A DNA stretch of 64,000 bases from Zobellia galactanivorans (lineage in GTDB: Bacteria; Bacteroidota; Bacteroidia; Flavobacteriales; Flavobacteriaceae). The notes beneath the pieces are model-generated. The model was not told the DNA's origin and ran no database searches. It was given only the letters and a program-made list of their open reading frames with translations. Made by a program: the position numbers and the translations under genes. Within the stretch, counting starts at the first letter, position 1. Each line of letters opens with the position of its first letter. The stretch is taken from the NCBI RefSeq assembly GCF_000973105.1, contig NC_015844.1, positions 5,080,501-5,144,500 on the forward strand, read 5' to 3'. Below, in pieces: positions 1 to 64,000 of this stretch.

Positions 1-1862
1 TCAATAAGTACAGAACGGTTAAGGCAGGTACCATCAAATCAGCCGATTATGAAAAAAACCTAAGTAAATATGACAAAATAGCGCAACCCAAAGTTATCGA
101 TGTTACGGTTGATGCGGATTTAGTGCCCGAAGAACGTTCTGCCACCATCAAAGCCAGGTATGTAATGGTAAATAAAACGGAGGAAGTAATTGACTCCCTC
201 CACTTAAACTGGGGGACGGAAGGCCTGCTTAAGAAAGAAGTGAAGTCATTTACCATAGACGGCAAGGTCCCCAAACTGGGAAAGCGTTATGACGATTACG
301 GCTATGAAATCTATGCCTTTGACACCCCCTTGCAACCTAAGGACACCCTTACATTGGCATTAGAGGTAGCGGCCTCTTACCAAGGTTTTCCCAATGAAGG
401 TTACGGTTCGGATATTGTCTATAATGGTACATTTTTAAATAATGACTATTTTCCATCTTTCGGGTACAGTCCGGAAGAGGAATTAACCAGTGACCAAGAT
501 CGTAAAAAGTATGGTTTGCCCATAAAAGACTATCAGTATCCGGAACAAACGGATGCATGGGGAACAAGCAATTTGCTCTTTACCGATGATGCGGATTATG
601 TAACTTTTGAAGGCACTGTGAGTACCGCTCCCGATCAAATTGCCATAATGCCCGGCCAGTTACAAAAAGAATGGAAAGAAAACGGTCGTAACTATTACCG
701 GTATAAAATGACGGGAGAACTGGATTTTTTCTATAATATTTCCTCTGCAGCGTATAAGGTACATCGCGAAGTTTGGACAGGTAAAGGCGGAGAAAAAGTG
801 ACTATTGAAATATTCCACCATCCAACGCATACCTACAATATTGATCGCTTCGTAAAGAGCGTAAAACACTCCTTGGATTATTTTTCAGAAAATTTTGGAG
901 CTTATCAATATAAACAACTTCGTATCCTGGAGTTTCCCCGGTATCAATTTTTTGCCCAATCGTTTCCCAATACCGTTCCTTTTTCAGAGAGTTTCGCCTG
1001 GGTGGGCGATTTTAATGATCCCAATGATGTCGATTACCTCTATTTCGTCACCTCCCATGAGGTGGCACACCAATGGTGGGGGCATCAAATTTCTCCATCG
1101 GCGACGCGAGGTGCAAATCAAATTTCAGAATCCATGGCGGAATATGCGGCACTTATGGTAATGAAGGAAGCATATGGTGATGATGCCATGCAAAAATTTC
1201 TTAAAGATGAATTGGATACCTATTTAAGAGGCAGGGCCAATGAAAGTAAATTTGAAAAAACGCTTTTGGACAATGACAGTCAAGCCTATGTCTGGTATCA
1301 AAAAGGAGGATTGATACTGTACGGACTTCAAGATTTAATAGGTGAGGCCAACTTAAACAAAGGGTTCAAAGCCTATACCGAAGCAGCGCGTTTTAGGGCT
1401 GAAGCCCCGTTTACAACAACCATAGAATGGTATGGGTATATGAAATCGGTGACTCCGGATTCGCTCAAATATTATTTGGAGGACAGTTTTGAAAAGATAA
1501 CATTGTATTCCAATAAGGTTACTGATGCTAACTATAAAAAACTAGCTGATGATAAGTATGAAGTGACTATAACTGTAGAAAGTGCTAAGAATTATTTTGA
1601 TGGAAATGGTAAATTACTATCAGAAGGCAACAAAGCTAATTTACTCGATTTAGCAGTGTTTGACAATGATATTGAAAACGATCAGGGCATGACCGTTAAA
1701 TCGCCTTTGGTAGTAGCACAGACATGGGTGAAACCCGGAAAATCAACGCATACCTTTATAACCGATAAGGAACCCCTTAAAGCGGGGATCGATCCTTATA
1801 ACAAAATGATCGACCGTGTTCCTGATGACAATATCATGACGATAGATGAAATTTTGGACTAG
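1..1862 (+). CDS. M1 family zinc metallopeptidase (5' end outside window)
   Basis: The frame is open from the first bases of the window, so the gene starts upstream and only its C-terminal ~620 residues are seen. The gluzincin motif HEVAHQWWG is encoded at about 1056-1082 and is followed ~18 residues later by the third zinc ligand in SESMAEYAA, the HExxH-x18-E arrangement of M1 aminopeptidases. The catalytic domain is preceded by a beta-rich region. In Bacteroidota such proteins are often ~1200 residues with an N-terminal ABC-permease-like membrane part, and the visible N-terminal portion would fit this, but the membrane part is not in the window. It ends 215 bases before the convergent oxidoreductase gene. 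Confidence 0.9.
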   Translation, partial: NKYRTVKAGTIKSADYEKNLSKYDKIAQPKVIDVTVDADLVPEERSATIKARYVMVNKTEEVIDSLHLNWGTEGLLKKEVKSFTIDGKVPKLGKRYDDYGYEIYAFDTPLQPKDTLTLALEVAASYQGFPNEGYGSDIVYNGTFLNNDYFPSFGYSPEEELTSDQDRKKYGLPIKDYQYPEQTDAWGTSNLLFTDDADYVTFEGTVSTAPDQIAIMPGQLQKEWKENGRNYYRYKMTGELDFFYNISSAAYKVHREVWTGKGGEKVTIEIFHHPTHTYNIDRFVKSVKHSLDYFSENFGAYQYKQLRILEFPRYQFFAQSFPNTVPFSESFAWVGDFNDPNDVDYLYFVTSHEVAHQWWGHQISPSATRGANQISESMAEYAALMVMKEAYGDDAMQKFLKDELDTYLRGRANESKFEKTLLDNDSQAYVWYQKGGLILYGLQDLIGEANLNKGFKAYTEAARFRAEAPFTTTIEWYGYMKSVTPDSLKYYLEDSFEKITLYSNKVTDANYKKLADDKYEVTITVESAKNYFDGNGKLLSEGNKANLLDLAVFDNDIENDQGMTVKSPLVVAQTWVKPGKSTHTFITDKEPLKAGIDPYNKMIDRVPDDNIMTIDEILD

Positions 1863-1962
1863 TGTTTTTCATCGGGTATGGCACAGCCCGCCCGAACCTA
1901 GCCTTCTTGCCGGAACGATTTATCGGGCTGCTTCGGTACGGGCCGGCTTATGGTGCGAACAA

Positions 1963-1975
1963 GGTAGGAGGGGAG
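1963..1975 (+). repeat. Copy 1 of short repeat GGTAGGAGGGGAG
   Basis: A 13-base purine-rich word in the gap between the peptidase and the sulfide:quinone oxidoreductase. Near-identical copies occur at 4370-4382 and 4897-4909, all outside genes. Nature unknown. Confidence 0.5.
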
Positions 1976-2077
1976 GGCCCAACCCGGGCATCCATAAATC
2001 CCTATGGAGGGCTTCGTCAATGCCGCCAAGGGATTTTTTAACCCAGTCCGTTCTTTTTTCCAAGAAATGGGGTGCCA

Positions 2078-3385
2078 TTAGACATCCTTGCCTTTCATCA
2101 TCTTGTTCCAATACAGATAGGGCAAACCGTATTTTTTGAGCATCCAAAGCCTCCAATGTTCCTTTGAGCTGTCCTTGATCAACAGGTTTTTGAGTTTTGG
2201 GTCTGGAGTAAAATTGTTATTGTAGTCAAATTCTGCCAAGACCATTTTTCCATAGTCGGTTACCAAGGGACATGAAGAATACCCATTGTAAGACTTATTG
2301 CCCTTGTGCTTGGTCTTGATCAAGGTATCGATATTGTCGACGACTATCGGTGCCTGCTTGCGAATGGCGGCACCCGTTTTGGCCGTTGGTAGGGAAGAAA
2401 CATCCCCCAAACTGAAAATATTAGGGTATTTCTTGTGCTGCATGGTCTTGGGATCGACGTCGACCCAACCCGCTTCGTTTACCAAAGGGGACTCCCTTAC
2501 GAATTGGGGCGCCACGGAGGGAGGGGCGGTATGCAGCATATCGTAGTGAATGCCGTACCGATCACCGTCTTGGCTTACCTCTACATCCTTGTAATTGTAT
2601 TGAAACGATTCGTCCAGGCATTCGCTGTCGTCTTCACCGGACATGACGACACATCCGCCCGCGGTAATATCCTTTCCCATTTCGTACCAAGCAATTTGCT
2701 TTTCGCCATCTACGGCAACCAGTTTATGGTAGAACCTTAAATTGATGTCCTTTCTATCCACCACCTTCATTAAGGTTTTGGCCACCTGCTTGACCCCGAA
2801 AATTACCGTACCTGAGGTGGCAAATAGCACATCCGTTTTCGGGCGTACACCGCTCTTTCGAAAATAGCTTTCTGCCAGGTACATGATCTTTTGGGGCGCC
2901 CCGCCACATTTAATGGGGGTTGTTGGCTGCGTAAAGAGCGCGGTACCCCCTTTAAAGTTTTTAATGACCTCCCAAGTGTGTTTTGGATCGGTGTAATTGC
3001 TACAGACCACCCCTTTGTCGATGGCATCCCCCAAACCGGGGACGAGACTGAAATCATAGGCCAGTCCCGGGGCCACCACCAGATAATCATAGGTAAAATC
3101 ACCTTGCTTCGCTGTATGTACCGTATTGTTTTCGGGGTCGAAACCCGTTGCCCTGTCCTTGATCCAAGTGGCCTTTTTCGGCATGACGGACGACATGGGC
3201 CGGGCCGTTTTGTCATAGTCATAGGTCCCGGCACCTACCAAAGTCCAAGCGGGCTGATAATAGTGGGTGTCCGACGGTTCGATAATGGCGACATCCTTGG
3301 CCTTTTTTTGTTCTATTAACTGTGCGGCTACCATAATTCCGGCGGTACCGCCACCAATGATAAGAATTTGATGATGTGTGCTCAT
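2078..3385 (-). CDS. sqr: Sulfide:quinone oxidoreductase, type II (SQOR-like)
   Basis: A 435-residue flavoprotein predicted to oxidise sulfide to sulfane sulfur and pass electrons to quinone at the inner membrane. The N-terminus carries the FAD dinucleotide motif GGGTAG at residues 11-16. Two redox cysteines typical of mitochondrial-type SQOR are present: Cys160 in PIKCGGAPQKIMYL and Cys372 in SSCPLVTDYG, which is followed by the family's LAEFDY segment. The ATG at 3385 is chosen because it starts just before the FAD motif; a longer open frame to 3508 would run through the likely promoter. Upstream lie a TATATTTA -10-like box (3411-3418) and a GTAAC-N4-GTTAC palindrome. A persulfide dioxygenase-rhodanese fusion, a possible pathway partner, lies at 62395-63738. 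Confidence 0.93.
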   Translation of the reverse strand: MSTHHQILIIGGGTAGIMVAAQLIEQKKAKDVAIIEPSDTHYYQPAWTLVGAGTYDYDKTARPMSSVMPKKATWIKDRATGFDPENNTVHTAKQGDFTYDYLVVAPGLAYDFSLVPGLGDAIDKGVVCSNYTDPKHTWEVIKNFKGGTALFTQPTTPIKCGGAPQKIMYLAESYFRKSGVRPKTDVLFATSGTVIFGVKQVAKTLMKVVDRKDINLRFYHKLVAVDGEKQIAWYEMGKDITAGGCVVMSGEDDSECLDESFQYNYKDVEVSQDGDRYGIHYDMLHTAPPSVAPQFVRESPLVNEAGWVDVDPKTMQHKKYPNIFSLGDVSSLPTAKTGAAIRKQAPIVVDNIDTLIKTKHKGNKSYNGYSSCPLVTDYGKMVLAEFDYNNNFTPDPKLKNLLIKDSSKEHWRLWMLKKYGLPYLYWNKMMKGKDV

Positions 3386-3440
3386 TTGTAGTATGATTTT
3401 AGGAATTTCATAAATATAAGCGTAATTGTGTGTCATTTCG

Positions 3441-3454
3441 GTAACATTGGTTAC
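3441..3454. promoter_or_regulatory. GTAAC-ATTG-GTTAC palindrome upstream of sqr
   Basis: A perfect 5-4-5 inverted repeat about 56 bases upstream of the sqr start. If the TATATTTA at 3411-3418 (minus strand) is the promoter, the palindrome centre sits about 42 bases upstream of the likely transcription start, the usual position of a class II CRP/FNR-type activator. The symmetry is seen; the regulator is inferred. Confidence 0.4.
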
Positions 3455-3684
3455 ACAAGCGGCATTCCAAACCACTTGACGAAGCCATACGGCAAAAGGC
3501 CTTACCATGTTGTGCTTTACAGCCGTACAAGTCGCGCCGTCTATGGCCCGTTACGAATATGTTTTGGGATAAGTCGGGCTTTGATTGGTGGGGCAAATCA
3601 GGTAAATGCGCGTATAGGTAGCCCTCGGTCGTTAACCTTCTTCCTTCATTTTCATAAAAGGATATATCATCAAAAAAAATAGGT

Positions 3685-4194
3685 ATGGGAACCAAAAATA
3701 TGTTCATTTTGTTAGTAATTGCCTTTGTAGTATCTAGTTGTTGGAAAGACAATTGTGACCAGTTTGGCGACACCTTTATTTCGATAAATATCGACAAAGT
3801 GGAAAAAGACGCCTCTGGAAACCTGATCATAGAATTTGCAACGAAGACGATGAACGACTTACCTGCGAGTTATTTCGAGCAGGTAGTCTTACGCAGTACT
3901 TCATCGGATTCGAGTACAGGGGAAGCCATGGAAATTACCGAAAGTGTCGAGGCGACAAAGACGACCCTAAGGCTGGTAGTACGATCAGCATTTGTTCCCG
4001 GCCCCGGAGAGGTTTTTACTTATGCCCCTATACTGAACTTTCCGGATCGGGAAGGCTACGTAGATTGCAGCCATCCCGGCAAAAGTGATGACTATCTACT
4101 TTATTTAGAAATGAATATTCAAACCATTGACGGTAGCGAATACGAATTAGATGATTTTGTTTGGCACGAAGCGGTCCGTAAAGGGGCCTTTTAA
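3685..4194 (+). CDS. Small lipoprotein of unknown function
   Basis: 169 residues. The start MGTKNMFILLVIAFVVSSC is a lipoprotein signal peptide with the lipobox cysteine at residue 19, so the mature protein is probably membrane-anchored in the envelope. The rest is beta-rich, with further Cys residues in WKDNCDQ and VDCSHPG. The family is not recognised. It is transcribed away from sqr and followed at once by a hairpin terminator. Confidence 0.7.
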   Translation: MGTKNMFILLVIAFVVSSCWKDNCDQFGDTFISINIDKVEKDASGNLIIEFATKTMNDLPASYFEQVVLRSTSSDSSTGEAMEITESVEATKTTLRLVVRSAFVPGPGEVFTYAPILNFPDREGYVDCSHPGKSDDYLLYLEMNIQTIDGSEYELDDFVWHEAVRKGAF

Positions 4195-4204
4195 ACCAAA
4201 AAAG

Positions 4205-4224
4205 AAAGAGGGTGCCTCTTTTTT
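4205..4224 (+). terminator. Rho-independent terminator after the lipoprotein gene
   Basis: Stem AAAGAGG-GTG-CCTCTTT followed by a T run, beginning 11 bases after the stop codon. Confidence 0.75.
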
Positions 4225-4369
4225 ATGAGTATCCCCATAGCCGCTATTGGGACTATATCCATTGTTCTAATGCCAGCGAGAAATGCCTGGTATTCATGGG
4301 CACCTATAAGAATCTTGCGAATAACCCCTTGTCAACTGACCGACGAGCTTGTCGTGGGCCAAGTCGAAG

Positions 4370-4382
4370 GATAGGAGGGGAG
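4370..4382 (+). repeat. Copy 2 of short repeat (GATAGGAGGGGAG)
   Basis: One mismatch to the copies at 1963 and 4897. The stretch before it resembles a reversed 'cttcgac' repeat arm like those at 48751 and 48886. Non-coding context. Confidence 0.45.
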
Positions 4383-4493
4383 TATATCCTATGTTAAGCA
4401 CTTAAATTTTAATCAATTACAGGATCCCGTAAAATACCCTCCGTAGTTTCAATTATTTTTGGGTAAAACATGAATCATTGAAGTTTACGTGAA

Positions 4494-4631
4494 ATGAAAG
4501 TTGAAGCAATTAAACCCGGACCCAAGCCCAAAAAGAAAGATGGCACCCTTGATAAAAGAAGAAGAGACAACAAGAATACACCTGGTAATAAACCTTCGTT
4601 AAAACCAAGTAAGTCAAGCAAAAAGAAATAG
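4494..4631 (+). CDS. Possible 45-residue basic peptide
   Basis: An open frame starts at ATG 4494 and ends with TAG at 4629-4631. It would make a very basic, Lys/Pro-rich, probably disordered peptide starting MKVEAIKPGPKPKKKDG and ending SKSSKKK. It lies in an otherwise gene-poor stretch (4225-4968). The composition is unlike a random AT-rich frame and resembles small nucleic-acid-binding tails, but no family is recognised and no clear ribosome binding site is seen. Confidence 0.35.
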   Translation: MKVEAIKPGPKPKKKDGTLDKRRRDNKNTPGNKPSLKPSKSSKKK

Positions 4632-4896
4632 GCGATTTACACCGAAAAACAACAGAAGAGAACCCTATTAGCTATTCGCCATAATACAACATTGTTCAGC
4701 GTTATTGCCTGTCCCGCATTTAGTTCGGGATAACTTGAGCTTTGATTACGGCATAAAAATAAAGATTGAGAATCTTTCTTTTTTGAGCGAGATGGTGCGC
4801 GGGCAAGGTTGTTATCATCTTCATTGATTGATTGATTTTTTTCTTTATGAAAGTTTTCTTCAAAAAGGTAATGGAATACTCTTTGCCCGAAGCGAC

Positions 4897-4909
4897 GGTA
4901 GGAGGGGAG
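4897..4909 (+). repeat. Copy 3 of short repeat GGTAGGAGGGGAG
   Basis: Identical to the copy at 1963-1975. It lies 60 bases before the end of the Fur-family gene, at the left edge of the AT-rich zinc island. Confidence 0.5.
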
Positions 4910-4968
4910 TGTAATGTGTGTGGAATGGGAATAGTAATAAAATAAGTCTCATTTACTAGAGAATAACC

Positions 4969-5355
4969 TTATACAAAACATTCTTCGCATTTCCCCTGTA
5001 TTAATAATTGAGAAACCTCTATTTTCCTGTTGGGGATTTTGGGAATAGTAATATGAAGTGCTTGTAAACAATCTACCTTTCCACATTCTAGACATTGAAA
5101 ATGAGGATGAATATCACTATGCTTAGCTGCCGAACAACCATTACATTTTGCATACCATTTTAAGCCATTCTTACCTAAAAATGAGTGTAAAATGCCATCT
5201 TCCTCTAATTTATCTAAAACACGATAAATAGTAGTTTTATTAAATTTTGAATCTAACCGATCTACTAAAGCAATAGCAGAAATTGCTCCTGAAGCATTAT
5301 CATTAAATTCATTAAGTAAAACTTCAACCGATTTCGTTTTTCTAATGATACCCAT
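4969..5355 (-). CDS. Fur-family repressor, probably Zur
   Basis: 128 residues from ATG 5355: an N-terminal winged helix (TTIYRVLDKLEEDGIL is the recognition region), then a dimerisation domain with HIHPHFQCLECG-type metal ligands. CLEC and CEEC pairs (the latter at the C-terminus) form the structural zinc site of Fur proteins. A zinc role is inferred from the neighbours (two COG0523 GTPases, a MerC-like protein, an additional FolE) rather than from the protein itself. The start at 5355 is preferred over 5373 because the promoter's -7 box lies at 5360-5367, which makes the mRNA nearly leaderless. Two palindromic operators between this gene and the divergent operon suggest autoregulation. Confidence 0.88.
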   Translation of the reverse strand: MGIIRKTKSVEVLLNEFNDNASGAISAIALVDRLDSKFNKTTIYRVLDKLEEDGILHSFLGKNGLKWYAKCNGCSAAKHSDIHPHFQCLECGKVDCLQALHITIPKIPNRKIEVSQLLIQGKCEECFV

Positions 5356-5359
5356 AAAG

Positions 5360-5390
5360 CAAATATAACGCAACAGAGTTGCATTAACAA
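5360..5390 (-). promoter_or_regulatory. Promoter of the Fur/Zur gene
   Basis: On the minus strand TTG (5390-5388), a 20-base spacer and TATATTTG (5367-5360) match the Bacteroidota sigma-A consensus TTG-N19/20-TAnnTTTG. The predicted start of transcription is within a few bases of the ATG. Confidence 0.6.
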
Positions 5391-5420
5391 ATGCTATTTC
5401 TATATTTGCAACTCAGTTGT
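5370..5420. promoter_or_regulatory. Two Zur-box-like palindromes
   Basis: Box 1, GCAAC-AGA-GTTGC at 5370-5382, extends outward with three further paired bases. Box 2, GCAAC-TCA-GTTGT, is at 5408-5420. Box 1 covers the -33 element of the rightward promoter and the spacer of the leftward one; box 2 abuts the rightward -7 element and covers its likely start site. This is the expected layout for a repressor controlling both directions. Confidence 0.65.
5379..5408 (+). promoter_or_regulatory. Promoter of the MerC-folE-cobW operon
   Basis: TTG (5379-5381), 19-base spacer and TATATTTG (5401-5408) match the Bacteroidota consensus. Transcription should start near 5414, about 20 bases before the ATG at 5435. 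Confidence 0.65.
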
Positions 5421-5434
5421 GTTAAAAATTACAA

Positions 5435-5839
5435 ATGATACTTATAAAACAGAAATCAGATATCTTAGGAACTCTAGCCAGTACCTTGTGTCTTGTTCAT
5501 TGCATTGCCACTCCATTTTTATTTATTGCTCAAGCCAGTTCATTATCTTGTTGCAGTACACCACCTACATGGTGGAAATTAATGGATACTATTTTCTTAA
5601 TTATATCCTTTTTTGCAATCTACTGGACTACACAAACAACAACAATTAGGTGGATTAAACCCATGTTGTGGTTAAGTTGGTTCATCTTATTACTGGTGAT
5701 AGTTAATGAAAAATTAGAATTATTTTCCTTAGCAGAAACTATTATTTATGTTCCTGCATTTGCTTTAGTGATTCTACACCTTTATAATAAAAAATACTGT
5801 AATTGTAATACTAGTAAATGTTGTGTAAATGAAGGATAA
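5435..5839 (+). CDS. MerC-domain membrane protein
   Basis: 134 residues with four predicted membrane segments. The first carries CLVHCIATP, the Cys-x2-His-Cys-Pro type metal motif of MerC-family proteins, and a CC pair lies just after it. The C-terminus is a Cys-rich tail (YCNCNTSKCC) that could bind metal. MerC proteins move or sense thiophilic metals; Bacteroidota versions often accompany Zur-controlled genes, and that is the reading here. First gene after the Zur-box promoter; its last 11 bases overlap the start of folE, so translation is probably coupled. Visibly AT-rich. Confidence 0.8.
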   Translation: MILIKQKSDILGTLASTLCLVHCIATPFLFIAQASSLSCCSTPPTWWKLMDTIFLIISFFAIYWTTQTTTIRWIKPMLWLSWFILLLVIVNEKLELFSLAETIIYVPAFALVILHLYNKKYCNCNTSKCCVNEG

Positions 5840-6494
5840 AGAACAAATTGAAATAGTAGGAGACAATCACTTTTCTGCAAATATAGAAACCCCTTTACGA
5901 GCTGATGCCTTTGAGAAATCAGACATTGAAAAAATCAAAAATATACAACATCATTTTAAAATGATAATGCAGGAAATGGGTCTTGATTTAACTGACGATA
6001 GTTTATCTGGAACTCCATTTCGTTTTGCTAAAATGTATGTAAAAGAGCTGTTTTATGGACTGAATCCAGTTAACAAACCAAAACTTTCTACATTTGAAAA
6101 TAAGTATGGTTACAAGAAAATGCTTGTAGAACATAATATAACCATTGACTCAACTTGTGAACATCATTTTTTACCTATTGTTGGACATGCCCATATAGGA
6201 TATGTTCCAACGAAAAAAGTAATTGGACTGTCTAAAATTAATCGTTTAGTAGATTATTATTCACATCGCCCGCAGGTTCAAGAAAGGCTTGCTCTTCAAA
6301 TTTTAAATGATTTACAAAACGTATTAGAAACAAAGGATGTGATTGTAGTTATAAACGCAAAACATCTTTGTGTTTCTTCAAGAGGAATAAAAGATAAAAA
6401 TAGTTTTACAACTACTTTAGAATATGGAGGCTGTTTTTTAAGTAAATCAACCCGAAAAGAATTTTTAAATATCATAAATCAACAAGCACTTTAA
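5829..6494 (+). CDS. folE: GTP cyclohydrolase I (type IA, possibly a second copy)
   Basis: 221 residues. Converts GTP to 7,8-dihydroneopterin triphosphate for folate/pterin synthesis. Family motifs are clear: STCEHHFLPIVGHAHIGY, KVIGLSKINRLVDYY, RPQVQERL and HLCVSSRG. The zinc ligands are all present as Cys110, His113 and Cys181, the same numbering as the E. coli enzyme. Zur regulons commonly carry a spare folate enzyme, usually the metal-promiscuous FolE2; here it is the classic zinc type, next to a presumed zinc chaperone. Overlaps the MerC-like gene by 11 bases and precedes the COG0523 gene by 58. Confidence 0.92.
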   Translation: MKDKEQIEIVGDNHFSANIETPLRADAFEKSDIEKIKNIQHHFKMIMQEMGLDLTDDSLSGTPFRFAKMYVKELFYGLNPVNKPKLSTFENKYGYKKMLVEHNITIDSTCEHHFLPIVGHAHIGYVPTKKVIGLSKINRLVDYYSHRPQVQERLALQILNDLQNVLETKDVIVVINAKHLCVSSRGIKDKNSFTTTLEYGGCFLSKSTRKEFLNIINQQAL

Positions 6495-6552
6495 AACAGC
6501 AACAAAACTTTATAATAAGGCATCAAATTTTATAGATTTAAAGCATAAAAAA

Positions 6553-7458
6553 ATGGAAGCTATTATTACCGTTGTTGGTTTTTTAGGAGCAGGTAAAACT
6601 ACATTACTAAAACATTTGGTAGAAAATTTTTCTAACAACGGCTGGTATTCATTTGTTATTCTAAACGATTATGAAAATGCAAATATGGATGCTCAGCAAT
6701 TTGCTAAACTAATTGAATTAAATAGTATTAAGCCTTTAAGCGGTAGTTGTATTTGTTGTAGCGGTATCGTTGATCTTAGAAATACGGTAAATAGAATTCC
6801 TGAAAGAAAAAACGGAATTACATTAATTGAAGCTAACGGAACATCTGATGCGTGTTCTTTAATGGAGTTTTTGGGTGTTGGATTAAATGATAGATTTTTA
6901 CCTCCTATTCAAATTTCAGTTGTAGATATTAAAAACTGGCAAAAGCGAGGCGAACATAATGAGCTTGAAGCGAATCAAATTCAGGTTTCTTCATTATTGG
7001 TTTTAACACATCTTAAAAACGTAAGTGAAAACCGAAAAGCTCAAGTAATTAATGAATTAAAAAAATTGAACCCTCTTGCAAAAGTAGTTAGTATGGACAG
7101 TCTGGACGTTTTATTGCTTCCAGAATTATTACCATCTAAAAACACAGCACAAAAGTTTGACCACCAAAAAGCGCATTGGGCTTCGTGCTCCGTTGATTTG
7201 CCAGATTTACCCAACGCAATGTGCATCCATTCTATTTGTTCAGCATTGCCTAAAAGTATTCTTAGAGTAAAAGGTTGCACTAAAATTGGTGACGCAACCG
7301 ATTTTACTTATTTTGAACGGATTCCAAATGGAGAAGTACATATAAGACCTTTTAATGGAATTCCTATAACGGGTTCAAAACTACTCAGTATTGGTCCAGG
7401 TAGTAAACCTTCTCTACTTGAAAAAGTAATTAAAGAAAGTATTGTTAGAAATGCCTAA
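6553..7458 (+). CDS. COG0523/CobW-family GTPase (metal chaperone), first copy
   Basis: 301 residues. The Walker A loop GFLGAGKTT is at residues 10-18 and the family's metal motif CICC at 66-69. A CobW-C domain follows. The usual G4 guanine-specificity motif NKxD reads THLK at 152-155, so nucleotide preference may be altered. Members of this family deliver zinc, cobalt or nickel; ZNG1/ZigA-type members are expressed under zinc starvation. The last gene of the Zur-box operon apart from a possible tiny ORF; folE immediately upstream is a plausible client. Its paralogue lies at 11483-12679. Confidence 0.88.
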   Translation: MEAIITVVGFLGAGKTTLLKHLVENFSNNGWYSFVILNDYENANMDAQQFAKLIELNSIKPLSGSCICCSGIVDLRNTVNRIPERKNGITLIEANGTSDACSLMEFLGVGLNDRFLPPIQISVVDIKNWQKRGEHNELEANQIQVSSLLVLTHLKNVSENRKAQVINELKKLNPLAKVVSMDSLDVLLLPELLPSKNTAQKFDHQKAHWASCSVDLPDLPNAMCIHSICSALPKSILRVKGCTKIGDATDFTYFERIPNGEVHIRPFNGIPITGSKLLSIGPGSKPSLLEKVIKESIVRNA

Positions 7459-7540
7459 AGAAAAGCTGCAACTAAAGGATAGTGGTAGTAAGTTTTTTCA
7501 AGTATTGAATAAAGAAGATAATAATTTTAAGAGGATCTAG
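7451..7540 (+). CDS. Possible 29-residue ORF overlapping the cobW stop
   Basis: An ATG overlapping the GTPase stop opens a frame MPKEKLQLKDSGSKFFQ... of 29 residues ending at TAG 7538-7540. The overlap resembles translational coupling, but the peptide is too short to classify. It may be the head of a gene cut off when the region rearranged, since a tRNA-like fragment follows. Confidence 0.25.
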   Translation: MPKEKLQLKDSGSKFFQVLNKEDNNFKRI

Positions 7541-7560
7541 TGTAGGCTGGTTATTTCGCC

Positions 7561-7600
7561 ACATTTGTAACGCGGAGCTCGCAGGTTCGAATCTTTTTAA
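7561..7600 (+). pseudogene. tRNA-like 3' fragment
   Basis: Contains ATTTGTAA, like a tRNA-Thr(UGU) anticodon loop, then CGCAGGTTCGAATC, like a TPsiC arm. The matching 3' arm half and acceptor stem are absent, so no complete tRNA can be folded. Could be a leftover of integration into a tRNA gene. Confidence 0.25.
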
Positions 7601-7605
7601 CGACA

Positions 7606-7638
7606 AAACCCTTCTGATGTATCAGAAAGGTTTTTTGT
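7606..7638 (+). terminator. Terminator after the cobW operon
   Basis: Hairpin AAACCCTTCTGA-TGTA-TCAGAAAGGTTT with one mismatch, followed by TTTTG. Lies between the rightward cobW operon and the leftward phosphatase operon. Confidence 0.65.
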
Positions 7639-7722
7639 TTTTAATAACTTAAAATACACCCCTAGATTAGTACAATCAGTATAATGATTGCGCACTATTT
7701 TTTGAGACGTAGTAAAAGATTT

Positions 7723-9132
7723 TTAGAATTTATTTTCAATTTCTGCCGCTTCCAGCATTAGGTAATGAAGGTCTGTGTTCTTTATAAAAGGTTTTAATAG
7801 ATGGTTTCCGGGACCGTACAAAGCCAGTTCTACATAATCAGCAGAATGCTGCATACTTATCCAACCCACAGAATTATGCTGTTCTTGTATTTTAGCCAAA
7901 ATCTTAAAAGGAAGATGTTTGGGGTTGTAAAGCCCATCTTCTGTTTTTAGGTTGGCATAATAGCTCAATAGCTGTTCGCATTCTTCATTGGTAATTGCAA
8001 AATTATTAGCATAGTTAACCCTTTCTTTTACTTGGGATATGGAAGTCTCTTTACCTATTCCGTTTAAAATCCATTCATTAGTATGTTTGTATTTTTGAAT
8101 GGTATCAAAATTATCATTCGCTTCAGTTCCATAGATAACTCCAGGGTTGGCATTACCGTGGTCGGTGGTAATAATAATTAATGTTTCTCCATCTTGTTCC
8201 GCAAAATGCATTGCTATTTGAATGGCCTCATCATGAGCGGTCTGGTCATAAATAAGTCCGGCAATATCATTACCATGAGCAGCCCAGTCTACTTTTCCTG
8301 CTTCTACCTGTAGTACAAAGCCTTTAGGGTGGTCCTTCATTGCCTCAATAGCTTTTTGGGTCATTTCGCCAAGCGTAGGCACTTTTTGAAGTAGCTCTTT
8401 ACTATTTTGTCTGTCTATAGTATATGGAAGTCCGTTATCATGAAAAACCCCTAATATAGGCTTGTCAATTGAAGCGGAAAACATGTCGTTTCTTGTTTTG
8501 ACTACTTCATATCCGTTTGATGCAAAAGCCTCATACATGTCTTTTTTATCTTTTCTCTTCTCGGGAGCAAAATAATTGTTTCCGCCACCCATCATTACAT
8601 CAAATTTATACTCTAAATACTTTTCCGCTATCTGTTCCTGGGCATTTCTAGATTTAGAATTTATACAAAAACCTGCAGGAGTAGCATGGGTGATGGGCAC
8701 AGTAGTAACACAACCTGCTTTCTTACCTGCTTGTTTAAATTTTTGCCAAATGGGTAAATGTTCTTCTCCATTTTGACTTACATTCAACGAACCGTTGGCA
8801 ATGCGAACACCACCTCCCCAAGAAGAGCTAGCGGCTGCTGAGTCTGTAACGATAGAACTGGCGGAAGCCATATCCATAAGGGATCTACTTACTTTATTGT
8901 CTTTGTAAAGCTGTAACCAGTTTGAGCATTTACCTGTCTTTCTGGATAGATACAGGTCAGTCATATTTAAGGTGCCAGTGCTCATTCCATCACTTACGAT
9001 TACAATAATATTCTTAGCTTTTTTATTTTTACTATCATATTTAATAGTATTGGCCGCACCACTAATTGGGTGTAGTAAAGCTGTTCCTAAAGTGGCCAGT
9101 GATCCGTTTCTGAAAAATTTTCTTCTGTTCAT
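7723..9132 (-). CDS. Alkaline phosphatase, PhoA family, Tat-exported
   Basis: 469 residues. The N-terminus MNRRKFFRNGSLATLG is a twin-arginine-like signal. Catalytic features are visible: metal ligand Asp48 in VSDGMS, nucleophile Ser98 in VTDSAAAS, TTDHGNAN, and the C-terminal HSAD. It hydrolyses phosphomonoesters in the periplasm using two zinc ions and one magnesium. Last gene of a minus-strand operon with a COG0523 GTPase, an ABC exporter-like pair and a small Cys-x2-Cys protein; 30 bases separate it from the latter. The context suggests a link to zinc supply rather than to phosphate starvation, but that is inference. Confidence 0.92.
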   Translation of the reverse strand: MNRRKFFRNGSLATLGTALLHPISGAANTIKYDSKNKKAKNIIVIVSDGMSTGTLNMTDLYLSRKTGKCSNWLQLYKDNKVSRSLMDMASASSIVTDSAAASSSWGGGVRIANGSLNVSQNGEEHLPIWQKFKQAGKKAGCVTTVPITHATPAGFCINSKSRNAQEQIAEKYLEYKFDVMMGGGNNYFAPEKRKDKKDMYEAFASNGYEVVKTRNDMFSASIDKPILGVFHDNGLPYTIDRQNSKELLQKVPTLGEMTQKAIEAMKDHPKGFVLQVEAGKVDWAAHGNDIAGLIYDQTAHDEAIQIAMHFAEQDGETLIIITTDHGNANPGVIYGTEANDNFDTIQKYKHTNEWILNGIGKETSISQVKERVNYANNFAITNEECEQLLSYYANLKTEDGLYNPKHLPFKILAKIQEQHNSVGWISMQHSADYVELALYGPGNHLLKPFIKNTDLHYLMLEAAEIENKF

Positions 9133-9162
9133 TTTTATATTTATTAGTTGTAAAGAGGCTGA

Positions 9163-9603
9163 TTATTTCAATTGAAAACCGGAGCAATCAGTAAGTATGT
9201 AATTAAAGTGCTCTACATCGTCTTTATTCAGTTTTAACGTGCCAGTTATAAGCACCACATCATCTGTTTCAAAGTCGGGTTTGGATTTAAACTGTATTTC
9301 TATTGCCGTTTCCGGTCCGCCATTGCCACAAAAGAAACAGGAGGCCAATGGGTTTTTAGATAGAATAATCAATTCACCGTTTGGGTCTATGTCTAAATAA
9401 TATCCTGAAACTGATACTTCCTTGCCCTGAAGATTAACTATTTCTTTACTGAATTCTGGGTATAGAAAGTCTGATTCATAGGCCGGAAAATATTTTTCGG
9501 TGTAATCTATTTTGGCTAGGTCATCCCATGTAAGGTCTACCTGACCCATAGCACTCGTAGAAATGAGCAAAAATAGCGCGTAAAGGAAATTATTTTTCAT
9601 CAC
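9163..9603 (-). CDS. Secreted Cys-x2-Cys protein, DUF3299-like
   Basis: 146 residues with a signal peptide (MMKNNFLYALFLLISTSAMGQ). The body is a small beta fold with the motif LASCFFCGNGGPETAIEI and a late DCSGF cysteine. The layout (L-x-G-x-x-V-x-V-x-G, then a Cys motif before an I-x-V strand) resembles DUF3299 proteins, which accompany ABC permeases in zinc-regulated clusters of some Gammaproteobacteria. The resemblance is from memory and not tested. The start overlaps the permease stop by 14 bases, so the two are co-translated. Confidence 0.7.
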   Translation of the reverse strand: MMKNNFLYALFLLISTSAMGQVDLTWDDLAKIDYTEKYFPAYESDFLYPEFSKEIVNLQGKEVSVSGYYLDIDPNGELIILSKNPLASCFFCGNGGPETAIEIQFKSKPDFETDDVVLITGTLKLNKDDVEHFNYILTDCSGFQLK

Positions 9604-10831
9604 TTAAAATTTTTGAGATATTCATTTTTAATAAAGGGAGAATGGCCAACACAATTGAAACCACAGATATAGCTATTACTATTAGTAAGGTCTGTAGGAT
9701 TTGGTTAGTAGAAAATGTCAAAATTATATCTTGTTGAAATTGGGATTTAAATACATTGACCATAAAATGTAACCCAATCTGAGAAAGCAGAAAACCAAAA
9801 AATAAGGAAGCCAGTATCATTAATATGCCTTCAAAGCCTACAATACGGAACAATTGAAAATTACTGGCACCGTAGGTGCGCATTAAGGCAAGGTCAAAAG
9901 AACGCTCTCTGACCATTTTGTAAAGGCCAATAAAAATAGATATTGACGAAATGAGTAGAATTATATAAGCAATCCAAGAAATTGCTTTAACCCCAATTGC
10001 CGTATAACGGAATAGTCTCTCCAACTCATATTTGGGCATGGCCGCTTGCATATCCGTATTTGCATTGATGTTTCTTGGCATGGTCATATAACCCATAGGG
10101 TTTCTGAAGGTAACAAGCATAGAAGTTACTTCCCTTTCATCTGCTTCATGTAAATCATGTTCTTCATCGTGGTCATGTTCCTTATGAACTTCTTCATTTT
10201 TATCATGTTCTTCGCTATGATGGTGTACATGCCAAATACTTGCTAGTTCAGTTATGATGAGTCTGTCAATAACTTTGTACGTAGGCTTATAAATACCAAC
10301 AACTATAAAGGATTCATCGTGTTGTTCAATTGAATTCTCTGTTAAGCCGTGAGAACTTACAAACGTATCGCCCAGTTTTAAGCCTAATTGTTGTGCTACT
10401 TCATGGCCTAAAACAGTCTCCATAGAATTTTTGACTTCTCTTCCTTCAAAAAGTTCAGCACCATACATTTTTGCAAAACCTAAGGTAGACCCAACAATAC
10501 GGTAGCTCTTATAATTATCTCCATACGATATAGGCACTGCGTCCTTCACTAATGGATTCTTAGCCATTTTTTCAACTTCATAATATGGAATATTACCCGT
10601 TGGGTTATCTATGTGTAGAACCGAGGAAAGTACCAATTGTAAAGGACTGCCCTTGGCACCTACTACCATTTCTACATTGCCAATACCGTTTTCAAACTGG
10701 TTTTGTATGGAAGTGTCCAACTGTTGTATACCTAGCAATAAACCAATACTAATGGATAGAGAGAATACACTAAGGAAGGCATAGAGCGGCTTATGACTGA
10801 TGTTTTTGAGACTTATTATCCAATTATTCAT
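9590..10831 (-). CDS. ABC transporter permease (FtsX/MacB/LolE type) with His-rich loop
   Basis: 413 residues. One N-terminal membrane helix, a large periplasmic domain (about 40-280), then three C-terminal helices with the FtsX-like signature around RERSFDLALMRTYGAS. The periplasmic domain holds a strongly His/Asp/Glu-rich stretch at about 201-230 beginning HVHHHSEEHD, of the kind seen in zinc transporters and zinc-binding proteins. Most permeases of this type drive lipoprotein release or export; the His-rich insert and neighbours point to a metal-related role. The stop overlaps the next gene and the start overlaps the ATPase stop (ATGA at 10828-10831). Confidence 0.85.
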   Translation of the reverse strand: MNNWIISLKNISHKPLYAFLSVFSLSISIGLLLGIQQLDTSIQNQFENGIGNVEMVVGAKGSPLQLVLSSVLHIDNPTGNIPYYEVEKMAKNPLVKDAVPISYGDNYKSYRIVGSTLGFAKMYGAELFEGREVKNSMETVLGHEVAQQLGLKLGDTFVSSHGLTENSIEQHDESFIVVGIYKPTYKVIDRLIITELASIWHVHHHSEEHDKNEEVHKEHDHDEEHDLHEADEREVTSMLVTFRNPMGYMTMPRNINANTDMQAAMPKYELERLFRYTAIGVKAISWIAYIILLISSISIFIGLYKMVRERSFDLALMRTYGASNFQLFRIVGFEGILMILASLFFGFLLSQIGLHFMVNVFKSQFQQDIILTFSTNQILQTLLIVIAISVVSIVLAILPLLKMNISKILSDEK

Positions 10832-11457
10832 AGCGTAATTACATTTTTGAACGCAGACTTAATTCTGATATCATGGGTAATGACTATCAAATTTGCTCGA
10901 TTTTTTCCGGCCTGTTGTTGTAACAATTGTAATACGGCCATACAGTTTTCATCATCTAGGTTAGAGGTAGGCTCATCGGCCAAAATAACTTGAGGGTTAT
11001 GTACTACGGCCATAGCAATTCCTAGACGCTGTAGTTGACCTTCGCTGAGTTCATTGATCTGTTTCTTTTTAGTTTCGGTTAAATCCAATTGCTCCAATAA
11101 TGAATCGATTATAGTATGGTTGATGGATTTTTTGCTAAAAAAAAGGCGTGCCTTTAGATTATCAAGAACATTTAAAGACCTGACAGCATGACTTTTTTGA
11201 AATACAAGCCCAATATTTTGTCCCCTGAATTTATCCAATTCCGAATGAGATAGTGAGTTGATAGCTACTTCATCAATTACTAGTGCACCACTGGCGGGTT
11301 TTAAAAGGCCTGCCAAAAGATGGAGTAGTGTTGTTTTACCTATTCCGGATTTTCCTAAAATCAGCAAATGCTCTTGCTCTTTTAAAGCGATGTTTGGAAA
11401 GCGGAACGTATGTTCCGCTTTTTTGTAATGGAATGTGAGATTGTCTGTTTGAACCAT
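10828..11457 (-). CDS. ABC transporter ATP-binding protein (LolD/MacB type)
   Basis: 209 residues. Walker A GKSGIGKTT (35-43), Q-loop region, signature LSEGQLQRLGIA and Walker B VILADEPTS are all present. Powers the adjacent permease; overlap of four bases shows tight coupling. 25 bases downstream of the COG0523 gene in the same operon. Confidence 0.92.
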   Translation of the reverse strand: MVQTDNLTFHYKKAEHTFRFPNIALKEQEHLLILGKSGIGKTTLLHLLAGLLKPASGALVIDEVAINSLSHSELDKFRGQNIGLVFQKSHAVRSLNVLDNLKARLFFSKKSINHTIIDSLLEQLDLTETKKKQINELSEGQLQRLGIAMAVVHNPQVILADEPTSNLDDENCMAVLQLLQQQAGKNRANLIVITHDIRIKSAFKNVITL

Positions 11458-11482
11458 ATTAAATGTTTTCGCTTAAATAGTA

Positions 11483-12679
11483 CTACGCTATGGGCCATTG
11501 ATCTTCTTGTGGAAATAATTGTCCTTTCCAGACCTGTATTTCTGGCTCTGTGAGAATACAGTCTTCCAATTCGGAAATCATTTTTTCTTTATTTATGTGC
11601 TGCCCAATAAAAACTAGTTCTATTTTTCTATCACCATAAAGAACATCCCAGTCTGATTCAATTTGACCTTGATTTTCAGAAAAAGAAGCATAGTTTATCC
11701 GTTCTGAAAAGGGCATGGATGTCCACCAAACACCAGCAGAATCGGCTTTGTAAGAACCTCCTGCAGAGCTCCATAATAATGCTTGGTCTGATCTAGAAGC
11801 CAACCAAAATAATCCTTTACTTCTGATGATGTTTTGAGGAAAGCTTTGGTTCAGGTAATTCAAAAAACGTTCTGGGTGAAATGGCTTTTTACTTCTGAAA
11901 ACAAAAGAACTTATTCCGTATTCTTCAGTTTCAGGTACATGCTCATTTTCTAATTCTTGTATCCATCCCGCTGCAGCTTCGGCTTTTTCATAATCGAACA
12001 AGCTTGTGTTTATCACATTTTTTAGTTCAACTTTAGATTTAGTTGCTTCTATAATACGAGCTTCAGGATTTAATTTATGAATAATGGCCGTGAGTTCTTC
12101 TAGCTGATCAGTAGTAACCAAATCAATTTTATTGATGATAATAACGTTGGCAAATTCAATTTGATCGGTGAGTAAATTAACAATAGTTCTATGGTCGCCC
12201 TCAATGTCGGTTAGAGATCTCGTGGTAAGATAGTCTGGGCTAGAGAAGTCTTTTAAAAAGTTAAAAGCATCAACAACGGTTACCATAGCGTCTATATAAC
12301 TGAATCGACTTAAATCAATAGTACCATCTTCACTTTCAAAAGTGAAAGTTTGTGCAACAGGTATAGGTTCACTGATGCCTGTGCTTTCTATAAGCAGGTA
12401 ATCAAACCTATTTTGACTAGCTAGTTTTTCAACTTCCACCATAAGGTCTTCTCTAAGTGTGCAGCAAATACACCCATTGGACATTTCTACTAATTTTTCT
12501 TCGGTTCTTGAGAGTGTATTTTCATTTTCAATGAACTGTGCGTCAATATTAACTTCGCTCATATCATTTACGATAACAGCTACTTTCAGTCCTTCTTTGT
12601 TGTGTAATATATGGTTGAGCAATGTGGTTTTTCCCGCGCCAAGAAAACCACTTAATACTGTTACTGGGAGTTTTTTCAT
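11483..12679 (-). CDS. COG0523/CobW-family GTPase (metal chaperone), second copy
   Basis: 398 residues. Walker [10 protein letters not shown] at 11-19, metal motif CICC at 70-73, and an intact NKID guanine motif at about residue 170, followed by a C-terminal CobW-C domain (about 250-390). Longer than the paralogue at 6553-7458 and with canonical GTPase motifs. First gene of the leftward operon with the His-rich ABC system and the phosphatase. A degenerate GAAAT-AGA-GTTTT match to the Zur-box pattern lies at 12753-12765, too weak to call. Confidence 0.9.
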
Positions 12680-13197
12680 ATGATTTGTGAAACAGAAAAT
12701 AAGTTTCGTTTTTTATTTAAAAGGTACAGTTAAACTAGAGCTACCATATATCGAAATAGAGTTTTACAAAGCTGTATGATTAAATACAACTTCAAATATT
12801 CAGGGATATAGGCAGTTGGATTTCTAGTCCTAATTTTAATTATCATTAACGGATTTTCGATTTATAAGCGCATCACCATAGGTTGGAGCATGAACCCAAT
12901 CAACAAATTTGTAGTCGTGAATTTTTTCGTAGCATAGTCTGAGACGTAGTCATGTCTGTATTATTTCACGAACTATAAACAATGGATAATTTCCCCCACA
13001 AATGAGTTGAGCAAACCTATACAAGGAGAAGATGTAATTGATAAAAGCATTCGCACCTTTACTTATAGGGGCGTACAATTTTCAACATAAAGGACTAGAA
13101 GAAATATTGGATGTTCAATTGTCCAACACTATATGATCAACTAGTTGACTACGTTATGTTTAGTAACCTTTTTCAATAATAAAATGTATAGGAATAC
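12680..13197. other. Intergenic stretch with possible gene remnants
   Basis: No intact gene. On the minus strand 12869-12959 reads HDYVSDYATKKFTTTNLL, which resembles the N-terminal part of IS4-type transposases. On the plus strand about 12951-13090 an ATG-less frame reads YFTNYKQWIISPTNEL and ends in TAA. Both are short and of low certainty. Confidence 0.3.
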
Positions 13198-13506
13198 TTA
13201 GAATAAAGAAGGAGGAGGGCGGGAGAGGAGTTGGTCTGCGGAAATTACTGAGGAAACAACAAAATCATAGGCTTCAGTAATCTTTTCCGGCTGAAAATAT
13301 TCAATATTTTCAATAACTAAATCCTGTGAGTCAGGAGTAATGGACGGAGTTAAATTATTTGTGTTGATGTGGACACAAATAGCACAATCTACTCCATGAT
13401 TTTCATCATCAGTATGAGAAAAGACATGAAGCCCTGCCATTTTTGCTGTAATGAACAAGGCAAGGAAGAGAAAGGTGATGCTATTTTTTAAACTACCATT
13501 TTTCAT
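13198..13506 (-). CDS. Small secreted or membrane protein with His/Cys motif
   Basis: 102 residues from ATG 13506. An N-terminal hydrophobic segment (SITFLFLALFITAKMAG) is followed by HVFSHTDDENHG and DCAICVH, a compact set of His, Asp and Cys residues that could bind metal. The C-terminal third is featureless. Small proteins of this kind are found near metal-uptake genes in Bacteroidota, and the zinc operon begins 500 bases downstream. Family not recognised; function unknown. Confidence 0.55.
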   Translation of the reverse strand: MKNGSLKNSITFLFLALFITAKMAGLHVFSHTDDENHGVDCAICVHINTNNLTPSITPDSQDLVIENIEYFQPEKITEAYDFVVSSVISADQLLSRPPPSLF

Positions 13507-13729
13507 CAAACACAAACTTAATCAAATAAACAAAACTTCATGTTAATATAAACCAAATTAAACTTAGCCCGTTACTAGGTTTTTGCATGTTTTTAAATCT
13601 TGTCAATAGATTAAAATTGATTGTTTGGTGTTCGCAATGAATTTTCTAACGCCTGTAAAGCCCGTTCTCGCTTCAAATATGACCATCATTTTAATTTTAG
13701 ATGGGGGTATCTTTTTAATGCACAGTTTT

Positions 13730-14119
13730 TTAGTAGAGGTTAGCCATATCTGTAGAATTTTCTTCTATGAAATACCCTTTTACAACATCTCTTAAATGTT
13801 TTTCCTTTAAGGTAGAATTGGCAGTTTTATATTCTTGGTGTATAAGTTTAACGGCTGGGAAAGTCTCGCATTTTAATTCTTCCCCGTTTTTGTTTGTTAC
13901 TTTTAAGGTTGCCGTACCCTTTAAAAGATTTTTCCCTGAAATGGTAAGTGTTTTGAATTCCTCCTCATGCTTCAAATTTAAAGTGTTGTTCGTGGTACTT
14001 TCTAATAAAATATCTGATTTTATGTTAGAAACGTGTGTTAGTCTTTCTGCAGCTTTTTTATTATTGCTACAAGAAATGAAAAGTGAGGTAAGGCCAATGA
14101 ATAGAATTTGATATTTCAT
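13730..14119 (-). CDS. Small lipoprotein of unknown function
   Basis: 129 residues from ATG 14119. The start MKYQILFIGLTSLFISCSN is a lipoprotein signal with the lipobox Cys at residue 17. The mature part is Lys/Thr-rich and beta-like, with an Ig-like TISGKNLLKGTATLKV strand pattern. No family recognised. AT-rich like the rest of the island. Confidence 0.6.
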   Translation of the reverse strand: MKYQILFIGLTSLFISCSNNKKAAERLTHVSNIKSDILLESTTNNTLNLKHEEEFKTLTISGKNLLKGTATLKVTNKNGEELKCETFPAVKLIHQEYKTANSTLKEKHLRDVVKGYFIEENSTDMANLY

Positions 14120-14240
14120 AATTGTAATGTTTTTTAACACTACAAATTTGAGGATTGCGTCTCTTTGTAAACACACGTAATTAGGTGAAATGACATACCC
14201 TGTTTTCAGGGGTGTTCAAAAACTAGATTTTATATCAAAA

Positions 14241-14272
14241 AAAATCGCCTATAGGTTTTTATAGACGATTTT
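14241..14272 (-). terminator. Terminator of the broken membrane gene
   Basis: On the minus strand AAATCGTCTATA and TATAGGCGATTT pair around a short loop with one mismatch and are followed by a run of eight Ts. Lies downstream of the pseudogene at 14502-14815. Confidence 0.6.
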
Positions 14273-14501
14273 GTATACAGTATGGATTGATAACGTTAAG
14301 TTCCTATCATTTCACTCATTTCTTTTTTTAACTCTAGCTTGCATAGTCTGATGCTGTTCATGCATTACAAGTGGAACACTTGTTATGTGAGCCGACAATA
14401 CGAGGAGAGAGTAAGGTATATGGCTTAGAAATTATGCTATAAATTTGCGCTGTAAACAAAATTAAAATAGGGCTAGAATTATAACCTAGCCCTTATTTAA
14501 G

Positions 14502-14815
14502 TTATAATTTCCGAAGGTTCAATATTACAAATACTCCAATTATTAAAGTTATGAATACTGTTGGCAACATTACATAAAACCAATTAAAATCTCGTTTTAC
14601 AGTATAAAACTTAGCCTCATAATTGTCCCATTCGTTTCCTTTGCTGCCATATCACCCATGTGCTGCATTCCATAATACCAGATCCAGCTGAATTCATCTT
14701 CAAGTAAAGGATATTTTTTATACTGAGGATAAGCTTCATAATCTCCTAAAAAGTGGATTTCAAAATTTTTAGCTGTTGCGGTAAGCTGACGAGAATGCTG
14801 TGAAAAATTTATTGA
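14502..14815 (-). pseudogene. Frameshifted 3' remnant of a membrane-protein gene
   Basis: The minus strand encodes a convincing protein tail in two frames. About 14641-14815 reads ...GDYEAYPQYKKYPLLEDEF then SWIWYYGMQHMGDMA. From about 14640 to the TAA at 14502-14504 a different frame gives DNYEAKFYTVKRDF then NWFYVMLPTVFITLIIG and a positively charged end, i.e. a C-terminal membrane helix. The shift lies near 14636-14648. Upstream the frame hits TAG at 14816-14818, so the N-terminal part is lost. The topology would fit the end of an ABC-2-type permease, but that is a guess. Confidence 0.6.
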
Positions 14816-14872
14816 CTAAGAGTTTCTCATAAATCGTAAATTTTAAGAGAATTTAAAAGGTTAGCTTTTTTT

Positions 14873-14964
14873 TGGCGCTGGCCAAGCGTTGGCAAATTGT
14901 GTTTTAAAATGAACGCCATTTAGCGTTTATTTTAAAAAAGCAATCGAGCGTTTGGCTGTGCGGC
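14873..14964. repeat. Long imperfect palindrome with 15-bp central hairpin
   Basis: The centre is a 15-base stem (14902-14916 with 14923-14937, one G-T mismatch) around the loop CATTTA. Outside it GGCGCTGGCCAAGCGTT on the left pairs imperfectly with AGCGTTTGGCTGTGCGGC on the right. The whole ~88-bp structure lies outside genes, next to Xer-like half-sites, and resembles a recombination site or a miniature element rather than a simple terminator. Confidence 0.55.
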
Positions 14965-15077
14965 AATTTTACATAACGACAAATTATGGAACAAATGAAA
15001 ATATGCGTCGCAGACACCGCTTAAAAGAAGTTGATGACCCTGTTGTAGATTTTAATCAATTCTCTGAGCGTCAGGGA

Positions 15078-15179
<102 letters not shown>

Positions 15180-15393
15180 GAGAGGCCCTACCGTCAGGAG
15201 AATTCAAACCTCGGGTATGTTTCATAAAATTTAAAAGATGTGTGCTAAAAAAGCCCTCTCTTCTTCTTGTGATGACTAAGCCGGTCAGATGTATATGAAT
15301 AAAACAATAATGTTTGGTTAAATCCAGGTTTCCCCAAAGATCCAACCAAACATTACAAACTAGCGTAAACGCTTAAGCAAAATAGGCAAATAG

Positions 15394-15732
15394 TTAATGG
15401 CTTGAACAAATGTTCAAATATTCATCGACACCTTCGTTAAGTCTTCGAAACTCCGCCAATTGCTTTTTAGCGCGCTCTAGGTGCGCGTTTACGGCTTTAC
15501 GGGTATCTTTTAACGAGGAAATAATTTCACGGTTGGTATGGCTTAAAGAATCCATTTTAGAGCGTAGGTTCTCTATACTTTCGTACAAACTGTAGGTTTT
15601 AGGCTCGCATCGGTAGGAATTCAATTTCGTACGTAACTGTATCAAATCCTTTTGATTGCGTTCTAACCTAACAACAATTGCATTTTTTTCATTTTCTTCT
15701 AATCTGGGTCTGCTTCGCTCGAGTGTTGTCAT
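15394..15732 (-). CDS. Coiled-coil protein of unknown function
   Basis: 112 residues, charged throughout, without signal peptide or membrane segment. Heptad-like patterns suggest one long coiled coil from about residue 15 to 100. The C-terminus ends with a single Cys (NICSSH). The coding composition is intermediate between the AT-rich island and the core. No family recognised; probably cytoplasmic. Confidence 0.55.
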   Translation of the reverse strand: MTTLERSRPRLEENEKNAIVVRLERNQKDLIQLRTKLNSYRCEPKTYSLYESIENLRSKMDSLSHTNREIISSLKDTRKAVNAHLERAKKQLAEFRRLNEGVDEYLNICSSH

Positions 15733-16178
15733 AGTACAAAGATTTTTAGGGTTGATGAGATGCTTTCGTGTTCCTTACTAAGTTAAGAAAAATCCCTCAA
15801 AAAAACACGCTTAACACCCACATAATCAACATTTAACATGAAATTTATATTCTTTGCTATACTATGTCCCAAGCCAAATATTCATTTTTTATACAGAAGT
15901 TATCAACCGATAATCAACTGAAAAATAAGCTCTTATGTTAAGAATTTACTTACAGTAAATCTACCTACATCACCGTCAGTAGCTCCCCTGATTTTTTCGC
16001 ATATTTTCCTAGAATTCTACTAATCAGCACCATAAATCATCCTGAATCGATAAAAACACCTGTGTTTCTCAATACTAAAATATCAGAATTTCCTCCAGTG
16101 CTTCCTGAAAATTTCAAAAAAAATACCCCTAAAAAGCACTGGGCTCCTTAAGGGCATCTCCTGTTTAGGTGGTTATGT
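15733..16178. other. Intergenic stretch, nothing recognised
   Basis: 446 bases with stop codons in all frames and no hairpin, repeat or tRNA that I can support. It carries AT-rich runs on the upstream side of the coiled-coil gene and may hold its promoter. Confidence 0.5.
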
Positions 16179-16496
16179 TTATTCTTCGTCCTCGAACTCG
16201 ATTTCTGCCATGGTACGTGACAAACGGTTCGAAAACGGGTCCTTGATCAAGTCTTGTAACAATCGCTCCCTCTTTCTTTCCGAAATGCTAAGGGTATCTA
16301 AAATTTCCCGGCGGCGTTTTACTTCGGCAATACGCTCTTCCTTTAATTGCTCCCGCTCCTTGGCACTCAGTATCAATTCGGGCTCAAAGCGCTCCATTAC
16401 CGTGTACTTGGTAACTTCCGCTGGCTTCTCTTGGGCCGATACTCCCCCTGCGTACATACAGACACAGGCAGTAATCAGCAAAAGATGATTTTTCAT
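16179..16496 (-). CDS. Small secreted protein of unknown function
   Basis: 105 residues. The signal peptide MKNHLLLITACVCMYAGG ends near SAQ. The mature part is helical and highly charged (KEREQLKEERIAEVKRRRE) with an acidic C-terminus (EFEDEE). Likely periplasmic. Not recognised. It is divergent from the YceI gene, with 149 bases between them. Confidence 0.65.
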   Translation of the reverse strand: MKNHLLLITACVCMYAGGVSAQEKPAEVTKYTVMERFEPELILSAKEREQLKEERIAEVKRRREILDTLSISERKRERLLQDLIKDPFSNRLSRTMAEIEFEDEE

Positions 16497-16645
16497 AACT
16501 GCTTCATATAGGTTCTTTTACGAAGATAGTAAATTGTTTGACAGGGTTCCTATTTCTCCCCTTACATTCATATTGGGCGGTATTTCCCGCCCTTTTACCG
16601 ATATATTGAAATAGTTTATCTTTATATACCGCTATTTTCTTCCTT

Positions 16646-17155
16646 ATGAAAGCACTTGTTATCTCCTTCGTTCTCTGCACCAATCTCCTTTGCCTTAGCG
16701 CACAGACCACCGAGATCGTATCGGCCGATATCGGCTTTACCTTCGTTTCCAAAGATGTCGAAGGCAGCATTTCAGGCTTTAAGTCCACTTCGCACATAGA
16801 TCTCGACCATATCGCCCAATCAAAACTCCAGGGTTCGGTAAGCGTGGCCACCCTAAAAACGGGTAATTTTTTAAGGGACTGGTCTCTAAAGGGAAGTAAA
16901 TATTTCAATGCGGACGAATTTCCGGAAATTACTTTTGAAAGCGAGACGATCCGCGAAACCGAAAAGGGCATTACGGTCACCGGAAAGCTTACCTTAAAGG
17001 GAGTCCCCAAAACCATCCAGATCGACTTTATAAAAAAGGAGGCACAATGGGTGGGTAGCACTACCCTATTTTCCTCCGATTTCGGTATTGCCATAAAAAA
17101 GGAAAGGGCCGACAACAAGGTCCTTGTTCAAATCAACCTTAACCTGGCCCCATAA
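16646..17155 (+). CDS. YceI-family protein
   Basis: 169 residues. Signal peptide MKALVISFVLCTNLLCLSAQ, then the lipocalin-like YceI fold: DIGFTFVSKDVEGSISGF, FLRDWSLKGSKYFNADEFPEI in two adjacent blocks, and TVTGKLTLKGVPKTI. YceI proteins bind isoprenoid-type lipids in the periplasm. The usual FDxxxFPxxxF element is recognisable. Stand-alone gene, 118 bases before the TerC gene in the same direction. Confidence 0.9.
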   Translation: MKALVISFVLCTNLLCLSAQTTEIVSADIGFTFVSKDVEGSISGFKSTSHIDLDHIAQSKLQGSVSVATLKTGNFLRDWSLKGSKYFNADEFPEITFESETIRETEKGITVTGKLTLKGVPKTIQIDFIKKEAQWVGSTTLFSSDFGIAIKKERADNKVLVQINLNLAP

Positions 17156-17273
17156 ATCCACACGTCCATCACAATTTCGGCACTCGCCTTGAAATGGATC
17201 AAATCCTTTCGCTTTTGCGCATTTCAACAACCGTAAAAATGAATTATCTTCGCAGCCGTAAAAATTATGTATT

Positions 17274-18230
17274 ATGTGGGTTTGGATCCTTTTTATTGCT
17301 CTGATCATCTTTTTTCTGGCACTTGACCTCGGTGTGTTCAACAAACACGAACACGTTATAAAAAGCAAGGAAGCGGCTATATGGACGGCCATTTGGGTCT
17401 CTGTAGCCCTAGCCTTCAGCGGCGTCATCTATTGGCTGTTTTCCAGTGGCATAGTCGAAAACCCCACAAATCTCACGCCCAACAAGGCCGTTCTAAAATA
17501 TATTACCGGCTACCTTATAGAGCTATCGCTCAGTATCGACAACGTTTTTGTGATCGCGGTCATCTTTTCGTCCTTTAAGATACCGGCCCTCTACCAGCAC
17601 CGGGTCCTCTTTTGGGGAATCTTGGGGGCCATCGTTTTTAGGGGCCTGATGATTTTCTTCGGTGTGGCCCTGATCACCAAATTCGAATGGATCATCTACG
17701 TCTTCGGCCTCTTCTTGTTGTGGACGGCCTATAAGATGCTCAAAGGGGACGATGAGGACTTCAATCCCAAAGATTCCTGGGTATTCAAACAGATCAGAAG
17801 GGTCTACCCCATTACCTCTACCATGCACGGCCATGATTTCTTTATCAAAAAACGGGGACTCAAAGCGGCAACACCGCTTTTTGTGGCCTTGGTTGTCATA
17901 GAACTGACCGATGTATTATTTGCGCTGGATAGTATTCCCGCCATTTTGGCCATCACGGCAGACCCTTTTATCGTATTCAGTTCCAACATATTGGCCATCT
18001 TAGGTTTGCGTTCCATGTACTTCTTGATCTCTAGGATGCTGGCGAAATTCAGGTTTATCAACTACAGCCTTGTGATCATTCTGGCCTTTGTAGGCCTAAA
18101 AATGCTGTTCTCCCATCAAATCGAACTTCCGGAATGGTTATCCCTCGCAGTGATATCCGTCTCCTTGTTAGCGGGTATAGCGGCCTCCCTCCTTATTCCT
18201 GTCAAGGAGGAAGAAGCGAATGAGGAATAG
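17274..18230 (+). CDS. TerC/Alx-family integral membrane protein
   Basis: 318 residues with about eight membrane segments. Family markers: ALDLGVFNKH near the start, ELSLSIDNVFVIAVIF and ELTDVLFALDSIPAILAIT, whose acidic residues line the putative metal path. TerC/Alx proteins are implicated in manganese efflux and tellurite or alkaline-pH responses. The length and C-terminal charged tail (VKEEEANEE) are ordinary. No Mn-riboswitch hairpin is visible upstream. Confidence 0.92.
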   Translation: MWVWILFIALIIFFLALDLGVFNKHEHVIKSKEAAIWTAIWVSVALAFSGVIYWLFSSGIVENPTNLTPNKAVLKYITGYLIELSLSIDNVFVIAVIFSSFKIPALYQHRVLFWGILGAIVFRGLMIFFGVALITKFEWIIYVFGLFLLWTAYKMLKGDDEDFNPKDSWVFKQIRRVYPITSTMHGHDFFIKKRGLKAATPLFVALVVIELTDVLFALDSIPAILAITADPFIVFSSNILAILGLRSMYFLISRMLAKFRFINYSLVIILAFVGLKMLFSHQIELPEWLSLAVISVSLLAGIAASLLIPVKEEEANEE

Positions 18231-18272
18231 ATTTATTGGTCGGGATAAAGGAAAAATCGGGAGCTTGGCCCA

Positions 18273-18701
18273 TCAGTTTTTGAACAAGGCCCCGTACAAC
18301 TTGCCTACGCCCCAATTTCCCAAGGGAAAGTAAAGCGCAAAGAACAAGGCCATCGCCAAACTGAAGTTCCGAATACCAAAAAATCGGTCCATTAAATTAT
18401 CGGGATAGGCATAGGAGGTCCCAAAACAATAGCCCCCGAATTCCAAAAAGCCCATCGCTACCAGTCCGTAGGCATACTGGGTATGGAAGGGAAGCTTTCT
18501 AAGCAACAAGGATATGGGCACCATATATAGAAGGTAACAGCTGATTACCTGCCACCAATAGGTAAACTTGGCGATTTCCATCGCAGTACCAAAGCAGTTC
18601 ATCCCCATGCCCCAACTGAAATAAACGATACAATAGAGCGCCCATAAACGCCTATCTACCAAAAGCTTGGGTTTTGCCCAGGCCAAAAACTCAGCTATCA
18701 T
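18273..18701 (-). CDS. Small membrane protein of the type III PKS cluster
   Basis: 142 residues from ATG 18701, with four predicted membrane helices. The start directly follows the acyl-carrier-protein stop (one base between them), so it belongs to the same operon. It could anchor the pathway at the membrane or transport the product. I do not recognise the family. The longer open frame to 18743 would overlap the carrier protein and is not preferred. Confidence 0.7.
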   Translation of the reverse strand: MIAEFLAWAKPKLLVDRRLWALYCIVYFSWGMGMNCFGTAMEIAKFTYWWQVISCYLLYMVPISLLLRKLPFHTQYAYGLVAMGFLEFGGYCFGTSYAYPDNLMDRFFGIRNFSLAMALFFALYFPLGNWGVGKLYGALFKN

Positions 18702-18702
18702 G

Positions 18703-18957
18703 TTATTTGGCTTCAAGTTTGGCGTCGATAATACCGAGCGCATCCTTTACGGTTTGCATTTTGTCCATGTCGGCATTCTCCAACATAATATCGAACTCGT
18801 CTTCCACATCGAGTACAATATCTACCAAATTGGCCGAATTGATATTGAGCTCACTGATAAAATTACTTTCCAAGCCAATGGCATCGACAGAAACATCTTC
18901 GGGCAAATACACCTTTATAATGTCTTTTAGCTTATTGTACTTTGTCTCTTCCTCCAT
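18703..18957 (-). CDS. Acyl carrier protein
   Basis: 84 residues from ATG 18957, acidic and helical. The phosphopantetheine site is probably the Ser in LNINSANLVDIVLDVEDEF, a variant of the DSL motif with NSA at the attachment point. The distance to the DVEDEF helix is typical. It would carry the acyl chain built by the neighbouring ketosynthase, dehydratase and reductase. 36 bases downstream of the ketosynthase gene. Confidence 0.85.
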   Translation of the reverse strand: MEEETKYNKLKDIIKVYLPEDVSVDAIGLESNFISELNINSANLVDIVLDVEDEFDIMLENADMDKMQTVKDALGIIDAKLEAK

Positions 18958-18993
18958 AATTTTCAAGTCGATTCTATTTCTTTACGTTTCGTT

Positions 18994-20268
18994 TTAATCC
19001 GTATACCGTTTAAAAATAACACAAGCATTGACATCGCCAAAACCAAAACTGGCTTTTGCCAAAATTGAAGGCTTATAAGCCCTACTTTTTTGGGGGATGG
19101 CCCTCTGGTCTATAATCTTGGATATTTCAGGATGCACGTCTTCGCAATTCAGGTTTCCGAAAAGCACTTCCTTTTCAAACTGAAGCACGGCCGCCACACA
19201 TTCGATACTGCCCGCGGCCGACAGACAATGTCCGAAATAGCCCTTGAAAGAATTGACATAAGGGAAATCCGTTCCCGAACGCCCTAATGCGGCACTCCAA
19301 TTGGCGATTTCCAGGGCATCCTTGCCCGTGGCCGTCAAATGTCCGTTGATCGCATCGATATCGGCGCTATCGATACCCGAATTGCCGATCGCCTGTAAGA
19401 TGCAGCGTTGTACGGCTTCGCTATTGGGGGCGGTCATACTGCCATCTCCCCTTTGGCCACCGCTGTTTACCGCACCGCCCAGGATTTCGGCATAGATATG
19501 GGCACCGCGGGCCCGGGCACTTTCCAAGGATTCCAAGAGCAAGGCCCCTGCCCCACTGCCCGGTACGAATCCCGCTGCGGTGGCACTCATGGGCCTACTG
19601 GCCGCTTCCGGACGGTCATTGTACTGCCGGGGAAGGATGCGCATGGCATCAAAACCGGCCCAGACATAGGGACCGCTATCACTGCAGCTTCCGACCAACA
19701 TACGTTCGGCCTGCCCCTGCGCGATACGTTCATAGCCCATAAGAACGCCTTCGGTTCCCGTGGTACAAGCCGAGGAATTGGTGGTGACCTGATTCCCGCA
19801 TCCCAAAATACCGCCCAAATAGGCGCTTACCCCACTGGCCATGGTCTGTATAACACTGGTACTGCCCAATCGGCGTACGTTCTTTGCATCGATTTGATGA
19901 ATGGCTTCCCGAAACTTGGCCACGCCCAAGGTCCCCGACCCGAAAAGGACCCCACTGTCCCAATCCGGCGCTTCCTTTTCGGCTATCGCCAAGCCGGCAT
20001 CTTTCCAGGCATCGCTTCCGGCGATTACCCCGTACATAATGCCCGTAGCATTCAGGCCCCGTAATTGTAAAGGCGTAAAGTATCGGGCGAGCAATTCCTC
20101 GGTAAGTTCCGGTTGGGCCGCGATCTGACAGCCGAATTCCAGCTCTTTCAACCCGGGCTGAAAGCGGATACCACTTTTTCCGACGGCCATGGCCTCGGCA
20201 AAATCCCCTAGGCCTATTCCGTTGGGTGCACATACGCCCATTCCCGTAATCACTACTCTTCTACGCAT
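18994..20268 (-). CDS. Beta-ketoacyl-ACP synthase (FabF/KS type)
   Basis: 424 residues from ATG 20268. The start RRRVVITGMGVCAPNG is standard for FabF-type enzymes. The catalytic triad is visible: Cys in TNSSACTTG, His in INGHLTATGKD and His in GYFGHCLSAAG. The nucleophile region reads SSACTTG instead of TTACASG, which places it among secondary-metabolism ketosynthases rather than housekeeping FabF. Extends the acyl chain on the adjacent carrier protein. Start overlaps the dehydratase stop by eight bases. Confidence 0.93.
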   Translation of the reverse strand: MRRRVVITGMGVCAPNGIGLGDFAEAMAVGKSGIRFQPGLKELEFGCQIAAQPELTEELLARYFTPLQLRGLNATGIMYGVIAGSDAWKDAGLAIAEKEAPDWDSGVLFGSGTLGVAKFREAIHQIDAKNVRRLGSTSVIQTMASGVSAYLGGILGCGNQVTTNSSACTTGTEGVLMGYERIAQGQAERMLVGSCSDSGPYVWAGFDAMRILPRQYNDRPEAASRPMSATAAGFVPGSGAGALLLESLESARARGAHIYAEILGGAVNSGGQRGDGSMTAPNSEAVQRCILQAIGNSGIDSADIDAINGHLTATGKDALEIANWSAALGRSGTDFPYVNSFKGYFGHCLSAAGSIECVAAVLQFEKEVLFGNLNCEDVHPEISKIIDQRAIPQKSRAYKPSILAKASFGFGDVNACVIFKRYTD

Positions 20269-20701
20269 GGGTATGGGTTTTGAGCATTCCTGATATTTCA
20301 CCTTTACAGACCAGCTTCCCTTCGGAATTATACATTTTTACGCTACACTTCAGTTTATTGAACCGAAAATATAGTTTTTGGGAGCTTACGCTTACCTTTT
20401 CATTCGGAAAGACAGGAAGCAAAAATTCCATTTGGCTACTGCTGAGTCCGATTTCCACTCCCTTGGAAGCCTCCCCCAATAAAAAGACACCCAGGCACAC
20501 CAAGCCGATCTGCGCACAGCATTCGGTCAAGATAACACCCGGGGTTACGGGAAGGTCCTTAAAGTGCCCCTTATAGAAATACGAATCCCCATAAAAGGTA
20601 TAACTGCCCATAGCTCCGTTTTCATCGACCGCGATCAGCTCGTCAACGAACAGAAAGGGTTCCGCATAGGGCAATTGGTCTATGATATGGCTATGATCCA
20701 T
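20261..20701 (-). CDS. FabZ/FabA-like 3-hydroxyacyl-ACP dehydratase (hotdog fold)
   Basis: 146 residues. The hotdog core carries GHFKDLPVTPGVILTECCAQ, with the catalytic His in GHF and the acidic partner Glu in TECCAQ, as in FabZ. It would remove water from the 3-hydroxyacyl intermediate. No separate ketoreductase is in the cluster, so that step may be borrowed from primary fatty acid synthesis. It overlaps the ketosynthase start and lies 53 bases downstream of the SDR. Confidence 0.88.
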   Translation of the reverse strand: MDHSHIIDQLPYAEPFLFVDELIAVDENGAMGSYTFYGDSYFYKGHFKDLPVTPGVILTECCAQIGLVCLGVFLLGEASKGVEIGLSSSQMEFLLPVFPNEKVSVSSQKLYFRFNKLKCSVKMYNSEGKLVCKGEISGMLKTHTHA

Positions 20702-20754
20702 TATTTGATGGTTCTATTATGTTTTGATCTTTACTATTTACGCTTCGCCCTAAA

Positions 20755-21531
20755 CTACCTTAAACTCTCCCCGCCATCTACCTTGATGACGGTACCGGTA
20801 ATCCATTGGGCCTCATCGGTACTTAAAAGATAGACCACCTTGGCGACGTCTTCCGGCAGGGTCAAACGCCCGTTCGGATTGCGCTTCACGGCATTTTCCT
20901 TCAACACCTCACTATGGGGAATCATACGAAAGGCCTTGGTATCGGTAGTACCGGCCTGTATGCAATTCGCTTTGATGCCTTTGGGGGCGTATTCCAAGGC
21001 GATGTTCCTTACCAAGGCCTCCAAGCTAGCCTTGGCCGCTGAAACGGCTGCATAGCCCTCCCAGGCCCTGCTGCTACCTTCACTGGTAAAGGCCAAGATA
21101 CGGGCGTCTTCGTCGAATAGCCCCGCACCGTACACCTCCTTGGTCCAATCGTAGAGGCTTAAGGCCATGGCGTTTAAGGTAATCTCGATATCCTGACGGT
21201 TCAAACCGGGACCTTCATCGGAAAGCATGGGTTTCAAGCTTCCCTTGGCAATACTGTGCACCATCACCTTAATCTTTCCGGAAGTGGACAATACCCGTTT
21301 CATTTCCTCGACCGTCTCCTTTCTTCTTTCCGCATTTGCGACGTCCACATTAAAACTTAAGAGTTTCACCCCCGTTGAAGTAATTTTTTGAAAATGGGAG
21401 TTAACTTCCTCTAAATCAATCTTCCTGTCCCTGTGTACGATACAGATAGAATAGCCATGGGCGGCCATTTTTTTTGCCGTGGCCAATCCCAATCCACTAC
21501 TTCCCCCAAGAATAAGCACCCACTGTTCCAT
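20755..21531 (-). CDS. SDR oxidoreductase, FabI-like enoyl reductase or ketoreductase
   Basis: 258 residues from ATG 21531; the track of open frame begins with TTG six bases earlier. Rossmann motif GGSSGLGLA near the N-terminus. The active-site segment reads GYAAVSAAKASLEAL: a Tyr-x6-Lys spacing as in FabI enoyl reductases rather than the classic Tyr-x3-Lys. The C-terminus ends in WITGTVIKVDGG. In the cluster it should supply the reducing step of acyl chain building. Confidence 0.88.
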   Translation of the reverse strand: MEQWVLILGGSSGLGLATAKKMAAHGYSICIVHRDRKIDLEEVNSHFQKITSTGVKLLSFNVDVANAERRKETVEEMKRVLSTSGKIKVMVHSIAKGSLKPMLSDEGPGLNRQDIEITLNAMALSLYDWTKEVYGAGLFDEDARILAFTSEGSSRAWEGYAAVSAAKASLEALVRNIALEYAPKGIKANCIQAGTTDTKAFRMIPHSEVLKENAVKRNPNGRLTLPEDVAKVVYLLSTDEAQWITGTVIKVDGGESLR

Positions 21532-21564
21532 GATCAATTTTATTTCGTTTATGTTCGTGATTCC

Positions 21565-22620
21565 CTACCATTCCAACAAGACCCGCTGTGCCGAGAATCC
21601 CGGCCCAAAACTAAGGATAAGGCCTTGTTCTCCCGGTTTCAGTCCCTTGTCCATAAAGCGCTCCAATACGTAAAGTACGGTCGCGCTGCTCATATTCCCG
21701 TATAGCCGCAGTACCTCTCGGGTATCGTCTATATTTTTTCCCATGGACCCAAAAAGGGCTTCCACCGTTTGAACGATTTTCTTTCCCCCGGGATGGAAAA
21801 TCAGATGGTCTACGGCAGCTATGGAGGTGCCATGCTTTTCCAAAAAGGGGTGGACGATTTGAGGAAAATGCTCCGCTATGGTTTCCGGCACCGCAATATC
21901 GAGGATCATTTTGAGTCCGTGATTCGTCAGGTCGAAGCCCATGAGATGGGTAGCATCCTTAAAATGGTACATTTCGCCCCCTTTGATCTTTGGCCCCTCG
22001 GCCTTGGCCTCGGAAGACAAGAGCACACAAGAGGCCCCGTCGCCAAAGATGGCCGCACTTACCATATTGGCCATGGAAAAATCGTTCAACTGAAAGGTGG
22101 CGGTAGGACTCTCAACGGCAACGACCGCGGCCCGTTTTCCGGGAAGGGACTTCAAAAAGTTATAGGCATAGATCAGGCCCGATACCCCGGCGGCACAGCC
22201 CATTTCCGTTACCGGAAGCCGAACGACATCTTGCCGCAGGCCCAGGTCGTTGATCAAATAGGCGTCCAAGGAAGGGATCATAATACCCGTGCAGCTCACG
22301 GTGATGATATAATCCACACTATCGGCCTGCCAATCGCTGGCCTTTAAAGCCTTTTCCAGAACCTTCTTTCCCAGTTTTTTTACCTCACGTACGTAAATGG
22401 TGTTCTTATCCTCAAAGGAAGTGGCCGTAAAGACCTCCTCGGGTGCCATAATGCTGTAGCGTCGGTCTACGGCCGCCCCTTCAAAAATCTTTATCACCTT
22501 ACGTCTAAAACGGTCTTCTTGTCCCGAAAGCCACAGGTTGACAAGGGGCAATATTTCTTCCGTAGGCTTGCTATAATCGGGCAATTGCTTGGCCGCTTTT
22601 ACTATTCGAACTTCATTCAT
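21565..22620 (-). CDS. Type III polyketide synthase (chalcone-synthase-like)
   Basis: 351 residues from ATG 22620. The thiolase-fold catalytic triad is present: Cys in VTEMGCAAGVSG, His in LIFHPGGKK and Asn in LYGNMSSATV, followed by the GFGPG-like loop reading SFGPGFSAQ. It would extend an acyl starter with malonyl-CoA units to a phloroglucinol, resorcinol or pyrone. Start chosen because the longer frame to 22683 overlaps the methyltransferase stop. The neighbouring methyltransferase and flavoprotein recall srsABC of Streptomyces griseus, which makes methylated alkylresorcinols and quinones. Confidence 0.95.
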   Translation of the reverse strand: MNEVRIVKAAKQLPDYSKPTEEILPLVNLWLSGQEDRFRRKVIKIFEGAAVDRRYSIMAPEEVFTATSFEDKNTIYVREVKKLGKKVLEKALKASDWQADSVDYIITVSCTGIMIPSLDAYLINDLGLRQDVVRLPVTEMGCAAGVSGLIYAYNFLKSLPGKRAAVVAVESPTATFQLNDFSMANMVSAAIFGDGASCVLLSSEAKAEGPKIKGGEMYHFKDATHLMGFDLTNHGLKMILDIAVPETIAEHFPQIVHPFLEKHGTSIAAVDHLIFHPGGKKIVQTVEALFGSMGKNIDDTREVLRLYGNMSSATVLYVLERFMDKGLKPGEQGLILSFGPGFSAQRVLLEW

Positions 22621-22636
22621 ATATCTAAGTCGGTCA

Positions 22637-23341
22637 TTAATGTTGGGCCAGCCATAGGTACCTAAAAGCCCATTTTTGTTCAATACTATGCCTCATTTGG
22701 GGCAATTTTTCGGCAAAGGCCTCCAGTTCCCCCTTGACAAACCCACTCTTAATCGAGGTGAGTCCGTCTTGCTTGGCAATATCCGTGCGTATAAAAATAG
22801 TACTAAAGAGTTTAAAAAGGTAATACGCCCAAACGCTACGCTGTAAATCGTTAATAATAAAACCGATTCGGCCCAGTTTGGAAAATTGATCCAAAAACCG
22901 GGGAATCTCTTCGTCCTTAAAATGGTGCATGGTGAGCGTACAAAGCAAAATATCGCAAGGCAATTCATCGGGTCGTAAGGCCAAAATATCTTGTTGTAAA
23001 TATATGATTTCAGGAAAATCACGCGATTGTTCCCGAGCGAGGGCTAGGCTCTTCCCGTTCAAATCCACCCCCATACATGCTATGGAAATTTTTCGCTTTC
23101 GCGCCCATAAAACCACGGAACGAAGCATACTTCCGTTGCCGCAACCCATATCTAAAATCGTATATGATTCCTTTGGATGTTCCGATATTAAAGCTTCTAC
23201 GGCTTTTATGGTCAAGTTATTCCCGTTCAACAGGCGATTGGCCCGATCAATATCCAATAACACCGCATTAAGACGTGTTTCGTCTAGGGACAGATCGTCC
23301 ATTAACTCGGTTTCCCTATTCCTTTTTAAAAAATCAGCCAT
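22637..23341 (-). CDS. Class I SAM-dependent methyltransferase
   Basis: 234 residues. SAM motif I TILDMGCGNGSML, motif II-like MGVDLNGKSLALA, and LLCTLTMHHFKDEE as the motif IV region. Between the flavoprotein (stop adjacent to its ATG) and the type III PKS (16-base gap), so it most likely methylates the polyketide ring carbon or a hydroxyl. Which position cannot be told from sequence. Confidence 0.9.
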   Translation of the reverse strand: MADFLKRNRETELMDDLSLDETRLNAVLLDIDRANRLLNGNNLTIKAVEALISEHPKESYTILDMGCGNGSMLRSVVLWARKRKISIACMGVDLNGKSLALAREQSRDFPEIIYLQQDILALRPDELPCDILLCTLTMHHFKDEEIPRFLDQFSKLGRIGFIINDLQRSVWAYYLFKLFSTIFIRTDIAKQDGLTSIKSGFVKGELEAFAEKLPQMRHSIEQKWAFRYLWLAQH

Positions 23342-24463
23342 CTAGTGTATCGGTTTCCCATGTGTAAATCGAATCATCCGTTTCAAGAGCCAAGGCCATT
23401 TTACAATATATGCAATCGCCCTTTCCGACAACGTAGGATGCAAGAGCAATCCCTGCAACTGCCTACCGGCCCACAATCTTTTCCTAAAGGTACGGTTCCA
23501 GGTCGTTCTATAGGCCCGCTCCATAGCTTTACGACGCAAGCCTTGCCTTAAAAAGGCATCGATGAGCTCCGAAGCTATTTTGGCGCTATGAACGGCCATC
23601 GCCATGCCGTTACCACAAAGGGGATGGATCAAGCCCGCCGTATCGCCACACATCAAAATATGGTTTTCTACGGGTTGCTTCGGATGGAAGGAAATCTGGG
23701 CAATGGTCAAAGGCTGCTCGAACAAGGGAAGGGCATCGGCGAGAAAATCGCGTAAAAACGGATTGCCACTTACCACATTGGCATTGAACTGCCCAATATC
23801 CTTTTCCTTCCGGAAACTATCATAAGACGTGAGGTAGCAAAAATTCACCGCTCCCGACTCCGTCTTTGAGAGCCCCCCATAACCCCCCTTAAAATTATGG
23901 AGCCCCACTTGGTTCCCCGGAAAGCCTTCAACTTGATAATGTGCCTTGACGGCCAGCCAAGAGGATTTTTGCCGAATGAACTTTCGGTCCAGCTGCTTAT
24001 CCAATACGTTCCGCTTGCCGTAGGCCCCTATCACAATATTTGATGTATAACTTGAACCTTTTTCCGTAACTAACTTAAATATAGATTTTTCAAACTCAAT
24101 AGAAACCACGGCCTCAAAAGCAAAAAACACACCACAGGCCACCGCCCTTTGGTAGAGCAAATGATCCAGGGCATAGCGACTAATACCGGTGCCGCCCAGG
24201 GGCAAGCGGACCTCTAACACCGCCCCATTGGCGGTGGAAAACTTCAGTTGATCAATAGCGACCGCACCAAAATCGTTGAGATCCACTCCTAGGCGCCTGA
24301 GGTAGGGAAGCACTTCATTGGAGACATATTCGCCACACACCTTGTGATGGGGATAGGGCTTCTTTTCAAAGACAGCCACCTGATGACCCGCCTTTGCCAA
24401 ATGAATGGCGGCCGTTAATCCGGCCAGACCTCCCCCAACAATGATGACGTCAAAATGCTTCAC
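23342..24463 (-). CDS. FAD-dependent oxidoreductase (geranylgeranyl-reductase/hydroxylase family)
   Basis: 373 residues with a GTG start at 24463. FAD motif DVIIVGGGLAGLTAAIHLA at the N-terminus; second FAD motif MCGDTAGLIHPLCGNGMAMA. This family includes ring hydroxylases and lipid reductases. As first gene of the type III PKS operon it probably hydroxylates the phenolic product or reduces an acyl double bond. Separated from the upstream OmpA gene by a strong terminator, so a promoter should lie in 24464-24488. Confidence 0.92.
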   Translation of the reverse strand: MKHFDVIIVGGGLAGLTAAIHLAKAGHQVAVFEKKPYPHHKVCGEYVSNEVLPYLRRLGVDLNDFGAVAIDQLKFSTANGAVLEVRLPLGGTGISRYALDHLLYQRAVACGVFFAFEAVVSIEFEKSIFKLVTEKGSSYTSNIVIGAYGKRNVLDKQLDRKFIRQKSSWLAVKAHYQVEGFPGNQVGLHNFKGGYGGLSKTESGAVNFCYLTSYDSFRKEKDIGQFNANVVSGNPFLRDFLADALPLFEQPLTIAQISFHPKQPVENHILMCGDTAGLIHPLCGNGMAMAVHSAKIASELIDAFLRQGLRRKAMERAYRTTWNRTFRKRLWAGRQLQGLLLHPTLSERAIAYIVKWPWLLKRMIRFTHGKPIH

Positions 24464-24488
24464 TAATGGAAGATAGTCATTTTAAACA

Positions 24489-24523
24489 AAAAAAATACCG
24501 ACAGGAGCTGCCGGTATTTTTTC
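24489..24523 (-). terminator. Terminator between ompA-like gene and PKS operon
   Basis: AAAAAATACCG and CGGTATTTTTT pair perfectly around ACAGGAGCTGC; the stem sides give T runs in both directions. Ends transcription of the OmpA-family gene. Confidence 0.85.
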
Positions 24524-24553
24524 TATAAATGGAATGGGTTAAAAGAGAGTCTG

Positions 24554-25249
24554 TTACCCTTTTACCTTTTGTTTTGCTTCTTGCTTCAGCGCCTCACTGG
24601 CCACGATAGCCAATTCTACCCTTCGGTTTTTGGCCTTTCCCTCCTTGGTATCGTTATCCGCTACCGGTTGGGTCTCACCATACCATTTGGTTTCGAGGCG
24701 ACTCCTATCGATACCTTGTGAAATCAAGTAATTGGTTACCGAGGTAGCCCTTTGTTTCGATAGGTTCATATTGTAATCTTCGGGTCCCGCACTATCGGTA
24801 TGCCCTTCGATCAATACATTTGATTTAGGATATTCCTTCAAGATTTTGGCCATACTGTTCAAAGTCGTTCTTGAAGTACCTTGTACGGCAGATTTATTGG
24901 TTTCGAAATAAACCCCGGCATCTTCGTTAAAGGTTACGTTGATCCCTTCACCGACACGGCTTACTTCCGCCCCGGGAATCTCTTCCTCGATACGTTCCGC
25001 CTGACGGTCCATTCGATCACCGATATAACCGCCGGCAACCCCACCTATGGCAGCACCAAGAATTGCGCCCAATACGGTGTTGTTTCCGTCCCCGACGTTG
25101 TTTCCGATAATTCCACCGATGGCGGCACCACTACCGGCGCCTATTACGGCTCCCTTTTGCTTGTTATTGGCATTCTGTATAGTCTTACACCCTACGACCA
25201 TAGTCATGGCCATGATAATGTACGCTGATTTTATTACGAGCTTTTTCAT
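24554..25249 (-). CDS. OmpA-family lipoprotein with glycine-zipper
   Basis: 231 residues. Lipoprotein signal with lipobox MTMVVGC (Cys21). Residues about 33-80 form a glycine-zipper (GAVIGAGSGAAIGGIIG), which can insert in or associate with membrane. The C-terminal OmpA peptidoglycan-binding domain shows LIEGHTDSAGPEDYN and LSKQRATSVTNYL, and NRRVELAI near the end. It tethers the outer membrane to the wall. Similar to E. coli YiaD. Ten bases downstream of the lipocalin gene. Confidence 0.93.
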   Translation of the reverse strand: MKKLVIKSAYIIMAMTMVVGCKTIQNANNKQKGAVIGAGSGAAIGGIIGNNVGDGNNTVLGAILGAAIGGVAGGYIGDRMDRQAERIEEEIPGAEVSRVGEGINVTFNEDAGVYFETNKSAVQGTSRTTLNSMAKILKEYPKSNVLIEGHTDSAGPEDYNMNLSKQRATSVTNYLISQGIDRSRLETKWYGETQPVADNDTKEGKAKNRRVELAIVASEALKQEAKQKVKG

Positions 25250-25259
25250 ATTGCTGATC

Positions 25260-25742
25260 TTATTGTTTTACGAAATTATAGATAACCGAAACCGGACTCC
25301 CATCGACATTTACGTCGGACTTCAACCTCATTTGCGAATCCGAGAGGGATAGGATCTCTAGACGATACCCCGTTCTCCCATATAAGTCCTTTTTCTTTTC
25401 ATCGATAAACTTGAATTGCAACTTATCGTTGCCGTTTTCGTTTTCAAGCACCGACCACCTGATGTTTCGGGCACCTCCGGGACAGACACTGTTGCTTGTG
25501 GGTATGGTATAACTCCCCGTACTATTGTTTTCTAAAAAAGACCATTTACTGCCTTCAAAACAAAACCCGTTGGCATCGTTAAAAAGCATAGATTTAAAAG
25601 AGCCTCCATCACCTTCATAGCCAACATCCTCTAAAAGCCATGTACCATTGATGGTCTTACGTTGTTCACGCACTTCTTTTGATAGGGAACATGATGCCAC
25701 TACCAGAGCCAGTGCGAGCATCAATACACTATTTTTGATCAT
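25260..25742 (-). CDS. Lipocalin-family lipoprotein
   Basis: 160 residues. Signal MIKNSVLMLALALVVASC with lipobox Cys18. The body begins TINGTWLLEDVGYEG, the GxW hallmark of lipocalin-like strands, and has further beta strands ending in SVIYNFVKQ. Same operon as the OmpA-type lipoprotein downstream. Ligand unknown. Confidence 0.8.
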   Translation of the reverse strand: MIKNSVLMLALALVVASCSLSKEVREQRKTINGTWLLEDVGYEGDGGSFKSMLFNDANGFCFEGSKWSFLENNSTGSYTIPTSNSVCPGGARNIRWSVLENENGNDKLQFKFIDEKKKDLYGRTGYRLEILSLSDSQMRLKSDVNVDGSPVSVIYNFVKQ

Positions 25743-25882
25743 AATTTTGATTTAAGGTTTGCCTATATACGTTTAAGACTATCGATTTGTTGCCTTAAAA
25801 GCGTTAAACAATTATTAATACTGCAAAAATAATGTTCCAAGGGCTTTCCTACAGCCGTAAAACCTAAGATTTTTATCTTGTA

Positions 25883-27859
25883 TCAATACGCCAGAAGTTC
25901 TTGTAGCGCCTTTTCAAACCGGGATTTCGGCAAATAATTGTCCTCTAGGTTTTTAGCGAAGGGAATCGGCGTTTCCAAGCTCGCCACGCGCCTGATCGGC
26001 GCATCTAAACAGGTGAAGCGGTTTTCGGTGACCATGGCCGAAATATCGCTGGCTATACCCCCGAACAGGCTGTCTTCTTGAAGAATGATAAGTTTTCCGG
26101 TTTTCTCTACCGAGGTGTATACCGATTCCATATCCAAGGGCGCCAAGGTTCTTAGATCGATCAGATCGGCACTGATGTGGGCTTGCTTTTCCAGAGTGGC
26201 CAAGGCCCAATGCACACCCGCACCATAAGTAACGATGCTTACGTCCGTACCTTCCTTTAAGACACTCGCCTTTCCAAAGGGAAGCGTATAATAATCCGTC
26301 GGCACATTTTGGTATACACTGCGGTATAAGGCCTTGTGTTCGAAGAAGAGTACGGGATTGGGGTCGTTTACAGCGGTGGCCAACAAGCCTTTTGCGTCAT
26401 AGGGAAAAGCCGGATACGCCACTTTGAGTCCCGGAGTCTTGGTAAACCAGGCCTCGTTCGTCTGCGAATGGAAGGGTCCCGCCCCCACATCGCCCCCACA
26501 GGGCATACGAATGACCACGTCGGCCTTTTCGCCCCAGCGGTAATGCGATTTGGCCAAGTAGTTGACCACGGGATTAAAACCACTGCTTACAAAATCGGCA
26601 AACTGCATCTCGACCACGGCCTTCATGCCGTTAATGGAAAGTCCCATAGCCGTTGAAACAATCCCCGATTCACAAATGGGGGTATTCCGAACGCGTTCTT
26701 TCCCAAAAGCCTCCACAAACCCTTCGGTAATCTTAAAGACCCCTCCGTAATCGGCTACGTCTTGCCCCATAATGACCAGATTGGAGTGTTTTTCCATAGA
26801 CTGTCGCAACCCGTTTGAAATGGCGTCTACCAAGCGAATCCGCTCAACGACCTTCCCCGACTCGACGGCTTTCTCCCTAAAAGGCGCATAGACATCGGAA
26901 AGTTCCTGTGCTTCTTCCGATTCCACCTCGGTTTCCGCAAAGGCGAGTTTTAAATGGTCGTTGATTTGATTTTCGATTTCGGTACGTAGGTCTTCAATTT
27001 TTTCGGGGGTCAATATACCCTCATCCAAAAGAAAGGCTTCGTAATTTGAAATGGGATCCTTCTTTGCCCATTCCGCCATCAATTCCTCCGGCACGTATTT
27101 GGTGCCACTGGCCTCCTCGTGTCCACGCATGCGAAAGGTCTTGAACTCGATCAATACGGGGCGCGGGTTTTCCCGAATATCTTCGGCGATGGCCTTTAGC
27201 TTGGTATACACCTCTATAATGTGGTTGCCATTAATCGTATACGATTCCATTCCGTAGCCCACACCCCTATCCACTAGGTTTTTGCAGTTGTATTGCTCAC
27301 GGGTCGGGGTGGAAAGTCCGTATCCATTGTTCTCTATACAGAAGATTACGGGCAGGTCCCATACCGAGGCAATGTTCAGGGCCTCGTGAAAATCGCCCTC
27401 GCTCGTACCGCCCTCACCGGTAAAGACCGCGGTAACGGTTTTCTTTTGTTGCAGCTTAGCCGCTAAGGCTATCCCATCGGCCACGCCCAATTGCGGACCA
27501 AGATGGCTGATCATCCCTATAATCTTGTACGCTTGGGTCCCGAAGTGAAAACTCCGGTCACGCCCCTTGGTAAAGCCGCTCATTTTACCCTGCCATTGCG
27601 CAAACAAGCGGTGCAAGGGAATATCGCGAGTGGTAAACACCCCGAGGTTTCTATGCATGGGCAACACATACTCGTCTCGGTTCAAGGCGTTCACCACCCC
27701 TACGGAAATGGCTTCTTGACCGATACCGCTGAACCATTTGGAAATCTTGCCCTGTCGTAACAGGACCAACATTTTCTCTTCGATCATTCGCGGCCGCAAC
27801 AGGTCTTTGTACAGCTTAAACAAGGTCTCTTCAGTAAGTTGATGCTTGGCATAATGCAT
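25883..27859 (-). CDS. 2-oxo acid dehydrogenase E1, alpha and beta subunits fused
   Basis: 658 residues from ATG 27859. The N-terminal half is E1-alpha with the thiamine-pyrophosphate motif GEGGTSEGDFHEALNIASVW...ENNGYGLSTP split here for length. The C-terminal half (from about 335) is E1-beta, with MGQDVADYGGVFKITEGF and TPICESGIVSTAMG. It decarboxylates a 2-oxo acid, probably branched-chain, and passes the acyl group to lipoamide. The fusion is common in Bacteroidota. E2 and E3 are not in the window. Confidence 0.94.
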   Translation of the reverse strand: MHYAKHQLTEETLFKLYKDLLRPRMIEEKMLVLLRQGKISKWFSGIGQEAISVGVVNALNRDEYVLPMHRNLGVFTTRDIPLHRLFAQWQGKMSGFTKGRDRSFHFGTQAYKIIGMISHLGPQLGVADGIALAAKLQQKKTVTAVFTGEGGTSEGDFHEALNIASVWDLPVIFCIENNGYGLSTPTREQYNCKNLVDRGVGYGMESYTINGNHIIEVYTKLKAIAEDIRENPRPVLIEFKTFRMRGHEEASGTKYVPEELMAEWAKKDPISNYEAFLLDEGILTPEKIEDLRTEIENQINDHLKLAFAETEVESEEAQELSDVYAPFREKAVESGKVVERIRLVDAISNGLRQSMEKHSNLVIMGQDVADYGGVFKITEGFVEAFGKERVRNTPICESGIVSTAMGLSINGMKAVVEMQFADFVSSGFNPVVNYLAKSHYRWGEKADVVIRMPCGGDVGAGPFHSQTNEAWFTKTPGLKVAYPAFPYDAKGLLATAVNDPNPVLFFEHKALYRSVYQNVPTDYYTLPFGKASVLKEGTDVSIVTYGAGVHWALATLEKQAHISADLIDLRTLAPLDMESVYTSVEKTGKLIILQEDSLFGGIASDISAMVTENRFTCLDAPIRRVASLETPIPFAKNLEDNYLPKSRFEKALQELLAY

Positions 27860-27958
27860 AATGGAGGGGATGTCTTTTTGGATTTCAGCAGCTAAATGTA
27901 GCAAAAATACCACATCTGGCGCTCGATTTGTTATATATAATAGTTGGCCATATTTTAC

Positions 27959-27966
27959 TAACTTTG
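27959..27966 (+). promoter_or_regulatory. Likely -7 box of the IPNS-like oxygenase
   Basis: TAACTTTG fits TAnnTTTG and lies 22 bases before the ATG at 27989. No TTG at the ideal -33 spacing. Confidence 0.4.
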
Positions 27967-27988
27967 ATAAAAATTATAAAGCAATCAC

Positions 27989-28939
27989 ATGAGTGCAATA
28001 CCTAGCGTAGATTTAAGGGATTTTGTTTCGGATAGCAGCGAAAGAAAAGAGAAGTTCATAAAAGAAATAGGCGCCGCTTTCGAGAACATCGGCTTTGTGG
28101 CCCTTAGCGGTCATTTTCTATCGGAAGACCTGGTAAAGAACCTATATGACGAAATAAAGAAATTCTTCGACCTTCCGCAGGAGGTGAAGGACAAGTACGA
28201 AATAGAGGGCATCGGCGGGCAACGCGGATACACCTCCTTTGGCAAGGAACACGCCAAGGGACGCAAAGAAGGCGACCTTAAGGAGTTTTGGCACTTTGGC
28301 CAATACGTTGAAAACGACCCCAAGCTCGAAGCGGAATACCCCGACAATGTTGAGGTTGCCGAACTGCCCAAGTTCAATGAGGTAGGCAAGGAAACCTATA
28401 AGATGTTGGAAAAAACCGCTAAATACGTACTACGGGCCTTGGCCCTCCACCTCGGTCTGGAGGAAAACTACTTTGACGAATTTATCAAAAACGGGAATTC
28501 CATACTCCGCCCGATCCACTACCCTCCCATAACTTCCGAACCTAAAAATGCGGTACGTGCCGCCGCCCACGGCGACATCAACCTTATCACCTTATTAATG
28601 GGTGCCCAGGGAAGGGGACTCCAGGTGAAGAACCACAAGGGCGAGTGGGTAGATGCCATTGCACGGCCCGACCAGCTCATGATCAACGTAGGCGATATGC
28701 TATCGCGCCTCACGAACAACAAATTGAAGTCCACCATACACCAAGTGATCAACCCGCCAAAAGAACTTTGGGGCTCTTCACGCTATTCCATTCCTTTCTT
28801 TATGCACCCGATAAGCGGCATGCCCTTGAACTGTTTGGAAAACTGCATTGACGAATCGCACCCGAAACAATTTGAGGATATCACCGCCGGGGAGTTCCTG
28901 CACGAACGTTTGATCGAACTCGGACTTATAAAAGGTTAA
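27989..28939 (+). CDS. Isopenicillin-N-synthase-like Fe(II)/2-oxoglutarate oxygenase
   Basis: 316 residues. The jelly-roll C-terminal half has the iron ligands HGD in AAAHGDINLITLL and the distal His in STIHQVINPP, with the co-substrate motif RYSIPFF. The N-terminus shows the IPNS/flavanone-hydroxylase family pattern GFVALSGH. Substrate unknown. Followed after two bases by the SUI1-like gene, so the two are co-transcribed. Confidence 0.9.
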   Translation: MSAIPSVDLRDFVSDSSERKEKFIKEIGAAFENIGFVALSGHFLSEDLVKNLYDEIKKFFDLPQEVKDKYEIEGIGGQRGYTSFGKEHAKGRKEGDLKEFWHFGQYVENDPKLEAEYPDNVEVAELPKFNEVGKETYKMLEKTAKYVLRALALHLGLEENYFDEFIKNGNSILRPIHYPPITSEPKNAVRAAAHGDINLITLLMGAQGRGLQVKNHKGEWVDAIARPDQLMINVGDMLSRLTNNKLKSTIHQVINPPKELWGSSRYSIPFFMHPISGMPLNCLENCIDESHPKQFEDITAGEFLHERLIELGLIKG

Positions 28940-28941
28940 GC

Positions 28942-29271
28942 ATGGATTTACAGGACCAACTCAAGAACTTATTTCCGGACCACGAGCCCGAAACCCCGGA
29001 ACCGACGGCTGCGGAAAAAAGCGACATCTGGCTTCAAGACGACCCGATCATCTGCAAATACGAAAAGCGAAAAGGGAAACCTATCACGATTCTAGAAGGC
29101 TATAACGGCGCCGAAAGCGATTTTAAGAAATTGGCAAAAGAGCTTAAGACCAAACTCAGCGTTGGGGGCTCTTTTAAAAACGGACAAATCATAATTCAGG
29201 GCGATTATAGGGACCGTATTATGACTTTGTTGAAAGAAAAAGGTTTTTCGGTCAAACGCGTTGGCGGATAA
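28942..29271 (+). CDS. SUI1/eIF1-like translation factor (YciH family)
   Basis: 109 residues. The C-terminal SUI1 fold shows GKPITILEGYNGAESDFKKL, LKTKLSVGGSFKNGQIII and IQGDYRDRIMTLLKEKGF. It is thought to modulate start-site fidelity on the ribosome. The N-terminal 30 residues are acidic and probably flexible. Follows the oxygenase gene with a two-base gap. Confidence 0.93.
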   Translation: MDLQDQLKNLFPDHEPETPEPTAAEKSDIWLQDDPIICKYEKRKGKPITILEGYNGAESDFKKLAKELKTKLSVGGSFKNGQIIIQGDYRDRIMTLLKEKGFSVKRVGG

Positions 29272-29282
29272 ACCCCGTAAAC

Positions 29283-29316
29283 ACGGGCCTTGCCATGGCA
29301 TATATGGCAAGTCCGT
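29283..29316 (+). terminator. Hairpin after the SUI1-like gene
   Basis: ACGGGCCTTGCCAT and ATGGCAAGTCCGT pair with a bulge, 11 bases after the stop. The T run is weak. Confidence 0.5.
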
Positions 29317-29389
29317 AATTGTGTTAATTATTTTTGCTTTTTTTTCAATAAATAGTACTTTTATTGACTAGAACCTAATTATACCTTAA

Positions 29390-30322
29390 ATGAGTTCCCT
29401 TTTGCACATCACCAACGGAGATAGCTTTACGGAAAGACTTAAATCATTAAAACTTAAGGGGGACATCATCACATGGCGTGAGATGCTCTGCGAAGGAAAA
29501 ACGCTGACCAATGTGGGAAGCGAACCTTTCTGGAAAGCCCGTTTTGAGTTTTTGAACAAGAACTATAAAGTTTCAAAATCTTGGTTTATAGAGAAAACCT
29601 TAAAGGAATATCGTTCCCTCTGTAATCACAAGCAACAAGATGAAATTGTTCTTTGGTTTGAGTATGACCTTTTTTGTCAGATCAATATGATCGCCGTACT
29701 AAGCTGGCTAAAGATCAACCGCAAGTATGCCCAGATTTCACTGGTCTGCAGCGGAAAGGAAGACAACTCCAACAAAATGTACACCCTCAACGAGCTGAAC
29801 GACGAGCAGCTGTTGAAACTATACGAAAACAAAATAGAATTAAGTCAAGACGATATAGAGTATGCCGATTACGTATGGCAACTGTATTGTAGCGACAACC
29901 CCATCCGCCTTGAAAACCTTACCGATTACGGTGAGTTTCAGTTCAACTACCTTTCCGACGCCATACATTCGCACCTGCACCGTTTCCCAAGTATCAAAAA
30001 CGGCCTGAACGAAATGGAAAACAGCATTTTACAACTGGCAGTGGAAAAGAAACCGAAATCAAAAGGCGCCTTTGTTACCGAAATCATGGAAAACCAAAAA
30101 TTCCTAGGTTTCACCGATAACCAGTTCGATAGGGCCTTGGGGCGCTTAAAACCCTTGTTCACTAGCTTTAACCCGGTGCGATTATCGAAAAAAGGAAAGG
30201 AAATCCTCGAAAACAAGACCAGCTACTACTCGTGCATCCAAGATAACGACGTGTATTTAGGCGGGGCCCTCAAGTACAACTTTCTATACAATACCGAGGC
30301 CAATAGGATCTTAAAACTCTAA
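29390..30322 (+). CDS. DUF1835 domain protein
   Basis: 310 residues, no signal peptide. N-terminal LLHITNGDSFTERLKSL and the conserved IVLWFEYDLFCQINMI are features of DUF1835 proteins, a Rossmann-like domain of unknown function. The C-terminal part is helical and reads like a winged-helix module (about 215-280). Four bases before the phosphorylase gene, so they form an operon. Confidence 0.8.
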   Translation: MSSLLHITNGDSFTERLKSLKLKGDIITWREMLCEGKTLTNVGSEPFWKARFEFLNKNYKVSKSWFIEKTLKEYRSLCNHKQQDEIVLWFEYDLFCQINMIAVLSWLKINRKYAQISLVCSGKEDNSNKMYTLNELNDEQLLKLYENKIELSQDDIEYADYVWQLYCSDNPIRLENLTDYGEFQFNYLSDAIHSHLHRFPSIKNGLNEMENSILQLAVEKKPKSKGAFVTEIMENQKFLGFTDNQFDRALGRLKPLFTSFNPVRLSKKGKEILENKTSYYSCIQDNDVYLGGALKYNFLYNTEANRILKL

Positions 30323-30326
30323 CCGC

Positions 30327-31199
30327 ATGCAATTAAGACCCTCTGAGCTTGTCTTAAATGCGGATAAAAGCATCTATCATTTAAATTTACGCCCCGAGGA
30401 TATCGGACACACCATCATTACCGTAGGTGACCCCGATCGCGTAGGGGCGGTTTCCAAATTTTTTGATACCGTAGAACTAAAAAAAGGCAAACGGGAATTC
30501 CACACCCATACCGGAACCCTGAACGGCAAACGCCTTTCGGTAGTCTCCACAGGTATAGGCACCGATAACATCGACATCGTCTTCAACGAACTCGATGCCC
30601 TTGTCAATATCGATTTCGACACCCGAAGTCCAAAAGAAGAAAAAACGGTATTGGATATCGTAAGAATCGGCACATCGGGATCTATCCGACCCGACATTCC
30701 CATAGATTCCTTTTTAATGAGCGAATACGCCATAGGTTTTGATGGCCTATTGCACTTTTACGATAGCGAACACATACAGGAAACCGATATATCAAAAGCC
30801 TTCGTCACACATGCCGATTGGTCGCCGAACAAATCGGTGCCCTATGTGGTAAAATACGATAAAAACCTTGGCGACCAGCTTATATCAAATCGTATACGAT
30901 TAGGCGCTACCGTAACGAATATAGGCTTTTACGGACCACAAAGTCGTGTTTTAAGACTCCAACTGAGCGATCCGGAACTTCAGGCCAAACTCGACTCTTT
31001 CGAACACAAGGGCATACATATTACCAACCTTGAAATGGAGACTTCGGGCATTTACGGACTTTCCAAATTACTCGGACACCGTGCCGTTTCCATGAATTGC
31101 ATTCTGGCCAATCGGGCAACCGGCGCGTTTAGCACGGAGCCTACCAAGTCCGTTGAAAACCTAATCCAGTACACCTTGGAAAAATTGACCACCGGTTAA
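30327..31199 (+). CDS. Nucleoside phosphorylase, uridine phosphorylase type
   Basis: 290 residues. Phosphate-binding ITVGDPDRVG near residue 31, VRIGTSGSIRPDIP and the nucleoside-binding LEMETSGIYGLSKLLGH are standard for the PNP/UDP family. It releases the base from nucleosides with phosphate in the cytoplasm (pyrimidine salvage). Uridine is the likely substrate; the exact preference is not decided by the sequence. Confidence 0.9.
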   Translation: MQLRPSELVLNADKSIYHLNLRPEDIGHTIITVGDPDRVGAVSKFFDTVELKKGKREFHTHTGTLNGKRLSVVSTGIGTDNIDIVFNELDALVNIDFDTRSPKEEKTVLDIVRIGTSGSIRPDIPIDSFLMSEYAIGFDGLLHFYDSEHIQETDISKAFVTHADWSPNKSVPYVVKYDKNLGDQLISNRIRLGATVTNIGFYGPQSRVLRLQLSDPELQAKLDSFEHKGIHITNLEMETSGIYGLSKLLGHRAVSMNCILANRATGAFSTEPTKSVENLIQYTLEKLTTG

Positions 31200-31324
31200 T
31201 CGGACATCCAGTTCGACTTTTCCCATATCCCAAAAAGACCACGCTGTAACATCCATTCGTTTTATCGTATTGCCAAGGCGTACTTTTTTTTAATTTTACC
31301 GCTACAAGCAGAATTATAGCAATT

Positions 31325-32182
31325 ATGAAGAAAGTGAGAATCATAGGCGTTCCCGAACATTTCAACCTTCCCTGGCATATGGCCATGGAAGAAGGGGCTT
31401 TTGAAGAAAGAGGTATAGACCTTGAATGGACCGATGTGCCCGAAGGAACGGGTAAAATGTGCCAAATGCTCCAAAACCAGGAAACCGAACTGGCCATTAT
31501 CTTGACCGAAGGCCTTGTAAAAAGTATTACCGAAGGGAATCCCACTAAAATTGTTCAAGAATACATTTCCTCCCCCCTACAATGGGGCATTCACGTAGGC
31601 GCCAAAAGTCCATATAAGTCCATAGCCGACCTCAAGGACACCAAGGCCGCCATTAGCCGACTGGGTAGCGGAAGTCACTTAATGGCCTTTGTAAATGCCA
31701 AAAACGAAGGATGGGCGACCGACTCCCTCTCCTTTGAAATCATAAACAACCTTGACGGGGCCGTTACCGCCCTGACAGAAGGCCGGGCGGACTATTTTAT
31801 GTGGGAACACTTTACGACCAAACCTATAGTAGACCAAGGGCTTTTTAGACGCCTGGGCGACTGCCCTACCCCATGGCCCTGTTTCGTGGTAGCCGTTACA
31901 CAGAAATTTATAGACGAAGAGGCAGCTACCCTAAACCATATTTTGGAGGTTATCAACAACTACACTTTGGAGTTCAAGGAGATACCGAGTATCGACCGCA
32001 CCCTGGCCAATAGGTACGGCCAACAACTTGAAGATATTAAGGAATGGTTAAAAATAACCCGCTGGGGACAGATTCAAACAAACCCACAAACCATTGAAAA
32101 GGTGGTAGATACCCTATTTGACCTAAAGTTAATCGACAAAAAGTTGAAACCGGACGAAATTTTACAAACTTTTAGCAATTGA
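31325..32182 (+). CDS. Substrate-binding-protein-like (SsuA/THI5 fold), no signal peptide
   Basis: 285 residues. The type 2 periplasmic-binding fold is recognised from HFNLPWHMAMEEGAFEERGI and the LGSGSHLMAFVNA region. The N-terminus MKKVRIIGVPEHF has no signal peptide or lipobox, so it should stay in the cytoplasm, unlike transport SBPs. No ABC permease or ATPase is adjacent. It could be an enzyme or sensor built on this fold, as in THI5-type enzymes. Confidence 0.82.
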   Translation: MKKVRIIGVPEHFNLPWHMAMEEGAFEERGIDLEWTDVPEGTGKMCQMLQNQETELAIILTEGLVKSITEGNPTKIVQEYISSPLQWGIHVGAKSPYKSIADLKDTKAAISRLGSGSHLMAFVNAKNEGWATDSLSFEIINNLDGAVTALTEGRADYFMWEHFTTKPIVDQGLFRRLGDCPTPWPCFVVAVTQKFIDEEAATLNHILEVINNYTLEFKEIPSIDRTLANRYGQQLEDIKEWLKITRWGQIQTNPQTIEKVVDTLFDLKLIDKKLKPDEILQTFSN

Positions 32183-32256
32183 CCCCTTGATTTGAATTGG
32201 ACTGTATTTTAATTTTATACTAGATTAAACCAAAGTTCAATTTATTCTTATTCAAA

Positions 32257-32688
32257 ATGAAAACCAAACCAGCAAGAACATCACAGTTTTTAGTTGTGCT
32301 TGTATTTTTCTGTGGTATTCTTTTTGCACAAGCACAAACCTTTTACGCGCTTCAAATCGACCGTAACATTCGCGAAAAAGCCAAGGACATTACGGCCGAA
32401 TATCAACCAAGCCTTGTTATGGGCGCCGAACAGGCATTGGATTTCCAAAGTACGGTAGCCAAATACCTGGTGAAGCGAAAGTCCATTGAAGACAACGCCA
32501 ACATGTCAGAAGGGGAAAAACGCCATCACCTAAAAACCATATCGAAGCACGAAAGCTTTGAAATGGCAGACGTACTCTACCCCTATCAATATCAGGAATA
32601 TTTACGCGTAAAGCCGGAGATACAGCCCCTCCCACCAAAAAGCATAGGATTTGAAGACGCCATTGCCGATAACCAAACTACCAATTAA
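32257..32688 (+). CDS. Secreted protein of unknown function
   Basis: 143 residues. Signal peptide ending near FAQAQT. The mature part is helical and charged, with HHLKTISKHESFEMADVLYP near the middle and a proline-rich stretch (EIQPLPPKS). No family recognised. The 3' end overlaps the convergent ung gene by 11 bases. Confidence 0.65.
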   Translation: MKTKPARTSQFLVVLVFFCGILFAQAQTFYALQIDRNIREKAKDITAEYQPSLVMGAEQALDFQSTVAKYLVKRKSIEDNANMSEGEKRHHLKTISKHESFEMADVLYPYQYQEYLRVKPEIQPLPPKSIGFEDAIADNQTTN

Positions 32689-33343
32689 TAGGCTTTAGCC
32701 CTTTCTTTTCAAGAATTTCATTGGTCTGGCTAAAATGTCGGTTTCCGAACCAATAGCCACGATTGGCACTTAAGGGCGATGGATGTCCCGAAGTCAAGAT
32801 ATGGTGTTTGTTCTTATCGATCAATCCCGCTTTTTTCTTTGCGAACCCTCCCCAAAGTAGAAAAACAAGGTCTTCTTTTTCTTTGGATAGCGTTCTGATG
32901 ACCGCATCGGTAAACCTTTCCCATCCTTTTTTCTGATGGCTTCCCGCCTCATGGGCCCGTACGGTAAGCGTCGCATTCAAAAGAAGCACCCCTTGATCGG
33001 CCCAACGTTCAAGGTTTCCACTTTGGGGATAGGGTTTCCCTAAATCGGTTTCGATTTCCTTAAAAATATTGATCAAGGATGGCGGATGGGGCACCCCGTC
33101 CTTTACCGAAAAACAAAGGCCGTTCGCCTGGCCGGGGCCATGGTAGGGGTCTTGACCGATAATGACCACCTTGGTCGCATCAAAAGGACTATGATCAAAG
33201 GCGGCAAAGATGTCCTTTCCCTTGGGATAACAGGCATGTCGCGTATATTCTTCCTTAACGAAGGCCGTCAACTCTTTAAAATAAGCTTGCTCAAATTCTT
33301 CGGAAAGCGGTCCTAACCAGCTTTTATGTATTTGTACTGTCAT
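32678..33343 (-). CDS. ung: Uracil-DNA glycosylase, family 1
   Basis: 221 residues. Catalytic loop GQDPYHGPGQANGLCFSV, the uracil-binding LLNATLTVR and the HPSPLSA DNA-intercalation loop are all present. It removes uracil from DNA to start base excision repair. Length is normal. Convergent with the preceding gene, 11-base overlap. Confidence 0.97.
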   Translation of the reverse strand: MTVQIHKSWLGPLSEEFEQAYFKELTAFVKEEYTRHACYPKGKDIFAAFDHSPFDATKVVIIGQDPYHGPGQANGLCFSVKDGVPHPPSLINIFKEIETDLGKPYPQSGNLERWADQGVLLLNATLTVRAHEAGSHQKKGWERFTDAVIRTLSKEKEDLVFLLWGGFAKKKAGLIDKNKHHILTSGHPSPLSANRGYWFGNRHFSQTNEILEKKGLKPINW

Positions 33344-33482
33344 TTATTATTATCATTTTTGTATTACGGTGATGACAGCCGAAAACCGGACCAAGCCTCG
33401 AAATCTTTTATCATCGGCTTCAAAAATACTTAAAAAATACAGTGCGCCCTCCCAAGAAGCGTTCCTTTAAATACCGAGAACA

Positions 33483-33992
33483 ATGAAAAAATATCTTTTG
33501 ACCCTATCAACCCTAAGCCTGCTGTTCAGCTGTATCGAGGAAAAGGAAATAAGCTCGATAGACCCCGTTAACTGGTCTAAGCGAAAGGTCGACATCTCAA
33601 TGAAGGATTCTTTGGAGTTCGGCAAAACCTACCTTTCCATCTATTCCCAGATCTATAGCATCTCGGAACATAAAACCCACAACCTGACCGCGATGGCCAG
33701 TTTGCGAAACACCAGCGACAAGGACACGGTCTACCTGACAAAGGCCGAGTATTTTGATACCCACGGAAAGGCCGTACGCACGTATTTCGACCACCCCATT
33801 TACCTTGCCCCTATGGAAACCACCGAAATCATCATTGACGAAGTCGATATCGAAGGCGGGACCGGCTCTAATTTCCTCATTGAATGGAAAATACCCAAGG
33901 GCTGCCCCGAACCCTTGTTCGAAGGTATAATGAATTCGACCATGTCACAACAAGGGCTATCGTTCACCACACAGGGAAGACGGATTGAATAA
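33483..33992 (+). CDS. DUF3124-like lipoprotein
   Basis: 169 residues. Lipoprotein signal MKKYLLTLSTLSLLFSC with Cys17. Mature part beta-rich: YLSIYSQIYS, NLTAMASLRNTS, YLAPMETTEIIIDE and GGTGSNFLIEW match the DUF3124 pattern. Function unknown; envelope-anchored. Confidence 0.75.
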   Translation: MKKYLLTLSTLSLLFSCIEEKEISSIDPVNWSKRKVDISMKDSLEFGKTYLSIYSQIYSISEHKTHNLTAMASLRNTSDKDTVYLTKAEYFDTHGKAVRTYFDHPIYLAPMETTEIIIDEVDIEGGTGSNFLIEWKIPKGCPEPLFEGIMNSTMSQQGLSFTTQGRRIE

Positions 33993-34043
33993 AAACCCCT
34001 TTATCGCCCAAGCCCAAGGATTTCACATCTCGTCGCCAATGCC

Positions 34044-34051
34044 TACCTTTG
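34044..34051 (+). promoter_or_regulatory. Likely -7 box of mutS2
   Basis: TACCTTTG fits TAnnTTTG and lies 19 bases before the mutS2 ATG at 34071. No clear -33 TTG. Confidence 0.4.
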
Positions 34052-34070
34052 CCGTCGCAATAAATTAAGA

Positions 34071-36245
34071 ATGGCAAATATTCACGCTAAAACCGTACAA
34101 GACCTAGAATTTCCGACTGTTTTAAAGCAGGTTTCGGCCCGCTGCTCTACGGAATTGGGAAAAGAACGCGCATTGGAAATCGGCCCGATTGACGACAAGG
34201 CATCCATTGTAACCATTCTAGGGCAAACGGCGGAGTATCTATCCTCCTTTATCAGCGAAAACCGCATCCCGCCCCATGGTTTTGACGCCATAAACAAAGA
34301 GCTTCAACTCCTCCGTATCGAAAACACTACCCTCGAGGTGGGCAGCTTTAAAAAGATCGCCACCATTTGCACCACGGTAGCCACCCAGAAAAAATTCCTT
34401 AAAAAGTTCAAGGAGTACTACCCCTTGCTTTTTGAAGTTTCCGATAAAATTGAATTGAACACCGATATCCCCAAGCAAATCGACCTAGTGATCGACCGTT
34501 TCGGGGAAGTCAAGGACAGGGCATCGAACAAACTTTTCGATATCCGCCGCCAGATGAACCAGGTAAAGGGCAAGATCGGACAGAGCTTTGCCTCGGCCCT
34601 CAACACCTATCACGGCTCCGATTATCTCGACGACATCAGGGAATCGGTAGTCGAAAACCGAAGGGTCTTGGCCGTAAAGGCCATGTACCGTAGAAAGGTA
34701 AAAGGCACCGTAATGGGCACCTCCAAGACCGGAAGCATCGTATACATCGAACCCGAGGCCACCCTAAAGTACAGCCGCGAGCTCAACAACCTGGAATACG
34801 ACGAAAAAGAGGAAATTCAACGCATCTTAAACGAATTGACAGACCAAATACGGCCCTTTGGCTGGTTATTGGCGGAGTACCAGGACTTTCTCGCCCACAT
34901 GGACATCACGGCCGCCAAGGCTTCTTACGCCACGGATACCAACGCATTACTGCCCGAAATCAACAACGACAAAAGGCTGTATTTGCGGGATGCCTTCCAC
35001 CCCTTGTTGTATTTGAGCAACAAATTACAGCATACGGAAACCTATCCACAGACCATTGAACTGCATCCCGAAAACCGGATTATCGTCATTAGCGGTCCCA
35101 ATGCCGGGGGAAAAAGTATCACCTTAAAGACAATTGGATTGCTTCAAGTAATGCTTCAATCAGGACTCCTAATTCCCGTACACGAAAGGAGTTCCGTTTG
35201 TTTATTCGATACTATTTTGACGGATATTGGGGATAATCAATCCATAGAAAACCACCTCAGTACTTATAGCTACCGCCTAAAGAACATGAAAAACTTCCTG
35301 CGGATTTGCGACAAGGAAACCCTATTCCTTATCGATGAGTTCGGTACCGGAAGTGACCCTGAATTAGGCGGGGCCCTGGCCGAGGCCTTCTTGGAAGTTT
35401 TTTACGAAAGGGAAGCCTATGGGGTCATCACCACCCACTATGCCAACCTTAAAGCCCTGGCCGACGAACTGCCACATACCACCAATGCCAATATGGTATT
35501 CAACAGCAAAACCCTGGAGCCCACCTTTCAATTGGTCTTGGGGGAAGCAGGTAGCTCCTTTACTTTTGAGGTCGCACAGAAGAACGGCATCCCCTACAGC
35601 CTCATAAACAAGGCAAAGAAGAAGATAGAGCGCGGTAAGGTCCGTTTTGATGCCACCATAGCCAAGCTACAAAAAGAACGCAGCAAAATGGCTAAAACAG
35701 GCTCTAGACTGCAAGAGGAAGAATCAAAGGCCAGGGAAGAAGCCGCCCGACTCGAAAAGCTGAACGCCAAGATAAAGAGCAAGTTGGAGAATTACCAAGA
35801 GCTCTACGACCACGACCAGCGCATGGTACAACTGGGCAACAAGGTCGACAAGGCCGCCGACCGCTACTTTATCGACAAAAAGAAACGCGTGCTGGTTTCC
35901 GAACTGCTACGCATAGTAGAAACGGAAAACAGCAAGCGCAAGAAAAAGACCGCCACACAGGCCAAGGCCGAACGCGCCAAGAAGGCCAAAGTAGTACAGG
36001 AAGTACAAAAAGAGGTCAAGGTCATTCGCGAGAAAAAGATCGTCGAAAAGAAAAAGGCGATCATCAAGGAGAAGAACAAGCCGCGCCCCGTTTTTACAAT
36101 AGGCGACCGGGTACGCATGCAAGACGGGAAATCCGTTGGTACCATAGACAGCCTCGAAAAGAACAAGGCCATTGTAAACTACGGTATATTCACGACAAAC
36201 GTAAGCGTTGACCAACTGGAATTGGTCGAACGAACGAAGAAGTGA
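34071..36245 (+). CDS. mutS2: MutS2-family ATPase without Smr domain
   Basis: 724 residues. Core/clamp helices up to about 310, then the ABC-type ATPase: Walker A ISGPNAGGKSITLKT, signature STYSYRL region and Walker B LFLIDEFGTGSDPE. Residues about 510-660 are a long basic coiled coil, followed by a KOW/SH3-like end (IGDRVRMQDGKSVGTID). MutS2 acts in recombination control or ribosome rescue. The Smr nuclease domain of the longer family members (about 780 residues) is missing, as is usual in Bacteroidota. Confidence 0.93.
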   Translation: MANIHAKTVQDLEFPTVLKQVSARCSTELGKERALEIGPIDDKASIVTILGQTAEYLSSFISENRIPPHGFDAINKELQLLRIENTTLEVGSFKKIATICTTVATQKKFLKKFKEYYPLLFEVSDKIELNTDIPKQIDLVIDRFGEVKDRASNKLFDIRRQMNQVKGKIGQSFASALNTYHGSDYLDDIRESVVENRRVLAVKAMYRRKVKGTVMGTSKTGSIVYIEPEATLKYSRELNNLEYDEKEEIQRILNELTDQIRPFGWLLAEYQDFLAHMDITAAKASYATDTNALLPEINNDKRLYLRDAFHPLLYLSNKLQHTETYPQTIELHPENRIIVISGPNAGGKSITLKTIGLLQVMLQSGLLIPVHERSSVCLFDTILTDIGDNQSIENHLSTYSYRLKNMKNFLRICDKETLFLIDEFGTGSDPELGGALAEAFLEVFYEREAYGVITTHYANLKALADELPHTTNANMVFNSKTLEPTFQLVLGEAGSSFTFEVAQKNGIPYSLINKAKKKIERGKVRFDATIAKLQKERSKMAKTGSRLQEEESKAREEAARLEKLNAKIKSKLENYQELYDHDQRMVQLGNKVDKAADRYFIDKKKRVLVSELLRIVETENSKRKKKTATQAKAERAKKAKVVQEVQKEVKVIREKKIVEKKKAIIKEKNKPRPVFTIGDRVRMQDGKSVGTIDSLEKNKAIVNYGIFTTNVSVDQLELVERTKK

Positions 36246-36352
36246 TGCCAGTACCTTCCTAAAAAAACTTACGCCCAAGGCCCCATGCTTGACAACTTCT
36301 TAAATCTCTTGTAAATTTAGGTCTTGACCAAATAGCACATTACCTTTACAAC

Positions 36353-36760
36353 GTGGAAAATTCAAAACAAATCATTCTTTTTGACGGCGTTTGCAACCTG
36401 TGCAACGGCGCCGTTCAATTTGTCATAAAGAGGGACACCTTGGATGTATTCCGCTATGCCCCGCTACAAAGCGAACTTGGAAAGAAATTGATTGCGGAAC
36501 GAAATATCGACTCCGACAGCATAGATTCCATTATTCTAATCGACCCAGGTGTCGCCTACTACATCAAATCCGATGCCGCCCTGGAAATCGGGAAACAATT
36601 GAGGGGATACAAAACCCTTTCGTCCATCTTACTATGGATTCCAAGGGGCTTACGTGATATCGTATACGATTTTATCGCGCGGAACCGCTACAAATGGTAC
36701 GGCAAAAAAGAGCATTGCATGGTGCCTACCCCCGAATTAAGGGCCAAGTTCTTAGAGTAA
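36353..36760 (+). CDS. DCC-family (DUF393) thiol-disulfide protein
   Basis: 135 residues with a GTG start at 36353. The name-giving motif DGVCNLCN lies at residues 11-18, with two cysteines in thioredoxin-like CxxC spacing. The rest shows the family's RYAPLQSELG and the basic RNRYKWYGKKEHC end. No signal peptide. Precise role unknown. Confidence 0.9.
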   Translation: MENSKQIILFDGVCNLCNGAVQFVIKRDTLDVFRYAPLQSELGKKLIAERNIDSDSIDSIILIDPGVAYYIKSDAALEIGKQLRGYKTLSSILLWIPRGLRDIVYDFIARNRYKWYGKKEHCMVPTPELRAKFLE

Positions 36761-36805
36761 TACACCTCCTTTAAAAAAGATGGTCCGCAAGAAAGGCTTA
36801 GGGAA

Positions 36806-38131
36806 TTATTTCACCTCGTCGTAATGATCGTCCCAATTCTGAACTTTGGGCTTTCCGAGCTTTCCGACCGATTTGGCGACCATCATGGCCACACAGGCGT
36901 CACCGGTAACGTTTACTACCGTACGCAACATATCCAAAGGTCGGTCTACGGCAAAAATCAAGGCCAGACCAATGGCCAGTTTATCCTCGGGAAAACCGAT
37001 GGCCTCTAAAACAATGACCAACATAACCATACCCGCTCCGGGTACGGCGGCCGAGCCGATAGAAGCCAACAGGGCCGTAAGCACAATGGTCAACTGGGCG
37101 GAAAACGGCAGATCAAAACTCAGGGCCTGGGCAATGAATACAGCGGCCACCCCTTGGTAAAGGCTCGTTCCGTCCATATTAATCGTAGCCCCAACGGGCA
37201 GCACAAAACTCGATACTTCCTTATCCACCCCAATATGCTCCTCTACCCTTTCCATAGTAACCGGCAAGGTTGCAGCACTGGAACTGGTCGAAAAGGCCAA
37301 AAGCTGGGCGGGACTCATTTCTTTCAAAAAAGTCCAAGGATTATAACGGGTAAATGTAGCCACGACAACGCTGTAGAACACGATCATCAAAACCAAGCCC
37401 AAGGTGACGACCCCGGCATACTTCAATAGCGCAAACAGCAAGTTGGAATCGCCAGAGGAAACCACTACGTTGGCCAATAAGGCAAAAACGGCAACAGGTG
37501 CGGTAAGCATGATCAAATCGACCATTTTCAGTACCACATCGTTCATGGCATCGAAGAAGTTCTTTAAGGGCCGGGCCTTTTCTTCCCCTATAAGAAGCAT
37601 AGAGATACCCATAAATATCGTAAAGAAGATGACCTGAAGCATTAAGCTATTATCTCCCAAGGCCTTAAAGGCGTTATCGGGCACCATATCTTCCAAAAAC
37701 TGAAGCGGACCACTATCCTTTTGCTTAGAGGCCTCCTCCAGCTTCGAGGTAACCCCGCTGTCGTTCGAATAGGTTTCCGTGAGCTGGGTAATGGTATCTT
37801 CCGATATCCCGATACCCGGCTTTAAAAGATTGACCAAAATGAGTCCGATGGAAATAGCGACCACCGTAGTACCGATATAAATGGCAATGGTGCGCAAACC
37901 GATATTTCGGAATTTAGATATATCCTTTAGGTCGGATATCCCTTTTATGAGCGAAGCCAAAATCAGTGGAATTGCAATAAGCTTCAAGAGTTTTACAAAA
38001 ATGGTTCCGAGAGGATTTATCCAATCTAATACAAAATCCTTCCCCCAATCCACATTAGTCATTCCAAAGCCAAAGAGAATACCCAATATCATTCCTATCA
38101 GGATCCTCCAATGTAATTCCAATTTTCGCAT
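36806..38131 (-). CDS. Dicarboxylate/amino acid:cation symporter (DAACS)
   Basis: 441 residues, about eight membrane helices and two re-entrant loops. The Ser-rich motif AFSTSSSAATLPVTM, the sodium/substrate GATINMDGTSLYQGVA and RPLDMLRTVVNVTGD are characteristic of GltP/GltT/DctA. It imports glutamate, aspartate or C4-dicarboxylates with sodium or protons. The DRPLD version of the last motif fits either substrate class. Confidence 0.95.
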   Translation of the reverse strand: MRKLELHWRILIGMILGILFGFGMTNVDWGKDFVLDWINPLGTIFVKLLKLIAIPLILASLIKGISDLKDISKFRNIGLRTIAIYIGTTVVAISIGLILVNLLKPGIGISEDTITQLTETYSNDSGVTSKLEEASKQKDSGPLQFLEDMVPDNAFKALGDNSLMLQVIFFTIFMGISMLLIGEEKARPLKNFFDAMNDVVLKMVDLIMLTAPVAVFALLANVVVSSGDSNLLFALLKYAGVVTLGLVLMIVFYSVVVATFTRYNPWTFLKEMSPAQLLAFSTSSSAATLPVTMERVEEHIGVDKEVSSFVLPVGATINMDGTSLYQGVAAVFIAQALSFDLPFSAQLTIVLTALLASIGSAAVPGAGMVMLVIVLEAIGFPEDKLAIGLALIFAVDRPLDMLRTVVNVTGDACVAMMVAKSVGKLGKPKVQNWDDHYDEVK

Positions 38132-38229
38132 GCATCAAAGTTTAAGCAAGTAATATACTGTTTTTGACCCGAAAGCTGAAAAGCAACCTACAAATCGCCT
38201 CCGGATTTAAAGAATTGCCAATAATCTCA

Positions 38230-39300
38230 TTATGAATTTGCCTTAATGGTGCGATTTAGCAAGCTAAAATCCGCCATTACCAATGCGGCCATCGCCTCAA
38301 CAATAGGCACGGCACGCGGCACCACACAGGGGTCGTGACGCCCCTTGCCCTTGGTCTGCACGAAATTCCCGTCCTTATCTATGGTCTGATACGGCTGAAT
38401 AACGGTCGCTACGGGCTTAAAGGCCACGTTGAAGTAAATATCCATTCCGTTGCTGATACCCCCTTGTATGCCGCCGCTATGGTTGGTCTTTGTAGTGCCA
38501 TCTTGATTGAACTGATCGTTATGTGCACTCCCTTTCATGGCTACCCCGGCAAACCCGCTACCATATTCAAAACCTTTTACGGCATTGATCGAAAGCATGG
38601 CCTTGCCCAATTCGGCATGTAGTTTATCGAAAGCGGGCTCACCCAGGCCTATAGGCACATTTTGGATTACACAGGTGATAATACCGCCTATGGTATCGCC
38701 TTCCTTTCTCACCTCTTTGATATATTCTTCCATCTTTGCCGCCATGTTCGGGTCGGGACAACGAACGGGATTCGATTCGATCAGCGAAAAGTCGAGTTCT
38801 TGGTACGGGGTTTCCATTTTCATAGCACCTACCTGCGATACATAGGCGTTGATTTTCATGTCGGACAAAAACTGCTTGGCTATGGCTCCCGCCACTACCC
38901 TACTTGCCGTTTCCCGGGCCGAACTGCGCCCCCCGCCGCGGTAGTCCCTAAAACCATATTTCTTGTCGTAGACGTAATCGGCATGGGAAGGACGATAAGA
39001 ATCCTTGATATGGGAATAATCATGTGATTTCTGGTTGGTATTGTGAATGGCAAAACCAATGGGGGTACCCGTAGTCTTTCCCTCAAAGATCCCCGAATAG
39101 AATTCAACGGTATCAGGCTCCTTTCTCTGGGTCACAATGGCCGATTGCCCCGGTTTTCTTCGGTCCAACTCTTTTTGAATGGCTTCAAAATCGATTTCTA
39201 TTCCCGACGGACATCCATCTAAAACACCTCCTATGGCCGCGCCATGGGATTCTCCAAAAGTTGCGACCTTAAATATGTTACCGAAAGTGTTTCCTGCCAT
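38230..39300 (-). CDS. aroC: Chorismate synthase
   Basis: 356 residues. Signatures [39 protein letters not shown] and [16 protein letters not shown] are diagnostic. It turns 5-enolpyruvylshikimate-3-phosphate into chorismate with reduced FMN. Monofunctional by length. Stand-alone gene. Confidence 0.98.
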
Positions 39301-39654
39301 TCCTAAAAATTAAGAGTTATTAAATCGTAAAAAACATTCCTAAAAATAAAGCTTTCATGTATCCGTATGGATGTTCAAGCTATTTTCTCCTTGTTTTTCT
39401 TGCCGACCAAAGGTAAATCTTAAATTACTGTCCACCAAAATTCAGTTTTCCCTATTTACCCCTATCCCAAACAAAGCTTACTTAATGTTTATTTAATGGT
39501 TTCAAAATATATTATTATCATCTATTTGACATTCCCTTTACATCCATGGGTTTTATTTGTATAAAGTCCTCACAACAAACAAATTGATCATCAAATCGAT
39601 TGCCATGACTTCAAAGGTAAAGGACTTTTTTTCTACATCAAACCACCAGAGCAC
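39301..39654. other. Intergenic stretch between aroC and the phosphoesterase gene
   Basis: About 350 AT-rich bases between divergent genes. Must hold both promoters. I see no repeat, RNA gene or hairpin that I can support. Confidence 0.5.
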
Positions 39655-40515
39655 ATGAAAAAACGAAAATTAGATATCGTAGTAATTTCCGATGTTCACT
39701 TGGGCACACAAGCGTGCCATGCCGATGAGCTATTGACCTATTTGAGCAGCGTACAGCCCAAAATGTTGGTACTCAACGGGGATATTCTTGAGGTTCAACG
39801 CCACAAAGAAACCTTCTTCCCCCCTATCCATTCCAAAGTACTGCGTAAGATCATCACCCTCTCCATGAAGGGCACGGAGGTGTATTACATTACGGGCAAC
39901 CACGATGATACGATGCGTCGTTTTTCGGGCGTGGCCCTGGGCAACCTAAAAATTGTAGACAAATTGGTGCTGAACCTGAACGGTAAAAAGACATGGTTCT
40001 TTCACGGTGATATTTTTGATATTTCGATAAAAAACACCAAATGGCTCACCAAATTGGGCGGATACGGATACGTCTTGCTCTTTGCCGCCAATAAAACCTT
40101 CAATTGGTCGCTAAAAAAGATAGGGAGGGAAAAATATTCCCTATCAAAAAAAATCAGGGACAACACCCATAAAAGCCTTCAGTATACCGCCAACTTTGAA
40201 CGCTCGGTAGCGGAGGTCGCCATTGAAAACGACTATGATTATGTGGTATGCGGACACATACACCAGCCTAAAAAAATCGTATACGAAACCAAGAAAGGAG
40301 CCTGTACTTACCTCAATTCGGGTGATTGGGTCGAAAATTTGACCGCCTTGGAGTACTCCTTAAAACGCTGGAAGGTCTACCGGTACAATCACGATAAACT
40401 TTCCCCGTTTTTTATGGATGAAGAACTGAAAAACATGAACATTCAAGACTTGATCGACTCCATTGCCGATAAGGCCGAGCAACGCGAAAGGGAAGGCGAA
40501 CCTCCCCTATCGTAG
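39655..40515 (+). CDS. LpxH-like metallophosphoesterase
   Basis: 286 residues. Calcineurin-type metal motifs: VISDVHLGTQ, LNGDILE, ITGNHDD, FFHGDIFD and CGHIHQPK, in the spacing of UDP-2,3-diacylglucosamine diphosphatases. In lipid A synthesis this enzyme makes lipid X. No signal peptide; likely peripheral at the inner membrane. The next gene is convergent, five bases away. Confidence 0.88.
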   Translation: MKKRKLDIVVISDVHLGTQACHADELLTYLSSVQPKMLVLNGDILEVQRHKETFFPPIHSKVLRKIITLSMKGTEVYYITGNHDDTMRRFSGVALGNLKIVDKLVLNLNGKKTWFFHGDIFDISIKNTKWLTKLGGYGYVLLFAANKTFNWSLKKIGREKYSLSKKIRDNTHKSLQYTANFERSVAEVAIENDYDYVVCGHIHQPKKIVYETKKGACTYLNSGDWVENLTALEYSLKRWKVYRYNHDKLSPFFMDEELKNMNIQDLIDSIADKAEQREREGEPPLS

Positions 40516-40520
40516 ATTCC

Positions 40521-43430
40521 CTATGCCAAAGCGTTCTTCAATATGGTTACCGGGTGCTGGGCCTCACGTTTGGTACCGTCGTAGATCTGATGCCGACAAC
40601 TCGTACCGTTAGCGGATATGATCGTATCTTCGGGTGATTTTCTTACGGAAGGAAAAAGCTTGAGCTCGCCCACCTTCATACTTACCTCGTAGTGCTCCTT
40701 TTCATAACCGAAGGAGCCGGCCATACCACAACAGCCTGAACTGATAATGGAAACCTTATAGTTCTCGGGAAGATTAAGCACATCAAAAGTCACTTTTTGG
40801 TTACTCAAGGCCTTTTGATGGCAATGTGAGTGAATCTTAACGGTCTTGGCCTCTTTGGTGAACAGTTCGGAGGAAAGTTCCTTGTTCTCTATTTCCTTTG
40901 CCAAAAACTCCTCTACCAAATAAGTATTGCTCGCTATGGCATTGGTTACCGCAGGGTCTTGCGAGAAACGCTTGTACTCATCGCGAAAGGTCAAAATGGC
41001 AGAAGGCTCCAAACCGACAACGGGAAGTCCCGCATCGGCAAATGCCTTCAGCTTGGGGATATTCGCCAACGCCAATTTTTTGGCCTGTTTTAAAAAGCCC
41101 TTTGACAAGTAGGTACGTCCACTTTCCCCATAGAACAATTGAACGTCATAGCCCAATGTCACCAACAAAACGATGGCATCTTTTCCAAGCTCAACATCGA
41201 GGTATTGACTGAACTCATCAATATATAAAACTATTTTTTTCTTACTTACACTATACTGTCCTTTAATCGATTGCAGGTAGTCATCGAAATTAAAGCTATA
41301 AACCTTGGGCAGGTTTCGTTCGGGAGCGACCCCCGAAGATTTCTTTAATAGCCCCCCTAAAAATTTCGATTCGTAAACGGCATTGGTCAAGCCCGGCACC
41401 TTACTTCCCAATTTGTTCAACCGGGTATTATAGGCAAACAATTTGCTCCTCAAGGGGTAGCCGTTCGCTTCTTGGTACTGATACAAAAACTCGGCCTTTA
41501 AGGTTGCCACATCCACATTACTCGGACATTCCGTAGCGCAGGCCTTACAGCTCAGGCAGAGGTCAAAAACCTCTTTGAGTTCCTTTTGGTCAAAGTTGTT
41601 TTTCTTCTCCCCGACCGTCAAATATTCCCGAAGGGCATTGGCCCTTCCCCTTGTCGTATTCTTTTCGTCCCTTGTTGCGTGAAAGCTTGGACACATGGCC
41701 CCGGCCGCATTTTCGGTTTTCCTGCAGTCTCCGCCCCCGTTACATTTTTCGGTAGCTTTAAGGATACCTTCCGAATCGGAAAAATCCAATAAGGTCTTGA
41801 TTTCAGGTTCCTTGCGGTCCACTTCATAGCGAAGGGACTCATCCATGGGGTAGGCATCGACAATTTTGCCGGGATTAAAAATGCCCTCAGGATCAAAAAA
41901 GGATTTTATCCGTCTCAGCAACTGATAGTTTTCCTCCCCGACCATGATCGGTATAAATTCGGCACGTACGATTCCGTCCCCGTGTTCCCCACTAAAGGAG
42001 CCTTTGTATTTTTTGGTCAATCGGGCCACATCGGTGGTGATTCCCCTGAACATGGCCACATCATCTGATTTTTTCAGGTTCAAGATCGGCCGCAAGTGCA
42101 ATTCCCCCGCTCCGGCATGGGCGTAGTAAACGGCCGATTGTTTATAGCCGTCCATGATTTTCGTAAACTCCGAGATAAAGGGCTTTAGGTCATCTAGGGC
42201 TACCGCAGTATCCTCGATACAAGCGACCGCCTTACGGTCACCGACCATGTTTCCTAAAAGTCCTAGTCCCGCTTTCCGCAGTGCTACGGCCTTGTTTACA
42301 TCGGCCCCATAGAGTACGGGACTGGCATAACTCAAGCCTGAGACCTCGATAGTAGCGTGCAGTTCTTTCAACTGTCGCTCCAAATCTTCTTCGGTATGCG
42401 CCTTTACTTCCAACATTAACAATGCCGCCGGATCGCCTTCCACAAAAAACCGGTTCTTCAGCTGCTCCCTGTTGTTCTTTGTACAGTCCAAGATCACCCT
42501 GTCCATCATTTCACACAGGTGCAGGTCGTGTTTCATAACGGGGGCCACATCCGTTAAACAATCCTCCAAGGTCCTGTAATGGGTGACCACCATAGCCTGC
42601 AACTTGGGCGGTATCTCATCAAGGCTTAAGGTGATTTCCGTAGTAAAGGCCAAGGTGCCCTCACTACCGCTCAACAATTTACAGACATTTATTTTTTCCT
42701 CGGTATCGCCAAATACGTTGGTATTCAACAATTCATCTACCGCATAGCCCGTGTTCCTTCTGTGTATCTCAGGCTTAGGAAACTCTTCAAGAATACGTTC
42801 TTGCACCTCTTTGGGTGACAATTCCCTATAAATCTCCCTATAGATGGTCCCCTCCATGGTATTCAGGCTCTTTTTCTCTTCGAATTCCGAGGCGGTAAGG
42901 GCCTTGAATTCCACTTCACTGCCATCAGACAATATGGTTTTTAAGGAAACCACCTTTTCGCGTGTAATACCGTACTTGATGGAGGTCGTACCCGAAGAGT
43001 TGTTTCCTACCATTCCCCCGATCATACATCGGTTGGCCGTAGAGGTATTGGGGCCGAAGAACAGGCCGTAAGGTTCCAGGAATTGGTTTAGCTCATCGCG
43101 AATGACGCCGGGCTGAACCGTAACCTGTTTGTTTTTCTCATCGACACTAACGATTTTTGTAAAGTGCTTGGAGGTATCGACAACGATTCCCTCCCCCACT
43201 ACTTGCCCTGCCAAGGAGGTACCTGCGGTTCTAGGAATTAGGCCTATTTTATGCTTGTTGGCAAACCGGACCAAGGTTTTTAGGTCTTCTACGGTTTCCG
43301 GGAAAGTAACGGCCGTAGGAATTTTTCTATAGACCGAAGCATCGGTGGCATATAGGGTTTTTGTTAAACTATCCGATAAAACACGACCTTGTAGCGAGTC
43401 AGCTAATTCTTGAAGTAAATTTTTATTCAA
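40521..43430 (-). CDS. FAD/FeS D-lactate (2-hydroxy acid) dehydrogenase, GlcD-GlcF fusion
   Basis: 969 residues. The N-terminal PCMH-type FAD domain has IPRTAGTSLAGQVVGEG and GGMVGNNSSGT. The FAD-oxidase C domain follows with HAGAGELHLRPILN. From about residue 540 are two [4Fe-4S] clusters, one near CSGGDC-type cysteines and one in CLSCKACATECP. CCG-type segments, HSHCHQKAL and SSGCCGMAGSFG, close the protein. It oxidises D-lactate or D-2-hydroxy acids and feeds electrons to quinone; homologous to E. coli YdiJ. Confidence 0.92.
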   Translation of the reverse strand: MNKNLLQELADSLQGRVLSDSLTKTLYATDASVYRKIPTAVTFPETVEDLKTLVRFANKHKIGLIPRTAGTSLAGQVVGEGIVVDTSKHFTKIVSVDEKNKQVTVQPGVIRDELNQFLEPYGLFFGPNTSTANRCMIGGMVGNNSSGTTSIKYGITREKVVSLKTILSDGSEVEFKALTASEFEEKKSLNTMEGTIYREIYRELSPKEVQERILEEFPKPEIHRRNTGYAVDELLNTNVFGDTEEKINVCKLLSGSEGTLAFTTEITLSLDEIPPKLQAMVVTHYRTLEDCLTDVAPVMKHDLHLCEMMDRVILDCTKNNREQLKNRFFVEGDPAALLMLEVKAHTEEDLERQLKELHATIEVSGLSYASPVLYGADVNKAVALRKAGLGLLGNMVGDRKAVACIEDTAVALDDLKPFISEFTKIMDGYKQSAVYYAHAGAGELHLRPILNLKKSDDVAMFRGITTDVARLTKKYKGSFSGEHGDGIVRAEFIPIMVGEENYQLLRRIKSFFDPEGIFNPGKIVDAYPMDESLRYEVDRKEPEIKTLLDFSDSEGILKATEKCNGGGDCRKTENAAGAMCPSFHATRDEKNTTRGRANALREYLTVGEKKNNFDQKELKEVFDLCLSCKACATECPSNVDVATLKAEFLYQYQEANGYPLRSKLFAYNTRLNKLGSKVPGLTNAVYESKFLGGLLKKSSGVAPERNLPKVYSFNFDDYLQSIKGQYSVSKKKIVLYIDEFSQYLDVELGKDAIVLLVTLGYDVQLFYGESGRTYLSKGFLKQAKKLALANIPKLKAFADAGLPVVGLEPSAILTFRDEYKRFSQDPAVTNAIASNTYLVEEFLAKEIENKELSSELFTKEAKTVKIHSHCHQKALSNQKVTFDVLNLPENYKVSIISSGCCGMAGSFGYEKEHYEVSMKVGELKLFPSVRKSPEDTIISANGTSCRHQIYDGTKREAQHPVTILKNALA

Positions 43431-43517
43431 CGGTAGACAATTTAGAACGCTAAATTAAGTTTTTATGCTTGAAAGACGAACGTAAAACGCCTTTTTAGAA
43501 CCAAAAATCACAAGAAT

Positions 43518-44036
43518 ATGAAAAATTGGAAATTTTTATTTTTTATTTGCTTTTGCTCTATGGCACTTTCCCTACAGGCCCAAGAAATATCCGACAACGC
43601 ATTAGGTTTAAGGCTTGGCGATAGCGATGGTTTCGGGGCGGAAATCTCCTATCAAAGATTAATAGGCCGGTATACCCGTGCCGAATTTGACCTGGGTTAT
43701 CGCGATAGCCGCGAGTTCGATGCGATCAAACTTACCGGAGTCTATCAATGGCTCTACAATATCGACAGGGGATTCAACTGGTTTTACGGTGCCGGTGCCG
43801 GATTGGGCAGTGTAGATTTCGCCCCCGTTCCCAACAGAAACAACCCGACCATTGCCGAAGATCCCGATGGGGGACTTTTCGTTTTCTTGGCCGGTGATGT
43901 CGGTGTCGAATACAATTTTGACCTTCCGATAGTAGTGTCTTTGGACTTTAGACCCGAAATCGGACTAATCGGATTTTCCAATTTTGACAATCGCTTTAAC
44001 TTTGATATCGCACTAGGTATTCGATACCAGTTTTAG
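43518..44036 (+). CDS. Small outer-membrane beta-barrel protein
   Basis: 172 residues. Signal peptide ending at SLQAQ. Alternating strands rich in Gly and aromatics, YRDSREFDAIKLTGVYQW and WFYGAGAGLGSVDF, end with a terminal aromatic in IALGIRYQF, the signal for barrel insertion. Probably an eight-stranded OmpW/OmpX-type barrel. Function unknown. Confidence 0.8.
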   Translation: MKNWKFLFFICFCSMALSLQAQEISDNALGLRLGDSDGFGAEISYQRLIGRYTRAEFDLGYRDSREFDAIKLTGVYQWLYNIDRGFNWFYGAGAGLGSVDFAPVPNRNNPTIAEDPDGGLFVFLAGDVGVEYNFDLPIVVSLDFRPEIGLIGFSNFDNRFNFDIALGIRYQF

Positions 44037-44059
44037 AAATCGTACCGCAAATACACCTA

Positions 44060-44093
44060 AGCTCTTGACACATACCGTCAAGGGCTTTTTTTT
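44060..44093 (+). terminator. Terminator of the barrel gene
   Basis: AGCTCTTGAC and GTCAAGGGCT pair with one wobble, followed by eight Ts. Confidence 0.8.
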
Positions 44094-44108
44094 GTACCGA
44101 TATATACC

Positions 44109-44116
44109 TACATTTG
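44109..44116 (+). promoter_or_regulatory. Likely -7 box of the TlpA gene
   Basis: TACATTTG fits TAnnTTTG and lies 20 bases before the ATG at 44137; a TTG lies only 14 bases upstream of it. Confidence 0.4.
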
Positions 44117-44136
44117 TTCAATCTTAAATAAAAGGA

Positions 44137-45255
44137 ATGAAAAAAGTAGTATTGTCAGTTTGTATTTTAGTGGGTCTTTTCGCCTGTAACCAAAAACCGG
44201 AAGGCTATAGTTTTACAGGAAACCTTAGAGGTGAAGTCGAAAACGGCACCAAAGTGTTTCTTAAGGCCATGGGCGACAACGGTCAACCTGTTGATATAGA
44301 TACCACCACCGTGGAAAACGGAAAATTTGTTTTTACCGGTCAGGCCGACACCCCAGAAATGCACTACGTGTTTGTAGACAAACTAATGGGCTATACTGCT
44401 GTGATCCTAGAAAACGGCGAGATTGAACTCAATGCACAGAAAGATAGCTTGGGCTTTGCCGATGTAAAGGGTACGGCACAAAACGATGTGTTCATGGATT
44501 ATATGGACAAATCAAAAGAGATTACCGCCCGCGCCCAGTCGATCCAACAAGACATGCAAAAAGCGGACGAGGCTACGGCTTTGGCCCTTAGGGATGAAAT
44601 GATGGAACTTCAGGAAGAGTACAAGAACTTTGAGATCACTTATATCAAAGAGCATCCGGACGCCCTTATAGCGGCCTTGCTTATTGACCGTGCCACCAGT
44701 GCAAGGGCGATTACGGCTGCGGAGGCACAGGAAATGTACGATGCACTTTCTCCCGAGATCAAAAAGACCAAGGTTGCGGCTACCATCGTAAAGAAATTGG
44801 AAGACCAAAAACAGGCCGAGGAAAATGAAAAGAGCACGGCCATTGGCGCAAAGGCCCCTGAGTTTTCGGCTCCTAACCCCGAAGGCAAAACAGTTGCCCT
44901 AAACGAGGTTCTTGGCAAAGTGACCCTTATCGACTTTTGGGCCGCATGGTGCAAACCTTGTAGGGCCGAAAACCCCAATGTTGTAAAAGTCTACGAAAAA
45001 TACCATGACAAAGGACTCAACATTGTCGGTGTTTCATTGGACAAGACCGAAGATGCCTGGAAAAAGGCTATCGCCGATGACGGATTGGCTTGGCACCAAG
45101 TATCGAACCTAGCCTATTTCAACGATCCCATTGCCAAATTATACAATGTCGATGCCATTCCCGCTGCATTCCTTTTGGATGAAAACGGAGTAATCATCGC
45201 CAAGAACCTAAGAGGTCCGGCCTTGGAACAAAAAGTAGCGGAGCTTCTAAAGTAA
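44137..45255 (+). CDS. TlpA-like thiol:disulfide lipoprotein with DUF4369 domain
   Basis: 372 residues. Lipoprotein signal with lipobox LVGLFAC. Residues about 22-120 form the beta-rich DUF4369 domain, a helical linker covers about 130-230, and a C-terminal thioredoxin domain has LIDFWAAWCKPCRAEN (CxxC) and the cis-Pro region VDAIPAAFLL. It reduces or isomerises disulfides in the periplasm. The architecture is typical of Bacteroidota. Followed by a strong terminator. Confidence 0.93.
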   Translation: MKKVVLSVCILVGLFACNQKPEGYSFTGNLRGEVENGTKVFLKAMGDNGQPVDIDTTTVENGKFVFTGQADTPEMHYVFVDKLMGYTAVILENGEIELNAQKDSLGFADVKGTAQNDVFMDYMDKSKEITARAQSIQQDMQKADEATALALRDEMMELQEEYKNFEITYIKEHPDALIAALLIDRATSARAITAAEAQEMYDALSPEIKKTKVAATIVKKLEDQKQAEENEKSTAIGAKAPEFSAPNPEGKTVALNEVLGKVTLIDFWAAWCKPCRAENPNVVKVYEKYHDKGLNIVGVSLDKTEDAWKKAIADDGLAWHQVSNLAYFNDPIAKLYNVDAIPAAFLLDENGVIIAKNLRGPALEQKVAELLK

Positions 45256-45272
45256 AATTACCTATACCTATA

Positions 45273-45310
45273 AAAAAAGCCCCGACCAGTTAAGGTCGGG
45301 GCTTTTGTTT
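45273..45310. terminator. Bidirectional terminator
   Basis: AAAAGCCCCGACC and GGTCGGGGCTTTT pair perfectly around AGTTAA, with T runs on both sides. Serves the TlpA gene and the convergent propeller gene. Confidence 0.92.
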
Positions 45311-45331
45311 TACAAGCCATGGGTTAATTCC

Positions 45332-46972
45332 TTAGAACTTTCCCTGTAAGTCTTTAAACGTACCTTTTACTTTGGCGTTTTCAAGGAGCTTTACACTTCC
45401 GAAAATATTAGCAACGGAATCGTCACCTATGAATTCTACAGTGGCGCCCTCATTCAAGATCAGATCACCATAGATATACAGGTTGCCCTCTATCCTAAGT
45501 ACGGCATCCTTGTTTACGACTATATTTTTTCTCTTATTGTTTCTTCCCACAACCAAGGTACCGTTCATCTCGAAGCGTCCATTGCTGTTTACATAACTGG
45601 TGCTGTTCACCGTCCACGTACCACAAAGCAGTAACGAACCGTCTACTTCAAGCTTATTGAAGCGCTTAGACCCGTTATATTCCTTTACATCGCCTTCACT
45701 CACATAGAGGTTGGCGCTACCGTAGTAAGGATCAAGATCCGAACAACGGTTTTCCAAACTTTGATCCGGTCGGTTTAGTTTTACGATTTGGAGTCCCGCT
45801 TTACCCGAAGCCGCAAAAATATAATCCCCTTTTGAGGCCACATAGTTGATCGACCCATCAAGGTCTACCACCCCCACTATATTGGTTTGCCCGTCTACAT
45901 CTTCGGAAAGACAGAGTCCCGCACCCCCATTGGCCATTAACAAAATATCTTCGTTCATCGCCACGGCATTGGTAACGATATTCTCGGTTTCGGTGCCTAC
46001 AGGGTTTAAGAGGATGGGGATATACTCGATCAAGCTACCACTGTCCATATTATAGACCCCAGCGCCTTTGGCACCTTCCGATACGATTATTTTTTCCCCT
46101 GAAAAATCCAAGGTCCTTTTGCTACTCTGCCCAAAATCGGAATCGATAGCAATGATTTTACGTTCTACAAAATTTTCGTCCATGATGCTTACGCCTTGGC
46201 TCGCATCCAAAACGGCAATAACCCCGTTATCATAGGCTACCGAACGCAAGTCGGAAAATGAAACGTCGTTTTTGGTCGATAGATCGGTTTTTTTATAATA
46301 GGTCAACAGGCCATCTTTTCCGCTTGTGACCAATATACCATTTGTGGTTACCTCTACATCATTGGCGGTAAACCCTTCTTGAAAGCCATAGATCAACTCC
46401 CTACTGACATCCAATATACCACCTGAAGCAGGTATTTTAACTATAAAGGAATTGGAAGTGGCCCTAACGGACTTTTCCGAATCTACCCCGCCCACAGCGT
46501 AAACATAGCCGTTATCGTACTCTACCGCATTGATATCGGCATTGCTATAATAGAGTCGCGAAGTAACTTTAGGATTGTTCGGATCGCTTACATCAATGAT
46601 ATCGATACCCCCCGCATAACCGTCCTCTACCGTATTATACGATACGTAGGCATAGTTACCGTCTACATCTATATGTGAGGCCGTAAGGTTGTCTCCGCCC
46701 GTATACGACGGCGGATCAACCCGGGCCACTAAAGTCAAGGGGTAATCGCCAGCCATCTCCTCAATGGTTTTGGAAGTCTTTCCGGTGGAACCGTCCGTTT
46801 TTTTAATTTCAAGAACACCGGCGTCGTCAAAGAGAATACTATTCTCTAAAACCGATGCCTCGGCTTCAATGGAAATATCATCTTCGGTATCTTTGAAGAC
46901 CGTGGTTTCGTCACTACACGATAGTATAATTGTACTGGCCGCCAATGCGACGAGGGATAGCTTTTTCATCAT
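45332..46972 (-). CDS. LVIVD-like beta-propeller lipoprotein with bactofilin-like tail
   Basis: 546 residues. Lipoprotein signal MMKKLSLVALAASTIILSC with Cys19. Residues about 75-400 are a repeat domain with units like IDIIDVSDPNNPKVTSRL and AVEYDNGYVYAVGG, resembling LVIVD/beta-propeller repeats. The last ~110 residues change to short repeating strands (LEVDGSLLLCG, FEMNGTLVVG, LRIEGNLYIYGDLILNEG), like a right-handed beta-helix or bactofilin. Surface or outer-membrane role likely; ligand unknown. Confidence 0.75.
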   Translation of the reverse strand: MMKKLSLVALAASTIILSCSDETTVFKDTEDDISIEAEASVLENSILFDDAGVLEIKKTDGSTGKTSKTIEEMAGDYPLTLVARVDPPSYTGGDNLTASHIDVDGNYAYVSYNTVEDGYAGGIDIIDVSDPNNPKVTSRLYYSNADINAVEYDNGYVYAVGGVDSEKSVRATSNSFIVKIPASGGILDVSRELIYGFQEGFTANDVEVTTNGILVTSGKDGLLTYYKKTDLSTKNDVSFSDLRSVAYDNGVIAVLDASQGVSIMDENFVERKIIAIDSDFGQSSKRTLDFSGEKIIVSEGAKGAGVYNMDSGSLIEYIPILLNPVGTETENIVTNAVAMNEDILLMANGGAGLCLSEDVDGQTNIVGVVDLDGSINYVASKGDYIFAASGKAGLQIVKLNRPDQSLENRCSDLDPYYGSANLYVSEGDVKEYNGSKRFNKLEVDGSLLLCGTWTVNSTSYVNSNGRFEMNGTLVVGRNNKRKNIVVNKDAVLRIEGNLYIYGDLILNEGATVEFIGDDSVANIFGSVKLLENAKVKGTFKDLQGKF

Positions 46973-47151
46973 AAGTAGGTTTAAGCCCTATTAGCTTTGG
47001 GTGTTAACCTAACGCCTAAAGACCGTTGAAGTGTATAAACGATTCGTTTTTTTTCGACAAATCGCACTCAATTACGATAAATACGGCAATTTAGCCCCTG
47101 TTCAAGAAGAATAACGCGAAAATTAAGGGAAGCAATAGACAAAGGTCGGGG

Positions 47152-47802
47152 CTAAATTTTGCCCATTTTTGCCATAATGAACAGTATGATGATCGGTATG
47201 GCCAACAAGCCCACCATAAGCGGCTCTTGTACCAATAGTTGAGGCATAAAAAGCAGGGTTCCGACATAGCCCCCTATAGCCCCTCCAAAATGGGCGGTAT
47301 GCCCAATATTGCCCATACGGCTTTTCATGCCATAGATGGAATACAACAAGTAGCCTATACCAAATACATAAGCGGGTACGGGAAGGGGGATGAACATAAT
47401 GCCCAATTGCATATTGGGCTGCAGGAGAATGGCGGCATAGAGCACCCCTGTTACCGCACCACTGGCCCCTACGGCACTATAATAAGGTTCTTTTTTGTGA
47501 AAATACACAGCTAAAAGGCTTCCTGCCAATAAACTGAGAAAGTATATGGCCAAGAACTTTCCTGAACTGAACCAATTGACCACCACCGGTGCAAAAAAGT
47601 ACAAGGTGAACATATTGAAAAAAAGGTGGGCCACGTCAACATGTAAAAAACCGGACGTCAGCATACGTTCTTTCTGACCGGCTTGTATCTGCCCAATCCC
47701 AAACTTATAGCGCTCAAAAAATACGGTATCGTTGAATCCTTTTAAGGAAACCAAAACGTTGGCAGCGATTACTACGATCGTAGCAATATCAAGGTTGTTC
47801 AT
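47152..47802 (-). CDS. Rhomboid-family intramembrane serine protease
   Basis: 216 residues with about six membrane helices. Catalytic Ser in the GASGAVTG loop and His in HTAHFGGAIGGYVG; the HVDVAHLFFNMFTLYFF segment has the conserved HxxxN of rhomboids. Cleaves membrane proteins near the outer face of the inner membrane. Divergent from the acyltransferase gene with overlapping promoters. Confidence 0.93.
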   Translation of the reverse strand: MNNLDIATIVVIAANVLVSLKGFNDTVFFERYKFGIGQIQAGQKERMLTSGFLHVDVAHLFFNMFTLYFFAPVVVNWFSSGKFLAIYFLSLLAGSLLAVYFHKKEPYYSAVGASGAVTGVLYAAILLQPNMQLGIMFIPLPVPAYVFGIGYLLYSIYGMKSRMGNIGHTAHFGGAIGGYVGTLLFMPQLLVQEPLMVGLLAIPIIILFIMAKMGKI

Positions 47803-47823
47803 ACAGCACAGTTAATTTAGCTT

Positions 47824-47841
47824 CAAATATAGCTATATTTG
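47824..47841. promoter_or_regulatory. Back-to-back -7 boxes for rhomboid and acyltransferase genes
   Basis: CAAATATA-GC-TATATTTG is an 18-base palindrome that contains a TAnnTTTG box on each strand. The plus box lies 17 bases before the ATG at 47859, the minus box 21 bases before the ATG at 47802. -33 elements are not clear. Confidence 0.55.
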
Positions 47842-47858
47842 TGGATTAAAAGGTTTCA

Positions 47859-48746
47859 ATGCAACTGCTTGTTTTTATTTTGGCGTATCCCTTATTATGG
47901 CTCATTTCCATTTTGCCCTATCGCCTTTTTTACGGTTTTTCAGACTTTGTATTCTTCTTGGTCTACCATGTGGTAGGCTATCGGAAAGATGTGGTCAAGA
48001 CCAATCTGGAACTGGCCTTTCCTAACAAAACGGAAGAAGAAATCTTAACCATAAGAAAAAAATTCTACCATCATATGTGCGATGCCTTCCTAGAGATGGT
48101 CAAGACCATGAACCTATCCAAAGCGGAAGTTGCCAAACGCTATGCCATTCAAAATATTGAGGTCATACAGGAAATAGAAAAGGAAAAGACCATTTTGGTG
48201 GTCTGCTCCCATTATGCCAACTGGGAGTGGAACGTAAGCATCAACAACCACGTAACATCACAGGGCTATGCGGTCTACCAAAAGATAAGCAACCCCTATT
48301 TTGACCGATGGGTCAAAAAGGTACGTGCCCGATGGAACACCATTCTCATTACCAAGGAAGAAACGGCCAAAGTGGTACTCAAAAACCACTTGAACAATAA
48401 GATCGGGATTTTCGGCATGGTAAGCGACCAATCGCCACAACGGAGCAGGGCGCAGTATTGGACGGAATTTATGGGAGTTAAGGTTCCCGTCATCAACGGG
48501 GCGGAAAGTTTTGCGCGGAAAATGGACTTGGCCGTGGTCTTCCTAAAGGTTTCCAAGGTAAAAAGAGGCTATTACTCCGCAGAATTCATCCCCATTACCA
48601 CTTCCGGAAAATCGACCGAGAAAAACGAGATTACCGATACCTTCTTACGTTTGGCGGAACAGCAGATCCGCGAAAAACCCGAATACTACCTATGGACACA
48701 TAGGCGTTGGAAGCACAGGAACAATGTTCCCGCAGAGGTTCAGTAG
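47859..48746 (+). CDS. LpxL/HtrB-type lipid A acyltransferase
   Basis: 295 residues. An N-terminal membrane anchor is followed by the acyltransferase motif HYANWEW (His-x4-Glu) and the second block GMVSDQSPQRSRAQYW; HRRWKHR lies at the C-terminus. It adds a secondary acyl chain to lipid A precursors, or acts on another lipid of the same class. Length and motifs are those of the family. Confidence 0.9.
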   Translation: MQLLVFILAYPLLWLISILPYRLFYGFSDFVFFLVYHVVGYRKDVVKTNLELAFPNKTEEEILTIRKKFYHHMCDAFLEMVKTMNLSKAEVAKRYAIQNIEVIQEIEKEKTILVVCSHYANWEWNVSINNHVTSQGYAVYQKISNPYFDRWVKKVRARWNTILITKEETAKVVLKNHLNNKIGIFGMVSDQSPQRSRAQYWTEFMGVKVPVINGAESFARKMDLAVVFLKVSKVKRGYYSAEFIPITTSGKSTEKNEITDTFLRLAEQQIREKPEYYLWTHRRWKHRNNVPAEVQ

Positions 48747-48750
48747 CCCC

Positions 48751-48769
48751 CTCCCTTCGACTACGCTCA
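48751..48769 (+). repeat. Short 'cttcgac' repeat, copy 1
   Basis: CTCCCTTCGACTACGCTCA, closely repeated at 48886-48905. Repeats with this core are common between genes in Bacteroidota. Flanks a terminator hairpin. Confidence 0.45.
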
Positions 48770-48826
48770 TGAAGTTCCCTGAAATTTGATACGATTTAGG
48801 GAAACGCATTTTCAATTTAAACATAA

Positions 48827-48880
48827 AAACGCCCGGAATGAAAACGAGAAGTATCTCGATCATTCCGAGCGCTGTGTTTT
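48827..48880. terminator. Bidirectional two-tier hairpin terminator
   Basis: Outer arms CGCCCGGAATGA and TCATTCCGAGCG pair with one mismatch; inside them CGAGA-AGTA-TCTCG forms a second hairpin. Poly-A and poly-T flanks fit termination of the convergent acyltransferase and glmM genes. Confidence 0.75.
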
Positions 48881-48885
48881 TAATA

Positions 48886-48905
48886 CCTCCCTTCGACCGC
48901 GCTTA
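48886..48905 (+). repeat. Short 'cttcgac' repeat, copy 2
   Basis: CCTCCCTTCGACCGCGCTTA, a variant of the copy at 48751; the pair brackets the hairpin at 48827-48880. Confidence 0.4.
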
Positions 48906-48919
48906 GGGGGTAGCTTATG

Positions 48920-50308
48920 TTATAAACCGGCTACCGCTTTAATCTCATCGATAATACGGTCGGCCAAGGCATCGGCTTCCGATTGGCTTTTCGCTTCGGT
49001 GTATATTCTGATGATGGGTTCGGTGTTGGATTTTCTCAGGTGGACCCAATTTTCGGGAAAATCGATTTTCACCCCGTCAATGGTAGAAATTTCCTCATTC
49101 TTATACTTTTCGGCCATTGCCTTAAGAATGCCGTCGACATCAAGACCCGGGGTCAACTGTATTTTCTTCTTGCTCATAAAGTACGAAGGATAGCTTGCGC
49201 GAAGTTCCGCAACGCTTCCTCCCTTTTCGGCCATCAACATTAAGAACAAAGCGGTACCGACGAGCGAATCACGACCATAGTGGCTTTCAGGGTAAATGAT
49301 ACCCCCATTTCCCTCACCACCAATAATCGCCTTGTTCGCCTTCATTTTGGTCACTACGTTCACTTCGCCAACAGCTGAAGCTTCATACGTACCCCCATGC
49401 TTTTCGGTAATGTCGCGTAAGGCACGTGAAGAAGACAAGTTAGAAACGGTATTTCCTTTGGTCTTGCCCAAAACGTAATCGGCACAGGCCACCAAGGTGT
49501 ATTCTTCCCCGAACATCTCCCCGGTATTGTCGATAAATGCCAAACGGTCTACATCGGGATCGACCACAATTCCAAAATCGGCCTTTTCTTCTACCACCAA
49601 GGCACAGATATCGCCCAAGTGCTCTTTTAAGGGCTCTGGGTTATGCGGAAAATGTCCTGTGGGGTCACAGTACAATTTCACCACTTCCACACCAAGCTCT
49701 TCGAGTAGTTTAGGGATGGCAATCCCTCCGGTAGAGTTTACACCATCGACCACCACCTTAAATTTGGCCTTACGGATGGTATCGGCATCTACCAAGGGTA
49801 GGTCCAATACTTCATCGATATGAATATCTATATATGAATCGTTTCGGGTAATGCTTCCCAAGTCATCGACTTCAGAAAAATCAAACTCTTCCTTTTCGGC
49901 GATATCTAAAATCTTAGCCCCTTGCGCCGCATCCAAAAACTCCCCTTTTTCATTCAAAAGTTTAAGGGCGTTCCATTGTTTCGGGTTGTGGCTGGCGGTC
50001 AAAATAATTCCCCCGTCCGCTTTTTCCAAGGGAACCGCTATTTCAACCGTAGGTGTGGTCGACAGATCCAAATCGATAACATCTATACCAAGACCTACCA
50101 ATGTGGATACGACCAGGTTTTGGATCATTTCACCGGATAGGCGGGCATCTCTTCCGATAACCACTTTTAGTTTTTCCTTTTTAGAATATTCCTTTAACCA
50201 AATACCATATGCCGCGGCAAATTTAACCGCATCTATGGGGGTTAAGTTATCTCCTGGGCTACCTCCGATAGTGCCTCGTATACCTGAAATCGATTTTATT
50301 AATGTCAT
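48920..50308 (-). CDS. glmM: Phosphoglucosamine mutase
   Basis: 462 residues from ATG 50308. Phosphoserine loop TASHNPKQWNALKLL, metal loop DPDVDRLAFID and sugar-binding GEGNGGIIYPESHYGRDS are those of the alpha-D-phosphohexomutase family, GlmM-like. It makes glucosamine-1-phosphate for peptidoglycan and lipid A. A TATATTTG box at 50330-50337 on this strand supports the chosen start over the upstream one at 50332. Phosphomannomutase activity cannot be excluded. Confidence 0.88.
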   Translation of the reverse strand: MTLIKSISGIRGTIGGSPGDNLTPIDAVKFAAAYGIWLKEYSKKEKLKVVIGRDARLSGEMIQNLVVSTLVGLGIDVIDLDLSTTPTVEIAVPLEKADGGIILTASHNPKQWNALKLLNEKGEFLDAAQGAKILDIAEKEEFDFSEVDDLGSITRNDSYIDIHIDEVLDLPLVDADTIRKAKFKVVVDGVNSTGGIAIPKLLEELGVEVVKLYCDPTGHFPHNPEPLKEHLGDICALVVEEKADFGIVVDPDVDRLAFIDNTGEMFGEEYTLVACADYVLGKTKGNTVSNLSSSRALRDITEKHGGTYEASAVGEVNVVTKMKANKAIIGGEGNGGIIYPESHYGRDSLVGTALFLMLMAEKGGSVAELRASYPSYFMSKKKIQLTPGLDVDGILKAMAEKYKNEEISTIDGVKIDFPENWVHLRKSNTEPIIRIYTEAKSQSEADALADRIIDEIKAVAGL

Positions 50309-50329
50309 GTTTATGTAAAATAGTTTCTG

Positions 50330-50363
50330 CAAATATACAGGTCTAGGGCCAATACTATGTTTG
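50330..50363. promoter_or_regulatory. Divergent -7 boxes for glmM and acpH-like genes
   Basis: TATATTTG on the minus strand (50337-50330) and TATGTTTG on the plus strand (50356-50363), each about 20 bases from the chosen start codon. They decide both starts. Confidence 0.55.
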
Positions 50364-50383
50364 CAATTTGTAAATTCGGACCT

Positions 50384-50968
50384 ATGAATTTTCTAGCGCA
50401 TATTTATCTTTCCTTCGATGACCCCGAAATTACCTTGGGAAATTTTATTGCGGACAGCATTAGGGGCAATAAATTCAAGCATCTACCCGAACGGGTTCAA
50501 AAAGGGATCATGTTGCACCGTGATATCGACACCTTTACCGATACGCACGAGATTCCCAAAATCAGCAGCAAGCGCCTACACAAGAACTACAGCCATTACA
50601 GCAGGGTAATCGTAGATATTTTTTACGACCACTACCTGGCCAAAAATTGGGATACCTATAGTGAAACCCCTTTGGATATTTATGTGGATAATTTTTATGA
50701 CCTATTGGAAGAAAACTACAGCATTTTACCCGTAGGCGTACAACGTATGATGCCCTATATGATTTCCGACAACTGGATCTACAACTACTCCAAGATGGAG
50801 GGTATCGCCAAGGTCTTAAAGGGAATGAACCGTAGGACCAACAATATCTCTAAAATGAACTTTGCCATTTTAGACCTTGAGGAGCATTACGAAAAATTCG
50901 AAGAAGAGTTTACGGCCTTCTTTGACGAACTTTTGGTATTTTCAAAGCAAAAATTTATATCACTCTAA
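50384..50968 (+). CDS. Acyl carrier protein phosphodiesterase-like (AcpH/DUF479)
   Basis: 194 residues from ATG 50384; the -7 box at 50356-50363 rules out the upstream start. N-terminal MNFLAHIYLS, LGNFIADSIRGN and GIMLHRDIDTFTDTH are AcpH hallmarks, with the HD-like His and Asp that bind metal. It removes phosphopantetheine from acyl carrier proteins. Note that a dedicated carrier protein is encoded elsewhere in the window. Confidence 0.9.
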   Translation: MNFLAHIYLSFDDPEITLGNFIADSIRGNKFKHLPERVQKGIMLHRDIDTFTDTHEIPKISSKRLHKNYSHYSRVIVDIFYDHYLAKNWDTYSETPLDIYVDNFYDLLEENYSILPVGVQRMMPYMISDNWIYNYSKMEGIAKVLKGMNRRTNNISKMNFAILDLEEHYEKFEEEFTAFFDELLVFSKQKFISL

Positions 50969-51029
50969 TCGACATAGCGTATACGACCTACTTTAAAACC
51001 GTTTTTAAACCTTAGTAATCCGACCACTT

Positions 51030-52733
51030 ATGAGACCCGTACGATTTGTTTTTCTTAAGACCCTTATCCTTCTCTTTTTCCTAAGTTGTAAAAGCGAACC
51101 TCTTAAACCTGCAAAACCTACCGGCGTCGTTGTCGAAAAGGCCATGGTAGTCTCTGCGCGCGAGGAAGCCTCGACCATTGGCGCAACCATTTTAAAGCAG
51201 GGCGGGAATGCCTTTGACGCCATGGTGGCCACGGAGCTGGCCTTGGTCGTTTCCTATCCGTTTGCCGGAAACATAGGCGGTGGCGGTTTTATGGTCTACC
51301 GCAAGGCGGACGGCTCCGTCGGGGCCTTGGATTATCGTGAAAAAGCGCCTTTATCGGCTACCAAAGACATGTATTTAGACTCCCTGGGAAACGTTATTCC
51401 GGGTATGAGTACCAAAGGGGCCACGGCAGTCGGGGTTCCCGGTACGGTAGCAGGAATTATCGAAGTACATAAAAAATTCGGCTCCATGCCCTTAGAGACC
51501 ATTCTTGAACCGGTCATTGCCTTGGCCGACGAAGGGGTTATCATTACCAAAAAACAGGCCGAACGGTTTAAAAATTATAAGGATATCATCTTGGAAGTGA
51601 ACGATAGCGTCACCACCTTTCCCATTGGTTGTGAAGCCGGGGACCTCGTAAAGTTCCCCGCTTTGGCCAACACGCTACGCCGTATTGCGAAAGAAGGGCG
51701 TGACGGGTTCTACAAAGGTAAAACTGCAAAAATACTGGCTTCATTCATTCAAGAAAAGGGAGGCTTCGTTACCGAAGAAGACCTCGCACAATACGAGGCC
51801 CAATGGCGTCAGCCCATCGTTTTCGACTACAAAGACCTGAACATCATATCTATGAGTCCGCCTAGTAGCGGTGGGGTTACCATGAACCAAATCTTAAAGA
51901 TGATGGAACCTTACGATGTTGCCAAATTCGGACATAATTCAGAAAAGACCATACAGTTGTTTACCGAGGCCGCACGCCGTGCCTATGCCGACCGGAACTA
52001 TTGGTTGGGCGACCCCGATTTTGTGAGCATCCCCTTAGACGAGCTTTTAAGCGATGCCTATTTAAAGGAACGTATGGAGGATTTTTCATTTGACAAGGCG
52101 ACCAAGTCGGAAGACGTCCGTGAAGGAAACATACAAATGGCCGAAAGTATGGAAACCACCCACTACTCCATTGTCGATGCCGAAGGCAATGCCGTTTCGG
52201 TAACGACGACCTTAAACGGGGCCTACGGTTCAAAACTCTATTGTGATAAGCTCGGTTTTTTCCTGAACAACGAAATGGATGATTTTAGCGCCAAGGCCGG
52301 TGTTCCAAATATGTTCGGTCTGGTAGGTGCCGAGGCCAACAGCATCGCGCCCGGAAAACGTATGCTGAGCAGTATGACCCCGACCATTGTAGAAAGGGAA
52401 GGCCAACTTTGGATGGTAGTAGGGACGCCCGGAGGCTCTACCATAATCACCGCCGTGGCCCAGACCATTCTAAATGGCTATGAGTTCAATATGAGCATGC
52501 AAGACGCCGTAAGCGCGCCGCGTTTCCACCACCAGTGGTTGCCCGATATGGTGGTCTTTGAACCCAAGGGCTTTTCAGAAGAGCTCAAGGCCGGACTCAA
52601 ATCAAAAGGATATAATATCAATGAAGACCGCACGCCCATTATTGGGAAGGTAGATGCCATTCGTGTATTGCCCGACGGCAGTCTCGAAGGAGGTGCCGAC
52701 CCCCGTGGCGATGATACGGCCGTAGGCTTTTAA
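51030..52733 (+). CDS. ggt: Gamma-glutamyltransferase
   Basis: 567 residues. Signal or lipoprotein-like N-terminus (LILLFFLSCKSE). The autoproteolytic nucleophile is the first Thr of TTHYSIVDAEGNAVS, followed by TTTLNGAYGSKL and GTPGGSTIITAVAQTILN. After self-cleavage it hydrolyses glutathione or transfers gamma-glutamyl groups in the periplasm. Ten bases before the next gene. Confidence 0.96.
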   Translation: MRPVRFVFLKTLILLFFLSCKSEPLKPAKPTGVVVEKAMVVSAREEASTIGATILKQGGNAFDAMVATELALVVSYPFAGNIGGGGFMVYRKADGSVGALDYREKAPLSATKDMYLDSLGNVIPGMSTKGATAVGVPGTVAGIIEVHKKFGSMPLETILEPVIALADEGVIITKKQAERFKNYKDIILEVNDSVTTFPIGCEAGDLVKFPALANTLRRIAKEGRDGFYKGKTAKILASFIQEKGGFVTEEDLAQYEAQWRQPIVFDYKDLNIISMSPPSSGGVTMNQILKMMEPYDVAKFGHNSEKTIQLFTEAARRAYADRNYWLGDPDFVSIPLDELLSDAYLKERMEDFSFDKATKSEDVREGNIQMAESMETTHYSIVDAEGNAVSVTTTLNGAYGSKLYCDKLGFFLNNEMDDFSAKAGVPNMFGLVGAEANSIAPGKRMLSSMTPTIVEREGQLWMVVGTPGGSTIITAVAQTILNGYEFNMSMQDAVSAPRFHHQWLPDMVVFEPKGFSEELKAGLKSKGYNINEDRTPIIGKVDAIRVLPDGSLEGGADPRGDDTAVGF

Positions 52734-52743
52734 TGTATTTGAA

Positions 52744-53460
52744 ATGATAAGGAAACTGTTGAAAATTTTAGGAAAGGGCATACTATTCCTTGCCGCCCTC
52801 CTTCTTGTGGGTTTCGGCGTTCTGTATATGATATACGATGAAGCCTTGCCCCAAGGCGTTCCCGGAGAAAAGGCCGATGCCCTTGCGCTTAAAATGCTAA
52901 AGGCCATCAATAGCGACGCCTATACCCAAACCCAATACCTGGAATGGACTTTTGCCAAGGGTTCGCATCGCTACAAATGGGACAAAGCCAATGGCGAAGT
53001 AGATGTGGAATGGGACAATTACCGTGTACTCCTACATTTAAACGCCCCGTTAAAAAGTAAGGTATTCGAAAAGGAGACCGAAGTGCTGGGCGAAGACCGA
53101 AAAAAGCGCATTGACCAGGCCATAGATTTTTTTAACAACGATTCTTTTTGGCTGGTCGCCCCCTTTAAAGTATTCGATGCCGGTACGGAACGCAGTGTAG
53201 TGAGCCTGGAAGACGGTTCGCAAGCTTTATTGATCACCTATTCCACGGGGGGCAGTACCCCTGGAGATTCCTACCTCTGGCATATAGGGCCCAACGGATT
53301 GCCGGAAAGCTTCCAAATGTGGGTCAGTATCATCCCCATTGGGGGACTCAAAGCGACTTGGGACGATTGGCAAATCATGGAAAGTGGCGCCTTCTTGCCC
53401 ACCTCCCACAAACTAGGGCCAATCACCTTGGATATGGGGGAAGTTAGAGGGTATGATTAA
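52744..53460 (+). CDS. Membrane-anchored protein of unknown function
   Basis: 238 residues. A single N-terminal helix (ILFLAALLLVGFGVLYMIY) anchors a periplasmic domain rich in Trp (WTFAKGSHRYKWD, WHIGPNGLPESFQMWV). It may be lipid-binding-like. Probably co-transcribed with ggt. Family not recognised. It ends the GC-richer core segment. Confidence 0.75.
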   Translation: MIRKLLKILGKGILFLAALLLVGFGVLYMIYDEALPQGVPGEKADALALKMLKAINSDAYTQTQYLEWTFAKGSHRYKWDKANGEVDVEWDNYRVLLHLNAPLKSKVFEKETEVLGEDRKKRIDQAIDFFNNDSFWLVAPFKVFDAGTERSVVSLEDGSQALLITYSTGGSTPGDSYLWHIGPNGLPESFQMWVSIIPIGGLKATWDDWQIMESGAFLPTSHKLGPITLDMGEVRGYD

Positions 53461-53486
53461 GCGCAAAAAAATCTGTTTTAAACCCT

Positions 53487-53663
53487 CTATGCATCTTCCA
53501 ACATTGTAGTGATCCAATCCCATGTCAAAATGTGCGTTTGAGCTTCGGCTAAACCTTCTACTCTAGCGTGACCAGAATAAGGTTTATTTACTCCAAAACG
53601 AATCGCTTCAAAATCTTCTTGAACTAAGCTGTTCGCAGCGTACGGAAAACCGATTTCCACCAT
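53487..53663 (-). pseudogene. Possible gene fragment
   Basis: A minus-strand frame of 58 residues reads MVEIGFPYAANSLVQEDFEA and ends ILTWDWITTMLEDA. It looks like the tail of a normal cytoplasmic protein more than a random frame, but the upstream half shows nothing matching. It sits exactly where the sequence turns AT-rich, so it may be a junction remnant. Confidence 0.35.
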
Positions 53664-53802
53664 GTACTTTATCTTCAAGTTATGATGGGGTTCCGATGAA
53701 GAGAGCACAAGGCGAAAGAAAATAACGCTGATAATCTCGCGTTACATACATAGTTGTGGAGTTTACACTGTAAAAATACTTTGTTCCCTTTAAAAAAATG
53801 AA

Positions 53803-54543
53803 ATGAGAGAGTTTGAAATAGATAATTTCCCTAGTATAGGCGGTGTTATATGTTCAAAAATGATAGTTGAAGAGCATTACAAACCTTTGTTCATTTTCAG
53901 AGAAAAACCATTTAATGAAAATGATAGTGGTTGGCGTCTATTTTCTGGGTTTGAAAGTGATGAATACTCTGACAATTCCGATAACTTCGGTATTTATGAC
54001 CCAAAAACTATTTTGAAAATCGACAATTCAATTTCAACGCTACTGCTATATAAGGGAATCGGAACCGTATGGGAAAGAGAACCTGATAACGAATGGAAGG
54101 AAGTCTTCGATTATCCATTACAAGATGATTTCACAGTTGAAAACCAATTAACCGACAATTGGAAACTGTCAATTAACAATCTCTTTATTAAGAACAAAGA
54201 TCAAGATGGTGTGATGTTTACCACTAACGACAAAACATTACGTTTAGATATTTGGACTTATATTGGAAAAACCAAAGAAGAAATCGTAATGGAAAAGAAA
54301 GAGGCAATAAGCGAAAGAAATGCTGATAATGAGATCATAAAGAAATATCAGTTCGACCAAGGAAATCAAATTAAAATTGGCTATCACATAAAAGAATATA
54401 GCCAACAAAAGGATATAGAGTATAATTTAATTTGCGGCTTTTGTATTGTTGATTACGAAGTGTTAAATGCTTTCTTTTATTTTGACAATGAGAATGATGT
54501 GGAATGGGCTTTAAATACTTGGAAAATGATTGAGTACAACTAA
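53803..54543 (+). CDS. Imm33-like (DUF2185) immunity-type protein
   Basis: 246 residues, no signal. The N-terminal half fits the DUF2185/Imm33 pattern: GGVICSKMIVEEHYKPLFIF followed by FREKPFNENDSGWRLFSGFE and later NFGIYDPKTIL. Such domains protect cells from polymorphic toxins. The C-terminal half (about 125-246) is an additional alpha/beta domain without clear family. No toxin gene is adjacent, so the protein would be an orphan. AT-rich, unlike the ggt operon. Confidence 0.75.
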   Translation: MREFEIDNFPSIGGVICSKMIVEEHYKPLFIFREKPFNENDSGWRLFSGFESDEYSDNSDNFGIYDPKTILKIDNSISTLLLYKGIGTVWEREPDNEWKEVFDYPLQDDFTVENQLTDNWKLSINNLFIKNKDQDGVMFTTNDKTLRLDIWTYIGKTKEEIVMEKKEAISERNADNEIIKKYQFDQGNQIKIGYHIKEYSQQKDIEYNLICGFCIVDYEVLNAFFYFDNENDVEWALNTWKMIEYN

Positions 54544-54662
54544 CTAGCACAGCATAAATAATCCTTTATACCTCCACAAGGGTTGAAACTTAGAATTACT
54601 ACAACGCTCGTCTAATAATGCAACGCTTTTTACAAATAATTCCGTTCCAAAAAAATACAAGG

Positions 54663-55223
54663 ATGAAAAACATTTTAATTGTAACAATATTATTCACAGT
54701 TCATACAACCTACGCCCAAAATAACTTTTACGAATCTACATGTGATTGTATTAATTTAATCAAGGATAAATCCAATGAAAGTGAATTAGCCTATAAAACC
54801 AAAGATTGTTTAAAGCAATCGACTACCAATCATCCTGAAAAAGTCAAAAAGATTTTCCAAGACTACGTGAACGACCATCCTAAAACAAGTATTGAATTCA
54901 CAGAAAACAATGTTTCTGTAATATTAACCGAAAAGCTAAGTGAAAAATGTCCTGAATTCGCAAGAATTGATTCTTTTTTTAGAACACGACGAAATAATTC
55001 TGAAAATATTATAGTAACCGTGGCCGATGAGATTTGTGCTCAGGCGAGAAATGAGCCCGAATTATCAGGGCAAGTCGTTAACAGAATCAGAAAAAAAAGT
55101 TTCGAAAAATACTTAGTCAGTATTTATGCGCAGTATAATCTTAATGATAGTTTAGACTTTAAACGATTTGAAGATGATCTGAGATCGGAACTTGAGAAAA
55201 ACTGTGATGTTCCCAATAAGTAA
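54663..55223 (+). CDS. Secreted protein of unknown function with Cys motif
   Basis: 186 residues from ATG 54663. Signal peptide MKNILIVTILFTVHTTYAQ. Mature part helical, with CDCINLIK and five or more cysteines (CDC, DC, KCPEF, EICAQ, NCDVP), so disulfides are likely. No family recognised. 119 bases after the Imm33 gene in the same orientation. Confidence 0.6.
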   Translation: MKNILIVTILFTVHTTYAQNNFYESTCDCINLIKDKSNESELAYKTKDCLKQSTTNHPEKVKKIFQDYVNDHPKTSIEFTENNVSVILTEKLSEKCPEFARIDSFFRTRRNNSENIIVTVADEICAQARNEPELSGQVVNRIRKKSFEKYLVSIYAQYNLNDSLDFKRFEDDLRSELEKNCDVPNK

Positions 55224-55341
55224 AAAATCAACGTTTCATAACCGCTTTTGTTTTTTGGGATAGCCGAGAACACGGCTAAACCTCTTTTTGAAGGACTATC
55301 CCATAAAGTGTGTAAGTTAAAAATAAGGGAGGGAAGTTACA

Positions 55342-56475
55342 CTAAAGGTCTTTCCACCAGTTCGGATAGGTGCCAAGGGAATCGGCAACCATGATTTCTT
55401 GCCCTATTCTTGGTGCAATTACCTTTACGTTCAGTTCAATAGCCTTTTTCCGTACCCGTATAATAGGGTCTTTCCAATCATGGAGGGCCAATTTGAAACC
55501 GGCCCAATGTATGGGCATGATTTTTTTCGCCCTGACATCCAAGCCCGCCTGTGCGGTTTCTTCGGGCATCATATGTATATCGGGCCACATCTTATCGTAT
55601 TGACCACATTCCATTAAGGCCAGGTCAAAAGGACCGTATTTCTCTCCTATCTCCTTGAAATGTGGGGCGTATCCGCTATCCCCGCTAAAATAAATGCTTT
55701 CAGAAACCGATTTCACCACCCACGAACCCCACAAGGTACTTTGGCCATTGTTCAATTTCCTACCGGAAAAATGTTGGGCAGGTGTACACACCAAGGTTAT
55801 ATCACCTAATTCTTCCTCTTGCCACCAGTCCAGTTCCGTTATCTTGTCGGAAGAAATCCCCCAAGCTTCCAAATGCACTCCTAAACCAAGCGGCACAAAA
55901 TAATGCTCTACTTTATCCTTAATACCTAGAATAGTTTCGTAATCTAAATGGTCGTAATGGTCATGGGAAAAAATGACCGCATCAATTTGGGGCAGCTTTT
56001 CAATATCCAAGGGCATTTCCTTATTGAACCGTTCATCTCCCAACCAAGGGTGAGGCGCCGGAACCATACCGAACATGGGGTCTAAAAGAATATTTTTACC
56101 CTCCATTTGCAACAAAAACGATGAATGTCCGAACCATACCATTTTGGTTTGGCTTTTATAGGCCGCTACACGGTCCGAGTCCAATTTAAGGACTTCCAAG
56201 TCTTCTTTAGGCCTTCCATTTTTGACTTCGGTCGTAAAAAATTTATAGGCAAGATCCAAGGTTTCCCCAAAACTTAAATCTTTTGGAACAGCTTTGCTGT
56301 TATTGAATTTCCCGTCTTTGAACTGTGGCGAAACTTCATAAACCTGCCGGCGTTCTTTAGAGACATCACCACCAAGGCTTGGATAGAAATTGTTGAACAA
56401 GAGGTAGGCAACGATCAGTAGCCCGATCAGTATAACAAAGGCCCCTAGCACCTTCCTTAAAATTCGTTTTAGCAT
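55342..56475 (-). CDS. MBL-fold hydrolase, NAPE-PLD/UlaG-like
   Basis: 377 residues. N-terminal membrane anchor (ILIGLLIVAYLLFNNFYP). Metal ligands in FSHDHYDHLD; HSSFLLQMEGKNILLDPMFG and YFSGDSGYAPHFKEIGE are family signatures shared with N-acyl-phosphatidylethanolamine phospholipase D. MPIHWAGFKLALHDW near the end gives the last His. Likely a periplasmic or membrane-facing lipid phosphodiesterase. GC-richer than both neighbours; forms an operon with the SDR gene (four bases apart). Confidence 0.85.
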   Translation of the reverse strand: MLKRILRKVLGAFVILIGLLIVAYLLFNNFYPSLGGDVSKERRQVYEVSPQFKDGKFNNSKAVPKDLSFGETLDLAYKFFTTEVKNGRPKEDLEVLKLDSDRVAAYKSQTKMVWFGHSSFLLQMEGKNILLDPMFGMVPAPHPWLGDERFNKEMPLDIEKLPQIDAVIFSHDHYDHLDYETILGIKDKVEHYFVPLGLGVHLEAWGISSDKITELDWWQEEELGDITLVCTPAQHFSGRKLNNGQSTLWGSWVVKSVSESIYFSGDSGYAPHFKEIGEKYGPFDLALMECGQYDKMWPDIHMMPEETAQAGLDVRAKKIMPIHWAGFKLALHDWKDPIIRVRKKAIELNVKVIAPRIGQEIMVADSLGTYPNWWKDL

Positions 56476-56479
56476 GCCT

Positions 56480-57298
56480 TTATTTAAATTGTGCCATTAT
56501 TATTTTATCAAAGACCTTATCGCCGAACCATTTCCGAAGGGCCATGGCAGGTTTGGCCATATACCCTTTGGCGTATCGTGTTTTTGGCTTGGCCACCGTA
56601 GCCGCTTTGGCAATGGTCTTCCCCAATACCCCTGCCGGGGTCAAACCAGGCTTTGTATATAAGTTTTTCATCCCTTCCGCCACCTTATGGGCAAATGTAG
56701 AATAGGCACCGGTTGCTGAAGTTCTTATTAAGTTTTCGGCCGCAATGCTTCCCCAAGGGGTCTGTATGCCACCGGGTTCGACCACTACTACGTCTACTCC
56801 AAATTCCTTTACTTCCAAGCGTAGGCAATCGCTCCAAGCTTCAAGGGCGTGTTTGCTGGCAAAATACCAAGCCCCAAGGGGCATATATATTTTTCCGCCC
56901 ATGGAAGAAATGTTTACTATTCTCCCCGATCTATGGGCCCTCATTTGGGGCAGGACCAATTGGGTAATACGTGCCAATCCGAACAGGTTTACTTCAAACT
57001 GTCTTTTGGCTTCCGCCATGGATACATCCTCGACGGCACCGTAGGAACCATACCCGGCATTGTTGATCAGTATATCTATTCTACCTTCCTTATCTAAAAT
57101 CGTATTTACGCACGTTATAATGGAAGCCTCTTGGGTCAGGTCCAAGGAGACGACGGACATCCCTCCCTCCTTCAGGTCCTGCATTTCTTCCAAGCGTCTT
57201 GCCGCCCCGTACACGCTGTACCCTTGTTTATGTAAGATTTGCGCCGTAGACTTCCCCATTCCCGAAGACGCTCCTGTAATCAAGACCACTTTGCCCAT
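56480..57298 (-). CDS. Short-chain dehydrogenase/reductase
   Basis: 272 residues. Cofactor motif LITGASSGMGKST, NNAGYGSYG and the active-site YFASK (in AWYFASKHALEAW) preceded by ISSMGG. Classic SDR, NADP preference suggested by the ARRLEE stretch. Substrate unknown; the paired MBL hydrolase suggests a lipid. Confidence 0.9.
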   Translation of the reverse strand: MGKVVLITGASSGMGKSTAQILHKQGYSVYGAARRLEEMQDLKEGGMSVVSLDLTQEASIITCVNTILDKEGRIDILINNAGYGSYGAVEDVSMAEAKRQFEVNLFGLARITQLVLPQMRAHRSGRIVNISSMGGKIYMPLGAWYFASKHALEAWSDCLRLEVKEFGVDVVVVEPGGIQTPWGSIAAENLIRTSATGAYSTFAHKVAEGMKNLYTKPGLTPAGVLGKTIAKAATVAKPKTRYAKGYMAKPAMALRKWFGDKVFDKIIMAQFK

Positions 57299-57502
57299 TT
57301 CTTTGTTTTACGATTGATTATTGCGCAAAATTAAGCTAATGTGGGAGTCTGCTTGTATTTAATTGATGTAAGTTGAATATTTTTTACGGAAGTTTTGGCA
57401 GGGGCGACCACTGTTATGGCCCTTCGTTTTTTTCTATTGTAGATAAAACTTTAACCTTACGCGAAGCCCGTATTGCTTATAGGTGTTGTTGACAAATCGT
57501 TT

Positions 57503-58147
57503 TTATTTGTTTTTTAAGCTCCTATCAAGTTTCTTCTCGATAGGTTCCTCCATTCCTAAAAGACAGATTGCTGCCCATAATCTATTTTTAGGAATATTAA
57601 AATCAAAATTCGTGAGTCTTTTTATAAAAAACATATTATATGTACCTGCTGACACATTTCCAATATTCACGAAATCTCTGTGCAAGTTGTTGAAAAAGGG
57701 ATCTTCTTTCCCAATTTCTTCCAAATAGTCCATGTATTTGCTAGTAGTACTTACAGATAACAATTTTATATCCTCAAGATTACGGTAGACCGTATCGCCC
57801 TTATTTATTGTGTTGTAATGATAATCGAAAGTCCAGATGGAAGAGAATTGTATGGAGTCCAAACTTTCTAAGAATTCGTATTTTGGGTTTTCTTCAAAAG
57901 GGACGATATATTCTTGAGTTTGTGCGATATCTTTAAAATAAAGATGGTAGGCTTTATTCGCCTCGGTCGTATTCTCTCTATTTAAAACCATGTCATCAAC
58001 GTATTTTATCATTGATTCCAAGCCTTGAATTTCAGTTTCGTTAAAAACTTTTGTTAGGGCTTTATCGCTTGTTAAGTCAATCTTTTTTTGACTCAAAAGT
58101 TGTGATGTTGCCAATAAAAATGAAACAATAATTATACTTTTTTTCAT
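57503..58147 (-). CDS. Secreted protein of unknown function
   Basis: 214 residues. Signal peptide MKKSIIIVSFLLATSQLLSQ. Helical body; TFDYHYNTINKGDTVYRNLE and a basic C-terminus (EKKLDRSLKNK). No conserved catalytic motif seen. AT-rich gene between the SDR and the repeat region. Function unknown. Confidence 0.65.
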   Translation of the reverse strand: MKKSIIIVSFLLATSQLLSQKKIDLTSDKALTKVFNETEIQGLESMIKYVDDMVLNRENTTEANKAYHLYFKDIAQTQEYIVPFEENPKYEFLESLDSIQFSSIWTFDYHYNTINKGDTVYRNLEDIKLLSVSTTSKYMDYLEEIGKEDPFFNNLHRDFVNIGNVSAGTYNMFFIKRLTNFDFNIPKNRLWAAICLLGMEEPIEKKLDRSLKNK

Positions 58148-58199
58148 GATTTTAAACTTTAGCGGAAATGTTTACCAACGTCTGTCTGTCTTAAAAAAC

Positions 58200-58232
58200 C
58201 CCTATATTTTAGGAATTATGGACTTGTGCAAC
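58200..58232 (+). repeat. Degenerate copy of the GTTGTGCAACG repeat end
   Basis: TTTAGGAATTATGGAC then TTGTGCAACGCTT matches the right end of the repeat at 59540-59672 (tttaggactccatgccgag then ttgtgcaacgctt). The left part is not recognisable. Confidence 0.5.
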
Positions 58233-58641
58233 GCTTACCGGTGTTGGCAAATGGCGTTTTATCCGCTGGTAAATTCAGTTCTTTCAGAATACTATTCAAT
58301 TCGGTAAGTGAAGTTTTGTCAATTAATTCCGTGTTGATTTTTAATTCCTTCGTTTCTGTTTTCAGAGTATAATCTCCAGCGAACTTTTTAATCCAATTTA
58401 TTTCATTCAAATTTATTTTTTTTCCGTAACCGTTAAGTCCGTTTTTACGAATAGTCCCGTTTTCAATTCTCAGATATTGATTTGTTAAATCGTATAAATA
58501 ATGTCCTATATATAAAAGTCCAATAACTAAATAACCATACTCTGACCATCGTAAATTTTCGTCTTCTAAAACATTGAAAATCCCAAGTCCAGTCCAAACT
58601 ATTCCGAGTATTAGACTAGCAATTAATTTTATACGGCAATT
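58216..58641 (-). pseudogene. Small two-helix membrane protein lacking a normal start codon
   Basis: The frame is open from just after TAA at 58645-58647 to TAA at 58216-58218. From 58635 it reads RIKLIASLILGIVWTGLGIF and then EYGYLVIGLLYIGHYLYDL, two clear membrane helices, followed by a PH-like soluble domain (IENGTIRKNGLNGYGKK, LNEINWIKKFAGDYTL). There is no ATG, GTG or TTG ahead of the first helix, so the gene is either headless or uses ATA/ATT. Its last six residues are encoded inside the repeat end at about 58222. It begins just behind the DinB stop. Confidence 0.6.
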
Positions 58642-58652
58642 GCTTTATTTTC

Positions 58653-59183
58653 TCAACGTTTTAAATATAAATCTTCTATTATTTTAATATGATGCAAATC
58701 GTGTCCGAGAATATGATATCCCAAAGCTCTTGCACTCGCTTTATTTCCATTTGCAATTCCGATACGTTTTAATGATTTTTCGGAAAGTCCATTAAAAAGT
58801 GCAATGGTTGATAATCTTAAAGCTTCATATTCTTCCATAATACTCTCAATCGTTCTCTCTGAGGTGTCAGAGTTAAGATTATAATCATCTTGTTCAAATC
58901 CCGGAAAATTTGTTTTGTCGTTTCTAGCAAAGGAAAGCGCTCTATATCCGTCGATTCTTTCATCATCGATTATATGGACCAAAACTTCTTTAATTGACCA
59001 TTTATTCTTTTCGTATCTATAGTCTAATTGTTCACTCGATAAGCTATTAATCAAGTTTTTTGTTCTCTCTAAACTAGTTTTCAACTGTTCGATAAGGCTT
59101 CCATCTTTTTTTACCAATTACACATTCATCTCGGCATAAATAGGGTACTCATTTTGTGATGGAAATTCAATATACTTGGTCAT
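58653..59183 (-). pseudogene. DinB-family protein gene interrupted by a stop codon
   Basis: The gene should start at ATG 59183 and read MTKYIEFPSQNEYPIYAEMN-V, then TAA at 59118-59120 interrupts, and the same frame goes on LVKKDGSLIEQLKTSLERT. Intact homologues run through this point, and a single A-to-T change in an AAA Lys codon would explain it. The rest carries the four-helix DinB fold with metal-site His in VLVHIIDDE and the closing HILGHDLHHIKII. Reinitiation at a TTG right after the stop could still give a near-complete protein. Confidence 0.75.
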
Positions 59184-59536
59184 TTAGTTTTTCTTTTTCA
59201 GCTTGTTGCCAATAACGGGATATAGTTAGTGATGCTATCGTGCTTATAACATCCGAAATGCTATATCCTTCTTTTTAACACCTCTAATGTACACCTTTAC
59301 GAAGACCTACCTTACAGGTTTACGTAAGGCTTTTAAGAAAGTTTTTAACAGGTGCTACCTAAGGGTGGGCATGGTCTGTGTTCCAGGACTTCTTGTACTT
59401 GCTGTAAACCGGCTATTTTTTTGCAAAAAACCTTTTGCTCTTCTGGTCGGGCCTAAAAAAAGCCCCTGAAAGAGGCTTATTCGGATCCGTTTTTTGGGGG
59501 AATCAATGGTTTGTGCAAGGGCTTACTTTTGTTCCT
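59184..59536. other. Intergenic stretch with a hairpin
   Basis: Contains an inverted repeat GGATATAG / CTATATCC at about 59218-59269 and a terminator-like AAGCCCC-TGAAA-GAGGCTT at 59460-59478. A 60-codon frame at 59287-59469 is not convincing as a gene. Confidence 0.4.
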
Positions 59537-59539
59537 GAT

Positions 59540-59672
59540 ACACAACTCAAAATTTTAAATAAATACGTCAATATTGATATTTGACAAAAACAACAGCCTT
59601 TTAAAATCAGTAAGTTATGATTTATTAATTTCAAAGAATAAGGGTTTAGGACTCCATGCCGAGTTGTGCAAC
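59540..59672. mobile_element. Repeat element A (MITE-like, ~133 bp)
   Basis: Left end cacaactcaaaattttaa, right end GAGTTGTGCAACG; the ends are inverted repeats, the left one decayed. The interior shares aaaatcagt, gttatgat, aagggt and ccatgccg with element B at 60465-60604. It lies just 3' of the methyltransferase gene and carries no coding capacity. Confidence 0.65.
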
Positions 59673-59752
59673 GCTTCCTTTTGTCCAAGAATAATTATGT
59701 CGTACCATTAACCGAGGAAACTGTTGTTTTTTACCTCGGCTGATCCCGGTAG

Positions 59753-60376
59753 TTATTTTTTCCGTCCTACAAATCGAATTACAGACCCTTTTCCATTGTG
59801 ATATAAACCTTCGCTCAATTCAATTTCTTTTTCTTCTAATTCTATAATTTCATAATTGTGAAAACAAGAAGATACTTCTTCTATAGAATATAAAGTGGCC
59901 AAATCCGATGGCCCACCTACTTTAGGGTTTTTCTTTTTGTAGTCGATGTGATTTTTTGAGAATGCTTCAAATATCACTATTCCGCCTTTTTTTAGTTTTT
60001 TACTTAGCGTTTTAAGGTACTCGGCTTTTATATTTGCTGGGAAGTGAGCGTATATTAAAGCAATAGCATCAAATTGTTCATTTCCATAATTCAGTTCAGG
60101 TAATTGACCAACCTTATAGTCAATTGAGACCTTATTTTCTTTAGCAAGCCTTAATGCCTTGTTTTTTCCCTCAACGCTTATGTCAAACGCATAAACATTC
60201 CAACCCAGTTTTGCGGAATAAACAGCATTTCTTCCTTCTCCTTCCGCTCCCAAAAGGATTTTACCTATTTTAAGTTTCTGAATTTGTTCTTTTAGGAATT
60301 CATTTGGTTTGATTCCATAGGCATATTCCTTTTCTCGGTATCTAACATTCCATCTTTTTAACCAGGTATCTGACAT
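59753..60376 (-). CDS. Class I SAM methyltransferase, TehB-like
   Basis: 207 residues. The SAM-binding motif is replaced by [20 protein letters not shown], as in the TehB/thiopurine-type group, followed by [33 protein letters not shown] is the motif IV region. Small toxic substrates such as chalcogen oxyanions are possible, but not shown. It lies between two copies of the repeat, like cargo. Confidence 0.85.
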
Positions 60377-60464
60377 TTTATATACGTTTGTTTTAATTAA
60401 TGACGGTCTAGGCTATACTATAAGTAGCTGCGCATACTTGCAATTACTTATAACCATTGTGCCC

Positions 60465-60604
60465 GTTGCACAACTCAAAATCTTAATTAGACACCTTAAT
60501 CCCGATACTTTATAAACACAATATCTTACAAAAAAATCAGTGTGTTATGATATTTTAAATATCAAAAAAACAAGGGTGTTCGAATCCATGTCGGGTTGTG
60601 CAAC
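60465..60604. mobile_element. Repeat element B (MITE-like, 140 bp)
   Basis: Ends GTTGCACAACTC and GGGTTGTGCAAC are 12-base inverted repeats with one mismatch. Interior related to element A over most of its length. Lies 3' of the SDR gene. No target-site duplication is obvious. Confidence 0.7.
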
Positions 60605-60635
60605 GGCTACAATTGGGTCACTGTTTTTATTGTCA

Positions 60636-61385
60636 TTAAATAGCGGTATATCCACCGTCAATTAAATAATATCCACCAGTGATAAAAGATGATTTTTCAG
60701 AACTTAAGAATAGTACCAATTCAGCTATTTCTTCTGGCTTACCTAATCTATTCATAGGATGCTTGGCTTTAAGTTCTTCTAAGATTTCCGGAGGTAATCC
60801 TTCCAATAAAGGAGTTTCAATGTATCCAGGGCCAACAGCATTGCATCTAATATTCTTTTGCGCATATTCTACACCAATATTTTTGGTCAAACCAACGACC
60901 GCATGTTTAGAGGCGGTGTATGCAGGTGAGAGCATTGCAGCAACCGTTCCATGAATAGAGGCCATATTTACAATTGTACCTCCACCATTTTTTTCCATTT
61001 GTTCTATTTCATATTTACAAGCATAGAAAACGCCATTTAAATTAATATCGATTACTTTACGCCATCCTTCTATGGAAAAATCCCCAGTATTATTCTGTTC
61101 TCCGCCAATACCGGCATTATTGCAGGCGATATCCAACCTGCCATATTTGTCTACTGTTTTTTCTACCAAATTCTTAATGTCGTCTGCTTTTGAGACATCT
61201 CCCTCAATAAAAAAAGCCTCTCCATTTTCAGATTGAATTTGATGAACCACAGCTTGTCCATTTTCTTTACTAATATCATTTACAATTACTTTGGCTCCTT
61301 CCTTAGCATATAACTTTGCGATTGCCTTGCCTATTCCAGATCCAGCACCTGTTACTATTGCGACTTTGCTTTCTAATAGTTTCAT
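60636..61385 (-). CDS. Short-chain dehydrogenase/reductase (glucose-dehydrogenase/FabG-like)
   Basis: 249 residues from ATG 61385. TGAGSGIGKAIA cofactor loop, NNAGIGG, the catalytic YTASK in SPAYTASKHAVVGL and the end FITGGYYLIDGG. NAD-dependent classical SDR. AT-rich. Substrate unknown. Followed directly by repeat element B. Confidence 0.9.
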   Translation of the reverse strand: MKLLESKVAIVTGAGSGIGKAIAKLYAKEGAKVIVNDISKENGQAVVHQIQSENGEAFFIEGDVSKADDIKNLVEKTVDKYGRLDIACNNAGIGGEQNNTGDFSIEGWRKVIDINLNGVFYACKYEIEQMEKNGGGTIVNMASIHGTVAAMLSPAYTASKHAVVGLTKNIGVEYAQKNIRCNAVGPGYIETPLLEGLPPEILEELKAKHPMNRLGKPEEIAELVLFLSSEKSSFITGGYYLIDGGYTAI

Positions 61386-61559
61386 GTTATTAATTTTTAA
61401 ATTCATTGTTTTTCATATTGAAACCAAGGGTCTGTGTAGAAACACTAACTTTTCGGGTAAACCCAAAGCCGAATTTTTATATTCTAAAAGCTAAATTTAA
61501 AGATTCGGCGATTTTTTTAAATGGGCAAAAACCTTTTGATCAAGTATTTACTAACCATG

Positions 61560-61898
61560 CTATATCCCCCTCGTTGGCGGTAGTTTTATTTGTTCCTTTT
61601 GATAAGGAATACTTTTAATCAATTCCACATTTTGACTGTGATTAGCACTGTAAGACATTACTAGGGTCCCCTTTGTTTTGTCCTTGGCTTCTATTGCAAA
61701 TACGATAGCTTCATCCTCTGGATTGGTATCACCTTCAAAGCGGTACGATTCCATAATGATTAATTCATCTGAAGAGAATTTCCTTTGCGAAATATTTCCA
61801 ATGATTTTATCATTTCGAGCCTCAAAGTCTTCAACATAGCCTGCTTTAGTAAGCGCATCTACTGCTTCCGATAGGGTTTCAAAATTACTTTCATCCAT
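61560..61898 (-). CDS. Small conserved protein, 'phosphoribosylpyrophosphate synthetase'-annotated family
   Basis: 112 residues from ATG 61898. Starts MDESNFETLSEAVDALTKAG, then IIMESYRFEGDTNPEDEAIV and GTLVMSYSANHSQ. The pattern matches a ~100-residue Bacteroidota family often misnamed as phosphoribosylpyrophosphate synthetase, with no kinase motif. Follows dps by 11 bases, so it is part of the same stress operon. Function unknown. Confidence 0.7.
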   Translation of the reverse strand: MDESNFETLSEAVDALTKAGYVEDFEARNDKIIGNISQRKFSSDELIIMESYRFEGDTNPEDEAIVFAIEAKDKTKGTLVMSYSANHSQNVELIKSIPYQKEQIKLPPTRGI

Positions 61899-61909
61899 AC
61901 TATTGTAGA

Positions 61910-62389
61910 TTAATTTTTGTAGGCAGAGAACATCCAAACCAATTTTTCTTGTTCCACAATATATTCGCTCATAAGGGCTACAGTTCCCTCATCATCTGCA
62001 CCGGCCGCCGCTTTTAAAATACTTCGCTCTTTTGAAAGTAAAATTTCCAACGCTTTTAAAATATTCTCAACGGCCGATTCCCCGTCTGAAACATTTTCGG
62101 CTTCATTTATTTCCGAATGTTTTAAATATTTAGTGAAAGTATGGTATGGTGATTGGCTTAGGGTAAGTATACGTTCTGCAATTTCATCTACTTTTTCTAA
62201 CGCATCATTATACAATTCTTCGAATTTTAAATGTAGTTCAAAGAATTTCTTTCCTTTAATATTCCAGTGAAACCCTCTTAAATTCATATAGAATTGTTGG
62301 TAGTTTGCTAAAAGGTCGTTCAACTTTTCTGCAATTTGCTTTGAGTCGGTTATTTTTAAGCCAATGTTGTTTAGTTCTGAATTTTTCAT
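61910..62389 (-). CDS. dps: Dps-family ferritin-like protein
   Basis: 159 residues. The ferroxidase ligands are in NLRGFHWNIKGKKFFELHLK and FEELYNDALEKVDEIAERI, in the Dps arrangement where the site forms between subunits. It protects DNA and sequesters iron under peroxide or starvation stress. Five bases after the persulfide dioxygenase gene. Confidence 0.94.
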   Translation of the reverse strand: MKNSELNNIGLKITDSKQIAEKLNDLLANYQQFYMNLRGFHWNIKGKKFFELHLKFEELYNDALEKVDEIAERILTLSQSPYHTFTKYLKHSEINEAENVSDGESAVENILKALEILLSKERSILKAAAGADDEGTVALMSEYIVEQEKLVWMFSAYKN

Positions 62390-62394
62390 TATTT

Positions 62395-63738
62395 CTATTT
62401 TTTAAAGTAGTTTATATTTTCACTTAAGTCGAAGACACTTGTTTTGTCGATCATATTCTCTACAATGCTACTACCAATAGCACTTCTATACCCACCGGCA
62501 CAATGAACTACAATTGGTTTATCCGTAGGAATATCACTTTTTGAATACCGCAGATCATTTAAAGGAATGTGAATGGCATTTTCAAACCATTTTTCTTCTG
62601 AAACCTCACTTTCATTTCTAATATCTAAAATAGTGTATTGCTCTTTACGGTTTTTGAATTTTTCAAAATCAAGAACATCTGAACTCTTTGCTGGTTCATT
62701 TGACAAGGTACATAGCTCAACAATTTGAGTTTCATAACCTATTTTGGCTATGCGATCAACTATTTTATCCCTGTCTTGTACAGAGCCTATGATAACATAA
62801 AACTTTTCCTCTGGTTTTATAAGTGTGCCCAACCATGTTTCCAATTTGTCATCTTCATCCCGGGCCATAATATTTATACTACCTGTGAGGTGGTTTTTTT
62901 TGTAGTCTTCTTGATCTCTAACGTCAACAATCAAGCTCCCTTTGGGAAGGCTTTTAACTCCAATTCTTAAAGGAACATCCGCCACATTTTTGGTGTAGCT
63001 GTCCACACCATTTTTATTTAGGTTTACATCAAATCCAAAATAGTTGGGAATAAATGGTTGGTCACTTAGAATGTAGTTTACAAATTCTTCTTCGGTTTGT
63101 TTCTTAAATGCCCAATTTCCCATTCTTTCATTGCCAAGTGTGCTAGAAGAATCAGAACTCATATTTTTACCACATAATGACCCAGCGCCGTGCGCTGGAT
63201 AAATAAGAGTGTCATCAGGTAAATGATTGAATTTAGTTAGAATCGTATTGTACATCATTTTAGCCAGCTCTTCTCTTTTCGCTTTCATGTTTCCTGCTTT
63301 CTCACGTAAGTCGGGTCTTCCAACATCTCCAATAAATAAAGTATCACCTGAGAACATCGCGTGTTTTCCTTTTTCATTCTTTGCTATAATGGTTATACCA
63401 TCAGGGGAATGTCCAGGAGTGTTAATAGCCGTAAGGCTTATTTCCCCTAGTTTAATACTGTTGCTATCATCAAATGATCGATGGGGGTAGTTTGCACCAA
63501 CTAATTTAGAAACGTAAATAGTTGCTCCCGTTTCATTATGGATTTGCAAATGGCTGCTTACAAAATCTGCGTGTGGATGTGTTTCAATTACAGCTACAAT
63601 CTTTGCTTTGTTTTGTTCTGCGAACCTATAATATGGCATTGGGTTTCGTGCTGGGTCTATCAATGCCATTTTCCCCTCACTAATAATTGCATATGAGTAA
63701 TGTGCCAATGGCTTATCTTGAAATTGTTTAATAGTCAT
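62395..63738 (-). CDS. Persulfide dioxygenase-rhodanese fusion (CstB-like)
   Basis: 447 residues. N-terminal MBL domain with ETHPHADFVSSH, NTPGHSPDGITI and MFSGDTLFIGDVGRPDL, the ETHE1/persulfide dioxygenase set. Then a rhodanese domain without active Cys (about 260-350, loop VIIGSVQDRDK) and a second with catalytic Cys in VVHCAGGYRSAIG. This MBL, pseudo-rhodanese, rhodanese order matches Staphylococcus CstB, which converts persulfides to thiosulfate. First gene of an operon with dps and a small protein. Confidence 0.92.
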   Translation of the reverse strand: MTIKQFQDKPLAHYSYAIISEGKMALIDPARNPMPYYRFAEQNKAKIVAVIETHPHADFVSSHLQIHNETGATIYVSKLVGANYPHRSFDDSNSIKLGEISLTAINTPGHSPDGITIIAKNEKGKHAMFSGDTLFIGDVGRPDLREKAGNMKAKREELAKMMYNTILTKFNHLPDDTLIYPAHGAGSLCGKNMSSDSSSTLGNERMGNWAFKKQTEEEFVNYILSDQPFIPNYFGFDVNLNKNGVDSYTKNVADVPLRIGVKSLPKGSLIVDVRDQEDYKKNHLTGSINIMARDEDDKLETWLGTLIKPEEKFYVIIGSVQDRDKIVDRIAKIGYETQIVELCTLSNEPAKSSDVLDFEKFKNRKEQYTILDIRNESEVSEEKWFENAIHIPLNDLRYSKSDIPTDKPIVVHCAGGYRSAIGSSIVENMIDKTSVFDLSENINYFKK

Positions 63739-63790
63739 AACGTAATTTTATATGTATAAATTTAATCAATATCAGTGGAGACAACAGTAA

Positions 63791-64000
63791 CCAAAGTTAC
63801 ATGTCATAGCCGTATGTCCGCAGGGCAAGGTGATACCCTTCACCAAGGTGTTCGACAATCACCGTACGGGCACCAAAATGAAGGAATATAGGGCACAAAA
63901 ACATGTTTGTATCGAGTGTTACTTGCGACGGACCTGTTTGGGCAAAAGCGCCCAAGAAAAGAAATTCAGTGTCACCTATTACCGGGCCGAGTACGAGCGT
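63791..64000 (+). mobile_element. IS1182-family transposase fragment, cut by window end
   Basis: A frame open from a TAA at 63788-63790 reads VCPQGKVIPFTKVFDNHRTG, then TKMKEYRAQKHVCIECYLRR and KSAQEKKFSVTYYRAEYER at the edge. The HRTGTK, C-x2-C and SVTYY features match the central DDE region of IS1182-type transposases. The N-terminal half is missing on the left, so this is a truncated copy whose right end is unknown. Confidence 0.8.

Follow-up and report, generated by a model that had tools for sequence, protein, structure and literature searches.

Operons that combine an FAD-dependent enzyme, a methyltransferase (MT) and a type III polyketide synthase (PKS) have been described elsewhere, and they lead to methylated alkylresorcinols or quinones (PMC10896814, PMC9927152). 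The closest known systems include the hierridin genes hidABC of cyanobacteria and their planctomycetal relatives, together with pkqABC/srsABC for polyketide quinones and Streptomyces phenolic lipids. As described, the hid, pkq and srs systems consist of three genes, ordered MT-oxidoreductase-PKS in hid and PKS-MT-oxidoreductase in pkq (PMC10896814, PMC9927152), and a Trp at the ArsB-281 position has been used to mark the pkq type. Several type III PKSs are known to accept acyl chains from an acyl carrier protein (ACP), including SCO7671, germicidin synthase and ArsB/ArsC; in the Azotobacter ArsABCD system, fatty-acid machinery feeds the type III PKSs straight from the ACP (PMC6274091). In the cylindrocyclophane cluster, a stand-alone ACP acts at the start, two type I PKSs extend the chain, and the type III PKS CylI takes over the ketide chain from these ACP-based synthases (PMC8086630); no FabZ-like/FabL-like cassette features in that description. 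Dialkylresorcinol/flexirubin clusters rely on DarB, a KSIII-type enzyme. Surveys of Flavobacteriaceae assign about 9-11% of the biosynthetic clusters that they predict to the type III PKS class (PMC7440613, PMC10734526).

The window analyzed here is a stretch of 64,000 nucleotides from Zobellia galactanivorans (contig NC_015844.1, positions 5,080,501 to 5,144,500). Its positions 18273-24463 are filled by eight open reading frames, all open and all on the minus strand (Table 1). The dehydratase (DH) and ketosynthase (KS) genes overlap by 8 nt and the remaining neighbors are separated by 0-53 nt, so that the tightly packed eight-gene set proposed in the initial annotation was borne out. The conserved sites that were checked are intact in the window genes. 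The first seven genes, from the FAD enzyme to the ACP, behave as one unit, and the same gene content and order were found again across genera and families, indicating that the cluster is more than a chance assembly. Compared with the three-gene hid, pkq and srs systems, it adds a short-chain dehydrogenase/reductase (SDR), a DH, a KS and an ACP, and its core has the order FAD-MT-PKS. It differs from Azotobacter ArsABCD in its discrete type II proteins and in the presence of the MT and the FAD enzyme, and from the DarB clusters in that its synthase is a type III PKS. We consider it reasonably likely that the product of this operon is an alkyl- or alkenylresorcinol lipid that is methylated and oxidized and may be a quinone, and that a type II acyl supply of its own provides the ACP-bound chain with which the PKS would start.

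Table 1. Genes of the cluster. Coordinates are window positions with refined starts and stops; some residue numbers use longer listed frames.
Product	Position	Strand	Basis
FAD-dependent oxidoreductase, geranylgeranyl-reductase/hydroxylase-like	23342..24463	-	Pfam DAO/FAD_binding_3; 80/80 loci
SAM methyltransferase (MT)	22637..23341	-	Methyltransf_25/11; 80/80 loci
Type III PKS	21565..22620	-	Chal_sti_synt_N/C; Cys-His-Asn triad; AlphaFold2 model
SDR, FabL-like, proposed enoyl-ACP reductase	20755..21531	-	PDB match FabL; 71/80 loci
FabZ-like 3-hydroxyacyl-ACP dehydratase (DH)	20261..20701	-	FabA-like domain; His46, Glu60
FabF-like ketosynthase (KS)	18994..20268	-	Pfam ketoacyl-synt; Cys179, His321, His358
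Acyl carrier protein (ACP)	18703..18957	-	PP-binding; N-S-A motif, Ser44
Small helical, probably membrane protein	18273..18701	-	33/80 loci; no Pfam/NCBIfam match

Operon limits were taken from gene spacing because promoter and terminator scans gave scores no better than shuffles. The OmpA-like, lipocalin-like and PDH genes upstream keep their synteny in 67-72 of the 80 Flavobacteriaceae loci. They were rejected as partners, as no blastp match (E<=1e-5) was found in the 20 loci L141-L160, and a vertically inherited neighborhood suffices to explain the synteny.

Pfam assignments given below are above the gathering score of each model. The PKS matched Chal_sti_synt_N and Chal_sti_synt_C (74.6 and 74.0 bits; cut-off 27), and its triad Cys163, His297 and Asn330 is present in 85 of 85 aligned rows (numbering of the longer TTG frame starting at 22683). 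This listed start is probably too early, since many orthologs align only from about residue 19-24. Identity as StlD/DarB or DpgA was rejected for this enzyme, which scored far under the cut-offs of both NCBIfam models (NF005293, 19.8 bits, cut-off 450; NF042429, 172.8 bits, cut-off 425). Its AlphaFold2 model (pLDDT 84.6) has a type III PKS fold, with Pks11 as the nearest structure (Z 43.5, 346 residues aligned, rmsd 2.5) and CylI as the second best (Z 42.0). Pks11 is also the best match by sequence. Pro193 of the window PKS aligns with Cys205 of Pks18, using the PKS of locus L160 as an alignment bridge; Cys205 itself was placed by comparing the C205F entry 1tee with 1ted, which differ at that letter. 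A Pks18-like long-chain tunnel was considered on this basis but not adopted. In every cassette-linked PKS examined, this tunnel position is Pro and the one matching CHS Gly256 is Phe.

Pks11 and Pks18 are alkylpyrone makers. The window PKS could likewise close an alkylpyrone, which the MT would then cap, and the resemblance to Pks11 in both sequence and fold speaks for this. So does the Phe found in 85/85 cassette-linked rows at the presumed equivalent of ArsB Trp281, where 15 of the 16 distant, cassette-free loci have Trp. However, Trp also fills the aligned position in Pks11, and this residue therefore does not separate pyrone from resorcinol formation. The conserved FAD enzyme suits a phenol more than a pyrone, and a homologous cassette adjoins DarB, a resorcinol former. 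Overall, we regard an alkylpyrone product as unlikely.

Formation of a resorcinol is in line with the tailoring genes. The FAD enzyme matched Pfam DAO (49.4 bits) and FAD_binding_3, and its best NCBIfam match was GG-red-SF, at 109.6 bits, below the cut-off of 158.8. We propose that it is a ring hydroxylase; the role of the corresponding enzyme is left open in the account of PMC10896814. The MT matched Methyltransf_25 with 47.0 bits. Both genes share the operon with the PKS in all 80 loci, as in the hid, srs and pkq operons, and these matches agree with the srsABC-like core recognized in the initial annotation. This FAD-MT-PKS core is of an already-known kind, and its coupling to an acyl cassette is a new form of it.

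Within the cassette, the SDR matched adh_short_C2 (157 bits) and hit two PDB entries at E<=1e-20, the better one being FabL (aligned with 3oic). The enzyme had initially been called FabI-like, but FabL is its closest relative instead; as its score with the NCBIfam FabL model (161 bits) is below the cut-off of 328, we name it FabL-like and not FabL. Y-x6-K spacing, as opposed to Y-x3-K, is a mark of enoyl reductases. Y162-x6-K169 and V165 of the SDR are kept in 74 of 74 aligned rows (TTG frame from 21537), and this FabL-like spacing makes an enoyl reductase likelier than a ketoreductase. A classical ketoreductase was rejected, since Val is found in 74/74 rows where Y-x3-K needs Tyr. No dedicated ketoreductase was found within the window cluster. 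The one extra SDR examined, in locus L120, carries Y-x3-K. The SDR gene is present in 71 of 80 loci, and no match to it was found elsewhere in the nine cluster-bearing genomes that lack it, suggesting that the step is dispensable or replaced.

The other cassette proteins have conserved sites as well. The DH contains a FabA domain (40.1 bits) with His46 and Glu60 kept in 83/83 rows; one paralog was found in its own genome, within an ORF of 474-476 aa, with 26-27% identity. The KS (ketoacyl-synt, 89.2 bits) has Cys179, His321 and His358 in every ungapped row of 83 (longer frame from 20301), and the cassette KSs form a 100/100 clade separate from six other KSs of the window genome. The ACP (PP-binding, 24.6 bits, cut-off 20.8) carries the N-S-A motif with Ser44 in 81 of 81 aligned sequences (frame from 18966). 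A phosphopantetheinyl transferase (PPTase) gene immediately follows the ACP gene in 19 of 80 related loci, in the slot taken by the membrane protein gene in the window, and also in loci L141-L144; none was found in the window operon or beside its ACP. The membrane protein gene lies on the same strand and downstream of the ACP in all 33 loci that carry it, and never co-occurs with the PPTase in a locus. The model of this protein (pLDDT 78.5) matched nothing in the PDB at E<=0.001. The membrane protein mentioned in the initial annotation is thus encoded in the window cluster, but it was ruled out as a core part, given this result and its presence in 33 of 80 loci only, and is better seen as a lineage-specific extra.

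To assess the linkage between PKS and cassette, a sample of 395 genomes of the phylum was analyzed. PKS and KS orthologs were detected in the identical 33 genomes and on the same contigs. In 78 of 78 named loci having both genes, they are on the same strand and at most 2222 nt apart, and the PKS clade and the cassette occur together in all 76 named loci free of contig-end cuts. Sixteen distant type III PKS loci (29-36% identity) contain at most the FAD-MT-PKS core, with no KS, DH or ACP match nearby (0/16). Four cluster loci whose upstream genes differ retain the gene set, as do five further loci fetched via the KS, and two loci in each group are without the SDR. A pattern scan of genomes for the PKS clade returned at least 557 encoded relatives, some of which may not be orthologs.

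A homologous SDR-DH-KS-ACP cassette without an adjacent type III PKS was found in 20 fetched loci. In 12 of them it is divergent from, and beside, dialkylresorcinol (DarB) genes, with a PPTase in 11 of the 12; DarB was above the NCBIfam cut-off in both of those tested. In three loci the cassette neighbors a glycosyltransferase gene together with a GNAT-like one, and three more have it in other settings; it is therefore not tied to resorcinols alone. The DarB cluster of the window genome itself (L174) contains three KSs that are no more than 24-27% identical to the operon KS. Altogether, the cassette appears to be a portable source of acyl-ACP that serves two different enzymes forming resorcinols. 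The coupling of the core to a dedicated carrier, KS, dehydratase and reductase, anticipated in the initial annotation, is supported by the co-occurrence of PKS and KS, the invariant Ser44 of the ACP, the PPTase following the ACP in some related loci and the DarB-side cassettes.

The enzyme activities, direct ACP-to-PKS transfer, resorcinol ring, tailoring order, product and biological role are what we infer for the operon. Holo-ACP would bear the acyl chain, which the KS would extend, and the beta-keto group would be reduced by the host FabG. The FabZ-like enzyme would then dehydrate the chain and the FabL-like SDR, where present, would reduce the enoyl chain. The type III PKS would take the ACP-bound chain as starter, add malonyl units and close the resorcinol ring, which would be modified by the MT and the FAD enzyme. 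The fold similarity to CylI and the existence of other type III PKSs that accept acyl-ACP speak for such a transfer. The starter may be branched or unsaturated, as suggested in the initial annotation. No product was recognized for the cluster in the open-licence PMC literature searched, which is weak evidence.

Alternatively, the PKS could use CoA or host acyl-ACP pools, like known alkylresorcinol synthases, and the cassette would merely raise or lengthen the general acyl supply. Even without a cassette, planctomycetal type III PKSs produce alkylresorcinols in a foreign host (PMC10896814), and the SDR seems dispensable. Nevertheless, the presence of PKS and KS in the same genomes, a dedicated ACP with a PPTase in related clusters and the DarB-side cassettes argue for a dedicated carrier, and we think a general supply improbable. 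This possibility and alkylpyrone formation overlap, and both could hold. Two pathways side by side, with the DH-KS-ACP(-SDR) cassette making an unrelated acyl product as a mere neighbor of the core, might account for the 20 loci without an adjacent type III PKS, including the six with a glycosyltransferase or in other settings, but we find this very improbable, because PKSs of this clade were never seen apart from the cassette in the genome sample or the uncut named loci and their linkage is kept in distant families with different neighbors.

A resorcinol pathway with its own acyl supply also allows a more tentative reading, possible though short of probable in our view. One portable cassette for acyl-ACP, comprising enoyl reductase, dehydratase, ketosynthase, carrier and PPTase, may have been plugged into two unrelated resorcinol formers of Bacteroidota, the type III PKS and DarB; the PKS may have become specific for the ACP-bound chain of the cassette, with the shared Pro and Phe described above as its marks, and lineages that lost the enoyl reductase may have switched from alkyl- to alkenylresorcinols. 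Reductase-less lineages, such as Arenibacter species, are natural variants for predicting the product chain. If the proposed pathway is true, the operon would feed its type III PKS from a discrete type II acyl supply, a system within reach of in vitro work with four or five small proteins. Orphan clusters of Flavobacteriaceae would then be linked to the dialkylresorcinol pathway, and a good part of the type III PKS clusters of this family could be one system.

The eight genes of the operon encode, in order of transcription, a FAD-dependent oxidoreductase, a SAM methyltransferase (MT), a type III PKS, a FabL-like reductase (SDR), a FabZ-like dehydratase (DH), a FabF-like ketosynthase (KS), an acyl carrier protein (ACP) and a membrane protein. 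ORF analysis, Pfam and NCBIfam searches and alignments confirmed that they are real, closely spaced and of the families named in the initial annotation. The genome is a single contig of 5,521,712 bases, in which the window spans positions 5080501-5144500. The only PF02797 match found in the genome search was the type III PKS itself. Seven other KS matches, each with at most 32% identity to the operon KS, were found in this genome, as well as one other FabZ-like match, an ORF of 474-476 aa with 26-27% identity to the operon DH, which we take to be probably an LpxC-FabZ fusion. The operon KS and DH are therefore extra copies. A separate dialkylresorcinol cluster (locus L174) is also present, with DarB (the KSIII-type dialkylresorcinol synthase) and DarH above cut-offs and three KS genes sharing 24-27% identity with the operon KS. 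In 2-kb steps, GC content was 0.33-0.37 in two stretches of the window, which are perhaps acquired DNA, versus 0.42-0.49 in nearly all other steps.

Coordinates of the features in the window and in compared loci
Feature	Locus	Position	Strand	Remark
Eight-gene operon	window	24463->18273	-	
Small helical protein, conserved	window	18273-18701	-	33/80 loci; downstream of ACP, the place of the PPTase elsewhere
OmpA-like, lipocalin-like and fused pyruvate-dehydrogenase-E1-like genes	window	24554-27913		upstream of operon
Low-GC stretches	window	4001-16000; 58001-64000		
Dialkylresorcinol cluster	L174 (window genome)	2398000-2417900		
Additional SDR, Y-x3-K type	L120	10973-11752		in cluster
Alpha/beta hydrolase gene	L139	11374-12270		inserted in cluster
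Cassette with Dar genes	L187, L188, L192-L195, L197, L205-L209			

Conservation was evaluated in 80 named loci, the best 80 of at least 557 relatives from the genome scan. Among the matches listed in that scan, the closest named relatives by PKS were the Zobellia species Z. barbeyronii (90%) and Z. uliginosa (88%). The FAD enzyme, MT and PKS genes were present in all 80 loci, DH and KS in 78, ACP in 76 and SDR in 71; the loci missing DH, KS or ACP (L078, L079, L080, L124) lie on short contigs that end at that point. PKS and KS were encoded on the same strand in 78/78 loci, at most 2222 nt apart. An earlier set of 19 orthologous loci, with flanks of only 1.5 kb, contained the FAD enzyme, MT and SDR in 19/19 and DH in 18/19. 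Across 395 genomes of the phylum, a PKS ortholog (at least 69% identity) was found in 33, separated by a gap from the next matches (at most 37%), and the genomes with a KS of at least 60% identity (E<=1e-100) were these 33 again, KS and PKS sharing a contig each time. Five further genomes of this sample carry a KS at 46-51% identity (E<=1e-100). At 16 distant type III PKS loci (L145-L160), KS, DH and ACP matches were found in 0/16, MT and FAD enzyme together in three and MT only in two. The order FAD-MT-PKS-(SDR)-DH-KS-ACP, ACP being followed by a PPTase match, was kept in L141-L144, where the upstream genes are different, and in L200, L201, L202, L210 and L211. The three genes upstream of the window operon, labelled by profile search except the OmpA-like gene (our judgement), are syntenic in 67-72/80 Flavobacteriaceae loci.

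Site alignments comprised the window protein and its orthologs from the 80 loci and four distant loci, excluding loci without the gene. Residues whose catalytic role we assume from family knowledge were kept throughout: DH His and Glu in 83/83, SDR Tyr and Lys in 74/74 (best hits below 40% identity having been removed beforehand), ACP Ser in 81/81, and KS Cys and both His in all gap-free rows (81-82/83). The PKS Cys, His and Asn, described as the catalytic triad in PMC6274091, were kept in 85/85.

Sequence searches against solved structures returned two matches for the SDR at E<=1e-20, with FabL on top. The protein has a Y-x6-K motif, yet scores under the FabL cut-off, and the window cluster has no ketoreductase of its own. 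Nine of the 80 loci have no SDR: seven of Arenibacter, that of Maribacter antarcticus (L076) and L116, from an uncultured MAG. No SDR match (E<=1e-30) was found anywhere in these nine genomes, for all of which completeness is not given; each of three control genomes gave one match at this threshold. The clusters of L142, L143, L210 and L211 likewise have no SDR. The enoyl reductase is thus dispensable for the cluster. An additional SDR lies in the L120 cluster, and a hydrolase gene in that of L139.

A PPTase-family ORF immediately follows ACP in 19/80 loci, with a gap of at most 2 nt, and the three tested (L083, L142, L144) pass the Pfam cut-off. PPTase and membrane protein do not co-occur in any of these loci, and neither is found in 24 of the 76 ACP-bearing loci. 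Searches with the window membrane protein found nothing in Pfam, and nothing in the PDB at E<=0.001. The single ACPS-family hit of the window genome lies outside the operon.

Starting from KS homologs that do not belong to the PKS clade, we retrieved 20 loci whose fetched region had no match to a type III PKS: five of a first set and 15 of the 20 of a second set, the remaining five being PKS-linked. The genomes of the first five carry a distant type III PKS (30-34%) at another place. The SDR-DH-KS-ACP cassette was divergent from adjoining DarB/DarG/DarH genes in 12/20 loci, a proportion distinct from a phylum rate since the 15 second-set loci come from two families picked for a known Dar-linked case; 11 of these 12 have a PPTase match. 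DarB passes the NCBIfam cut-off in the two loci tested (L187, L188) and was called in the other ten by blastp (64-89% identity to L187). In L196 and L198 the contig ends on the side where Dar genes would be looked for. In L189-L191 a homologous DH-KS-ACP (with SDR in L189) adjoins genes for a family-2 glycosyltransferase and a GNAT-like protein and may belong to a pathway for an acylated sugar lipid; L199, L203 and L204 carry the cassette in other settings. The KS tree had 27 rows (16 PKS-linked KSs, the first five other cassette KSs and six of the window genome's seven others). All 21 cassette KSs formed a single clade (100/100), with the PKS-linked KSs on one side of a branch with support 90/97; the program flags the long own-genome branches and their junction. 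The cassette is common to type III PKS and dialkylresorcinol clusters.

The closest solved structures to the PKS by sequence are Pks11, THNS and CylI, and its model (pLDDT 84.6) matched Pks11 (Z 43.5) and CylI (Z 42.0) ahead of the next entry (39.1). At the column of Pks18 Cys205, Pro is found in 85/85 cassette-linked PKSs versus Cys in 16/16 distant loci. At the column of THNS Tyr224, which is the CHS Gly256 position (PMC6274091), all 85 have Phe versus Trp in 15/16 distant loci and Phe in one. PMC6274091 and PMC9927152 link resorcinol formation to Trp at ArsB 281. We infer that this is the same column, in agreement with the Trp of M. tuberculosis (a figure legend in PMC9927152) and of Pks11 in our alignment. 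Two active-site positions therefore set the cassette-linked PKSs apart from their relatives, a difference that would fit an altered starter.

The FAD-MT-PKS core is already known. Flavobacteriaceae type III PKS clusters have been counted in print (PMC7440613, PMC10734526); the accessible open-licence literature yielded no product, experiment or account of the KS-DH-ACP cassette, nor of its being common to DarB clusters. In the most likely scheme, the KS would lengthen acyl chains carried by the dedicated ACP, with beta-keto reduction probably by the host FabG, dehydration by DH and, only where SDR is retained, a second reduction by SDR. The PKS would take over the chain and close the aromatic ring, and MT and the FAD enzyme would complete the product. 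Acyl-ACP use by type III PKSs has precedent (PMC6274091), and operons with PKS, MT and oxidoreductase yield methylated resorcinols or quinones (PMC10896814, PMC9927152), the FAD enzyme's role being left undecided in PMC10896814. PMC9927152 reports that Streptomyces sp. MNU77 and M. smegmatis have an alternative respiratory quinone, and one possibility is that the operon product may serve as such a quinone.
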